From the NCBI RefSeq assembly GCF_010672455.1, contig NZ_JAAHGO010000073.1:1-43955 (forward strand): DNA of 43,955 nt. Reading direction: 5' to 3'. Position numbers and translations under genes: made by a program. This document shows positions 1-43,955 of the stretch, piece after piece. How positions within the stretch are numbered: position 1 is the first letter of the stretch; each line of letters starts with the position of its first letter. This DNA comes from Okeania sp. SIO2C9 (GTDB taxonomy: Bacteria; Cyanobacteriota; Cyanobacteriia; Cyanobacteriales; Microcoleaceae). The notes below the pieces were generated by a model that saw nothing but the letters and a program-made list of their open reading frames with translations, did no database searches and had not been told where the DNA came from.

Positions 1-92
1 CAAAAAACGGACGTGGAGGCAAGCGTAAGACTACCGTCAAGGCAGCAGCAGCCGATGAGACGTCAACCCGCCGAGGGGCTACGGCTCGGTAG
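1..92 (+). pseudogene. TnpB C-terminus, partial (IS200/IS605 family)
   Basis: The frame beginning at base 3 reads KNGRGGKRKTTVKAAAADE and then ends ...GATAR with TAG at 90-92. This is the basic, Ser/Thr-rich tail typical of TnpB (the RNA-guided nuclease accessory protein of IS200/IS605 elements) just after its zinc finger. It is followed at once by a right-end hairpin like that of the complete TnpB element at 24365-25740. Only the end of the gene lies in the window, so whether the rest is intact cannot be told. The tail is too short for family assignment on its own; the hairpin context makes the call likely. Confidence 0.7.
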
Positions 93-800
93 GAATCCCC
101 GTGCCTTTAGGCCGGGGAGGATGTCAATGCGATGTATCCAACCATTAATAGTAAAGCGACTGTCTGCAAAAGTTTTAGATGGACAACTTACTGGCAAAAC
201 TTCGTGTAGATAACTACTGAAGAAAAAGACAATACTATTGTTTTTTGGCTCTATGGTTTTAAATGTATCAGCTGTTGAATAATATTTTCCCTGAATTTTA
301 CTGTCGTAAATTCTTAAATTTCCACCTGTAAATGCTTTGGGTTGTTGATAAAAATAGTAAACATAAGTAATAACTCTCGTATCAACAGGATATTGATTAT
401 CAACATGAGTTTTATAGAAGTTCCGGTCGTTATGAGCTGTTAACTGAGTTTCAAATTTACTAATTGAAAATTCCGGTACATTTAATTTGGTGAATACATC
501 TGGCAAAATTTCTTGAATTTTTTTAACAATTAATTCCTCGAATTTAGCAAAAGATTGCAATACTAAAGCACGTCGATTTTCCTGATTTTTCAACCTATTT
601 GTGGCTGACTCATTCGATACTACTGCCGGGACAAAATCTGATTCTTTTGGCAACACATAATTCAATAATTGTTGATTTTCTGAATGACTGAGGAAATTCT
701 CTTTAAGAAAATAATGAGATTCTAAAATTTCTATTTGAGGAGTTGGGTCTGGGTCAGTTTTGATATTTGGTTGAGTTTGTTGTATTTCAATGTTAGCCAT
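63..800 (-). CDS. 2OG-Fe(II) oxygenase, prolyl-hydroxylase-like (copy 1), C-terminus altered by IS
   Basis: A predicted 2-oxoglutarate/Fe(II)-dependent dioxygenase of about 245 residues. Counting from the upstream ATG at 812, the iron-binding triad reads H136-x-D138 (THVDNQ) and H203 (YLHEV). R219 in SRFTINGW is the likely 2-oxoglutarate-binding arginine, and FTGGNL lies between. This layout is typical of the prolyl 4-hydroxylase/PKHD fold; the substrate is unknown. I prefer the start at 800 (MANIEIQQ) because it aligns with the paralogue start at 1745 (MSNIQKTQ) and has GAG seven bases upstream; 812 is the alternative. The last ~20 codons, after NGWIH, are read out of the right end of the inserted IS605-type element in antisense and are not part of the original protein. 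Copy 2 lies upstream on the same strand. Confidence 0.8.
   Translation of the reverse strand: MANIEIQQTQPNIKTDPDPTPQIEILESHYFLKENFLSHSENQQLLNYVLPKESDFVPAVVSNESATNRLKNQENRRALVLQSFAKFEELIVKKIQEILPDVFTKLNVPEFSISKFETQLTAHNDRNFYKTHVDNQYPVDTRVITYVYYFYQQPKAFTGGNLRIYDSKIQGKYYSTADTFKTIEPKNNSIVFFFSSYLHEVLPVSCPSKTFADSRFTINGWIHRIDILPGLKARGFLPSRSPSAG
90..127 (+). mobile_element. Right end of an IS605-type element
   Basis: Bases 93-127 form an imperfect hairpin (ATCCCCGTGCC, loop TTTA, GGCCGGGGAGGAT) ending in GTCAA. The same architecture, GAATC-stem-GCCTTT-stem-GTCAA, occurs at the right end of the complete TnpB element (24365-24400, minus strand). The element therefore ends at base 127, and the flank from 128 is the last part of the adjacent oxygenase gene. 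Confidence 0.75.
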
Positions 801-875
801 TTTGTAACTCATGTGAAATTAGTAATATCATGTTTGGTTGAATCCTTATAAATAACTGTTGTGAGGAGTCAGGAA

Positions 876-903
876 GTAGGGGCGAATGGCCATTCGCCCG
901 TAC
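876..903. repeat. Palindromic hairpin repeat, GTAGGGGCGAA type
   Basis: GTAGGGGCGAATGGCCATTCGCCCGTAC is almost a perfect palindrome centred on GGCC. Related hairpins occur at 7123-7152 (core AAACAGCCGTTT) and 31340-31367 (core GAACGGCCGTTC). They are intergenic dispersed repeats with no coding content. Confidence 0.7.
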
Positions 904-1067
904 AGGAGGGAAGGAGGGAAGAAAGGAGGAAAAGAGGAAATATTGGAGAATAGTATTGATAATTTCAGTATTTCTTTGGTACTGTCGGTACCCGGAGTCC
1001 TTAAATTTTATTTATAGCTGATGGCTGATAGCTGACGGCTGTTTGCGCAGCATTCGGTAGGAAATGC

Positions 1068-1745
1068 TTATTTACAATGTATCCAACCATTAACAGTAAA
1101 GCGACTATCTGCAAAAGCTTGAGACGGACAACTTATTGGCAAAACTTCGTGTAGATAACTACTGAGAAAAAATACAATACTATTGTTTTCTGGTTCTATG
1201 GTTTTAAATGTATCAGCTGTTGAATAATATTTTCCCTGAATTTTACTATCGTAAATTATTAAGTTACCACCTGTAAATGCTTTAGGTTCTTGATAACAAT
1301 AATAAACATAAGTGACTGTTCTCGTATCAATTCCAGGATGTTTATTATCAATATGAACCCCATAAAAGTTCCGATCGTTATAAGCAGTTAACCTATTTTC
1401 AAATTTACCAATTGGAAATTCGGGAATATTTAATTTGGCGAATACATCTGGCAAAATTTCTTGAATTTTTTGAACTATTAATTCCTCGAATTGAGGGAAA
1501 AATTGTAAGAGTAAAGGACAATGTTGATTTTCATCAATATTTGACCTATTTGTGGTTGAATAATTTGATACTACAGTAGGGATAAAATCTGATTTTTTTT
1601 GCAACGCATAATTCAGTAATTGCTGATTTTCTGAATGGCTGAGGAAATTTTTTTTAAGTAAATAGTGAGATTCTAAAATTTCTGTTTGAGGAGTTGGTGT
1701 AGGGTTAGTTTTGATATTCAATTGAGTCTTTTGTATATTAGACAT
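1068..1745 (-). CDS. 2OG-Fe(II) oxygenase, prolyl-hydroxylase-like (copy 2)
   Basis: A 225-residue paralogue of the oxygenase at 63-800, highly similar along its whole length. Metal and cosubstrate residues are conserved: H131-x-D133 (VHIDNK), H199 (YLHEV) and R215 (SRFTVNGW). It ends naturally at NGWIHCK, which shows where copy 1 should have stopped. The N-terminal ~20 residues are Pro/Thr-rich (NPTPTPQ) in both copies, perhaps a flexible docking segment. The start codon ATGTCTAA is also the terminal inverted repeat of a 112-bp MITE at 1739-1850, so the mobile element now forms the 5' boundary. No promoter was assigned. Both copies and the Pro-rich peptide at 2589-2831 share one strand. The fold is confident; the substrate is not known. 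Confidence 0.85.
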   Translation of the reverse strand: MSNIQKTQLNIKTNPTPTPQTEILESHYLLKKNFLSHSENQQLLNYALQKKSDFIPTVVSNYSTTNRSNIDENQHCPLLLQFFPQFEELIVQKIQEILPDVFAKLNIPEFPIGKFENRLTAYNDRNFYGVHIDNKHPGIDTRTVTYVYYCYQEPKAFTGGNLIIYDSKIQGKYYSTADTFKTIEPENNSIVFFLSSYLHEVLPISCPSQAFADSRFTVNGWIHCK

Positions 1746-1850
1746 CTCCAGAAAAGAGTGAATAGGGAACAGGGAACAAGTATGGAGAGGATAGTAATTG
1801 ATAATTTATCGATAAGAATTGATTTTATTTTTGATTATTGGAGATGTCTA
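1739..1850. mobile_element. MITE, family with TAGACATCTCCA inverted repeats (copy 1)
   Basis: Perfect 12-bp terminal inverted repeats (TAGACATCTCCA at 1739, TGGAGATGTCTA ending 1850) bound a 112-bp non-coding element with an internal ATTGATAATT...TTGATTTTATTT stretch. Other copies are at 16821-16916 and 40782-40912. TA at both ends suggests TA-target insertion as in IS630/Tc1-type elements (inference). The left repeat overlaps the start codon of the copy 2 oxygenase. Confidence 0.8.
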
Positions 1851-1982
1851 TTGATGTTAGCCACTTTTTACTTAATTGTAAAATTAATCAGCTTGGTCTT
1901 ACGCAAAGACACTCCGATATATAGTGTTTTCAACTCAAAAAATCCGGTGTTACTGAATAAGGAGATTATATATAGGAACTTA

Positions 1983-2020
1983 TTGACATCTCCAGGGGTT
2001 GAAACACCCTGGATTCCGTG
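1983..2020 (-). mobile_element. IS605-type right end, remnant
   Basis: On the minus strand GGAATCCAGGGTGTTTCAA is followed by CCCCTGGAGATGTCAA. This has the same layout as the right ends at 90-127 and 24365-24400: GGAATC, stem, loop, stem, GTCAA. Any tnpB upstream of it (2021-2468) is too decayed to recognise. The end structure is visible; the history is inference. Confidence 0.5.
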
Positions 2021-2468
2021 GTTAATCCACCGCAAATGGGATGAATCCACATTTGCTTAAAGCCTGTCAACAGACTTCTAAACTCCTCGACATAGACCGA
2101 AATCTAGCTGTGAGTCTACTTTTTTTTAGCTTTCACGAGTGGTTTTACTCAATATGTTGGAGCAATCTTCTCGCTGCTCTAGCTGCCTGCTTGCTTTTCC
2201 TGCGGAATGCTACGCAAACAGCCGTCGTAAGAAATTAATTCCCCGTCTCCTGTCCGCCGGAATTTCACCGCAAAGCGCGATCTTGTCATGGCGACAAACC
2301 TTGTTCCTTATTCCGCTAGTATACCAGACTTTTACGCCGCTTTATTACCCGCGCGTCGTTATTCAACCAGGGGATAAATCTTCCGGGAACTTTCCTCCCG
2401 CCATTTTTTATGTTTCTCAAATCAGCAACACCTCAATCAAGAACCGAAAATTATTAATTTTACTTATC
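2021..2468. other. Non-coding, probable decayed element
   Basis: No convincing gene. Short open frames on both strands lack ribosome sites and family features. It contains a copy of the dispersed repeat TTCCTGCGGAATGCT...CGCAAACAGC near 2198-2224. The position next to an IS605-type right end suggests degraded element sequence. Confidence 0.4.
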
Positions 2469-2469
2469 C

Positions 2470-2559
2470 AGGACTTACGCATTTTTCCGACAAAAACACC
2501 ATATATACCATAGTACTATAGTTTTTATCTACTATATGTACTGCCTTTGCGTAAGTCCT
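2470..2559. mobile_element. MITE, family with AGGACTTACGCA inverted repeats (copy 1)
   Basis: Perfect 12-bp inverted repeats (AGGACTTACGCA at 2470, TGCGTAAGTCCT ending 2559) enclose ~66 bp of AT-rich sequence containing a TATACCATAGTACTATA palindrome. A second copy lies at 5373-5472. It lies between the Pro-rich peptide gene and the oxygenase genes. Confidence 0.8.
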
Positions 2560-2588
2560 GTTATCGTAAAAATTTGCCTAATTTTTCG

Positions 2589-2831
2589 CTAATTTCCTAC
2601 TGGTGCAGGAGGTCCTGGAGGACCGGGGATTCTCAATTCACCTTCTACTGGAGCAGGAGGTCCTGGAGGACCGGGAATTCTCAATTCACCTTCTACTGGA
2701 GCAGGGGGTCCTGGAGGACCAGGAATTCTCAATTCACCCTCTACTGGTGCAGAAATGCCTGGGGGAGCGGGAATTTGCGAATCATCCTCTATAAATGGGG
2801 TGAGCTTATCCAAAACTGTTAGGTGGACCAT
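2589..2831 (-). CDS. Small Pro/Gly-rich tandem-repeat peptide
   Basis: An 80-residue protein. Residues 1-~20 (MVHLTVLDKLTPFIEDD) form a non-repetitive head. They are followed by a degenerate repeat and then three near-identical 16-residue units, APVEGELRIPGPPGPP (48 bp each at DNA level), and it ends APVGN. GPPGPP is collagen-like, but the unit is not a continuous Gly-X-Y. A Shine-Dalgarno sequence GGAG lies seven bases before the ATG, which supports real translation. There is no signal peptide or cysteine. It lies about 0.85 kb upstream, on the same strand, of two prolyl-hydroxylase-like oxygenases, so it is a plausible substrate. That link is inference. I do not recognise a family. Confidence 0.65.
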   Translation of the reverse strand: MVHLTVLDKLTPFIEDDSQIPAPPGISAPVEGELRIPGPPGPPAPVEGELRIPGPPGPPAPVEGELRIPGPPGPPAPVGN

Positions 2832-3212
2832 TTTTTAACTCCGTTTAGAATATTCGAGCTTGAGATTATGAGTTGAGAAATACCGACACAATAGGTCATA
2901 AAGTGACAAATTGATCTTCACTTGCTGCTTCTACTAAAATCGTCGGCTATTACTCATCCATCTGAATTTCAGAAAGAGCATTTGTGTGATGATTTTACTC
3001 TATTTTGTTTTTTTGTCAAGATAATATTTCAATTTCAATATAAAAATATTAAGGAGTCAGTTAGAGGAGTTAAGAATAATTAAGTATTCAAGCGGACATG
3101 ATATAGTCCTCAGCTTTACTCAGATTATAGAACTTTTATAGAACTTGATAATTGTCCTAACAAAACCTGCAATTGCTATGGCAAAGAAAAACCTGATTCT
3201 CCTACGGGATAA
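2832..3212. other. Intergenic region between divergent genes
   Basis: No gene seen. It separates the divergently transcribed Pro-rich peptide gene and glmS, so it should hold both promoters. No clear sigma-70 box was identified for the peptide gene. Confidence 0.4.
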
Positions 3213-3249
3213 CTAACTTTGAGTAAGTATTATATATAGTCAAAGTTAG
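3213..3249. promoter_or_regulatory. Inverted repeat upstream of glmS
   Basis: CTAACTTTGA (3213-3222) and TCAAAGTTAG (3240-3249) are exact reverse complements separated by 17 bases. The spacer contains AAGTATTATATATAG, which could hold a -10 box. The right arm ends 17 bases before the glmS ATG. It could be a repressor operator around the promoter or a 5'-leader hairpin. It does not resemble the glmS ribozyme. Confidence 0.5.
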
Positions 3250-3266
3250 TCAGAATAAAAAATAAA

Positions 3267-5150
3267 ATGTGTGGAATTGTTGGTTATATTGGCACCCAGT
3301 CAGCAACAGAAATTTTACTATCAGGACTGGAAAAACTAGAATATCGAGGCTATGATTCTGCCGGATTGGCCACTGTTTGGGAGGGGCAAATTAAATCTAT
3401 TCGGTCTAAGGGTAAACTACACAACCTACGAGAAAAATTGGCAGAAGTGGAAATGCCAGCTAATATTGGTATTGGTCATACTCGTTGGGCGACTCATGGT
3501 AAACCGGAAGAATATAATGCTCATCCTCATACTGACGATACTGGACGAGTGGCAGTAGTTCAAAATGGGATTATTGAAAATTACCGGGAGTTACGCAAAG
3601 AATTAGAAGAGCGGGGACATAAATTTATTTCTGATACTGATACGGAAGTTATCCCCCACTTGATCGCGGAATTTTTATCTAATTTTACTGAAGGCAACAG
3701 GGAAGCATTTTTAGAAGCTGTACGTCAGACTGTGAATAAACTGGATGGAGCATTTGCGATCGCTGTTATTTGTGCAGACTATCCCAATGAACTTATTGTT
3801 GCTAGACAGCAAGCACCTATATCTATTGGTTTAGGACAAGGAGAATTTTTCTGTGCTTCTGATACTCCTGCTCTTGTATCCCATACTCAAGTTGTTGTCA
3901 CTTTAGAAAATGGTGAAATAGCTCGTTTAACACCTCTGGGGGTGGAAATTTATAACTTTGCAGGCGATCGCTTGAATAAAATACCCCGTATTCTTAACTG
4001 GAGTCCGACTTTAGTTGAGAAAAATATTTTTAAACATTTTATGCTCAAGGAAATTCACGAGCAACCAAATGTTATCCGGGGTTGTTTAGAAACTTATATT
4101 AATAGTGATTGGGATATTAATAACGATCGTATTTCTCCGACTAATTTAGAATTATCCCCTGCTCTATATCAAGATTTAGAACAAGTTGAAATATTTGCCT
4201 GTGGTACGAGTTGGCACACTAGTTTAATTGGGAAATATTTATTAGAACAATTAGCAGGAATTTCAACTACAGTTAATTATGCTTCAGAAGCTCGTTATGC
4301 ACCTTCTCCTCTGAGAAAAAATACTCTGATAATTGGTGTTACTCAATCTGGAGAAACAGCAGATACTTTGGCAGCTTTGGCAATGGAAAAACAACGGCGT
4401 TTAGATAAACCAGCCGAATTTTCATCAAGGTTGCTAGGAATTACTAATCAAAGTGAAAGTTCTATTGCTAGTGTAGTAAATCAAATTATTGATATTCGAG
4501 CAGGTATTGAAATTGGTGTAGCTGCAACTAAAACATTTGTGGCACAGGTAATGGCATTTTATTTATTTGCTATAGAATTAGGTTGGCGAAAAAAATATTT
4601 ATCTGGTGAAAAAATCGCAGAAATTGTTAATGGTTTGCGACAGATACCTGCACAAATGGAACAGATATTAGAAACTCAAGATAGCCAAATAGAAGATTTT
4701 GCTCACCAGTTTAATGATACTCAAGATTTTATCTTTGTGGGTCGAGGAATTAATTATCCAATTGCTTTAGAAGGCGCTCTAAAACTGAAAGAAATTAGTT
4801 ATATTCATGCCGAGGGATATCCAGCAGGTGAGATGAAACATGGTCCGATCGCTTTGTTGGATGATAAAGTGCCTGTAGTTGCGATCGCTATGCCTGGTTT
4901 AGTATATGAAAAGGTGCTTTCTAATGCTCAGGAAGCTAAAGCGAGGGATGCACAGTTAATTGGGGTGACTCCTGAAAGTACGGAGGCGGATGTGTTTGAT
5001 AATGTGTTGGCGGTGCCTGCTGTGGATGAGTTATTGTCGCCGATGTTGACAGTTATTCCTTTGCAGTTGTTAGCGTATCATATTGCTGCTCATCGTGGTT
5101 TGGATGTGGATCAGCCACGGAATTTGGCGAAGTCGGTGACTGTAGAGTAA
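3267..5150 (+). CDS. glmS: Glutamine--fructose-6-phosphate aminotransferase (isomerizing)
   Basis: Makes glucosamine-6-phosphate from fructose-6-phosphate and glutamine, the first step towards UDP-GlcNAc for peptidoglycan and lipopolysaccharide. The length of 627 residues is normal. The N-terminal glutaminase begins MCGIVGYIG, so Cys2 becomes the catalytic nucleophile after Met removal. HTRWATHG and the class II amidotransferase core follow. Two SIS sugar-isomerase domains are marked by CGTSWHTS, TQSGETADT and, in the second, GRGINYPIALEGALKLKEIS with GEMKHGPIAL. The C-terminus, PRNLAKSVTVE, is the family hallmark. It is a single cytosolic gene, not obviously in an operon, preceded by the perfect inverted repeat at 3213-3249. 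Confidence 0.98.
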   Translation: MCGIVGYIGTQSATEILLSGLEKLEYRGYDSAGLATVWEGQIKSIRSKGKLHNLREKLAEVEMPANIGIGHTRWATHGKPEEYNAHPHTDDTGRVAVVQNGIIENYRELRKELEERGHKFISDTDTEVIPHLIAEFLSNFTEGNREAFLEAVRQTVNKLDGAFAIAVICADYPNELIVARQQAPISIGLGQGEFFCASDTPALVSHTQVVVTLENGEIARLTPLGVEIYNFAGDRLNKIPRILNWSPTLVEKNIFKHFMLKEIHEQPNVIRGCLETYINSDWDINNDRISPTNLELSPALYQDLEQVEIFACGTSWHTSLIGKYLLEQLAGISTTVNYASEARYAPSPLRKNTLIIGVTQSGETADTLAALAMEKQRRLDKPAEFSSRLLGITNQSESSIASVVNQIIDIRAGIEIGVAATKTFVAQVMAFYLFAIELGWRKKYLSGEKIAEIVNGLRQIPAQMEQILETQDSQIEDFAHQFNDTQDFIFVGRGINYPIALEGALKLKEISYIHAEGYPAGEMKHGPIALLDDKVPVVAIAMPGLVYEKVLSNAQEAKARDAQLIGVTPESTEADVFDNVLAVPAVDELLSPMLTVIPLQLLAYHIAAHRGLDVDQPRNLAKSVTVE

Positions 5151-5162
5151 CGTTTCAGTGAA

Positions 5163-5280
5163 CAGTTATCAGTATTTTCTGTGGAAATACTTGATTTTTA
5201 ATCTCACCAAACTCCCCTTCTCAGTTATCAGTATCTTTTGTGGAAATACTTGATTTTTAATCCCCCCAAACCCCCTTTCA
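5163..5280. repeat. Two tandem ~59-bp repeats
   Basis: The segment beginning CAGTTATCAGTATTTTCTGT and running to CCAAACTCCCC is repeated with a 59-bp period at 5163 and 5222. It is non-coding, just downstream of glmS, and is followed by CCCCCTTTCAAAGGGGGGC, a dispersed hairpin that may help end glmS transcription. Confidence 0.6.
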
Positions 5281-5372
5281 AAGGGGGGCTTAATAATTTA
5301 TATTTACAGGGTAAATTTATTAAAATTCAAATGGTATGAGTAGACCACAAAGTAGGGAGGTTGGATATAATT

Positions 5373-5472
5373 AGGACTTACACAAAGTATTCAATAAACC
5401 CGGTTTATTGTCGCTATTTTTTTGTTAAAACCACGAAATTTCCGCAAATAAACCCGGTTTCTCCGTAAGTCC
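5373..5472. mobile_element. MITE, family with AGGACTTAC inverted repeats (copy 2)
   Basis: AGGACTTACACA at 5373 and TCCGTAAGTCCT ending 5472 form imperfect terminal inverted repeats related to 2470-2559. The interior differs and contains a direct repeat AATAAACCCGGTTT (near 5393 and 5447). It sits between glmS and a convergent membrane-protein gene. Confidence 0.65.
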
Positions 5473-5515
5473 TATTTATAGATAGGAAATGGGTTCTATA
5501 ATGATTAGGATTTAA

Positions 5516-6184
5516 TCAGCTCTCCAAATTTTTTTGGAACTCTAAGTTAAGAAATAGAAGTATATCACCAAGGTTAATTCCAATTGTGATAAATGCGGGT
5601 AAGGTTTCTGAAAGTACGGACACCCAAAAAGCGTTCATAAAAGGAATGGTATCCAAGAATTGACTAAAGACTGTTTGTAATCCAATAGATATTAAACCCA
5701 CTAAAAAACTGAAGAAGAAGACTCTCCACCAATTACCTTCAACTATAGAGCGACTATAAAGGAAAGAGGCTTCCCCCTTTTGGTCTCGGAGAATAAAAGC
5801 AAGCCCATAATATCCATTATTGATGAGATAAATTATTCCTGGTATTAAAAGTAGTAGACATCGGAGAAAATAATTAATCCAAAACCTAAAACTTAATAAA
5901 AATAGAGGAACTAAGCTCGCAAATATTTTTTTTACAACACTTTTATAATTGGTATTTCTTTCGTGAACATAATTATCTGTAATAACTGATACGGCTGTGT
6001 AATAGATATAACTTACAAGAATGAAAAAAATCAAAAAAACATAATAAAATGCTAAAAATAATCCCGAAGGACTATTTTGAAGCTCAGTTGTCAAAGCTGA
6101 CATAATTATCGAGAAAGGCAAACTTATTGTACAAAAAAGCAGTAGGATAGGTTTCAAGTTTTTCAGATAAACATCAAACCCCAT
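5516..6184 (-). CDS. YciC/DUF975-like integral membrane protein
   Basis: A 222-residue polytopic membrane protein of unknown function. About five to six hydrophobic segments are visible, around residues 13-32, 42-65, 90-125, 150-175 and 190-213. The stretch LLLIPGIIYLI followed by a tract holding FILRDQKGEASFLYSRSIVEGNWW fits the conserved core of YciC/glycerophosphodiesterase-membrane-domain-like proteins. There the cytosolic loop carries R-S-x-x-L/I-V-x-G-N-W-W. It starts MGFDVYLKNLKPILLLF at an ATG. It is a single gene, convergent with glmS. Family level is fairly sure; no biochemical role can be inferred. Confidence 0.7.
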   Translation of the reverse strand: MGFDVYLKNLKPILLLFCTISLPFSIIMSALTTELQNSPSGLFLAFYYVFLIFFILVSYIYYTAVSVITDNYVHERNTNYKSVVKKIFASLVPLFLLSFRFWINYFLRCLLLLIPGIIYLINNGYYGLAFILRDQKGEASFLYSRSIVEGNWWRVFFFSFLVGLISIGLQTVFSQFLDTIPFMNAFWVSVLSETLPAFITIGINLGDILLFLNLEFQKNLES

Positions 6185-6479
6185 AGAGATTAATTCTATT
6201 AATCCAAGTTTCCTACTTTTAAGTTCAGAGAGAATACTAATTTTTAATTACTCCATATATAGTTAAGGTTATTGAGACAGTAAATAATACGAAAGTATGT
6301 GTATTCTAACTGGGGGTTTATATTTCCTTTGACTGGATATTTTTTTGCCTCCTAACTTTAAATTGATGATAACAATACTACCTGGAAAATATTTTTATAA
6401 AAGTGCTGAATATCTTGATATTACAGAGTTATGAGTGGAAAAAAACTGATTTTTTTTGTCAAAAAAGGAAAATTTAGTC
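6185..6479. other. Intergenic region
   Basis: AT-rich spacer between the divergent membrane-protein gene and the DUF433 gene. No ORF, repeat family or strong promoter recognised, apart from an AAAGGA ribosome site just before 6480. Confidence 0.4.
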
Positions 6480-6734
6480 ATGTTAAAACACTTAGATAAA
6501 ATCACTTTTTATCCTAAAATAATGACAGGAAAAGCTTGTATTCGAGGAATGAGAATACCTATTTCTTTAATTCTTAATTTAGTTGCTAATGGGAAACCTA
6601 ATCAGGAAATTTTAGAAGAATATCCCGATTTAGAATTAGAGGATATTAAACAATGTTTGTTTTATGCTGTTTTGTTAGCTGAAGAAAGAGTTATTTCTAT
6701 TGAAAAAAAGCAGGAGTTAGAATCGGTAAAATGA
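6480..6734 (+). CDS. DUF433 antitoxin-like protein
   Basis: An 84-residue DUF433 protein. This family is small, winged-helix-like and usually encoded just upstream of a DUF5615/PIN-like toxin. The hallmark KITFYPKIMTGKACIRGMRI followed by P(I)SLILNLVANG and EEYPDLELEDIKQCL is clear. I start at the ATG at 6480 because AAAGGA lies eight bases upstream and homologues begin near this point; a TTG at 6456 would add eight residues. Its stop overlaps the next ATG (ATGA, 6731-6734), the coupled arrangement usual for this pair. The toxin partner is reduced to a stub, so this is probably an orphan antitoxin. Confidence 0.88.
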   Translation: MLKHLDKITFYPKIMTGKACIRGMRIPISLILNLVANGKPNQEILEEYPDLELEDIKQCLFYAVLLAEERVISIEKKQELESVK

Positions 6735-6784
6735 AGTTTATAGCAGATATGAGTATTTCTCAAAGAACTGTAGTCCAGACTTAA
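6731..6784 (+). pseudogene. DUF5615 toxin, 5' stub
   Basis: The coupled ATG overlapping the DUF433 stop opens a frame of only 17 codons, MKFIADMSISQRTVVQT. This matches the M-K-F-L-x-D-x-x-[IL]-S-P-R-T-V start of DUF5615 PIN-like ribonucleases, which are usually about 110 residues. The remainder is absent and unrelated coding-like sequence follows, so the toxin gene has been truncated by a rearrangement. Confidence 0.65.
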
Positions 6785-6951
6785 CTCTTTCGCCTCGACA
6801 AACCTTAGCGCAAGAAGTTTGGGATATTCGCTCTATTTATCTTTTTCAAGGATTATATAATACAGATATTAGAAAGCATCTACAAGAACTAATTAAACTT
6901 AATAAAACAACTTGGTTAACCTTTTTTGATAAAGGAGTTATCAGCTTATGA
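6772..6951 (+). pseudogene. Unrecognised gene fragment (C-terminal part)
   Basis: A frame with protein-like composition (SPDLTLSPRQTLAQEVWDIR..., then YNTDIRKHLQELIKLNK and ending FFDKGVISL) runs to TGA at 6951. It has no start codon of its own because it is joined directly to the toxin stub. The stop overlaps the ATG of the next small frame. Tightly coupled helical C-terminus plus partner is a layout seen in toxin/immunity pairs. That is only a suggestion. Confidence 0.4.
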
Positions 6952-7118
6952 ATTTAATAAAAATCTTACAAGAAAATCGTTTAATGAAAACACCTCAAGA
7001 AATCAATATATTTGAGGAAACTTTAGAAAAAATCGCTAAACATCCTAATGATGAAAATTTAATATTAGAACGGGAGCAAGATGCTCCCACTGGCTATACC
7101 GTTACAATGTACTACTAA
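6948..7118 (+). pseudogene. Small coupled ORF, possible immunity-protein fragment
   Basis: A 56-codon frame starting MNLIKILQENRLMKTPQEIN, with its ATG overlapping the previous stop (ATGA). The part up to about residue 40 (FEETLEKIAKHPNDENL) looks like a genuine helical protein resembling the start of contact-toxin immunity proteins such as Imm30. The last ~15 codons read through a dispersed palindrome (GGGAGCAAGATGCTCCCA, also seen in inverse near 29887), so the original C-terminus has been lost. Family assignment is tentative. Confidence 0.35.
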
Positions 7119-7122
7119 CTAA

Positions 7123-7152
7123 AATTGTAGGGGTAAACAGCCGTTTACCCCT
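7123..7152. repeat. Palindromic hairpin repeat, GTAGGGGTAAACAGCC type
   Basis: GTAGGGGTAAACAGCC and its near-complement CGTTTACCCCTAC form a long hairpin, related in structure to those at 876-903 and 31340-31367. Intergenic. Confidence 0.6.
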
Positions 7153-7303
7153 ACAGACGGTAGAAATTATATTCTAGCATGTCCGGATAATCAGTGAGAA
7201 CAAAAATATTATTCCTTTGAACCTTTCTTTCCTTTCTGTCTTCTGCCTTCCTTCTACCAAAATCTAATTACTCAACCGGACATGATATCAGTTAAATTCA
7301 GAT

Positions 7304-10300
7304 CTATTGAAAAGACCATAAAAAGTCTTGACCTGTACCTGGTCGATACCAGAGAATATCAGAGAAGACATTGCCGTTAAAGTCTCCAGTTATTGGGGTA
7401 TAAGTTCCGTTAACTGTGAAAGGACTGCTCTCAAAAGTACCGTCGGAATTGAAAGACCAGACAAAATCTTGACCTGTACCTGGTCGATACCAGAGAATAT
7501 CTGTAGTACCACTAGCATCAAAGTCTCCAGCTACTGGGGTGTAAGTACCATTTACTGTAAAAGGACTGCTCTCAAAAGTACCGTCGGAATTGAAAGACCA
7601 GACAAAATCTTGACCTGTACCTGGTCGATACCAGAGAATATCTGTGGTACCACTAGCATCAAAGTCTCCAGCTACTGGGGTGTAAACACCGTTAACGGTG
7701 AAAGGACTGCTCTCAAAAGTACCGTCGGAATTGAAAGACCATAAAAAGTCTTGAGCTGTACCTGGTTGATACCAGAGAATATCTGTAGTACCACTAGCAT
7801 CAAAGTCTCCAGCTACTGGGGTGTAAACACCGTTAACGGTGAAAGGACTGCTGGTACGATTTCCATCCTTATCAAAGAACCAGATGAAATCCTGGCCTGA
7901 CCCTGGTCGATACCACAGAATATCTGAGGTGCTATCACCGTTAAAATCTCCTACTATCGGCGTGTAAGTACCATTGACGGTGAAAGGACTACTCTCGTAA
8001 GTATTGTCAGAGTTGAAGAACCAAATGAAATCCTGACCTGACCCTGGTCGATACCAGAGAACATCTGTATTGTTGTCCCCATTAAAATCACCAGGGATGG
8101 GTTCATATTCCCCATTAATTGTGACTGGGGTGCTTATGTAGGATGGTTCTGATGACGTTGTAGTAGATATTGAAATCGTTTCAGTGATCGTATTATTTAA
8201 TTCGTCAGTCTCAGCAACAAAATCAAAACTGTCAACGAGCATACCGATCTGATAATCTGCATTCTCATCCCAAGAGAACTCATTTATAGTAGGTAGGAAA
8301 AAACTTTCACTTAGTACTCCAGTATTACTGTTTCCTGGCAAACCTTCTATCCAGGTAAAACCAAGCAGATAGTCTTCCTGTGGATCGATATCACCATCCT
8401 CGGATAAGAAGAAGTCTACCCAGAAACCAGTAGCATCATCGCTACCAGTATTTTCTACGGAGAAGTCAATATCAATAGAATCACCAGGACCAACTTCTTG
8501 TGAAGTTATTGCAAAGACATCACTAGATAGATCTATTTGGTCTTCAAAGGTAGAGAGAATCAGTTCGAGATTAATATTACCAATGTCACCATCGAATCCA
8601 TCCACTGCAATGTTGTAGGTTTCACCTCCAACTACATCAAAGATAATCTCACTCTGGAGACCGTGGTTTACACTATCATCATTGCTATCTACCTCAGTTA
8701 AGTTAAAGAGGGATGAACCAGTATAAGCTGCAAGTATTGTATCAAAATCGCTACCGCCAGTATTGACAGTTAAAGTACCATCACTAGGAGCAGTCCAACT
8801 CCACCACAGAGAAGCACCGCCATCATTTCCAGCATGAAGAGGTTCTGCTGACTCTACAGTTGCATTCTCATTCGTAGCTGTTTCATTAACCTCTGAACCG
8901 CTTAAAGAAATCCTGTCAGCAAAGTCATCATTGGCTAGGGTATTCGTCTCTAAGAACAAAGCTAACTCAACATTACCTGCTGCTCCATCAAATCCATCCA
9001 CTGCAATTTGATAGTTAGTTCCCGCTACTGCTTGGAAAGCAATTTGGCTTTGAAGACTACTACTATCGTCATTGCTAGCAATTTCAGTTAAGCTCGAGAC
9101 TGAGGAACCTGTGTAGGCTGCCAAAATGGTGTCAAAATCGCTACCAAAGGTATCAATAGTTACTAATCCTGAACTAGGAGCTGTCCAATTCCACCATAGG
9201 GAATGACCGCCATCATTTCCAGCATGAAAAGGTTCTCCGAATTCTATGGAAGCGTTGATGGTACTGGCAGTTGCATTGTCAGAAGTACCATTGAGGGTAG
9301 CACTGTTAGCAAAATCATCGTTAGATATCTCTGATGTTGCTAGGTCTAAATCTAAAACAATATTACCCTGATCACCAGAAAATCCATCCACTGCAATTTT
9401 ATAATTTGTCCCCCCAACAACTTCAAAAGTTACCTGACTTTGTAATCCATCACCGCCATCATCGTCACTGGCAACTTCAGTTAGGTCTGACACAGAAGAA
9501 CCTGTATAAATCCCTAATATCGTATCAAAATCACTGCCATCAGTCCCTATAGTTACTGAACCAGAACTGGGTGCAGTCCAATCCCACCAAACAGAACTAC
9601 CACCATCATTTCCAGCATGAAAAGGTTCTCCTGATTCTCTGGTAGCATCAATATTAGTGCCAGTAGTGCTAGCAAATGAACCACTTAGAGAAATACTGTT
9701 AGATAAGTTATCGTTTTCGGGCACTATTGTTTCCAGTGAAAGGTCGAGATCAATATTGCCTGTGCTATTGGAATATCCATCTACGGCAAAATGATATGTA
9801 GTTCCTTCCGTCACATCAAAGACTATTTGACTTTGGAGACCAGAATTACTATCTTCATCAAAAGTGTCGTCGTTACCAGTAATTTCAGTTAGATTAGATA
9901 CAGAAAAACCTGTATAGGCAGCTAATACAGTATCAAAGTCACTGCCGAAAGTATTGACTGTCACTTCCCCAGAAGTAGGAGCTGTCCAACTCCACCAAAC
10001 AGAATTATTTTCTCCAACAGAAGTAACGTGATTTGGTTCCCCAGACTGTTCGGTAGCATCAACATTTGAACCAAAGTCGCTATCTGATGTACCAAACAAG
10101 ATTTCGCTATCTAGGAAATTATCGTTGTCAGGTCGAGTAGTTTCTACCTCTAATGCAGCACCTAGATTAAGTCTGGGTTTAGTAATTCCGTTGCGGTGGT
10201 CTGTAATTGGGTCGCCAGAATTGAGCATCCGTTGCAGAATTTGGTCTGGACTTTCATCGGGGAAGGCTGCAGATAAGACCGCAACTGCTCCAGCAACGTG

Positions 10301-11836
10301 GGGTGCTGCCATGGAAGTCCCAGAATAATTAGCTAACCCCCCAGCAGTAATTCTAGACCCAGGTGCGAGTATGTCTAGAAATTGGGCACTGTTGGAGAAA
10401 ATTGCTACTCGATCTGGTTCAGCGTTATCGTTTCCATAAGTGCCTGTGTAGTCATAGGTCGCGCCAACAGATACCGCACTTTCAACAGCCGCAGGCCATG
10501 AAATCCCATCGGTATATCCATTATTCCCCGAAGCAACAAGACTGAGAATGCCTGCTGATTTTGCCTGGGCAATGGCTTGACCTAGAGAAGAGCTATTATC
10601 TGAGAGTGGATCTGTATTTTTTTGGCTACCACCAAGACTCATATTGATGGCTTCAATATTGTAGGTATTTTTGTTTGCTATCGCCCAGTCAACTGCTTCT
10701 ACAATATCTTGTTCAGAAGCTAGGCCATTAGATCCAAAAACATCTAGCGCAGCAATATCCGTATCGGGTGCAACTCCCGCAACAATGGCACTCACATTAG
10801 TTCCATGACCATCATCATCACTAACACCATCATTAGGGGCAAAGTCTTGAGCTACTACTACTCGACCCTGAAGTCCTGGAGCATTTGGATCGGCACCTGT
10901 ATCCAGAACGGCAACAGTTGTACCTTCTCCAGTATATCCTCCTGCTTCTGCTTCTGGTTGATCGATTATGGGTAGACTTTCTACTAGGGATTTTTCCAGG
11001 GTTTCGGGAATTGTAGCTTGTAAAACATCAGGATTTTCTAGTAGTTCCTGCAAAGCTGCTTCTGACTCAAACCGAACGAAAGAAATTCCCAAGTTTGCAT
11101 ACTCTTTTATGATTCCAAATCCTCCTGGTAAATCAGAGAATACTTCTTCTTTAAGTTCTGCCAGCAATTCTGCTTTGTATGCCAAAATTTCGTCGCTACC
11201 TGCCTCTAAACCTTCCTGGACCATTCGAGCTTCTACCAGTGCATCAACTTCACTGGTGTCTAATGAGACTAAAAGTTCTTGGGCCTCACCATCGGCGATC
11301 GCTTCTAAAACCTCTGGCGATACTTTCTCTTCTGGTTCTAATGAAGCAATACTACTTGGTGTATCTATGAATTTTCCTTCTGGTGGAATATTTACGACAT
11401 CTGTTTGAGATTTTTCTCCATCATCAGCATCTACTATTTTCTCTTCTTTGGGTAAAGTAACATCAGTGGGTTTTTCTGGTGAATTCTCTGAAGATTCTTC
11501 TGTGGGTAAACCTGTTAACAAATCGGCGTTTTCTGTTCCAAGGTCTTTTTTTAAATCCTCCTGTTCAAACCTACCTACAATTACTGCTTTCTCATCTGTA
11601 GAGCTTTGGTCAGTTGCATTTCCTCGGTCACTAAATGAATTTTCAAAATTGATATTACTTTTTAGTAGAATATCATCATCCTCTTCAACATTTAACACAG
11701 GAGGTAAATTGGTATCCCCATCAGAAGCTGAAAATTTATCTAAGGGAATATTAGGTTGTTCTCCTACAACAAAATTATAGTTGAGAGGAGATTCTGGTTC
11801 ATTTAAAGGGCCATATAGTTCTGTTGTTTCTGCCAT
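7304..11836 (-). CDS. Large subtilisin-like (S8) serine protease with repeat domains
   Basis: A 1510-residue protein. Residues 1-~170 are acidic and low-complexity. About 170-290 look like a propeptide/fervidolysin-type N-domain. The S8 peptidase spans ~300-560 with D312 (VAVLDTGAD), H344 (DGHGTNVS), oxyanion N438 (ASGNNG) and S508 (SGTSMAAPH), all intact. About 570-1110 hold four similar ~130-residue beta-sandwich units, each with HAGN.GG.S.WW.WTAP or a variant, GSDFDT, YTG and AVDG motifs. About 1115-1215 resemble a CARDB domain. The C-terminus is seven ~47-residue FG-GAP/VCBS-like repeats (GDF..DILWYRPG.GQDF.W.F) with near-identical DNA. There is no N-terminal hydrophobic signal peptide, so the export route is unclear. 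It is a monocistronic gene. Confidence 0.92.
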   Translation of the reverse strand: MAETTELYGPLNEPESPLNYNFVVGEQPNIPLDKFSASDGDTNLPPVLNVEEDDDILLKSNINFENSFSDRGNATDQSSTDEKAVIVGRFEQEDLKKDLGTENADLLTGLPTEESSENSPEKPTDVTLPKEEKIVDADDGEKSQTDVVNIPPEGKFIDTPSSIASLEPEEKVSPEVLEAIADGEAQELLVSLDTSEVDALVEARMVQEGLEAGSDEILAYKAELLAELKEEVFSDLPGGFGIIKEYANLGISFVRFESEAALQELLENPDVLQATIPETLEKSLVESLPIIDQPEAEAGGYTGEGTTVAVLDTGADPNAPGLQGRVVVAQDFAPNDGVSDDDGHGTNVSAIVAGVAPDTDIAALDVFGSNGLASEQDIVEAVDWAIANKNTYNIEAINMSLGGSQKNTDPLSDNSSSLGQAIAQAKSAGILSLVASGNNGYTDGISWPAAVESAVSVGATYDYTGTYGNDNAEPDRVAIFSNSAQFLDILAPGSRITAGGLANYSGTSMAAPHVAGAVAVLSAAFPDESPDQILQRMLNSGDPITDHRNGITKPRLNLGAALEVETTRPDNDNFLDSEILFGTSDSDFGSNVDATEQSGEPNHVTSVGENNSVWWSWTAPTSGEVTVNTFGSDFDTVLAAYTGFSVSNLTEITGNDDTFDEDSNSGLQSQIVFDVTEGTTYHFAVDGYSNSTGNIDLDLSLETIVPENDNLSNSISLSGSFASTTGTNIDATRESGEPFHAGNDGGSSVWWDWTAPSSGSVTIGTDGSDFDTILGIYTGSSVSDLTEVASDDDGGDGLQSQVTFEVVGGTNYKIAVDGFSGDQGNIVLDLDLATSEISNDDFANSATLNGTSDNATASTINASIEFGEPFHAGNDGGHSLWWNWTAPSSGLVTIDTFGSDFDTILAAYTGSSVSSLTEIASNDDSSSLQSQIAFQAVAGTNYQIAVDGFDGAAGNVELALFLETNTLANDDFADRISLSGSEVNETATNENATVESAEPLHAGNDGGASLWWSWTAPSDGTLTVNTGGSDFDTILAAYTGSSLFNLTEVDSNDDSVNHGLQSEIIFDVVGGETYNIAVDGFDGDIGNINLELILSTFEDQIDLSSDVFAITSQEVGPGDSIDIDFSVENTGSDDATGFWVDFFLSEDGDIDPQEDYLLGFTWIEGLPGNSNTGVLSESFFLPTINEFSWDENADYQIGMLVDSFDFVAETDELNNTITETISISTTTSSEPSYISTPVTINGEYEPIPGDFNGDNNTDVLWYRPGSGQDFIWFFNSDNTYESSPFTVNGTYTPIVGDFNGDSTSDILWYRPGSGQDFIWFFDKDGNRTSSPFTVNGVYTPVAGDFDASGTTDILWYQPGTAQDFLWSFNSDGTFESSPFTVNGVYTPVAGDFDASGTTDILWYRPGTGQDFVWSFNSDGTFESSPFTVNGTYTPVAGDFDASGTTDILWYRPGTGQDFVWSFNSDGTFESSPFTVNGTYTPITGDFNGNVFSDILWYRPGTGQDFLWSFQ

Positions 11837-12606
11837 TTTCCTAAAAATTTACTAATTGCTAATACTTTTACTTTTATTTCTAGTTACTTCTAGCTTATGC
11901 AATGCCATAGTATGGGTTAAATAGCTAGAATGAAGGTCAATATATCAGTTTAAACCGTCAAACTTACGATGAAATTAACTCCTAATATAGCACTACCTTC
12001 TTTGGCATTTGACAATAAATCTGGGTTGTTTGCACAGCATTCTGGTAGGAAAAGGCAACAGCTTTCTTATGGCAATAGGCAACAGAGGAATATCAAACGC
12101 CTTAGAGGTTGTTTGTCAAGAATTATGAAGTGTTTTTACCCCTCAAAAATTGGGTATTTCAGCCTATAAAGTCTGGGATAAATAACCAAGTTGTTACAGT
12201 TTAAAGCTCAATCATTGTACATTACAAAACTTTACAAAAAGTCTCTTAATGCGTAGCGCTATATAAATTTACTTTTTATCTCCAAGCAAATTATCTCTGA
12301 TTACGGAAAATCATAATTTTTGAATTCTAAATACCCTGAGATTTCAATTGTTTTACTTATTTTTAGAATGAGGGTAGATATCTAAAATACTGTTATTTAT
12401 CTTTTTCTTTTGGGTTTAATGCCTCACCGTCTACACAGTGTTTACAATTGGTTGGGGTTTGAGTCCCCATTCACTTTTTCCTTTTTCCTTCTTCCTTCTT
12501 TAATGTGATTTTTATGATTACTTAATTTTTTTCAGTTGAGCAGGTATAAAAGTTGTTAATATCTGAATCAATAAAATTATTTTAGGGTTAGCTAACTGAC
12601 AAATAC
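11837..12606. other. Long intergenic region between divergent genes
   Basis: About 770 bp with no gene. A 66-codon open frame (11969-12169) lacks family features and includes a copy of the TTTGC-CAGCATTC-GTAGGAAA dispersed repeat near 12029. The protease promoter should lie at the low end. Confidence 0.5.
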
Positions 12607-12635
12607 TTGACATTTTGAGTAAAAGAATGTATTGT
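12607..12635 (+). promoter_or_regulatory. Sigma-70-type promoter
   Basis: TTGACA (12607-12612) is followed after exactly 17 bp by TATTGT (12630-12635), close to consensus. Transcription would begin near 12642, about 86 bp before the mannosyltransferase ATG and just ahead of the hairpin at 12655-12690. Confidence 0.6.
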
Positions 12636-12654
12636 ACTATTAATCTCCACAACA

Positions 12655-12690
12655 ACAGCCCTATTTGTTCGCACTTTAGGGCTGTTTTTT
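12655..12690 (+). terminator. Intrinsic terminator or attenuator
   Basis: ACAGCCCTA and TAGGGCTGT are perfect 9-bp arms around a 13-base loop (TTTGTTCGCACTT), followed by TTTTT. It lies between a near-consensus promoter and the mannosyltransferase start. It would either end a short RNA of about 50 nt or attenuate the downstream gene. Confidence 0.65.
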
Positions 12691-12727
12691 ATGTCTTTAT
12701 ACTAAAACTCTAAAACTTATTCTATTT

Positions 12728-14209
12728 ATGCAACTAATATCTCGTAAATCACCTAGATGGTTTATTGTTGGCATAGCGAGCATATTTATATTTTCAATCA
12801 TGCTCAGATTCTGGCAACTAGGTCGTTTTAATACTCTCGTTTTTGACGAGGTTTATTATGCTAAATTTGCCAACAACTACCTAACTAAAACTGATTTTTT
12901 TAATGCCCACCCCCCACTCAGTCAATATATTATTGCTATTAGTATTTGGGTAGGTTCTCATCTGCCGTTCGGACAAGAAATAGTTAATAATGAAACAGGT
13001 TCTACTTTAGCTCCTTGGACTTATCGATGGGTAAATGCTTTAACTGGTTCATTTATTCCAGTAGTAGTGGGAGCGATCGCTTATCAATTAACTCGGCGTC
13101 AAAGCTATGGTTTTATTGCAGCTTTACTCATTGCTTTGGATGGATTATTTTTAGTTGAATCTCGCTACGCTTTAAATAATATTTATCTAGTAATTTTTGG
13201 ATTATTAGGTCAGTTATGTTTAATTATTGCTTTGCAAGATTGGCAATTGAAACAAAACATTTGGTTGGCTTTAGCCGGAATAAATTTTGGTGCAAGTGCG
13301 GCGATAAAATGGAATGGTTTAGGATTTTTACTCAGTATTTATTTACTCTGGATATTTGCCTGGGTAATTGAATTTTTAGCTCCCCCAAAAAAGTCTAATT
13401 TTATATCTCCTTTGCGAAATTTAGCTCGAATAAATCTGCTTAAATTTACTTTCAACTTATTTTTTATTCCCATCATAACCTACAGTTTACTCTGGATTCC
13501 TCACATTATTCTCAATCCGAAATATGGATTTTGGGAAATGCAAAAACAAATTTTCAGCTATCATCAAAGAATTGGTAGTGGACCCGATACTCATCCTTAT
13601 TGTGCTCAATGGTTTACTTGGCCATTGATGATTAGACCTGTGGTTTATTTCTATAAAAATACAGGGTTATTAGATAAACCTGAACCTTCTTTACCACCAT
13701 TACCTTCAGATATTGGAAATCCAAAAGTTAATCCGCTAATTTATGATGTTCATGCTATGGGAAATCCCGCTCTTTGGTGGTTATCAGCAGTAGCAATTTT
13801 ATCTTTAGTGTTAATATTAATTAACCGCATCTGGGATTGGGAAAAAAAACGAAAAGCTAGACGTAATAAAATTGTCACCAAGGCAAAAGTGAAATTTATT
13901 CCTGCCTCAGAAATGTGGTTTTTACTATATTTATTATTAAATTGGTTCGCCAATTTTTTACCTTGGTCAAAAGTGACTCGTTGTACTTTTATCTATCATT
14001 ATATGGGTGCTGCTGTGTTTGCTATTTTGGCACTTGCTTGGTGGCTTGATAAGTGGTTAAATAATAGACAAGTTCATCTTAGAGCAATAGGAGTTACAGT
14101 TATTTTTATCATTTTATTTGCTTTTGTTTTTTGGATGCCTGTTTATTTGGGATTACCTATATCTCCACAAAATTGGCAGATGAGGATGTGGTTTCATTCT
14201 TGGATATAA
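12728..14209 (+). CDS. PMT-family phospholipid/dolichyl-phosphate-mannose mannosyltransferase
   Basis: A 493-residue integral membrane glycosyltransferase (GT39/PMT type) that would transfer a sugar from a polyprenyl phosphate to an acceptor on the outer face of the membrane. The N-terminal signature FDEVYYAKFANNY with an acidic DE, followed by FNAHPPL, is the catalytic first loop of PMT enzymes. About ten or more transmembrane segments follow. The C-terminal third (SEMWFLLYLLLNWFANFLPW, then YHYMGAAVFAIL) fits the PMT four-TM C-terminal domain. It begins MQLISRKSPRW. The leader contains the promoter-terminator pair at 12607-12690. The sugar and acceptor cannot be told from sequence. Confidence 0.85.
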   Translation: MQLISRKSPRWFIVGIASIFIFSIMLRFWQLGRFNTLVFDEVYYAKFANNYLTKTDFFNAHPPLSQYIIAISIWVGSHLPFGQEIVNNETGSTLAPWTYRWVNALTGSFIPVVVGAIAYQLTRRQSYGFIAALLIALDGLFLVESRYALNNIYLVIFGLLGQLCLIIALQDWQLKQNIWLALAGINFGASAAIKWNGLGFLLSIYLLWIFAWVIEFLAPPKKSNFISPLRNLARINLLKFTFNLFFIPIITYSLLWIPHIILNPKYGFWEMQKQIFSYHQRIGSGPDTHPYCAQWFTWPLMIRPVVYFYKNTGLLDKPEPSLPPLPSDIGNPKVNPLIYDVHAMGNPALWWLSAVAILSLVLILINRIWDWEKKRKARRNKIVTKAKVKFIPASEMWFLLYLLLNWFANFLPWSKVTRCTFIYHYMGAAVFAILALAWWLDKWLNNRQVHLRAIGVTVIFIILFAFVFWMPVYLGLPISPQNWQMRMWFHSWI

Positions 14210-14603
14210 TATAGCAATCCTATTTAAGTTGTAATATTTTGGTAGCAGTTAGGAGTCAGGAGTCAGGAGTCATAATTTTAAAGATTTTCAGTTCAAATTA
14301 ACTATTATCAAAATTTTCATAACCAATGAGCGGATTGCTATATTAGGTTTTAGGTTGTGAATATCAGGAAATTAGTTTCCCAAATTTTATTAGTTATTGT
14401 TGATATTATTAGAGCTTGCTTGATATAAACTGCCAAATAAATGACTAATATTAATATCAAGTTATTTTCAAGACTTATATAGTGTTTTTATTTGAGATAT
14501 AAATATAGATTGAGGTTTTTTCTAAGAAAAAAAGCGCTGTTTTGAGTCCCTTGTATCCTGTATATCCTGGTGTTTGTTACTATTTAATTTTGCTTTCCCT
14601 CCT
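14210..14603. other. Intergenic region
   Basis: AT-rich, no gene. It contains a short GGAGTCAGGAGTCAGGAGTC tandem run near 14250, a low-complexity unit found at several other places in the window (near 16968 and 19557). Confidence 0.5.
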
Positions 14604-14899
14604 TTACCGAAAAATTAAGGTATAAAGCCTCTCCATTCATGGATAAAAAAGCGGTCGTTTGCTTTTGCTTCGCAAAACTGGCGTAACGCAACGCTGACGC
14701 GAAACGCGACAGCGGAACGGAGTTCTCTCTTCGGATCTTCCCGTAGGATGGGATGGCGCAATTCGGAGCGGCTCTGTCAAGAGCGGGTCTCCTCACCATA
14801 TCCAATCGACCAAGAGAAGAAAAAAAATCCTTTTAGCCAATCCTTCTATTACATAATAGATAATTATTAATTATTAATTGTTAATTATTAATTGTTGAA
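14604..14899 (+). mobile_element. IS605-like MITE, long form (copy A)
   Basis: The left junction is TTAC|CGAAAAATTAAGG, followed by TATAAAGCCTCTCC. The right end is TTAATTATTAATTGTTGAA. The interior contains the ATCGACCAAGAGAAG core shared with copies at 18336-18523 and 19030-19165, plus a GC-rich patch (CGTAACGCAACGC). A 73-codon open frame on the minus strand is a chance reading. Confidence 0.65.
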
Positions 14900-14995
14900 T
14901 ATTCCCTCCATACCTTTTTCATCGCACTTTGCCTTCACATCCCAGATAAAAATACTATAAAATAAGTTATCAATCAAGGGAAAATAGTGGCGTTG

Positions 14996-15129
14996 TTCAA
15001 CAATGAATAATGAATAATTAATAATGAATAATTACCTCTCCTTGAAAAGAAGAGGATTGACAAAGAGATGAAAATTTTTTTTTATTATCCCCTTAAAAGG
15101 GGAGGCTTTAAACCACAATTTTTCGGTAA
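14996..15129 (-). mobile_element. IS605-like MITE, short form (copy B)
   Basis: On the minus strand it begins TTAC|CGAAAAATTGTGGTTTAA, then AGCCTCCCCTTTTAAGGGG, and ends with the AGGTAATTATTCATTATT...GTTGAA tail. Same structure as 18336-18523 but without the central core. Confidence 0.65.
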
Positions 15130-15539
15130 ATCAAGAGATGAAACTTTAAGAGTAATCTGTTTCTAATAGCTCTAAATATTTTATTAAAGTAAGTGATGGG
15201 CATCACCCCTAGTAGAAAATAATCTTACCAATTACCAACGCCAAAATAGTGGTACTTTGATATTTTTAACCAAAAATTCTTTCCAACCTAGTAGTAGTAC
15301 AAAAAATACTTTAAAAAGCTAAAAATAGCTGTTTGCGTAACATGACTAGGAAAACCTAAATATATCAGAAAATCTTTTAATTAAAGGTAAAAAAATTGTT
15401 GTATAAGGTTTTGAGATTATTTTTAATCTATTTTTTTCTAAAGTCTCGATAGAAGAGGAAAGTTTCCAGGAATCATCTAGGAGTGTTATATTATCTTCCC
15501 ATCAATTAAAGGTTAAATCTAACACCTACGACCTACCAC
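15130..15539. other. Intergenic region
   Basis: About 410 bp downstream of trmB with no gene. It ends in the short direct repeats ACCTACGACCTACCACCTACGACCTAC at 15521-15549, which run into the trmB stop region. Confidence 0.4.
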
Positions 15540-16187
15540 CTACGACCTACTATCTACTACCTTCTTAAATAAAGCTCTATACACAGGTTGATCTTTAGCT
15601 AAAGTAACAATTTCTCTTTCTGATAATACTGGCAAAATATTTTTACTTAACCAATCATCAGAACTTCGAGAAAATGAACTATGAGCAGAGAAGCGTTTAC
15701 ACATTTCTTTTGCCACTTTTTCTACATCAGAATGGAGAAAAACTTTTCCTTCCACTGTTAAATGATTGGCTAAATCTTCGACTAATTTTGGTTGTACAAC
15801 TCTGCGTATTTGATGACGTCTCTTAAACCAAGGATCGGGAAATAAAATTGAGACTCTTTGTAATATTCCCTCTGGCAAAGAATGTAATATTTTTTCCAGA
15901 GAAATATTGGCATTACAAAATAAATAGTGCAAATTATTAAAACCCTGTTCATTTAGCAAATTATTAGCTTCTATAACTAATGGTTCCCGAATTTCTAAAC
16001 CGAGAAAATTCCACTCAGTTTCTGTCTGTGCCATCTGCCATAAAAATTTACCCCGACCACAACCAATATCTAAATGTAATGGTTTATTTATATCAGAATA
16101 AATATTACTAAAATTTGGTAGAGTTACCGACTCTTGATATTTACTAGAGAAAGGATTAACGTGTTGTCTTACTCTGACTCTTGCCAA
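15540..16187 (-). CDS. trmB: tRNA (guanine-N7-)-methyltransferase
   Basis: Methylates G46 in the variable loop of tRNAs using S-adenosylmethionine. The length of 215 residues is normal for the bacterial enzyme. Motif I reads [17 protein letters not shown] and motif [13 protein letters not shown]. The family-specific segment [18 protein letters not shown] contains the catalytic Asp and RNA-binding basic residues, and HSD(V)EKVAKEM follows. It starts [13 protein letters not shown]. It is a single gene within a repeat-rich region. Confidence 0.95.
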
Positions 16188-16212
16188 AATTTATACCTCT
16201 ATTTTTACGTTA

Positions 16213-16466
<254 letters not shown>

Positions 16467-16583
16467 TACGATAATTCTGTAAGTTTTTACCACTAATTCA
16501 GATAGGGAGTAGGGAGTAGGGATTCACGAAGTCAGAAGTCAGAAGTCAACCCACCTCTCACCCCTCCCAGGAGGGGAAGTCAG

Positions 16584-16676
16584 AAGTTATTTTTGTAACG
16601 GGGATGGGTGAGGAACTCTCCAAAAATATTTCGCCTTAAAAGGCGGGGTTTTAGACCCATATTATTTTGATAAAAA
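16584..16676 (-). mobile_element. Short element, TTATCAAAATAAT...GTTACAAAAATAACTT family (copy 1)
   Basis: The reverse complement of this ~93-bp segment matches 31247-31336 end to end: TTATCAAAATAAT, GGGT, a CCCCGCCTTTTAAGGCG hairpin, TTTTTGGAG, then CCCCGTTACAAAAATAACTT. The GGGTCTAAAACCCCGCC left part also resembles the left end of the TnpB element at 25700-25740. Confidence 0.6.
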
Positions 16677-16742
16677 AAGAATAAAAACAACTGTACCTCA
16701 GTAACTTGAGAAATGTTATATTCCTTGCTGATACTATGTAAG

Positions 16743-16813
16743 CATTTCCTGCGGAATGCTGCGCAAACAGCTATTAGCGGTCAGTTATTCCTACGGAATG
16801 CTGCGCAAACAGC
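16743..16813. repeat. Dispersed repeat TTCCTGCGGAATGCTGCGCAAACAGC (two tandem copies)
   Basis: Two adjacent copies (near 16745 and 16788) of a repeat that contains a TTCC-GGAA palindrome and GCGCAAAC. Single or degenerate copies occur near 1043, 2198, 12029, 29474 and 39970, always between genes. Confidence 0.65.
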
Positions 16814-16820
16814 TTTTTAA

Positions 16821-16916
16821 TAGACATATCCAGAAAAGAGGGAGTAGGGGTAGGGTGAAAGAATTGATAATTGCTGTGCGATAATTGATTTGATTTTTTA
16901 TTATTGGAGATGTCTA
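16821..16916. mobile_element. MITE, TAGACATCTCCA family (copy 2)
   Basis: 96 bp, bounded by TAGACATATCCA (one mismatch) and TGGAGATGTCTA. The interior matches 1739-1850 (CAGAAAAGAG near one end, GATAATTGATTTGATTTTTTATTATTG near the other). Non-coding. Confidence 0.75.
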
Positions 16917-16918
16917 AT

Positions 16919-17104
16919 GCCAAATTGATAAATTTTTGCTACAAATAGTTAGGATATTTCTTAGGAGTCAGGAGTCAGGAGTCAGAATGAATTACTTCAA
17001 TACCAGTTTTGAGCTAGGAAATTCTCTTTTATGTCAAAGAGACATCTCCTTTAAAATCTTTTAATCACGCTTATTATTCGTAACATTATTTTTTCAAAAT
17101 TATA
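16919..17104 (+). repeat. Left arm of a ~190-bp inverted repeat flanking the methyltransferase genes
   Basis: This segment is repeated in inverse orientation at 19231-19439. Both arms contain ACAAATAGTTAGG (or AGGCTATTTC), the AATACCAGTTTTGAG-like block, AGAGAATTT or its complement, and TTATTATTCGTAACATT. It may be a transposon-like short element present in opposite orientation either side of 17273-18947. Confidence 0.65.
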
Positions 17105-17187
17105 TAATGAATAAAGCAAGCATTCATTTAATTTATACTACATTTTTAAGCAGATATTCGTACTCTAAAGCTTTGATAAAATTGCTT

Positions 17188-17235
17188 TTTTATCCATGAA
17201 TGGAGAGGCTTTATACCTTAATTTTTCGGTAATTA
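17188..17235 (-). mobile_element. IS605-like MITE, fragment (copy D)
   Basis: The minus strand reads TTAC|CGAAAAATTAAGGTATAAAGCC and then CTCCATTCATGGATAAAAAAGC. This is the left end of the family seen at 14604-14899, with nothing of the right end on the correct side. It sits directly before the methyltransferase gene. Confidence 0.55.
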
Positions 17236-17272
17236 TTAATTGTTGAATATCATTGTTGAATATCTATATATT

Positions 17273-17911
17273 ATGAAACTAAATTCATCACAAATAAAAA
17301 AAATTGAGAACTTTCTAGAAAAAATTAAAAATGATACCTATCCCGAACCTTCAACCAAACTTCATAATCAAATAACTGAACAAATGTTTGATGTATGTCT
17401 AAAACAAATATTTTTACCATCAGCAGCAAAAATATTAGATATTGGTTGTGGTCAAGGTGTCGCTTTAGAGATATTTAAAAAACATGGTTTTTCACCAACT
17501 GGAATTACTCTAAATAGTCAAGATGTGGCTATTTGCCAACAAAAAGGTTATCAAGTTTATGAAATGGATCAATCTTTTTTAGAATTTGAAGATAACTATT
17601 TTGACTTTGTTTGGTGCAGACATTGTTTAGAACATAGTATTTTTCCATATTTTACTTTGCAGGAAATTTATAGAGTTATTAAACCCGAAGGTTATCTATA
17701 TTTAGAAGTACCTGCTCCTGATACAAGTTGCCAACATCAAACTAATAAAAATCACTACAGTGTATTGGGAAAAACTATGTGGTTAGATTTAATTAAAAGA
17801 ACAGGATTTGAAATTGTAAAAGTGTTAGATATTCAATTTAATGTGCCTATAGGTCCAGATATCTATTGGGCAATGATTCAGAGGAAAAATAGTTCGACTA
17901 TAACTTCATAA
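17273..17911 (+). CDS. Class I SAM-dependent methyltransferase
   Basis: A 212-residue methyltransferase of the Methyltransf_11/23 type. Motif I is ILDIGCGQGVALEIFKKHG. The acidic end of strand 2 is replaced by GITLN. Post-I is VYEMDQSFLEFEDNYFDFVWC, then RHCLEHSIFP, and motif III is VIKPEGYLYLEVPAP. I start at the ATG at 17273 (MKLNSSQIKK); an upstream TTG at 17240 lies in mobile-repeat sequence. The next reading frame downstream is the same frame, separated only by TAA at 17909-17911, and encodes an FkbM methyltransferase, so the two may once have been one two-domain protein. The substrate is unknown; such pairs often belong to glycan or lipid modification. Confidence 0.8.
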   Translation: MKLNSSQIKKIENFLEKIKNDTYPEPSTKLHNQITEQMFDVCLKQIFLPSAAKILDIGCGQGVALEIFKKHGFSPTGITLNSQDVAICQQKGYQVYEMDQSFLEFEDNYFDFVWCRHCLEHSIFPYFTLQEIYRVIKPEGYLYLEVPAPDTSCQHQTNKNHYSVLGKTMWLDLIKRTGFEIVKVLDIQFNVPIGPDIYWAMIQRKNSSTITS

Positions 17912-18947
17912 AATTCTACCAAAATTATCAATATCCAATGGCAATCTAATTCCGAACAACAAGAAATAAAGCTCTCCCTAGATTCTCATAAATTTACTCA
18001 AAAATTGATGCTTGACTCTTTGCAAAAAGGGCGAGCTTATGAATCTGAAATTTTCCAATTAATTCGGAAATTTCTACAAAATTGTGACTCTTTTATTAAT
18101 ATTGGCGCTCATATTGGATATTATTCTGTTTTAGCTGCAAAAATAGTAGGTATTGAAGGTAAAATTTTTGCTTTTGAGTCAGAATCATCAAATTATCAAA
18201 AAATCTTAGAGAATATTAGTCTCAACAGTCTAAATAATATTAGCTTATTTAATCTTGCTGTTGGCTCAGAAACGAAACAAACACAACTATTTTTTAATCA
18301 AGATAACGATGGATGTCATGCTTTGTGGGATGTCGTTCAACAATTAATAATTAATAATTAATTATTAATTATTAACAATTACCTCTTCTTTTCAAGGAGA
18401 GGATTGACGCGGAGCGTGAAAATTTTTTCTTCTCTTGGTCGATTGGATATGGCGAGGAGACTTCCCCACCCCTCGACCGTTTTTTTCTCCTTTAAAAGAG
18501 AGGCTTTAAATCTTAATTATTCGGTAAACATCCATTCAATCAAAAAAGTTTGGATAATCAATGGATGATCAAATAATGTAAAATATTCAACAATCTACAC
18601 TTGATGATATTTTAAATCAGCAAAAAGATATTGGTCAGATAAAAATGATTAAAATTGAAACTGAAGGAGCGGAGATTGATGTAATTAAAGGAGCAATAAA
18701 TACACTTTGTCAATATGATGTTCCCTATATTATTTGTGAAATTAATAGATTTGGATTACAACAAATGGGAACTAATGAAACAGAATTGAGATAATTTATG
18801 GATTATTTAAAATATGAAACTTATTTAATTACCTCAGACGAAATTAATCAGCTAGTTAAGTTACCTATAGGTAAGTATTATCAAATATCCCATGTATTTA
18901 ACGTTCTATTTACTAAACAAAATAAAATCATAAATCAAGAATCATAA
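17912..18947 (+). pseudogene. FkbM-family methyltransferase, disrupted
   Basis: The 5' part, in the same frame as the preceding gene, carries the FkbM core: INIGAHIGYYSVLAAK (SAM motif I), IFAFES and NISLFNLAVG, up to GCHALWDV. A 188-bp MITE (18336-18523) then interrupts it. Removing the MITE joins WDV to GKHPFNQKSLDNQ in frame, as FkbM proteins read. Downstream, STLDDILNQ, MIKIETEGAEIDVIKGA and YIICEINRFGLQQM are the FkbM C-terminal motifs, but reaching them needs a frameshift. A TAA at 18792-18794 (ELR*FMDYL) stops the frame again before the real end at 18947. The gene carries an insertion, a nonsense codon and a frameshift, so it is dead. Confidence 0.85.
18336..18523 (-). mobile_element. 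IS605-like MITE inserted in the FkbM gene (copy C, 188 bp, exact ends)
   Basis: The ends are fixed by the host gene: deleting exactly 18336-18523 restores GTC-GGT-AAA-CAT in frame. On the minus strand the left flank is TTTAC, followed by CGAATAATTAAGATTTAAAGCC, and the element ends AATTAATTGTTGAA. There is no target duplication, and TTAC lies beside the left end, as expected for IS200/IS605 transposition. It contains a CTCTTGGTCGATTGGATATGG core shared with copies A and E. Confidence 0.85.
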
Positions 18948-19029
18948 TTCAGACTTGAAAATGCACGACTTCTATCTACTTATTTTGGAAGTTTTCCCAG
19001 ATTTTTGCAGTCCTGCAACCGTAATTGTA

Positions 19030-19165
19030 TTACCGAAAAATCCTGCTCTAAAGCCTCCCCTTTTAAGGGGATAAAAAAAGCGGTCGAGAGATGGCGAGGT
19101 CTCCTCGCCATATCTAATCGACCAAGAGAAGATAATTCCGTATTTCAAGCCTCCTTATTGCAGAG
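19030..19165 (+). mobile_element. IS605-like MITE (copy E)
   Basis: The left junction is TTAC|CGAAAAATCC, followed by TAAAGCCTCCCC and then AAAGCGGTCGAGAGATGGCG and TCTAATCGACCAAGAGAAG, the core shared with copies A and C. The right end is unclear because CTGATAACTGATAACTG tandem repeats follow. Confidence 0.55.
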
Positions 19166-19230
19166 GTACTGATAACTGATAACTGATAACTGAAATGACC
19201 TACTCCTTTTACCAAAAAATTAAGGTATAG

Positions 19231-19439
19231 TACAAATTTGAAAAAAGAATGTTACGAATAATAAGTGCGATAAAAAGATTTTGCAGGAAATGCCCCTTTG
19301 ACGAAAAAGAGAATTTACGACCTAAAAACTGGTATTGAAGCAATTCCCATACGACTGCTGACTCCTGACTTCCCTGCGGGTGGGTTGACTCCTAAGAAAT
19401 AGCCTAACTATTTGTAGCAAACATTTATCAAATTGGTAT
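19231..19439 (-). repeat. Right arm of the inverted repeat flanking the methyltransferase genes
   Basis: Reverse-complement match to 16919-17104, including ATGTTACGAATAATAAG, AAAACTGGTATTGAAG and CTATTTGTAGCAAACATTTATC. This arm carries a GACTCCTGACTTCCCTGCGG insertion relative to the other. Confidence 0.65.
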
Positions 19440-19517
19440 AAAGTATCTCCATTCATGGAGAAAAAAGAAAAAAAATTCTTTTAGTCAATCCTATTCTCTC
19501 TTCTTTATAAAAAGAGG
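19440..19517 (+). mobile_element. IS605-like MITE, degenerate (copy F)
   Basis: TATAAAGTATCTCCATTCAT and TCTTCTTTATAAAAAGAGGTAATTA match the two halves of the family. The TTAC|CGAAAAATTAAGG left terminus is missing. Confidence 0.45.
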
Positions 19518-19761
19518 TAATTAGTGTTTGCTGAAAAAATCTTTTTGTGGAGGGTAGGAGTCAGGAGTCAGGAGTCAGAATGAATGGGAATTATAGGGAA
19601 AGCAGTCGAAAGAATTGTCGCTCAATTTTTCTGCCCTTGTCTGCTCAAAATGTGAGTATTTTGGGCAATTCGGAGCTAAAAGCTGACACTTTTTTTGCAA
19701 CAAAAAGACTAAAACCTTTATCTGTCAATGCTTTGATATTTAATCGGCAGAGCAATAATTA
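19518..19761. mobile_element. MITE, TAATTAGGGTTTGCTGAAAAA family (copy 2)
   Basis: Starts TAATTAGTGTTTGCTGAAAAAATC and ends TTTAATCGGCAGAGCAATAATTA, parallel to 16213-16466, with the shared CAATGCTTTGATATTTAATC. A 72-codon open frame inside (19547-19765) is not a plausible gene. Confidence 0.6.
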
Positions 19762-19775
19762 TTAATTATTAATTG

Positions 19776-20813
19776 TTAATTATTAATTGAAGATAATACC
19801 TCTTGATGAATTAGCGATCGCTCTCTCAAAAAATCTATCCTTTCTGGAAACAAAGCATCCCCATTGGCATAATTTTCAATCCACATCTTACTAATTAAAT
19901 TTGCATCTTCTGGCAATTCAGTTAACTCCCATCCAGGTATTTCCAACTCAGTCATTAACTGACTAACTTTCGGATCGTAACTAATAGCAAAACAACGACA
20001 TTCCTCCGCAGAACCCATAATTAAACTGTGGAAACGCATACCTATTACCATTTCCACACCCCGAAAAACTCCCTTCAAAACTCTAGGGTCTTTTATACTT
20101 AAAATCTTGCTATGATTAGGCAATTTTTTATGAATAGATTCAGCAATTTTTAAATCCTTTATCGGTTGAAAAGGCAACAATAAAATAAACGCTTTAGTTG
20201 CCTTTTGAAAAGAAACCAAAGCCTGAGTTAAAATTGCTAAACGTGCCGGAGTAAGTTGTGGGTGAGGTCTCAAACAAACCGCTACTCTCGGCGCAGGTAA
20301 ATCCCAAAGACCAGGGACAGAAGAACTTTCCAAAGCCCAAACTGGGTCAGGAGCTAAAGTAAAAGGAATCTCCCACTTGGCAACTATTTTTGCCGAATTG
20401 GCATCCCTGACACTAACCGCAGTACAACCCTTAAAACATTGCTTTGCCAAAAATTGGGTAGTTTGATGATGTAAAGGCCCAATACCCTGTGCCCAGGCAA
20501 TTGTTTTTAAGCCCATTTTTTGAGCAATTCCCATTAGTCCGGCATAATAAAAAGGACTGGCAATACTTGTAGCATCTTGAATCAGACTTCCACCCCCCCA
20601 GATAAATACATCCGAACGTTTCATGGCCTGGAGAATAGTAAAAGTATTGAGGCGATCGCCTGCTTCGACCTGGTATTGTTTTTGAGTTGCGATGGGGTTG
20701 CCAGACAAAACATAAGGTTGAATATTATCGGGCAACATCTGCAACAAGGATGCTAATAATGCCTCATCTCCACTATTACCTTTTCCGTAGTAACCACACA
20801 AAATTGCTCGCAT
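19776..20813 (-). CDS. csaB: Polysaccharide pyruvyl transferase CsaB
   Basis: A 345-residue member of the polysaccharide pyruvyl transferase family. CsaB proteins add ketal-linked pyruvate to cell-wall polysaccharide, which in many bacteria anchors S-layer (SLH) proteins. The N-terminus RAILCGYYGKGNSGDEALL is the diagnostic CsaB nucleotide-binding-like loop. FIWGGGSLIQDATS, IAWAQGIGPL, SVRDANSAKI and near the end MVIGMRFHSLIMG follow, all family motifs. It starts MRAILCG at 20813 and is divergent from DUF2499. The actual polysaccharide in this organism is not shown by the sequence. Confidence 0.92.
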   Translation of the reverse strand: MRAILCGYYGKGNSGDEALLASLLQMLPDNIQPYVLSGNPIATQKQYQVEAGDRLNTFTILQAMKRSDVFIWGGGSLIQDATSIASPFYYAGLMGIAQKMGLKTIAWAQGIGPLHHQTTQFLAKQCFKGCTAVSVRDANSAKIVAKWEIPFTLAPDPVWALESSSVPGLWDLPAPRVAVCLRPHPQLTPARLAILTQALVSFQKATKAFILLLPFQPIKDLKIAESIHKKLPNHSKILSIKDPRVLKGVFRGVEMVIGMRFHSLIMGSAEECRCFAISYDPKVSQLMTELEIPGWELTELPEDANLISKMWIENYANGDALFPERIDFLRERSLIHQEVLSSINN

Positions 20814-20891
20814 TTGCCTGAGTAGTTTATTCTTTTGATATAACCTTATATAACACCAAAGTTGATACTTAAATTTTCAGATTTTTTGGAT

Positions 20892-21209
20892 ATGCACGCT
20901 TTATCAATTCCTACTTGGATTATTCATATTTCTAGCGTTATTGAATGGATAGCTGCCATTTGGTTTATTTCTCTCTATGGCAATGTCACTAATAACCGTG
21001 CCTGGTATGGTTTGTCTTTTGCCATGTTACCTGCATTGGTCAGTGCGATGTGTGCCTGTACTTGGCATTATTTTGATAATGACCCAAATTTAGAATGGTT
21101 GGTTACTCTTCAAGCTTCAATGACTTTGTTGGGAAATTTTACTCTATTAGCTGCTGCTTGGTGGATATTTTCTAACAGTAAAAAGCAGGAAGAAAGTAGC
21201 GAGAGTTAA
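20892..21209 (+). CDS. DUF2499 membrane protein
   Basis: A 105-residue cyanobacterial/plastid-lineage membrane protein with three hydrophobic segments (about 8-30, 37-55 and 72-95). The conserved DUF2499 signature is HALSIPTWIIHISSVIEW, then LPALVSAMCACTWHYFDN and L..LQASMTLLGN. I start at ATG 20892 (MHALS), which matches family starts, rather than a non-ATG codon at 20862. DUF2499 and DUF3593 genes are normally neighbours in cyanobacteria. Here DUF3593 follows on the same strand but ~1.25 kb away, behind a tandem repeat array. Function unknown. Confidence 0.9.
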   Translation: MHALSIPTWIIHISSVIEWIAAIWFISLYGNVTNNRAWYGLSFAMLPALVSAMCACTWHYFDNDPNLEWLVTLQASMTLLGNFTLLAAAWWIFSNSKKQEESSES

Positions 21210-21217
21210 TTTTTCGG

Positions 21218-22430
21218 TACGACACTTACTCTAGACTAGAGACTATGATTTTTTGACAAATTACACAGATTCACAAGTGAGCTATTTTTCAGCGCTCCAG
21301 ATTTATATAAGTAGGTAAGTGGGAAAATTTACAACTATGTCATTGCGACTGGAACGGAGTGGAAGGAAGCAATCTCAAGGGTTTCAATTACATTAACATT
21401 TCGTTACATAGTAGAGTTTATTTGCGCCTACCTACTTATCTGTAACGTTATAGTTTTGAGAGAGTATTTAGAATACTGAGGACTGAATCTAGACTAGAGA
21501 CTATAATTTTTTGACAAATTACATATATTCAGAAGTGAGTGATTTTTCAGAGCTTCAGACTATATATCTGTATATCTGTAACGTTATAGTTTTGAGAGAG
21601 TCTTTAGAATACTGAGAACTGAATCTAGACTAGAGACTATAATTTTTTGACAAATTACACAGATTCACAAGTGAGTGATTTTTCAGCGCTCCAGACTTAT
21701 ATATCTATAACGTTATAGTTTTGAGAGAGTCTTTAGAATACTGAGAACTGAATCTAGACTAGAGACTATAATTTTTTGACAAATTACATATATTCACAAG
21801 TGAGTGATTTTTCAGCGCCCCAGACTATATATCTGTAACGTTATAGTTTTGAAAATATATATTCAGAGTATTTGAAATACTCAACCCTGACTCTAGACTA
21901 GAGACTATGATTTTTTGACAAATTACACAGATTCACAAGTGAGTGATTTTTCAGAGCTTCAGACTATATATCTGTAACGTTATAGTTTTGAGAGAGTATT
22001 TAGAATACTGAGAACTGAATCTAGACTAGAGACTATAATTTTTTGACAAATTACATATATTCACAAGTGAGTGATTTTTCCCCGCTCCAGACTTATATAT
22101 CTATAACGTTATAGTTTTGAGAGAGTATTTAGAATACTGAGAACTGAATCTAGACTAGAGACTATGGTTTTTTGACAAATTACATATATTCAGAAGTGAT
22201 TGATTTTTCAGAGCTTCAGACTATATATCTGTAACGTTATAGTTTTGAGAGAGTATTTAGAATACTGAGAACTGAATTTAGACTAGAGACTATGATTTTT
22301 TGACAAATTACATATATTCAGAAGTGAGTTATTTTTCAGCATCCCACACCAGATAATCTATAACGTTATAGTTTTAAATCTGTAAATTTAGAGTCTTTGA
22401 AATACTCACTCCTGACTCTAGACTACTAGC
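21218..22430. repeat. Tandem array of about eight ~130-bp repeats
   Basis: Unit landmarks recur every 126-143 bp: CTAGACTAGAGACTAT near 21230, 21488, 21626, 21757, 21894, 22021, 22151 and 22278, with a partial unit near 22416. Each unit then has TTTTTTGACAAATTACA, TTCACAAGTGAGTGATTTTTC, a palindrome CTATAACGTTATAG (or CTGTAACGTTATAG) and a small inverted repeat AGTATTTAGAATACT. Copies differ by a few bases, so there are no variable spacers of CRISPR type. No ORF persists. The first interval is long because a ~130-bp element is inserted at 21310-21440. Confidence 0.85.
21310..21440. mobile_element. Short element with AAGTAGGTAAG / CCTACCTACTT ends, inside the array
   Basis: TAAGTAGGTAAG and CGCCTACCTACTTA are imperfect inverted repeats bounding ~130 bp. 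The interior contains TCATTGCGACTGGAACGGAG and GAAGCAATCTC, a motif of dispersed cyanobacterial repeats. It breaks the periodicity of the tandem array, so it inserted after the array formed. Confidence 0.6.
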
Positions 22431-22467
22431 TACTTACTAAAACAAAATTTTTTATACTCCTAAAAAT

Positions 22468-22791
22468 ATGATTTCTAAAGATACTCTATTTGCTCTTTCT
22501 CTATTTCCCTATTTAGGCTTTCTTTGGTTTCTCACTCGTTCAGGCAAAACACCCCGTTTAGCCTTAATTGGATTTTATGGCACTTTAGTATTTGTAGGCG
22601 TAACTATTCCCGCTGGAATTTATGCTAAACAAGTTTATAGTGAAGCCTTAGCAAATATTGATTGGTTACATGGTAGTGCAGAAGTATTTCTAACACTATC
22701 TAATATTTTGCTAGTGCTAGGTTTTAGGGAAGCTGTTTTAAAGAAGGAAGAGGAAGGAAGGAAGAAGGAAGAAGGGAAAACTGATTTTTAA
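22468..22791 (+). CDS. DUF3593 membrane protein
   Basis: A 107-residue protein with three hydrophobic segments. The conserved part is LFALSLFPYLGFLWFLTRSG, then F.GTLVFVGVTIPAGIYA, the invariant-looking DWLHGSAEVFLTLSN and LLVLGFREA. It is the usual neighbour of DUF2499 and of unknown function. The C-terminal tail after residue ~90 (KKEEEGRKKEEGK) is encoded by an AGGAAGAAGGAAG low-complexity run and is probably not functional. Confidence 0.88.
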   Translation: MISKDTLFALSLFPYLGFLWFLTRSGKTPRLALIGFYGTLVFVGVTIPAGIYAKQVYSEALANIDWLHGSAEVFLTLSNILLVLGFREAVLKKEEEGRKKEEGKTDF

Positions 22792-22866
22792 AGAAGGAAG
22801 AAAGAAGAAGGAAGAAAAAACTCAAATCTTACTTTTTTTGTAAATAGGTTTGGAGGCAATGGGCAA

Positions 22867-23904
22867 ATGAATCTCTTCTTACTTTTGCAAATAATTACCA
22901 AAGTATTTGTCTATAGTTATTCAGGATTAATTTTAATTTACTTCATACTCAGACTAATATTCTGGGATAAATTCTGGCTAATAGCTTTAATTGGAAATTT
23001 TATCCCTTTAATTCTTTTCCCAATATTAATTCTGCCACTTCTAGCATTTTTCATTATCAAAAAACGTTGGTTTTTGATAGTTTCATCTATTGCTTCTCTG
23101 CTGCTTATTGGTTGGTTACATACACAATATTTTTCTCCTCAAACTATTTCCGCAGCAAATACTCAATCTCTGAAAATTTTCTCCTTAAATAATAGTTGGC
23201 ATAAGACTGAAACCGAAACTCTAGTAGAAATAATCAAACGAGAAAAACCAGACATTGTATTTTTACAAGAAATTACCAGAAATCATATTACAAAATCCTT
23301 TCCTAAATTAAAAGCTGAATATCCTTATCAAACCTCAGATGATATTAAAGGTTATAGAGCAGCAATTCTCAGCAGATATCCCATAGAATTTCAGGAAAAT
23401 CTACACTTAGCAGGTCATTCAGAAGTTCAACAACGAGCAATTATTAAAATTAAGCAACAGCTAATAGTTATCTATAATATTCAAACAATTTCACCTTGGA
23501 TTCGACTTCGGAAAATTTTACCTTTCTTGACTATTCCAGTATATGAATTTGATGAGCGATCGCTAGAAATTCAAGATTTAATAGAGCGACTAAAAAAAGA
23601 AAGTTTGCCAGTTATTGTGGCGGGTGATTTTAATATGAGCGAACAATCTCAGGATTACTATTATTTAAGACAAGTATTAAATGATTCTTTTCGAGTATCA
23701 GGAATGGGTTTTGGTTTAACTTGGCCTGCGGGTTGGCATCTGGATTTTTTGATACCAAATTCTACCTGGAAATTGAATTATCCTCTGTTTAGAATTGACT
23801 ATATTTGGTATTCAAATCATTGGGTTTCTAAATCTGCTGAAGTTTTGTCAACTACAGGTTCAGACCATTTGCCTTTAGTTGCGGAATTAGTGTTGAGAAA
23901 ATAG
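22867..23904 (+). CDS. Endonuclease/exonuclease/phosphatase (EEP) family membrane protein
   Basis: A 345-residue protein. Residues 1-~90 contain two or three transmembrane segments. The EEP hydrolase domain covers ~100-345, with LKIFSLNNSWHK, DIVFLQEIT (Mg-binding Glu), VIVAGDFNMSE (GDFN catalytic core), RIDYIWYSN and TGSDHLPLVAEL (Asp-His pair). All catalytic motifs are present. EEP proteins with N-terminal membrane segments hydrolyse phosphodiesters such as lipids or nucleic acids; the substrate is not known. ATG at 22867. It follows DUF3593 by 75 bp on the same strand, possibly co-transcribed. Confidence 0.88.
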   Translation: MNLFLLLQIITKVFVYSYSGLILIYFILRLIFWDKFWLIALIGNFIPLILFPILILPLLAFFIIKKRWFLIVSSIASLLLIGWLHTQYFSPQTISAANTQSLKIFSLNNSWHKTETETLVEIIKREKPDIVFLQEITRNHITKSFPKLKAEYPYQTSDDIKGYRAAILSRYPIEFQENLHLAGHSEVQQRAIIKIKQQLIVIYNIQTISPWIRLRKILPFLTIPVYEFDERSLEIQDLIERLKKESLPVIVAGDFNMSEQSQDYYYLRQVLNDSFRVSGMGFGLTWPAGWHLDFLIPNSTWKLNYPLFRIDYIWYSNHWVSKSAEVLSTTGSDHLPLVAELVLRK

Positions 23905-23981
23905 TGAAATTATTATGGTTTTTAAATTGGTTATATGTACAAGATTTAACTATTCTCACAACTAATATTTTCTGGGCAGGG

Positions 23982-24242
23982 TTAGCCGAAAATATTACCC
24001 CACCATTCTGAAATATAATTCCACAGAATACGGTTCAAAAATGCAGGAATTGAACCTAATACGACAGTTACTAACCAAAAATTTCTCCAAAAACTAACTC
24101 TACTAAAATATTTTTCTTTTTCCTTATTTGATGCTTCGGAAAAAAGAAGAAAACGATAAGTAGGTAATTTAATTAACCTAAGAATTAATTGAGCCAATAA
24201 AATAGAGGTAAAAACAGAAAATAAAGCAAGAGGAAATAACAT
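23982..24242 (-). CDS. Small hypothetical membrane protein
   Basis: 86 residues with an N-terminal hydrophobic segment (LFPLALFSVFTSILLAQLIL) and a second one around 52-70 (FWLVTVVLGSIPAFLN). Between them is a charged stretch, NKEKEKYF. I do not recognise a family. It lies 20 bp downstream of the 3' half of the small gene split by the TnpB element and on the same strand, so the two probably formed an operon. Confidence 0.55.
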   Translation of the reverse strand: MLFPLALFSVFTSILLAQLILRLIKLPTYRFLLFSEASNKEKEKYFSRVSFWRNFWLVTVVLGSIPAFLNRILWNYISEWWGNIFG

Positions 24243-24364
24243 AATATCCTGTTTTGAATCTATTACTTACTAAATGAAAGTGAAGAATTATCATTCAAAA
24301 ATAACTTAGCTCTAAATTCTACCAACACAGATTGATTCTGCTTTGTTATTCTGTCATCAATTAT

Positions 24365-24560
24365 TTGACGTTCTCCTCTGCCCAAAGGCAAGAAGATTCT
24401 AAATATCACTATCCAGATTTTCTCTTTCGTCGAGTCGGCTTATCTATATTGGGTTTCCCCATCCAGACAGAGGCCAGTCTCTCCAGAGATGTTACTTTCC
24501 CCGCGCCCCGGGGTAGTTGATAGTTGCTTGAGAGCAGATTGGAGAATATTAATTGCGGCA
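24365..24560 (-). ncRNA. Probable omega (reRNA) guide region of the TnpB element
   Basis: In IS605-type elements the guide RNA is made from the 3' end of tnpB through the right end, and its guide is the flanking sequence beyond it. Here the right-end hairpin (24365-24400) and the 3' end of tnpB occupy the expected place. The 5' limit is approximate. The guide would read from 24364 downwards, ATAATTGATGACAGAAT. Confidence 0.45.
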
Positions 24561-25627
24561 TTTTCGTCCCTATCTGCTTCATAACCACAGTGGGGACATC
24601 TATGGGTTCTAGTGCTTAAAGTTTTGCTGACTTTTTTACCGCAGTTCGAGCAGTTTTGAGAAGTATTGAATGGCTCAACCGCAATAACTGGAACTCCATA
24701 AATTCTGCCAAAATATTCCAACCATTCCCTGAATTTATACCAAGCTGCATCATTAATTGATTTTGCCAAATGATGATTTTTCACCATGTTACGCACTTTT
24801 AGGTTTTCTATCGCTACCAAGTCGTTAGACCGGATGACGTGCTGTGCTGCAATGCATGCCCAATCGTTACGTCTGCGTGATACCTTGAGATGCGCTCTAC
24901 CCAACCGATTCCTTGCTTTTATCCTGTTTTTGCTACCTTTTTTGGTACGAGATAAACGCTTCTGTAGCTTTTTGATTTGGCGCTCATCCTTTCTAAAAAA
25001 CCGAGGATTATCGACTTGATTACCTTCAGAATCGGTGTAGAAATGATTTAAACCTACATCTAATCCCGTTTGTTTTCCTGTTAATTCTTTTTTTTCCTCC
25101 CTGGTGTGGTCAATCAAAAACTGAGCATAATAACCATCATGCCTTCTAATTATTCTGACTCGTTTAATTTGTTTGAGTTGATAATAATGAAGGTCGCGAC
25201 TTCCCCAAAGTTTAAAAGTACCAGCCTCAAATTTATCAGTTAACACCAAATAACGTCTATCTTCGGACAATTTCCAACCCGAAGTTTTGTACTCTACTGA
25301 TGCTCTAACCTGATACTTTTTAAACTTAGGATACCCTTTTTTACCTGGCACTTTAGCTTTACAGTTTTTGTAGAATCTTTCAATAGCTGCCCAAGCCCTC
25401 TCAGCATGAGCTTGTCTTGCCATTGAATTCAGTTTTTTTGCCCAGGGAAAATTGGGATTGTCTGCCAATACTTTGCAGTATTTGTAGGCATCGTTACGAC
25501 TTTTAACTTGCCCATCCATCCATGCTTTGATGATGCTATTACGAACAAAACTACCAGTACGAATGGCCTCATCTAGCCTTTCATATTGGACTTTTTGTCC
25601 TTCTAATTTCATCTCATAAACCAGCAT
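24440..25627 (-). CDS. tnpB: TnpB RNA-guided endonuclease (OrfB, IS605 family)
   Basis: 395 residues, the usual TnpB length. The RuvC triad is intact: D190 (GLDVGLNHF), E274 (VAIENLKVRNM) and D354 (ADRDENAAIN). The zinc finger has C326-x2-C329 (NCSNCG) and C344-x2-C347 (CPHCG). The N-terminal helix-turn-helix region (MKLEGQKVQYERLDEAIRTG) and the WED-like middle are present. TnpB is the ancestor of Cas12 and cuts DNA guided by a right-end RNA, helping the element persist at its donor site. It starts MLVYEMKLEG. The tail RGESNISGETGLCLDGETQY is the typical low-conservation end that overlaps the guide RNA. It appears fully functional. Confidence 0.95.
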   Translation of the reverse strand: MLVYEMKLEGQKVQYERLDEAIRTGSFVRNSIIKAWMDGQVKSRNDAYKYCKVLADNPNFPWAKKLNSMARQAHAERAWAAIERFYKNCKAKVPGKKGYPKFKKYQVRASVEYKTSGWKLSEDRRYLVLTDKFEAGTFKLWGSRDLHYYQLKQIKRVRIIRRHDGYYAQFLIDHTREEKKELTGKQTGLDVGLNHFYTDSEGNQVDNPRFFRKDERQIKKLQKRLSRTKKGSKNRIKARNRLGRAHLKVSRRRNDWACIAAQHVIRSNDLVAIENLKVRNMVKNHHLAKSINDAAWYKFREWLEYFGRIYGVPVIAVEPFNTSQNCSNCGKKVSKTLSTRTHRCPHCGYEADRDENAAINILQSALKQLSTTPGRGESNISGETGLCLDGETQYR

Positions 25628-25989
25628 GGTTTGATTGTTTTTACCTACGATAATGTTGTAGCATTAAAAGCCAGAAAATGACAACTAACTTGGCAAAAAA
25701 GCCGTCTTGAAAGGACGGGGCTTTAAACCCATTTTTTTCAGTAATTAAGCTGTTCAAATCCTCCCATATCTATATCGAATGCACCTTCTACATACCCCTC
25801 AACCGACTCTGGTTTACCCAGAAGAGAAACCACAAACTCTGTAAAAGCCTCCCGATTTACAGACAGACTAATTGAAGACTTATTTCTCTCCATAGAAATA
25901 TTTGGAATTTCTAGATTATCATCATCTATTTGAATAAACCCCTATAGAGTTAACTAAACCTAATTATAGAAACCATTTAACATTGCTCT

Positions 25990-26640
25990 CTACGCAATAA
26001 AAGAGAAAAATTCCATCCACCACCCCCAGGAATGAAACTACTATTTCTCTATACGCAATAGAAGGAAAAATTCCATCCACCACCTCCGAGAGCTTCAGCA
26101 AATGAAACTACTATTTCTCTATACGCAATAGAAGAAAAAATCTCATCCACCACCTCCGGGAGCTTCAGCAAATGAAACTACTATTGTTCAATAGTAATAA
26201 AAGGAAAAATTTCATCCACCACCTCCGGGAGCTTCAGCAAATAAAACTACTATTGCTATATCCGCAATAAAAGAGAAAAATTTTATCCTCCACCTCCAGG
26301 AGCTTCAGCAAATGAAAGCACTATTGCTCTATACGCAATAGAAGAAAAAATCTCATCCACCACCTCCAGAAGCTTCAGCAAATGAAACTACTATTTCTCT
26401 ATTCGCAATAGAAGGAAAAATCTCATCCTCCACCTCCAGAAGCTTCAGCAAATGAAACTACTATTTCTCTATCCGCAATAGAAGGAAAAATCTCATCCTC
26501 CACCTCCAGAAGCTTCAGCAAATGAAACTACTATTTCTCTATCCGCAATAGAAGAAAAAATCTCATCCACCACCTCCAGGAGCTTCAGTAAATGAAACTA
26601 CTATTGTTCTATCCGCAATAGAAGGAAAAAAAATCGCCAC
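25990..26640 (-). repeat. Tandem array of ~70-bp units with SD-ATG mini-ORFs
   Basis: About nine units, with the landmark AGCTTCAGCA at 26091, 26161, 26230, 26301, 26371, 26441, 26511 and 26581 (period 69-71). On the minus strand each unit reads GGAGGTGGTGG then, in most units, ATG, and an 11-codon frame M[RE]FFLLLRIE[KQ] followed by TAG. GGAGG lies six bases from the ATG. In a second frame the units read ...VSFAEAPGGGG followed by TGA. The 70-bp period shifts the frame at every unit, so no long protein results. A TCTAT-TGCGN-ATAGA hairpin lies in each. It is upstream of the split 84-residue gene. Confidence 0.8.
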
Positions 26641-26722
26641 ACCAAAGGATTTTCAGTTGCATCCTGACAAAACTAGGTTGCAAATCCCTAATTAAAAAAT
26701 TCTAAATTCTAAATTCTAAATT
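26641..26722. other. Spacer with ATTCTAAATTCTAAATTCTA tandem repeat
   Basis: Non-coding spacer. A 10-bp unit AAATTCTAAA/TTCTAAATTC is repeated several times at 26697-26733, running into the stop region of the downstream gene. Confidence 0.5.
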
Positions 26723-27955
26723 CTAAATTCTAAAACCTACCGCCTCAATAGCAGCCTCCAGAGCGATCGCGACATGAGTCCAATGAGTCCCCCCCTGACA
26801 AAACACCACATAAGGTTCCCTCAAAGGACCATCCGCCGAAAATTCAGAAGTCGCCCCATCAATAAAAGTCCCACCCGCCATAACCAACTGACTTTCATAT
26901 CCAGGCATCGGTGCAGGTACCGGGTCTAAATAAGACCCCACAGGCGAATATTGCTGAATAGCTCGACAAAAAGCAATTAACTTCTCCGGGGAACCCAACC
27001 TTATCCCCTGAATAACATCCCGTCGTTTTTCAAAAGGAAGAGGATTAACAGGATAACCCAACTTATCAAAAACATAAGCCGTCAAATGATTACCCTTCAT
27101 CGCCTCCCCCACCATTTGAGGCGCCAAAAATAAACCCTGAAACAACAACCTATTCTGCTCAAAAGTCGCCCCACCACTACTACCAATACCAGGAGCAGTT
27201 AACCGACAAGCAGCAGCTTCCACCAAATCTTCCCTACCTGCCACATACCCACCAGCCGGAACTATAGTACCACCAGGATTTTTAATCAAAGACCCCGCCA
27301 TCAAATCAGCTCCCACCACAAGAGGTTCCCGGTCCTCAATAAACTCCCCATAACAGTTATCCACAAAACAAACTGTCCGAGGATTTTGTTCCTTAACTAT
27401 CTTGACAATTTTCTCAATATCTGCAATAGACAAACTAGCTCGCCAAGAATAACCACAAGAACGTTGAATCAAAGCCAGACGAGTTTTCTCAGTAATAGCA
27501 GACTCCAACCCTCGCCAATCTATTGCACCAGTCTCAGTTAACGGCAATTCCCGATAACTAACGCCAAAATCTTTCAGAGAACCTTGACCTTCCTCCCTCA
27601 GACCAATAACCTCCTCCAAAGTATCGTAAGGAGAACCCACCACAGACAACATTTCATCCCCTGGCCTAAGAGTGCCAAACAAAGCACAAGCGATCGCATG
27701 AGTTCCAGAAACAAATTGGACTCTTACCGCTGCTGCCTCAGCCCCCATAATCTGAGCAAAAACCTTGTCCAAAGTTTCCCGCCCTAAATCGTCATGGCCA
27801 TAACCAGTAACCCCTGCAAAGTGATGGACACCTACCCGATGTTCGCGAAAAGCATCTATAACTCGTCTGAGATTTTGCTTGACTAAGCTATCAATATCAG
27901 AAAATATGGGAAATAGGTCTTGTTCTGCTGTTTGTAGATATTTAGTGCTGCTCAT
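26723..27955 (-). CDS. Methionine gamma-lyase family (aluminium-resistance-type) PLP protein
   Basis: A 410-residue PLP-dependent fold-type I protein of the family long annotated as aluminium resistance protein (PF06838). It is related to cystathionine/methionine lyases. Family landmarks: GYGHDDLGRETLDKVFA, VQFVSGTHAIACALFG, FVDNCYGEFIE (PLP-binding Asp), GSLIKNPGGTIVPAGGYVAG with the Schiff-base lysine in LIKNPGG, and GSSGGATFEQNR. The length is normal and all key residues are present. It begins MSSTKYLQTAEQ. It is divergent from desC across ~540 bp. The precise reaction in cyanobacteria is not established by sequence. Confidence 0.92.
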   Translation of the reverse strand: MSSTKYLQTAEQDLFPIFSDIDSLVKQNLRRVIDAFREHRVGVHHFAGVTGYGHDDLGRETLDKVFAQIMGAEAAAVRVQFVSGTHAIACALFGTLRPGDEMLSVVGSPYDTLEEVIGLREEGQGSLKDFGVSYRELPLTETGAIDWRGLESAITEKTRLALIQRSCGYSWRASLSIADIEKIVKIVKEQNPRTVCFVDNCYGEFIEDREPLVVGADLMAGSLIKNPGGTIVPAGGYVAGREDLVEAAACRLTAPGIGSSGGATFEQNRLLFQGLFLAPQMVGEAMKGNHLTAYVFDKLGYPVNPLPFEKRRDVIQGIRLGSPEKLIAFCRAIQQYSPVGSYLDPVPAPMPGYESQLVMAGGTFIDGATSEFSADGPLREPYVVFCQGGTHWTHVAIALEAAIEAVGFRI

Positions 27956-28496
27956 ATTTAATTTAATTTGTTTGATTTGTGATATGCTAAACGAAGTGTA
28001 AATTTTTGTTAATACTCAAATTCACCATAAAATCTAAAATTACTTTTTCAACAAATAGTTAATTTTAGATATTGACGCTGTGCTTTTTTTTTTGAACAAA
28101 GTGTCATCAAAAAGCTATGACAATTTTGAAGTAAAAAAACTCAAAAAACAAAGCAGTGTTTTTCTCAATGTAAAAATAGTAATTTACTTTTTTTATTAAT
28201 CAAATTTTCATAGTCAATTACTAAAACTTAGAGATTTTACTATATTTATTTAGTATATTTATAGTAGCTTGGTTTAAGAAAAATTATCCTGTATTATTAG
28301 TTAGGAATTTAAACTTAAACACTTAAAATACCTGGATTTTGGTATAAGAATATTCTTTAACTTTCTGCTTCCAATTAATAGATATAGATTAAGTAGTTAT
28401 TACCGAAATATTTTCCATATCCTATACGAACATATAAACTTGCTTTGATTAAGCTAGCTCCCTTAGAGCTATTTAGTTATTAACTTAGAGATTTTC
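27956..28496. other. Divergent intergenic region upstream of desC
   Basis: About 540 bp, very AT-rich, no gene. It must contain the promoters of both flanking genes. A small inverted repeat TAGCTC-CCTTA-GAGCTA lies at 28454-28470, within 45 bp of the desC ATG, a possible 5'-leader hairpin. Confidence 0.45.
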
Positions 28497-29312
28497 ATGA
28501 CAATTTCAACAACATCAGAAAAACTTTCCCTTGATTGGAGCATAATAGGCTTTATGGCATTTCTGCACATTGGAGCCTTATTTGCCCTATTTCCCAGTAA
28601 CTTTAGTTGGACTGCAGTTGGCCTAGCCTTATTATTACATTGGATTACAGGTGGCCTCGGTATTACATTAGGCTTTCATCGTATGGTGACACACCGCAGC
28701 TTTAAAACTCCCAAGTGGCTAGAATACTTCTTAGTTTTTTGCGGTACACTTGCCTGTCAAGGTGGAGTTTGTGACTGGGTAGGTTTACATCGCATTCATC
28801 ATCTACATTCAGATAATGAACAAGACCCCCATGACTCCCATCGTGGGTTTTGGTGGAGTCATATGGGTTGGATGCTTCATAATCTACCAATCAGATCGGA
28901 AGTTCCTCGCTATACCAAAGATATAGCAGACGATCCAGTTTATAAATTTCTGCAAAATAACTTTATTCCCATTCAGTTTGCTTTTGGCATTTTACTTTTC
29001 CTTATAGGAGGTTTACCTTTTGTAGTTTGGGGTATTTTTTTTAGAATAGTTGCTGTTTTTCACTGCACTTGGTTAGTTAATAGTGCCACTCATAAGTTTG
29101 GTTATCGTACTTATGATTCTGGTGATGCTTCTACTAACTGTTGGTGGGTAGCCGTATTAACTTATGGTGAAGGTTGGCACAATAACCATCATGCTTTTCA
29201 GTATTCTGCACGTCATGGTTTGCAATGGTGGGAAATTGATACGACTTGGATGATGATTCAATTATTACAAGTTTTTGGTTTAGCAACTGATGTGAAATTA
29301 GCAACCAAATAG
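28497..29312 (+). CDS. desC: Acyl-lipid delta-9 fatty-acid desaturase
   Basis: A 271-residue membrane di-iron desaturase that puts the first double bond at carbon 9 of acyl chains on membrane lipids, part of cyanobacterial cold acclimation. The three histidine boxes are complete: HRMVTH near residue 61, HRIHHLH near 98 and HNNHH near 231. Four hydrophobic segments are arranged around them. GITLGFHRMVTHRSFKTPKW and the C-terminal YGEGWHNNHHAFQYSARHGL match DesC. Starts MTISTTSEKL. A strong hairpin with a T-rich tail follows at 29432-29468. It appears monocistronic. Confidence 0.93.
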   Translation: MTISTTSEKLSLDWSIIGFMAFLHIGALFALFPSNFSWTAVGLALLLHWITGGLGITLGFHRMVTHRSFKTPKWLEYFLVFCGTLACQGGVCDWVGLHRIHHLHSDNEQDPHDSHRGFWWSHMGWMLHNLPIRSEVPRYTKDIADDPVYKFLQNNFIPIQFAFGILLFLIGGLPFVVWGIFFRIVAVFHCTWLVNSATHKFGYRTYDSGDASTNCWWVAVLTYGEGWHNNHHAFQYSARHGLQWWEIDTTWMMIQLLQVFGLATDVKLATK

Positions 29313-29431
29313 CATAGCAGAAGGAAGAAAGAAGAAGTAAGAAGGAAAAGTCTTACGTTGTCTGAGTTTTAAACTTTTGAACTGTCAAACACCTTTCCTT
29401 CGACTGCTATACACCCTAAATTAATTTTTTC

Positions 29432-29468
29432 ACCCTATATGAAAAGCATCATATAGGGTAATTTTTGT
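29432..29468 (+). terminator. Probable desC terminator
   Basis: ACCCTATATGA and TCATATAGGGT are perfect 11-bp arms around AAAGCA, followed by AATTTTTG. It is 120 bp past the desC stop. An AGGAAGAAAGAAG low-complexity run lies between. Confidence 0.65.
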
Positions 29469-29907
29469 AAACATTTCCTCCGGAATGTTTACTTATTTTC
29501 TGCTTTAATATCTCATCTTTTTTCGTTTTGCTGCGCGATCTTAGGTCTCATTAATTAGTAATACAGCATATTCCATTTTAGTGAGGTACAACCATTGCGG
29601 ACAAGATGCCTGGACTATAAACATTTAATTGTTAATATCTGTACTTTATATGCTTAGAATATGCTGTAAAAATACTCTTCTTCATTCTCTTGAAAATGTC
29701 TGAAATTTCCCACTATTCCCTGCTATCTACTCCCCTGCTCAATAAAATTAGTTGAAGCTTCAATTATTCAATAATTAACACAGAAATAATAACCTTTTCG
29801 ATAATTATTAGTCAGTTCATGTTAATTACTTGGTGGTGGTGCATTGTAATGGTCGTGCATTGTAATTATTTTTGTTACGAGAACAGTGGGAGCATCTTGC
29901 TCCCATG
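29469..29907. other. Intergenic region
   Basis: No gene. Holds a copy of the CATTTCCTCCGGAATG dispersed palindrome near 29474 and GGGAGCATCTTGCTCCCA, a hairpin at 29889-29906 that is also seen near 7073. Confidence 0.45.
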
Positions 29908-30023
29908 ACCAAATAATTAAGGTTTTAAGCCTCTCCTTTAAAGGAGAAACAAGAAAAAAATTTCCTTTGAGTCTTATCTTTTCTTTATTAAGGAGAGGTA
30001 ATTATTAATTATTAATTATTGAA
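29908..30023 (+). mobile_element. IS605-like MITE, short form (copy G)
   Basis: CAAATAATTAAGGTTTTAAGCC, hairpin CTCTCCTTTAAAGGAGA, AAAAATTTCCTTTGAG, then TATTAAGGAGAGGTAATTATTAA and a TTGAA end. Adjacent to a second copy at 30083-30216. Confidence 0.6.
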
Positions 30024-30082
30024 GGGTATTCCTTTTTCCTGTATATCATTACGCGAGCAGGACTACCAAATTACTGTTATGT

Positions 30083-30216
30083 TTACTGAAAAATTAAGGT
30101 TTAAAGTCTATCCTTAAAAGGAGAAAAAACAAAAAATTTTCCTTTGAGAAAATTCTCTTCTTTTCAAGGAGAGGTAATTATTAATTATTAATTATTAATT
30201 ATTAATTGTTGAACAC
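30083..30216 (+). mobile_element. IS605-like MITE, short form (copy H)
   Basis: TTAC|TGAAAAATTAAGGTTTAAAG at the left, hairpin TCCTTAAAAGGA, AATTTTCCTTTGAG, TTCAAGGAGAGGTAATTATTAA at the right, ending AATTGTTGAA. The left end is nearly identical to that of the TnpB element (TTAC|TGAAAAAAATGGG, then TTTAAAGCC). Confidence 0.7.
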
Positions 30217-30229
30217 TTCCCTACTCAGG

Positions 30230-30634
30230 TCACCGTCTGTAAGCAAGCCAAACAATCAAGGCAGGAAGCATAGCCAAAACCACTGCCACCAGTGCCCAAA
30301 TAATTATATTAGAGCCAGGAGAGTGTAAGGCCAGAGGCAGCCAAATCACTAATGGGACTAAAATCATTACTAGAGCTATTGGTAAATAATGTGCTCTCCA
30401 ATTAGAATAGGCACGATTCCAATGTTTGCCTGTCCATCGCCAAGCTGGTTTGTAGGGATAGTGAGTGGAGAGTTGTTCAATAGTATCGCCACTTTCATTT
30501 ACCACAAATATTTGCTGACAGCGATTACAGCCAAAGGCATCTGTCAGGGCTATTGCAATTAAGTGACCCCTACGCCGACATGGACAGGGGTAATCTCCAT
30601 TCAAATCAATTTTCAGAGCTTTTTGAGGTCGCAA
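30230..30634 (-). CDS. Zinc-ribbon membrane protein, conserved in cyanobacteria
   Basis: 134 residues. The N-terminal half has a four-cysteine metal site, CPCRRRG...CNRC (GDYPCPC and FGCNRCQQIF). The C-terminal half has two transmembrane helices (about 83-103 and 108-130), separated by HSPGSN. No ATG starts this frame: TTG at 30634 is the first usable codon, and homologous-looking codons (NNASSTIT) continue upstream to an IS605-type right end at 30657. The original start was probably removed by that insertion, so expression is uncertain. Function unknown. Confidence 0.65.
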   Translation of the reverse strand: MRPQKALKIDLNGDYPCPCRRRGHLIAIALTDAFGCNRCQQIFVVNESGDTIEQLSTHYPYKPAWRWTGKHWNRAYSNWRAHYLPIALVMILVPLVIWLPLALHSPGSNIIIWALVAVVLAMLPALIVWLAYRR

Positions 30635-30656
30635 AGTAATCGTAGAACTGGCGTTG

Positions 30657-30860
30657 TTGACATTCTCTCCCGTTAAATCAAATATTATAATGGGAGATTC
30701 CCAAACCTCACGATTTAGGTTTACTGCTTGAATGGCACTTATCTAGACTGTTGCCAGCCCCTGACAGTACGCCTACACAGTCAATTTATTCTACGATCTG
30801 CCCGACCGCAGTGACACCTCGATGATGGGGTGCTTATTGTTTGCTTGGTGGCGATTCATC
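30657..30860 (-). mobile_element. IS605-type element remnant (tnpB tail and right end)
   Basis: On the minus strand GGGAATCTCCC...GGGAGAGAATGTCAA (30657-30711) is a right-end hairpin of the same kind as those at 90-127 and 24365-24400. Upstream, the frame VTAVGQIVE, stop, IDCVGVLSGAGNSLDKC, then ...SKPKS, stop, resembles a TnpB tail with a nonsense codon. The left extent is uncertain. It abuts the truncated 5' end of the zinc-ribbon gene. Confidence 0.6.
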
Positions 30861-31083
30861 TCCCAGTATAATCTTCGATTTATCGGGAGTCCTCTCGCCC
30901 AATTTTTGATAGAGAAAAGACAATCTAATAATCAGCATAGGTATATTATCCCAATTCTAACTTATAGCAGAAGCAAGAGTAAATAAGGATCAAGGAAGAA
31001 GTTTTATTCTTGATATTTCATTGTTTTAACTATTTAATAGACAAACTTAGGCTCTATTAGATAAAAGTTTCAACTTCAATTAA

Positions 31084-31154
31084 GCGGGTAACGCGATTCG
31101 AACGCGCGACATCAACCTTGGCAAGGTTGCGCTCTACCACTGAGCTATACCCGC
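31084..31154 (-). tRNA. tRNA-Gly (GCC)
   Basis: 71 nt. The acceptor stem GCGGGTA pairs with TACCCGC, the D-arm is GCTCAGTGGTAGAGC, and the anticodon arm CCTTGCCAAGG holds anticodon GCC. The T-arm is CGCGTTCGAATCGCG. No CCA is encoded at the 3' end, as is usual in cyanobacteria; the CCA enzyme is the 41061 gene. Confidence 0.97.
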
Positions 31155-31246
31155 AGTTTTTAACTATAACTTTATCATTTCACAAATAATTTTATTTGTC
31201 AACCCCCTAGCAGATTTTTTCCGATCAAAAATTGTCGATCGCTTGG

Positions 31247-31336
31247 TTTATCAAAATAATTGGGTCGCGCAACCCCACCTTTTAAGGCGATCAGGTTTTT
31301 GGAGCCTTGCTCAAATCCCCGTTACAAAAATAACTT
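31247..31336 (+). mobile_element. Short element, TTATCAAAATAAT...GTTACAAAAATAACTT family (copy 2)
   Basis: Matches the reverse complement of 16584-16676 over ~90 bp, including the CCTTTTAAGGCGA stem and the GTTACAAAAATAACTT end. Directly followed by a GTAGGGGCGAACGGCCGTTC hairpin repeat at 31340-31367. Confidence 0.6.
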
Positions 31337-31339
31337 AAG

Positions 31340-31367
31340 TAGGGGCGAACGGCCGTTCGCCCCTACT
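31340..31367. repeat. Palindromic hairpin repeat, GTAGGGGCGAA type
   Basis: GTAGGGGCGAACGGCC and GTTCGCCCCTAC form a perfect palindrome about GGCC. Just downstream of ribH, so it may also act in 3'-end formation. Confidence 0.65.
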
Positions 31368-31388
31368 GACTTCTGACTTCTGACTTCG

Positions 31389-31970
31389 TTAAGCTTCTGG
31401 AGATACATCAGATTCTACTAAATGGTTTGAAGTTATGGGTAAGGCTTGTGTTGTACCAGTAATACTACGATTATTAGATGAGGAATTTATACCACCTCTC
31501 ATTTGACGCATCAAACTAGCCATTTCCAGAGCATTCATAGCATATTCCCAACCTTTATTGCTTTTAATGCCAGCTCTCTCTAGAGCTTGTTGCATAGTAT
31601 CTGTAGTGACAATGCCAAAAATTACTGGTACTCCCGTCTGAAATGCTGCCGCGGCAATTCCTTTAGATACTTCAGCAGCTACATAATCAAAATGAGGAGT
31701 TTGGCCTTTAATTACAGCTCCCAAACAGATTACTGCATCGTAGCCACCGTTCATGGCCAATTGACGGGCGACTAGAGGAATCTCAAAACTACCAGGGACC
31801 CAAACATAATCTACTTGAGTACCCTCTGGGTTTGGATCTACACCATGGCGTTTTAAACAATCTTGACAACCCTCAATTAATTTACCAGTAATTAAGTCAT
31901 TGAAGCGACCAATCACAATAGCAAAGCGTAAGGATTCAGTTTGAGTAAATGTTCCCTCGAAAACTGTCAT
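31389..31970 (-). CDS. ribH: 6,7-dimethyl-8-ribityllumazine synthase
   Basis: The penultimate enzyme of riboflavin synthesis, condensing 5-amino-6-ribitylaminouracil with dihydroxybutanone phosphate. Core motifs: [54 protein letters not shown] (active-site His) and [20 protein letters not shown]. The core (~150 residues) is normal. The C-terminal ~40 residues ([11 protein letters not shown]...) are a low-complexity extension. It lies downstream of psbZ on the same strand with a 186-bp gap, an arrangement frequent in cyanobacteria. Confidence 0.96.
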
Positions 31971-32156
31971 ATTAGAATTCTTTTTTTACTTAAATTTTTG
32001 AGATAAAAGCTAATAACTTTTAGTATAAATGTTTAGTTAAGAGTCAAGTAGTAACAAGCACTAACTTGCTATCTCTTGCCTCTTACACTATGTTTTTTCT
32101 GGGTATTGCCCAATAGAATTGTCTGATTCTATCAATCTCAAATCAAAATTGTTGGC

Positions 32157-32348
32157 CTAAACCACCAAAAAGTTCAAAACACCTACTGCAATTACCAGTG
32201 CTACCCACAAACCAGAACCAATAAAGATCAAAGGTTTGCCTTGACTCCAGATTTGAGGAGAAGCATAAGCAACAGGTACACCAACTACTAAAACAAAAGA
32301 TAAGACTACTAATAGAAGTAGTACAAATTGAAACAAGAATGTTAACAT
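32157..32348 (-). CDS. psbZ: Photosystem II reaction centre protein Z
   Basis: 63 residues with two transmembrane helices (about 3-26 and 38-60) joined by a short loop with [18 protein letters not shown]. This is the PsbZ (Ycf9) pattern at its normal length. It sits in the thylakoid membrane at the PSII periphery, where it stabilises supercomplexes. A strong ribosome site GGGAGAAAAG precedes the ATG at 32348. An overlapping 62-codon frame (32342-32530) is a chance reading through AAGGCATAAGGCAGAAGGC repeats. Confidence 0.96.
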
Positions 32349-32753
32349 CTTTTCTCCCGGTATAACAACAAACTCATCCTATAAAAAATTAGAATATCAT
32401 AAGTTGTGCGATGGTAATCTTGAAGAAGGCATAAGGCATAAGGCAGAAGGCATAAGGCAGAAGGCGGGAGGGAAAATTGCTTATGGATAGTCTCCGACAC
32501 GCCACTTCGTGTCTTAGCAACCCCAAACAATTTTCAGCATCCCTGTTGACGGTGGGGTATTAAAGCCACAAAAGAAAAGGTAATTTGAGTGGTGATTTTT
32601 TTGTACAGGTAGGTAGTAGAGGATTAGTTCTTAACAACTAGGTTTGGCGTAAAATTAATAAAAGCAAATTTATCAAATTTTTCATAATTTCTATACAGAG
32701 TCTTTTTTTGAGTAATAACTACTAAGATTTTATTGATTTTTAATTATTCAAAT

Positions 32754-33305
32754 CTATCTGCCTTGAGTTAGATCGGCATAAATAATAATTTCTATGCCTA
32801 AAACTACTAATAGAATAAGTTCAAAAGCACAAAATATATAAATTACTAGAGAAAGATTTGTACCTAGAGACCAGAACGCAAATAAAGCTACTAAACCAGA
32901 TAATACAAAAGTAATTTCATCAATAATTAACTGCTCTATTTTGCGTCTTCTTCTTCTTTCATCACTTCTATGAGCAATCTCCCAACCAAAGATAGATTCG
33001 ATATCTGAATCATCTATTTGTGCTTTGATTTTTTCGGTGAGAGTCAATCGAATATATTTTCCAAGAGCAGAGATTTTTTCATCATTAACTAAATAAGTCC
33101 AACCGAGAATTAGGCAAACCCAAGGAATAACTAAGAGGGCATAAAAATTAGTTTTATTTGATAGAGCAAAAGAGAGAATTCCGCCAAATATTCCCAGTGT
33201 TAGATAAATTATTTGGTCTCGGAAGGCAATACGTTTGAGTTGTTCATCTTTCAATTTTTCATATTCTAGTAGAAAAACTTGAAGTATTGGTTTTTGGTCG
33301 TTCAT
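32754..33305 (-). CDS. Four-TM membrane protein of unknown function
   Basis: About 183 residues from the ATG at 33305 (MNDQKPILQVFLLEYEKLKDEQ); a longer frame to 33350 adds a poorly supported hydrophobic start. Two hydrophobic pairs (about 30-70 and 130-178) flank a cytosolic section with a basic RSDERRRRRKIEQL. The N-terminal EYEKLKDEQLKRIAFRD type helix followed by two TM segments is common in cyanobacterial proteins of unknown function. I do not recognise a named family. It is divergent from the STAND operon that begins at 33848; a functional link is only possible. Confidence 0.6.
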   Translation of the reverse strand: MNDQKPILQVFLLEYEKLKDEQLKRIAFRDQIIYLTLGIFGGILSFALSNKTNFYALLVIPWVCLILGWTYLVNDEKISALGKYIRLTLTEKIKAQIDDSDIESIFGWEIAHRSDERRRRRKIEQLIIDEITFVLSGLVALFAFWSLGTNLSLVIYIFCAFELILLVVLGIEIIIYADLTQGR

Positions 33306-33847
33306 AGAATTTTTTTTCTGTAATAAGTAATAAATAGGTAACAAAAGCAATTGAGCAGTATTTTAAATAAGTTAAAGTTGATTTAAGAGGAGTTCTTAAA
33401 AGTCACATTTGCTACATCTAAGTCCCCTAAATCCCCCAAAATTGGGGGACTAGAGCAAGCAAATTGACTCTTGTTCCCCCCAAAGTTGGCTTGCTCGGGG
33501 GGCAAAATTCAGTATCAAAAAACTTTTCAGAATTCCTCTAAAAGCAGTTTAATTTTCACACAGTAGGTTGGGTTGACGCTAAGGAAACCAAACAATAATA
33601 CAGCAGATTCAACTTTGATAAAATATTCCTATAGCGAGCAAGATACCCGCACTACAAATATTTAATTTTTTGACTTACTAACCTAAAATTATTATCAGCG
33701 ATCGCCAGAAGATAAAATTAATAATAAGCATTAGTAATTGACCTGTATTTGAAATGAGTTAAAGTTTATTGAAAAGCAGTTTAATTTTTACACATTTCAA
33801 AATAAATTAGCCATAATAGAAAGCAGTTCAATTACTAGGTAAAAGAT
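33306..33847. other. Divergent intergenic region upstream of the STAND operon
   Basis: About 540 bp, no gene. It has a GGGGGAC/TTGGGGG and GCTTGCTC/GAGCAAGC palindrome cluster at 33421-33505. A direct repeat AAAAGCAGTTTAATTTT..ACACA occurs near 33539 and 33772. TAGGT lies eight bases before the ATG at 33848. Confidence 0.5.
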
Positions 33848-35809
33848 ATGGCTTGTGCGGTTATTTTAACAGCAATTCGTATCGAATATATGGCAGTACG
33901 CGCTCATCTTAGTGACTTGACGGAGGAGATGCACCCTAATGGGACAATTTATGAGAGGGGTAAATTTTCTATTGGTAGTCAAAAGTGGGAAGTGGTTATT
34001 GTCCAGACTGGTGCTGGAAATTTATCAGCAGCTATGGAAGCAGAGAGAGCGATCGCCTATTTTAATCCTGATGTAATTCTGTTTGTTGGGGTAGCTGGAG
34101 GAATTAAAGATGTCCAACTGGGAGATGTGGTAGCTGCTACTAAGGTTTATGGTTATGAGTCGGGAAAGGTGGCTGAGACTTTTAGACCAAGGCCGGATGT
34201 TGGTCTTTCAAATTATAATATGATTCAACTGGCAAAGGCTGAGGCTAAAAAAACTGATTGGTTGGCTAGATTTTCTGATTCAGCTAAACCTAATGTATTT
34301 GTTGCTCCTATTGCTGCGGGAGAAAAGGTAGTTGCTAATAAAAAATCAGATTTATTTGAGTTTCTTCAGCAAAGTTATGGTGATGCTTTAGCTGTGGAAA
34401 TGGAAGGTCGTGGTATTTTGCAAGCTGCTCATGCTAATCAACAGGTTTCGGCGTTAATTATTCGGGGTATTTCTGATTTAATTGATGGTAAAAGTAGGGC
34501 GGATAAAGAAGGTTTTCAAGAAGTAGCTGTTCGTCATGCAAGTGCTTTTGCATTTCAGGTTTTATCAAAGCTTAGAGTTGGGCAAGAAAACAATTCAAAT
34601 TCTGCTAATAATTCTCTAGAAAAGGAACCAAGAACTCCTAACTTTTTTGCTTATGATGATGCTTGGGTTGGTCGTGAAAGTCTAATTAATGAATTAACAA
34701 ATAAAGTTAAAGGTTCATGTCGTTTATTGATTTTAGTAGGGATTACAGGAATAGGGAAAACGGCTTTAGGAGAAAGATTAGCAGTTGAATTAGAAGGCTG
34801 GTTTTATGATTGGAATTATTATCTACAAGAGAATTTTGATAATGAAGAACAAACATCTGATTTTGGTAGTGTCGCAGCTAGATTATTAGAAAAATCTGGT
34901 GAAGTAGTGACACCAGATGACCGTAAAGATGCTCAAATGTTAATGGATCGTTTGGTAAGGCATTTACAAGAGAATCGTTATTTAATTCAAATTGATTCTT
35001 TAGAAAACATTTTGCAGGGAAATGAAGAGGAAGGATGGAATGATTTTATAGATGAATGGTGGGTGAAATTTATTAAAGCTTGGTTGAGTTTTGATACTTG
35101 TGAAAGTTGTCTGATTTTAACCTCCCAAGATTTACCAGCACAAATTCCTTCTGTAGGTACTCGTTCTCAAAATTTTTGGTTATGTCAACCTTTAAGTGGT
35201 TTAGAAGAATTGGAACAGTTAGCCTTGTTTAATAAAACAGGATTGGATGTTAGTCCAGAAGCAGAAGGAAAACCTTATTTAGAAAGAATTGGACGAGCTT
35301 ATGAAGGTCATCCTTTAGCTTTACGGATAATAGCTGGTGAAATTGTGAATCCTCCTTTTAATAGGAATGTTTTAGGATATTGGAATAAGTATGGAAAAGA
35401 AGTTGAAGAGGTAGAAAAAGCAATTGAGGAAGCAAAAACGAAGGAAATAATAGCATCGAAAGATGACCAGTATAATTTACACAAATTTACTAAAAATTTA
35501 CGCAGAAATGTTGAACTTCGTTTAGAAAAGGCATTTAATCGTTTAGAAGAAGGAGTACATGATGCTTATTTATTGTTGTGTGAATCTTCTGTTTATCGCT
35601 GTGAAGTACCAGAGGATTTCTGGTTAAGTCATTTGGAAGATTGCGATATTGATAAAGATATGTGGCAAATGGCTTTAGATGCTTTGAAAGATAGATATTT
35701 AGTTGAGGAAAGAGTTGATGAAAATAATGAATATTTAGTAAGGCAACACAATTTAATTCGTGGAGTATCTTCGGAAAGGTTAAAAAAATTAGATGAGGAA
35801 GATGAATAG
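33848..35809 (+). CDS. Nucleoside-phosphorylase-like domain fused to a STAND NTPase
   Basis: 653 residues. Residues 2-~240 form a PNP/MTA-nucleosidase-like domain: LTAIRIEYMAVRAHL, IVQTGAGNLSAA, ILFVGVAGGIKDVQLGDVV, AVEMEGRGI (E184/E186) and IIRGISD (D210). Residues ~265-430 form a STAND/NB-ARC ATPase with P-loop GITGIGKT (298-305), Walker B LIQIDSLE (near 380-386) and ILTSQDLP. GHPLALRI and a winged-helix-like segment (~540-653) follow. The sensor repeats usually found C-terminal to this are missing and lie in the next two genes. PNP-type domains on STAND proteins are known immune effectors that can act on ATP or other purines. The stop overlaps the next start (GATGAATAG). Confidence 0.85.
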   Translation: MACAVILTAIRIEYMAVRAHLSDLTEEMHPNGTIYERGKFSIGSQKWEVVIVQTGAGNLSAAMEAERAIAYFNPDVILFVGVAGGIKDVQLGDVVAATKVYGYESGKVAETFRPRPDVGLSNYNMIQLAKAEAKKTDWLARFSDSAKPNVFVAPIAAGEKVVANKKSDLFEFLQQSYGDALAVEMEGRGILQAAHANQQVSALIIRGISDLIDGKSRADKEGFQEVAVRHASAFAFQVLSKLRVGQENNSNSANNSLEKEPRTPNFFAYDDAWVGRESLINELTNKVKGSCRLLILVGITGIGKTALGERLAVELEGWFYDWNYYLQENFDNEEQTSDFGSVAARLLEKSGEVVTPDDRKDAQMLMDRLVRHLQENRYLIQIDSLENILQGNEEEGWNDFIDEWWVKFIKAWLSFDTCESCLILTSQDLPAQIPSVGTRSQNFWLCQPLSGLEELEQLALFNKTGLDVSPEAEGKPYLERIGRAYEGHPLALRIIAGEIVNPPFNRNVLGYWNKYGKEVEEVEKAIEEAKTKEIIASKDDQYNLHKFTKNLRRNVELRLEKAFNRLEEGVHDAYLLLCESSVYRCEVPEDFWLSHLEDCDIDKDMWQMALDALKDRYLVEERVDENNEYLVRQHNLIRGVSSERLKKLDEEDE

Positions 35810-37463
35810 CTTAAAAACTTCTAATGAATCTGTTCTTCGGCCACCAAATTTTACAATTCAAATAAAACAGTTAATATCCGAGATTGATAGTGTTTTACTG
35901 AGGCACAATAATTATAATTTTTCTCGTTGGAAAAAAGCTCATTACAAAGCAGTTAAAAACTGGTTGTTAAAATATAAACCACCAGAAAATAATCCATCAA
36001 ATTTAGCAATAATAACGGGATATATAGAAGCTTTATATCATTTATGTAAAGTTGAAGATTGGGATAAAGTAAAAAAAATATTATCTATGAATGTCGATAA
36101 TAATTTCCCCGATTATCAATTTCATAATCAACTAGGAATTTGGGGACTATATAAACAACAGATTAGTATTTATTGCAGTTTGCTGGAAAAAATAGATTAT
36201 CAATGGGATTGTAGATTTTTAGAGGGTCTTGGTAATGCTTATGATGCTTTAGGAAACCATGAAAAAGCGATTGATTATCGTCAGCAATGGAGGCAAATTG
36301 CACAGAACATTGGAGATAAAAAAGAAGAAGGAAAAGCACTATGTAATTTAGGTATTAGTGATTCTTTTTCGGGTGATTTAGTTTTAGCTGCCTTTAATGT
36401 TGATAAAGATAACTTAAGATCTATCAAGCCTATGTGGAAAAGAAGCAATTATACAGCCATTGTTAACTGGCTAACGAAATATTCAGTTAATTCAAATTCT
36501 TCTAATTTAGAGAAATTAAAAGGATTCATAGAGACTTTTTTTCATTTTTGTGGAGTGGAATCATGGTTAGAAGCAAAAGAAATTCTTCTAATTCGCTTAG
36601 ATACACCTACGAATGAAGAATTACACCAACAATTGCAAACCTGGGGCTATTATAGAGAGGCAATGGATTTATATTTCAAGCTTTTCGGAAAATTAGATTC
36701 TTGGTGGGAAGCAATTACTTTAACAGGTATTGGTAAAGTCTATATTGCTACTGGGGATTTTTATAAAGCTATTGACTATCTTCAAAAGAGTCTAGCTATT
36801 AGTAAAAATATAGGAGCTATACAAACAGAGATAAATGTATTAAATAATTTAGGAAAAACGTACCGCTTTCTAGAAAATAATTATGCTGCAATTCAAGCTA
36901 ATATTGAGAGTTTAAGAATCGCAAAGAACACTGGAAATCGAATTAATGAAAGTTTAGTAATGAGTGATTTAGGTGTCACTTATGTTGCTATTAAAGATAA
37001 TAAAAAGGCACTTTACTATCTTCAAAAAAGTTTAGATATTGCACGTTAAACTGATAACAAACTAGGACAAGTAAGTGCATTAGAAGGTTTAGGTATTTTC
37101 TATCTCCAAGAAAATGATTATGACCATGTAGTTGAATATTCTCAACAACAATTAGCTGTTAGTCGTGAGATTGAGTATCGTAAAAGTGAGGCAACTGCTC
37201 TTCGTAATTTAGGTGAAGCTCAAATCAACTCTTTGGAGCATTTGAAAGCCTCTAATTATTTAGAAGAATCTCTAGGAATTTTTCAAGAAATTAGCGATAG
37301 GTATAATGAAGCTATTTGTATTTATTCCCTAGGTCAAAAATACTATAAATATGGGTACGTTGAAAAAGCAGAATTTTTTCTTACACAAGCTTTATATTTG
37401 TCAAGAAGTCTCAATCTTCCTTTAGAAAAAAACTGTTTAGAATTACTAAAATTAATCAAATGA
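35802..37463 (+). pseudogene. TPR sensor protein with one in-frame TAA
   Basis: Starts at ATG 35802, overlapping the STAND stop, with GAGGAAG as ribosome site. It reads 415 codons to TAA at 37047-37049 (LDIAR*TDNKLGQ). It then continues in the same frame for 137 codons to TGA at 37461-37463. Two copies of a ~110-residue helical module (WKKAHYKAVKNWL..., and WKRSNYTAIVNWLTKY...) each precede TPR units such as AIDYLQKSLAISKNIG. After the stop the TPRs go on (GLGIFYLQENDYDHV). The expected codon at the stop is CAA (IARQTD), so a single C-to-T change explains it. The final stop overlaps the next ATG (ATGA), so the original gene was coupled. It might still make a 415-residue protein. Confidence 0.75.
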
Positions 37464-39505
37464 ATAATCAGGAAAAACTAGATACTCAAAAAAAAATTGC
37501 TTCTAAAAATCTTAATGTGATACCTTCGAGTGAGTCAATTTTGGAAAAAATTGGTATTGATTTAACTCAAATAAAGTCAATTAAACCCCGTAGTAAAAGG
37601 AGTCAGTACCGAGCAATTATAAATTGGCTAACGAAATATAAACCTAATCCAGAGGGTTCTAATTTAGAGAAAGTTAAAGGTTTGTTAGAGACATTTTTTC
37701 ATTTGTGTGGAGTAGAAGACTGGGAAAGAGCTAATAAAATTACTGGGATTAAATGTAATACTCCTACCCATGATGAGTTACATATTCAATTAGCCACTTG
37801 GGGCTACTTTTCGGAAAGAATTAAATTGGAAAGCCAACTTTTAGGTAAGTTAAATGCTGAAATTGATGGTATTTGTTTAAGTGGTTTGGGTAATGCTCAC
37901 TATTTTTTAGGAGAATACGAAAAAGCTATTGAATATCATCAGCAACATTTAACAATTGCTCAAGAAAGAGGCGATCGCTTTCAAGAGGGAACAGCATCAG
38001 GAAGTTTAGGTAATGTTAACTACTCTTTGGGAAAATACGAAAAAGCTATTGAATATCACCAAAAACATTTAGCAATTGCTCAAGAAAGAAGCGATCGCTT
38101 AGGTCAAGGAAGAGCATTTTCTAACTTGGGGAGTGTTTATCATTCTATGGGAAAATACCAAGAAGCTATTGATTCTTATCAGCAACATTTAACTATTATA
38201 AAAGAAAATGAAGACCCTCTGGGAGTGGGAAGAGCTTTAGGAGGTTTAGCTACAGCTTACAAATCTTTAGGAGAATATCAGAAAGCTATTGAATATCATC
38301 AACAACAGTTAGCAATTGCAAGAGAGATAGAAGACCGTGGTAACGAAGGGATGGCGCTAGGAGGTTTAGGAGTTGTCTATACCTTATCAGGAAAATATAA
38401 AAAAGCGATTGACTATCACAAGCAACACTTAGATATTGTTAAGGAAATGAAACAGCGCAGTAGGGAAGGCTTACCATTGACAAATCTAGGTGCTACTTAT
38501 TATTCAATGGGAGATTATGAGCAAGCAATTAACTACTATAACCTCAGTTTAGGTGTTGCACGTTCTGTTGGTAGTCTAGCTGAAGAGGGTCATAGTTTGG
38601 GAAATTTAGCTAATGCTTATAATGCTCTGGGAAAATATAATCAGGCACTTGATTACTACCACCAAGGTTTGAATATTGCACAGAAAATTAACGATCGAGT
38701 TAATAAAGGAATGATATTGAAGAATTTAGGAACTATTTATTATTCTCAAAGAAATTACAACCAAGCAATTAGTTGTTACCAGAAAGCTTTAAATATTGCT
38801 AAACAAACAGGTAATTTATCAAATATAGGAGTAGCATCTGGAAGTTTAGGTAATGTTTTTCATCGCTTGGGTAACTATGACTTAGCTCTGGAGTACCACC
38901 AGCAGCATTTGAGTATTGCAAAACAAATTGGAAGTCCTAACAGTCAAGCTGCGGCAATGGGAAATTTAGGAAATGTTTACTTTGCTCTCAAAGATTACCA
39001 CAAAGCATTAGATTACCATCGTCAACAGTTGCAAATTGCTGAAAAAATTGATGCTGTTGCGATGAAAGCAACTGCTTTATGTAATTTAGGTGCTACTTTG
39101 ATGGAACTTAATCAAAATATAGAAGCACTCGAACCTTTACAACAAGCATTAGATATTTATCGCCAAATTGGTAGTCGTCCCGAAGAAGTTATAACTCTTT
39201 ATAATTTAGCCGAACTTTATCATAAGTTAAACGATGATAAGTTGGCACATGATTTTTATAAGCAAGGTTTATCTATTGCTCAGGAGTTAGAAATTTTTCT
39301 AAAAGAGAGCCAGGAGTTAAAAGAAAAATTGTTCAATACTTACCTCCAAGAAATAGATGAAAAAGATACCCGTTATTTAATGAAATTACCATTAGAAGAA
39401 AGACGAAAAATTTTGGCAAAGCAAGCCGAAAAAATGTTGGAATATTATCAGCAAGATACAGAATGGCAAGATTTACAAACTTGGGATGAATTATATGAGG
39501 AATGA
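37460..39505 (+). CDS. TPR sensor protein with MazE-like antitoxin C-terminus
   Basis: 681 residues. Residues ~35-150 are the same helical module found twice in the previous gene (RSKRSQYRAIINWLTKYKPN, FFHLCGVEDWE, LATWGYFSERI). About 150-610 hold eleven or twelve 40-residue TPR units of the G-x-A-x-x-S-L-G-x-Y-x-K-A-I-E-Y-H-Q kind, with strongly repetitive DNA. The last ~50 residues change character: YLMKLPLEERRKILAKQAEK, then MLEYYQQDTEWQDLQ. This is the pattern of small cyanobacterial antitoxins paired with MazF/PemK. The ATG of a MazF-like gene lies inside its last codons (39495). It would sense a ligand for the STAND ATPase in trans and may also hold the toxin in check; both are inferences. 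Confidence 0.85.
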   Translation: MNNQEKLDTQKKIASKNLNVIPSSESILEKIGIDLTQIKSIKPRSKRSQYRAIINWLTKYKPNPEGSNLEKVKGLLETFFHLCGVEDWERANKITGIKCNTPTHDELHIQLATWGYFSERIKLESQLLGKLNAEIDGICLSGLGNAHYFLGEYEKAIEYHQQHLTIAQERGDRFQEGTASGSLGNVNYSLGKYEKAIEYHQKHLAIAQERSDRLGQGRAFSNLGSVYHSMGKYQEAIDSYQQHLTIIKENEDPLGVGRALGGLATAYKSLGEYQKAIEYHQQQLAIAREIEDRGNEGMALGGLGVVYTLSGKYKKAIDYHKQHLDIVKEMKQRSREGLPLTNLGATYYSMGDYEQAINYYNLSLGVARSVGSLAEEGHSLGNLANAYNALGKYNQALDYYHQGLNIAQKINDRVNKGMILKNLGTIYYSQRNYNQAISCYQKALNIAKQTGNLSNIGVASGSLGNVFHRLGNYDLALEYHQQHLSIAKQIGSPNSQAAAMGNLGNVYFALKDYHKALDYHRQQLQIAEKIDAVAMKATALCNLGATLMELNQNIEALEPLQQALDIYRQIGSRPEEVITLYNLAELYHKLNDDKLAHDFYKQGLSIAQELEIFLKESQELKEKLFNTYLQEIDEKDTRYLMKLPLEERRKILAKQAEKMLEYYQQDTEWQDLQTWDELYEE

Positions 39506-39857
39506 TAATTTACCCAAGCGGGGAGATATTTGGCTAACAAATTTCGACCCAACTATTGGAGCATAAATTAGAAAGATTCGTCCGGCGATTATCATTAGTT
39601 CCGATGGTATTGGTAGATTACCAATTAAGTTAATTGCACCTATTACTGATTGGAAAAATTATTTTAATAATGATAGTTGGCACATTAAAATTGAACCGGA
39701 TTTAGAAAATAATTTAAGCAAAGTTTCTACTGTTGATTTATTGCAAATAAGAGGAATGGATTTGCAAAGGTTAGTTAAGAAAATAGGTGTTTGTTCTAGT
39801 GAAGTTATGGATAAAATATCAGCTGGTATTGCTTTACTTGTAGAGTACGAAGGTTAA
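39495..39857 (+). pseudogene. MazF/PemK-type toxin with one in-frame TAA
   Basis: Overlaps the TPR-antitoxin gene by 11 bp. The frame reads MRNDNLPKRGDIWLTNFDP with TIGA and then TAA at 39564-39566. It continues IRKIRPAIIISSDGIGRLPI, LIAPITDW, DLLQIRGMDLQRLVKKIG to TAA at 39857. These are the core MazF motifs (KRGDIW..., K.RPA.I.S.D, APIT, Q.R..D..R), 120 codons in all. Homologues have Glu or Gln at the stop position (TIGAEIRK), so a single substitution would explain it. As it stands only 23 residues can be made. Confidence 0.85.
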
Positions 39858-39925
39858 ATTATTCTATATCTAAAAATTCAATCCCATCGACTACCTCAGT
39901 GTTAGGGTCGCTTATCCGTTAGGAT

Positions 39926-39965
39926 AAACCCAAAACGCGCTTTATTTTGGTAAAGTTGGGTTTTT
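39926..39965 (+). terminator. Terminator of the STAND operon
   Basis: AAACCCAA (39926-39933) and TTGGGTTT with TTTTT (39956-39965) can pair around a 22-base loop. A smaller TTATCC-GTTA-GGATAA hairpin precedes. It lies ~70 bp past the MazF stop and before the convergent Uma2 gene. Confidence 0.5.
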
Positions 39966-40002
39966 CCGTTGGAAATGCTCCGCAAACGTTCCTTAACCGA
40001 AT

Positions 40003-40596
40003 CTACGCTTGCTCTGTGTTTTCTGAAGTTTCAAAATTAACTCCTTCGTATAAAACCTCAATAGCTGAAGTAAATTCAATACTCTCTAATGTAATAGACT
40101 CACCTTCTGTATACCCACAATAATTCCAAATTTTTCCCTCTCCACGTTGATAAATTTCTACAGATATTGATTCTGAATCTACTAAAACATATTCTTGCAA
40201 ACTAGGAAATTGACGATAATATTTCAACTTATCGCCGCGATCGTATTTTTGCGTACTAGGGGAAAGCACCTCAACAATGACTGTAGGATGTTTAATAAAG
40301 TCACGAGATTTTAAATCTTCAGTATTACAAGTCACTACTAGATCGGGATAAAAATAACGATTATTTTTACTATCCTGAACTTTCACATCCGAAACATAAG
40401 CTTCACAACCTCTTTTACTCAAATGAGGTCTTAAAGCTGTATATAAATTGAGGTAAATTTTAGTATGAGGAATAGTTCCTCCAGTCATAGCTAAAATTTC
40501 ACCGTCTACATATTCATGGCGAAATTCCTGTTTAGCTTCCCATTCTAGATATTCTTCTGGGCTAATTTTTTGATAATCTTGGGGTTGAGCAATCAT
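40003..40596 (-). CDS. Uma2 family endonuclease (DUF820)
   Basis: 197 residues. Uma2/DUF820 proteins have a PD-(D/E)XK-like restriction fold and are highly expanded in cyanobacteria; their role is poorly known. Landmarks: SPEEYLEWEAKQEFRHEYVDGEILAM (E-x-R-x-E-Y-x-D-G), YFYPDLVVTC (catalytic PD), HPTVIVEVLSPSTQKYDRGDK (E-V-L-S-x-S-T) and YRQFPSLQEYVLVDSE. All key residues are present. It lies 15 bp downstream of a 55-residue gene on the same strand, so it is likely co-transcribed. Convergent with the STAND operon. Confidence 0.93.
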   Translation of the reverse strand: MIAQPQDYQKISPEEYLEWEAKQEFRHEYVDGEILAMTGGTIPHTKIYLNLYTALRPHLSKRGCEAYVSDVKVQDSKNNRYFYPDLVVTCNTEDLKSRDFIKHPTVIVEVLSPSTQKYDRGDKLKYYRQFPSLQEYVLVDSESISVEIYQRGEGKIWNYCGYTEGESITLESIEFTSAIEVLYEGVNFETSENTEQA

Positions 40597-40611
40597 AAGT
40601 TTTTTATTATT

Positions 40612-40779
40612 CTAATATTTTATTATACCAGACTTTCGAGATAGATTCACAACTTTCATGCCACTTTCCGCTTGCTTCTTTTGTAAATCAGCAAATATGG
40701 CTTCCAAATCGTGGTTGAATGAACGAGAATATTCTTGACGAATTCTGTGAATTTCTTCAACAATCTCATCCTGATACAT
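40612..40779 (-). CDS. Small conserved cyanobacterial protein, 55 residues
   Basis: Reads MYQDEIVEEIHRIRQEYSRS, then FNHDLEAIFADLQKKQAESG and a KVVNLSRK tail. The pattern D-E-I-V-x-E-I-[RH]-x-I-R-x-E-Y-[AS]...F-N-x-D-L-x-A-I-F-x-D-L-K-x-x-x-x-x-S-G is typical of small helical proteins found next to toxin-like or nuclease genes in cyanobacteria, perhaps as antitoxins. The ATG at 40779 can be extended three codons to an ATG inside the MITE end (TAGACAT). It is followed by the Uma2 gene. The family resemblance is from memory and the function is unproven. Confidence 0.65.
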   Translation of the reverse strand: MYQDEIVEEIHRIRQEYSRSFNHDLEAIFADLQKKQAESGMKVVNLSRKSGIIKY

Positions 40780-40781
40780 AA

Positions 40782-40912
40782 TAGACATCTCCAGAAAAGA
40801 GGGAACAGGGAACAGGGAATAGGGAACCCACCCCTAACCCCTCCCAGGAGGGGAATAATTGACAATTTATGGATAATAATTGATTTTATTTTTAATTTCC
40901 ACTAGGTGTCTA
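40782..40912. mobile_element. MITE, TAGACATCTCCA family (copy 3)
   Basis: TAGACATCTCCAGAAAAGAGG at the left and CACTAGGTGTCTA (degenerate) at the right, with GATAATAATTGATTTTATTT inside. It carries GGGAACAGGGAACAGGG and CCCCTCCCAGGAGGGG insertions compared with copies 1 and 2. A further TAGACATCTCCA lies at 40914-40925. It stands 3 bp upstream of the 55-residue gene. Confidence 0.7.
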
Positions 40913-40925
40913 ATAGACATCTCCA

Positions 40926-41060
40926 ATAATAATAAAGTAGAATGCTATATTTAGTACCCAATCTTAAATTAAAACTTCTAACTTCTTACTTCTGACTTCC
41001 CATAAAATCTTACTTTTGATTTTTGACTTTTGACTTTTGACTTAATTTGACTTCCCCAAA
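40926..41060. other. Leader with TTTTGACTTTTGACTT repeats
   Basis: Non-coding. A TTTTGAC unit is repeated tandemly at about 41018-41047, immediately before the CCA-enzyme gene. No clear promoter was picked out because of the repeats. Confidence 0.4.
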
Positions 41061-43793
41061 ATGAACATAATTTTATGCCACACAACTGCAGACTTCGACG
41101 CCCTCGGTGCCGCTGTCGGACTAACCCACCTCCACCCAGGTAGTCGCCTCGTAATAACTGGCGGTTGTCACCCCAGCGTCAAACAATTCCTCGCTCTCCA
41201 TCGAGACGAATTTGCCATCATCGAACGCCGCTCCGTCAACCCAAAACAAATCCGGTCTATATTTATCGTAGATACTCAAACACGCTCCCGACTCGGAAAA
41301 ACTGCCCAATGGTTAGACTTACCCCACTTATCAGAAATTATCATCTACGACCATCACTGTGAAACTCAAACCGATATTCCAGCTACCCAAACTTATATAG
41401 AAGCAGTGGGAGCAACCACAACTCTCATCACAGAAAAACTCCAGACTCTCCAAAATAAACCCACCCCTATCTTAACTCCAGCAGAAGCAACAATTATGGC
41501 CTTAGGTATCCACGCAGATACTGGTTCCCTGACCTTCGACCATACAACACCAAGAGATGCAGCAGCTTTAGCATGGTTAATGCAGCAAGGGGCAAATTTA
41601 CCAGCGATCGCCGAATATATTCAACCCGGTTTGTCACCACAACTGCAAGATTTATTGAAAATAGCTCTGGAAAATATCCAACGCTCCACCGTGAGAAATT
41701 ATCAAATAGGGTCGATACTATTACACACAGATGAATATGTTCCCGGTTTATCCAGTTTAGCTTCTAGTTTAATAGACCTCACAGAAATAGACACTCTCCT
41801 TCTAGGTCATACCCACCCCCTCAAAGACACAACAGAAAAAAGCTTAAGTATTATCGGGCGATCGCGTATTTCAGATACTAACCTCAGCGAACTATTACAA
41901 CCCCTCGGTGGTGGAGGTCATCAACGAGCAGCAGCAGTTAGTCTCCGAGACAGTAACCCTGAAGCAACCCTGGACAAACTCGTAGACCAACTCAAAAATC
42001 AAATTCCTCAACCACCAACCGCCAGAGATTTGATGTCATCTCCAGTTCGCACTATTCCTCCTGAGACATCTATAGAAGAAGCTCACCGCATACTATTACG
42101 TTACGGTCATTCAGGTTTATCAGTAGTAGACTCATCTGGGAAATTAGTAGGAATTATTTCTCGGCGAGATATTGACATCGCCCTCCACCATGGTTTTCGT
42201 CATGCTCCAGTCAAAGGTTACATGACTCCCCAACTCAAAACTATTTCTCCAGAAACCACTCTCCCAGAAATTGAAGAATTGATGGTTACTTATGATATTG
42301 GGCGATTGCCAGTGTTGGAAAATAACCGTTTAGTCGGAATAGTCACCCGCACTGATGTTTTACGAGAATTGCATCAACAACAACCCCTGCAAAATATACA
42401 ACTTGGTTGCATACCTGGTGAAACTTGTAAATCAGTTGCCGAACTTTTACAAGAACGTCTTGCACCTCAACTTTGGCAACTACTCACCTGTGTTGCTGAG
42501 TTGGCAGAAAAACAAGGTTGGCAACTATATCTAATTGGTGGAGGGGTGCGAGATTTATTATTATCAAAATTTGATGAGACTCTACTATTAACAGATATAG
42601 ATTTAGTTGTAGATGGTTGTCACTCCGAGTCAGCAGAAAAAGCTCCAGCGGTGGAGTTGGCAAAAGCACTGCAAAAAATTTACCCCACAGCACGTTTGGA
42701 AGTTCACGGTCAATTTCAAACTGCTGCCCTACTTTGGCACAATGACCTGGTGTTAGAGTCCCTGTGGATAGATATTGCTACTGCTCGCACAGAATTTTAT
42801 CCTTATCCAGCAGCTAACCCAGAAGTTGAAGCAAGTTCAATTCGTCAAGACTTGTATCGCCGAGATTTTACTATTAATGCTTTGGCAGCACGACTGACTG
42901 AACCTCGTGCTGGAGAATTGCTTGATTTTTTTGGTGGGGTGTCAGACTTGCAGGGGAAACAGATGCGGGTGTTACACGCTAATAGTTTTATTGAGGACCC
43001 CACTCGCATTTATCGTGCGGTGCGGTTTGCTGTGAGATTGGGGTTTGAAATTGAGGCAAAAACAGAAGAGTATATTCGTTACGCTATTAATAGTGGGGTT
43101 TATGACCGGGAAAATATTGGGAAGACGGAAAAAAATAGAAGGGTGCCTGCTTTGGAAACTCGACTCAAAAGTGAGTTGAAATATATTCTGCAAGCTAATT
43201 ATTGGAAACCTGCTTTAAAGTTATTGGGAAGTTTGGGGGCGTTACGTTGTCTGCATCCAACTATGGAGTTAGACCGGAAATTGTGGCAGCAGGTATGTTT
43301 GATGGATAGGTGTCTGCAACGTTTTGATGCCCAGAAAAGTTTATATCACTGGCAAATGCGGTTGGAGGTTTTGATTGCTTATTTGGAGTCTGAATACCGG
43401 GGTTTGGTAGGGAAAAATTTGCAGTTGCCTGTGGATAGTGTGAAGCGACTGGAGCAGTTGGAGTTGGCGAAGGGTAAGGTGATGGAGAGTTTGCCAGAAT
43501 GCAATAGTCCGAGTCAGGTGGTGTGGTTGTTGAGGGAGTACGACTTGCCGATGTTGATTTTGATTGCGGTACAATGCGAGCGTTGGGTGCGACGTAAGGT
43601 TTGGCAATATTTGATTCAGTGGGCAAATGTTAAACCTATTTTGAATGGAAATGACTTGAAGGCGATGGGTTATAAACCGGGACGTGAGTTTAAGTTGATA
43701 TTGGACGATCTTTTGACTGCAACTTTGGATGGGGTGGTGAGCGATCGCTCTGATGCTGAGAAGTTTTTAGCTAGGTATTATCCTCTTCGGTAG
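41061..43793 (+). CDS. DHH-CBS-CBS-tRNA nucleotidyltransferase fusion
   Basis: 910 residues, soluble. Residues 1-~310 form a DHH/DHHA1 phosphoesterase: HTTADFDALGAA (D11, D13), IVDTQTR (D71), IIYDHHCE (D97-H98-H99), HADTGSLTFD and GGGGHQRAAA. Residues ~320-440 carry two CBS domains (RDLMSSPVRTI and VKGYMTPQLKTI). About 470-900 form a class II poly(A) polymerase/CCA-adding enzyme: LIGGGVRDLLL, TDIDLVVDG (D512, D514), RRDFTINALA and DPTRIYRAVRFAVRLGFE. It should add or repair CCA on tRNAs; the tRNA-Gly here lacks encoded CCA. The DHH and CBS domains suggest nucleotide hydrolysis and adenylate sensing. This architecture is usual in cyanobacteria. Confidence 0.95.
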   Translation: MNIILCHTTADFDALGAAVGLTHLHPGSRLVITGGCHPSVKQFLALHRDEFAIIERRSVNPKQIRSIFIVDTQTRSRLGKTAQWLDLPHLSEIIIYDHHCETQTDIPATQTYIEAVGATTTLITEKLQTLQNKPTPILTPAEATIMALGIHADTGSLTFDHTTPRDAAALAWLMQQGANLPAIAEYIQPGLSPQLQDLLKIALENIQRSTVRNYQIGSILLHTDEYVPGLSSLASSLIDLTEIDTLLLGHTHPLKDTTEKSLSIIGRSRISDTNLSELLQPLGGGGHQRAAAVSLRDSNPEATLDKLVDQLKNQIPQPPTARDLMSSPVRTIPPETSIEEAHRILLRYGHSGLSVVDSSGKLVGIISRRDIDIALHHGFRHAPVKGYMTPQLKTISPETTLPEIEELMVTYDIGRLPVLENNRLVGIVTRTDVLRELHQQQPLQNIQLGCIPGETCKSVAELLQERLAPQLWQLLTCVAELAEKQGWQLYLIGGGVRDLLLSKFDETLLLTDIDLVVDGCHSESAEKAPAVELAKALQKIYPTARLEVHGQFQTAALLWHNDLVLESLWIDIATARTEFYPYPAANPEVEASSIRQDLYRRDFTINALAARLTEPRAGELLDFFGGVSDLQGKQMRVLHANSFIEDPTRIYRAVRFAVRLGFEIEAKTEEYIRYAINSGVYDRENIGKTEKNRRVPALETRLKSELKYILQANYWKPALKLLGSLGALRCLHPTMELDRKLWQQVCLMDRCLQRFDAQKSLYHWQMRLEVLIAYLESEYRGLVGKNLQLPVDSVKRLEQLELAKGKVMESLPECNSPSQVVWLLREYDLPMLILIAVQCERWVRRKVWQYLIQWANVKPILNGNDLKAMGYKPGREFKLILDDLLTATLDGVVSDRSDAEKFLARYYPLR

Positions 43794-43809
43794 CATCAGT
43801 GTAATTTAG

Positions 43810-43955
43810 ATGGAGAGATGGGGAGTGTGGGGAGATGGAGAGATGGGGAGTGTGGGGAGTGTGGGGAGATGGGGAGTGTGGGGAGATGGGGAGATGGGGA
43901 GATGGGGAGATGGGGAGATGGGGAGATGGGGAGATGGGGAGATGGGGAGTGTGGG
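43810..43955. repeat. Low-complexity tandem repeat GGGGAGATGGGGAGTGT
   Basis: Tandem units GGGGAGAT and GGGGAGTGT fill the end of the window and continue past it. G-rich, non-coding, strand-asymmetric (four-G runs every 8-9 bases), so it could form G-quadruplex structures. Confidence 0.9.

Follow-up and report, generated by a model that had tools for sequence, protein, structure and literature searches.

Organization of the locus

The window analyzed in this study is the 43,955-nucleotide stretch at positions 1 to 43,955 of contig NZ_JAAHGO010000073.1 of Okeania sp. SIO2C9. In it, a PNP-STAND gene (gene 1), two TPR genes (genes 2 and 3), and a MazF frame follow one another on the forward strand, flanked by a small membrane gene and a Uma2-family gene (Table 1).

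Table 1. Positions and properties of the features of the locus
Feature	Position	Strand	Properties
Small membrane protein	32754..33305	-	183 aa from ATG; four hydrophobic segments; divergent from the PNP gene
Gene 1	33848..35809	+	653 aa: PNP (aa 5-238), linker, STAND/NLR-type NBD-HD1-WHD (aa 270-652)
PNP part of gene 1	33848..34563	+	90-93% DNA identity, full length, to six related genomes at the site
NTPase gene end and TPR genes	35600..39361	+	Hardly alignable in DNA to same-genus G004 (281 bases at 66%)
Gene 2 as it stands	35793..37049	+	418-aa TPR protein; two N-terminal NT module copies; in-frame TAA at 37047-37049
Gene 2 frame beyond the stop	37050..37463	+	137 codons; further TPRs
Gene 3	37460..39505	+	681 aa; N-terminal NT module, some 12 TPRs, and a C-terminal MazE-like tail
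MazE-like tail of gene 3	39362..39505	+	97% DNA identity to G004, the TPR part hardly aligning
MazF frame, start	39495..39566	+	23 aa; closed by in-frame TAA at 39564-39566
MazF frame, remainder	39567..39857	+	96 codons; PemK_toxin match (E = 1e-15)
Uma2-family gene	40003..40596	-	Right end of the island

The N-terminal part of gene 1 matches PNP_UDP_1 (PF01048) in a Pfam scan (E = 1e-27), and weak AAA_16/NB-ARC-type matches begin at about residue 273. In the structure search, residues 260 to 652 of the predicted model superpose on NRC1, NRC2, Apaf-1, and MalT, with the winged helix included. As modeled, the chain thus has the components of a STAND/NLR NTPase, i.e., a P-loop NTPase with NBD, HD1, and winged helix, and the PNP_UDP_1 domain would be, by its sequence, the N-terminal effector of such a protein; the PADLOC effector model PDLC00759 also matches gene 1. 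The closest solved structures to the PNP part by sequence are MTA/SAH nucleosidases, and the acidic nucleosidase-site residues are present in its sequence; the motifs VEMEG and GISD are presumably those of the catalytic residues, by analogy with MTA/SAH nucleosidase. The model is poor in this part (pLDDT of <50 over residues 83 to 137 and 152 to 224), so the lack of PNP fold matches in the structure-search list is uninformative on the PNP fold. Gene 1 ends directly after the winged helix, at the point where Apaf-1 and NRC2 continue into their sensors; sensor repeats are absent from its chain and are carried by genes 2 and 3, both of which are strongly matched by the PADLOC models PDLC01169 ("TPR") and C3a156, whose names, we assume, resemble lists of CRISPR-linked genes. 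The initial annotation, which had described a nucleoside-phosphorylase-like domain joined to a STAND ATPase that stops after its winged helix, followed by two TPR proteins, is borne out on these points by the Pfam match, by the superposition of a model complete to the winged helix where the frame closes, and by the TPRs found in both genes.

The same annotation had proposed four overlapping frames. The start codons do overlap the preceding frames: the ATG of gene 2 lies within the end of gene 1 (stop at 35807 to 35809), that of gene 3 at the far end of the gene 2 frame, and that of MazF within the end of gene 3 (stop at 39503 to 39505). However, gene 2 and MazF are each interrupted by an in-frame TAA, so the four-frame overlap holds only with both stops read through. 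Readthrough or recoding of TAA was considered; the orthologous frames are open, for MazF in G004 (another genome of the window's genus) and for gene 2 in Moorena (L009, a single 567-aa frame spanning the region equivalent to the post-stop part), which makes recent nonsense changes or base errors the simpler explanation. After the MazF stop, no in-frame ATG, GTG, or TTG occurs before 39741, and the remaining codons show no amino acid change relative to G004, so the stop is either very recent or a base-calling error. The C terminus of gene 3 shows a weak match to the NCBIfam MazE model (NF050104), with E = 8e-5 and 23 bits where the cutoff is 65. Of the TPR-antitoxin and MazF-like toxin that had been claimed, what stands is a TPR protein with a weakly MazE-like tail and a PemK/MazF frame behind it, the latter broken. 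Because gene 2 is cut short as well as MazF broken, the window copy is probably impaired, as judged from its sequence.

The small membrane gene was absent from the list of the initial annotation. It was present in all 13 fetched PNP-STAND loci and in none of the 31 PNP-less NTPase loci, and this partner of PNP effectors was found on a single Streptomyces plasmid as well as in cyanobacteria. Neither the window protein nor the Streptomyces relative gave a Pfam match under E = 0.01; PADLOC gave no match for the tested relative and only a weak match for the window copy. No other clear defense gene was found among the 18 window stretches scanned with Pfam.

Distribution and variation among related genomes

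Among 195 genomes of the window's order, 96 of the 109 copies of the NT module, which forms the N terminus of the TPR proteins, lie downstream of this NTPase family, and 9 have no NTPase nearby. Loci with an NT module downstream of the NTPase are split in 65 cases and fused in 10 (10/75); one of the fusions was added by hand, the script alone having called 66 loci split. The split is therefore the rule in relatives, which rules out a local frameshift or an assembly fault as its origin and upholds the earlier view that the sensor repeats reside on separate genes, and the fusions seen in homologues point to the NTPase and TPR parts belonging together. A single NT match was found in 58 of the 66 script-called split loci, so TPR arrays are a minority; the number of TPR genes per locus is mostly one, in some loci several, and at most eight. 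No NT module follows 15 of the 90 NTPase matches, one of which is the second piece of a gene already counted and some of which are fragments.

At the chromosomal site of the window, the DNA homology of five of the six related genomes ends at 34564 to 34574. Judged by DNA alignment, the NTPase and TPR genes are swapped relative to G004, with the ends constant. Two further genomes of the genus (G001 and G002) have different genes at the site; in G001, EAD8, AAA_5, and VWA (VWA_CoxE) genes lie behind the same PNP, and we take the AAA_5 gene to be MoxR. In the sister genome G003, most of gene 1 and gene 2 are deleted, and the frames of gene 3 and MazF are broken. The island comparison covered the flanks and one empty site, which was found in a related genome.

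The order of PNP-STAND, TPR-MazE tail, MazF, and Uma2 is kept in open frames in G004, and G003 retains a relic of it; the MazE tail with MazF was seen at this site only in a single genus. Conservation of the gene order is thus partial: the NTPase/TPR split is widespread, but the order with MazF is not. When the MazF fragment was used as a phmmer query (E up to 1e-3), the window and L011 and L039 (both in G004) were the only hits among the loci fetched to that point, and no MazF was seen behind the last TPR gene in 28 other loci whose genes were inspected by eye; MazF as a general component of the system was rejected on these grounds. The MazE-like tail itself occurs in 106 of 388 genomes; among the matches listed, all except those of the window and G004 lie in open frames of at most 269 aa, and only in these two genomes is the tail fused to an open TPR frame. 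Other effector-type domains, i.e., SEFIR, a second PNP, and EAD8, are found on the same scaffold in other genomes, which makes MazF as an extra effector plausible in kind.

Proposed function and alternative explanations

We consider it somewhat probable that the locus is a cyanobacterial NLR-like abortive-infection system that divides ATPase engine and sensors between separate proteins. In the proposed mechanism, a TPR protein would use its NT module to dock on gene 1 at the winged-helix end, replacing the missing cis sensor. Binding of a trigger, either a phage or another element, by the TPRs would then lead to nucleotide exchange and oligomerization, and the clustered PNP domains would cleave ATP or another purine nucleotide and halt the infected cell. 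Several TPR genes behind one NTPase may represent alternative sensors. The MazE tail of gene 3 and MazF would be an addition particular to this lineage, through which a second effector that cuts RNA could be released, although MazF is broken here. The higher dN/dS values, namely 0.47 against same-genus G004, 0.40 for gene 2, and 0.53 for the post-stop part of gene 2, count against the abortive-infection reading.

A regulatory role is unlikely: under this explanation, the split NTPase and TPR proteins would sense a metabolite or stress as a MalT-like STAND, and the PNP would be a metabolic or second-messenger enzyme, not a killer. SEFIR, EAD8, and stacked PNP domains on the same scaffold point instead to conflict, and the swapping of NTPase and TPR genes, the empty site among related genomes, and the plasmid copies in Nostoc and Leptolyngbya also argue against it. 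The sister loci without PNP, on the other hand, may encode transcription regulators and not immune proteins. That the operon in this genome has decayed to a functionless pseudogene cluster has a real chance, though one short of even; the two in-frame TAA stops and the deletions and broken frames of G003 are in line with it, whereas genes 1 and 3 are open over their full 653 and 681 aa, gene 2 still codes for 418 aa, and the post-stop MazF is unchanged.

For the toxin-antitoxin part, the probabilities are evenly balanced on whether the MazE tail with MazF forms a pair that hitchhikes at the end of a TPR gene and is unrelated to the NLR-like system. The same family also includes free MazE-like/MazF pairs (L081 in G016 and L105 in G158), the fusion has the narrow distribution described above, and of the three genomes with MazF at the site, two (the window and G003) carry it in broken form. 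Conversely, the tail is in frame on two TPR genes, those of the window and G004, that hardly align in DNA, which suggests that the junction survived a sensor swap, and TPR C termini also carry other effector-type domains (a second PNP in L038, L139, and L140). The earlier proposal that a toxin-antitoxin was recruited as a second effector is accordingly weakly supported: the order is kept in G004, but it is known from a single genus and MazF is broken in the window.

Extending the abortive-infection reading, we tentatively picture a helper-sensor NLR network in one operon, at a likelihood below even. A PNP-armed ATPase would be common to an expandable row of up to eight TPR sensors, each docking via its NT module, and the small membrane protein would be a conserved partner; NTPase/sensor cassettes would be exchanged between constant effector ends, and extra effectors (SEFIR, a second PNP, or MazF) would be bolted on. 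A widespread family with its engine as a separate protein, and in some genomes a row of sensors behind it, would parallel in bacteria the helper-sensor NLR networks of plants and be small enough for reconstitution. It makes testable how an NLR engine is activated by sensors in trans and whether recognition widens when sensor genes are added.

Comparison with known systems

MazEF systems have the MazF domain and, by a weak match, a MazE-like C-terminal tail in common with the window; however, a TPR protein takes the place of the antitoxin N terminus here, and the in-frame TAA leaves no functional MazF frame. The partners of the PNP in Detocs are sensor kinase-like and receiver-like proteins. 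An ATP-degrading PNP effector is described for this three-gene system (PMC11249213); the PNP effector is shared, but Detocs is two-component-like, and the locus was not assigned to it because Pfam gave no match to its partner genes in eight stretches (genes 1 to 3, the MazF pieces, Uma2, and the membrane gene). MoxR-vWA ternary conflict systems employ PNP and AP-ATPase parts (Kaur et al. 2020, PMC7159879), and in the FxSxx-type systems of that source the TPRs are on the vWA protein and the TIR-AP-ATPase is a separate gene, which is a precedent for TPRs apart from the NTPase as in the window. Membership was rejected, as MoxR-type AAA and vWA genes are absent from the window operon in the Pfam scan; a row of NT-TPR genes behind one NTPase does not appear in the consulted part of PMC7159879.

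Cap17 is the PNP effector (PF01048) of bacterial NLR-like systems (Rousset et al. 2023, as tabulated in PMC10952713). The likeness lies in this domain and in the PADLOC effector match of gene 1; in a comparison with this table entry, the locus differs in its separate TPR sensors and in the small membrane gene beside the PNP. Among the titles and abstracts of the matches listed, no account was found of a system that combines PNP-STAND, TPRs on separate genes, and this membrane gene. The NLR/STAND structures that match gene 1 (6mfv with its TPR sensor, MalT, Apaf-1, and the NRC helper NLRs) share its NBD-HD1-WHD fold but keep engine and sensor repeats in a single chain, whereas gene 1 ends after the winged helix. 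The PNP-NB-ARC-TPR protein on a Streptomyces anthocyanicus plasmid (L136, 947 aa) shares its three parts and their order with the window but joins them in one polypeptide, whereas in the window the TPRs are on separate genes.

Separate NTPase and TPR genes

The initial annotation had held that the sensor repeats were split off from the STAND ATPase, and their location on separate genes is borne out across the family. After removal of duplicates, the fetched loci provided 37 NTPase frames. Of these, 35 stop no more than 14 residues from the winged-helix match (the matches of L056 and L069 are themselves shortened, that of L069 by the contig end), and the other 2 are TPR fusions; a same-strand NT/TPR gene, NT being the N-terminal module of the TPR proteins, lies within 1.5 kb of 32 of the 35 non-fused frames. 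When 195 evenly sampled genomes of the order were searched, 66 contained NTPase matches (90 in all) and 64 contained NT matches (109 in all). For 96 NT matches, a family NTPase is located upstream on the same strand, at most 22 kb away; another 4 are near one in a different arrangement, and 9 are without any. NT is absent downstream of 15 NTPase matches; the other 75 were called 66 split and 9 fused by script, or 65 and 10 after G113, with NT in the NTPase frame but past the script cut-off, was recounted as fused. By hand, 14 of 14 NT matches in six genomes (one without NT) adjoin a family NTPase. Judged from these sequences, the split is a trait of the family.

A single NT match was found in 58 of the 66 loci scored split by script, so arrays are a minority. 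Eight NT-TPR genes, among them a 1388-aa PNP-containing gene, follow one NTPase in G204, five in G223, and four in G175; Nostoc NIES-3756 has six NT-bearing frames and Leptolyngbya at least four. Four of these five arrays are PNP-type loci, and the arrays may represent a repertoire of sensors.

The view that the scaffold acquires effectors is supported by SEFIR domains between PNP and NTPase (G175, G204, and G043, the last a fused 1618-aa frame with PNP, SEFIR, STAND, NT, and TPR), a second PNP on TPR genes (L038, L139, and L140), EAD8 in G213, and TM-like C-termini, by eye, in 5 of 28 last TPR genes (L043, L045, L047, L057, and L074). The PNP-SEFIR-STAND proteins of L139, L140, and L040 carry two effector-type domains per NLR-like chain, and in L139 and L140 it is the neighboring TPR protein that bears the second PNP.

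Membrane protein of PNP-type loci

Features of the window and of related loci
Sequence	Feature	Position	Strand	Remark
Window	OrfB_IS605/TnpB-type transposase gene	24443-25627	minus	same contig
Window	small membrane protein gene	32754-33305	minus	183 aa
Window	end of PNP domain and of DNA homology	34564-34574		G001, G002, G010, G016, G025
Window	gene 2 start	35793
Window	gene 2 in-frame TAA	37047-37049		TPRs continue in frame to 37463
Window	MazF start	39495
Window	MazF in-frame TAA	39564-39566		after 23 aa; 96 further codons
L110	MazE-tail remnant	2526-2684		opposite side of island in G016
L133	PNP, TPR, and PIN-TPR-GreABC protein	4486-8646		1383-1386 aa; between membrane gene and PNP-STAND
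L129	same protein	7054-11202		as in L133
L131	telomere resolvase (ResT/TelK) match	9072-10433		Nostoc plasmid; adjoins PNP and membrane gene

The gene list of the initial annotation overlooked a highly conserved membrane protein gene, a PNP-STAND partner also found on a Streptomyces plasmid. The window protein has four hydrophobic segments and no Pfam match; the mean column identity over 12 sequences is 67%, and by our own reading 9 of 12 homologues have four hydrophobic segments and the rest three. By hand count, the gene accompanies all 13 distinct PNP-STAND loci that were fetched and none of the 31 fetched loci whose NTPase lacks PNP (stretches of 4.8 to 20 kb); G043 is counted via the neighboring stretch L143, where the gene sits, L129 was fetched on account of the gene, and a Fisher value is no independent probability because the loci are related. 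In the phylum sample, the gene occurs at 8 places in 7 of 386 genomes, with a PNP-fold gene near 7; at the eighth (L130, G315), the fetched stretch of 14 kb has none. Six of 7 plasmid records with the gene, one being the Streptomyces plasmid, also have a PNP match; two of the 7 records had also come up in other searches.

The island site and the window copy

The island is flanked by what we take to be ribH and a CBS-domain/nucleotidyltransferase-like gene. Compared with G004, of the same genus, identity is 95 to 97% in the outer flanks, 93% in PNP, 90% in Uma2, 97% in the MazE tail, and 99% in MazF, versus 71% over 43% of the NTPase length, 66% over 59% of the winged-helix end, and 66% over only 281 alignable bases of the TPR genes. 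The NTPase is 86% identical to that of Moorena (L009) across 99%. At the DNA level, the ends are constant and the middle is swapped. Past the PNP homology, G001 has EAD8, AAA_5, and vWA genes. L055, L058, and L064, from the same chromosomal site, share the PNP domain and differ in downstream machinery (EAD8, AAA_5, and vWA in L055 by Pfam; L058 and L064 alike by eye). The flanks in G011 are about 0.7 kb apart, and the island genes are absent; G003 has the first part of PNP, a deletion, and DNA from within gene 3 through Uma2, in which gene 3 is open only over its final 164 codons, tail included, and MazF only over 58.

A search of 388 genomes of the order found the MazE-like tail in 106. Since its frames are at most 269 aa, except in the window and G004, and free antitoxin-MazF pairs are found too, its fusion to TPRs is, within the range of these searches, an event at the level of the genus that was retained through a sensor swap.

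The four-frame operon originally described holds for genes 1 and 3, which are open; gene 2 and MazF are each cut by an in-frame TAA. The Moorena orthologue of gene 2 is a single 567-aa frame, and dN/dS versus Moorena is 0.53 after the stop, 0.40 before it, and 0.22 for gene 1. Translation of gene 2 now terminates about 410 nt upstream of gene 3, and expression of gene 3 may be lowered as a result. The 96 MazF codons after the TAA have zero amino acid changes and a dS of 0.035 relative to G004, which points to either a very young change or an error. The window copy is probably impaired.

The initial observation is thus confirmed in part and its interpretation partly supported; trans docking, the trigger, and the nucleotide target are putative. 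As read from sequence, split NLR-like operons with separate TPR genes are widespread, and the PNP type adds a constant membrane partner. The object of interest exceeds the original finding: it is the whole operon family, of which the window is one probably impaired copy.
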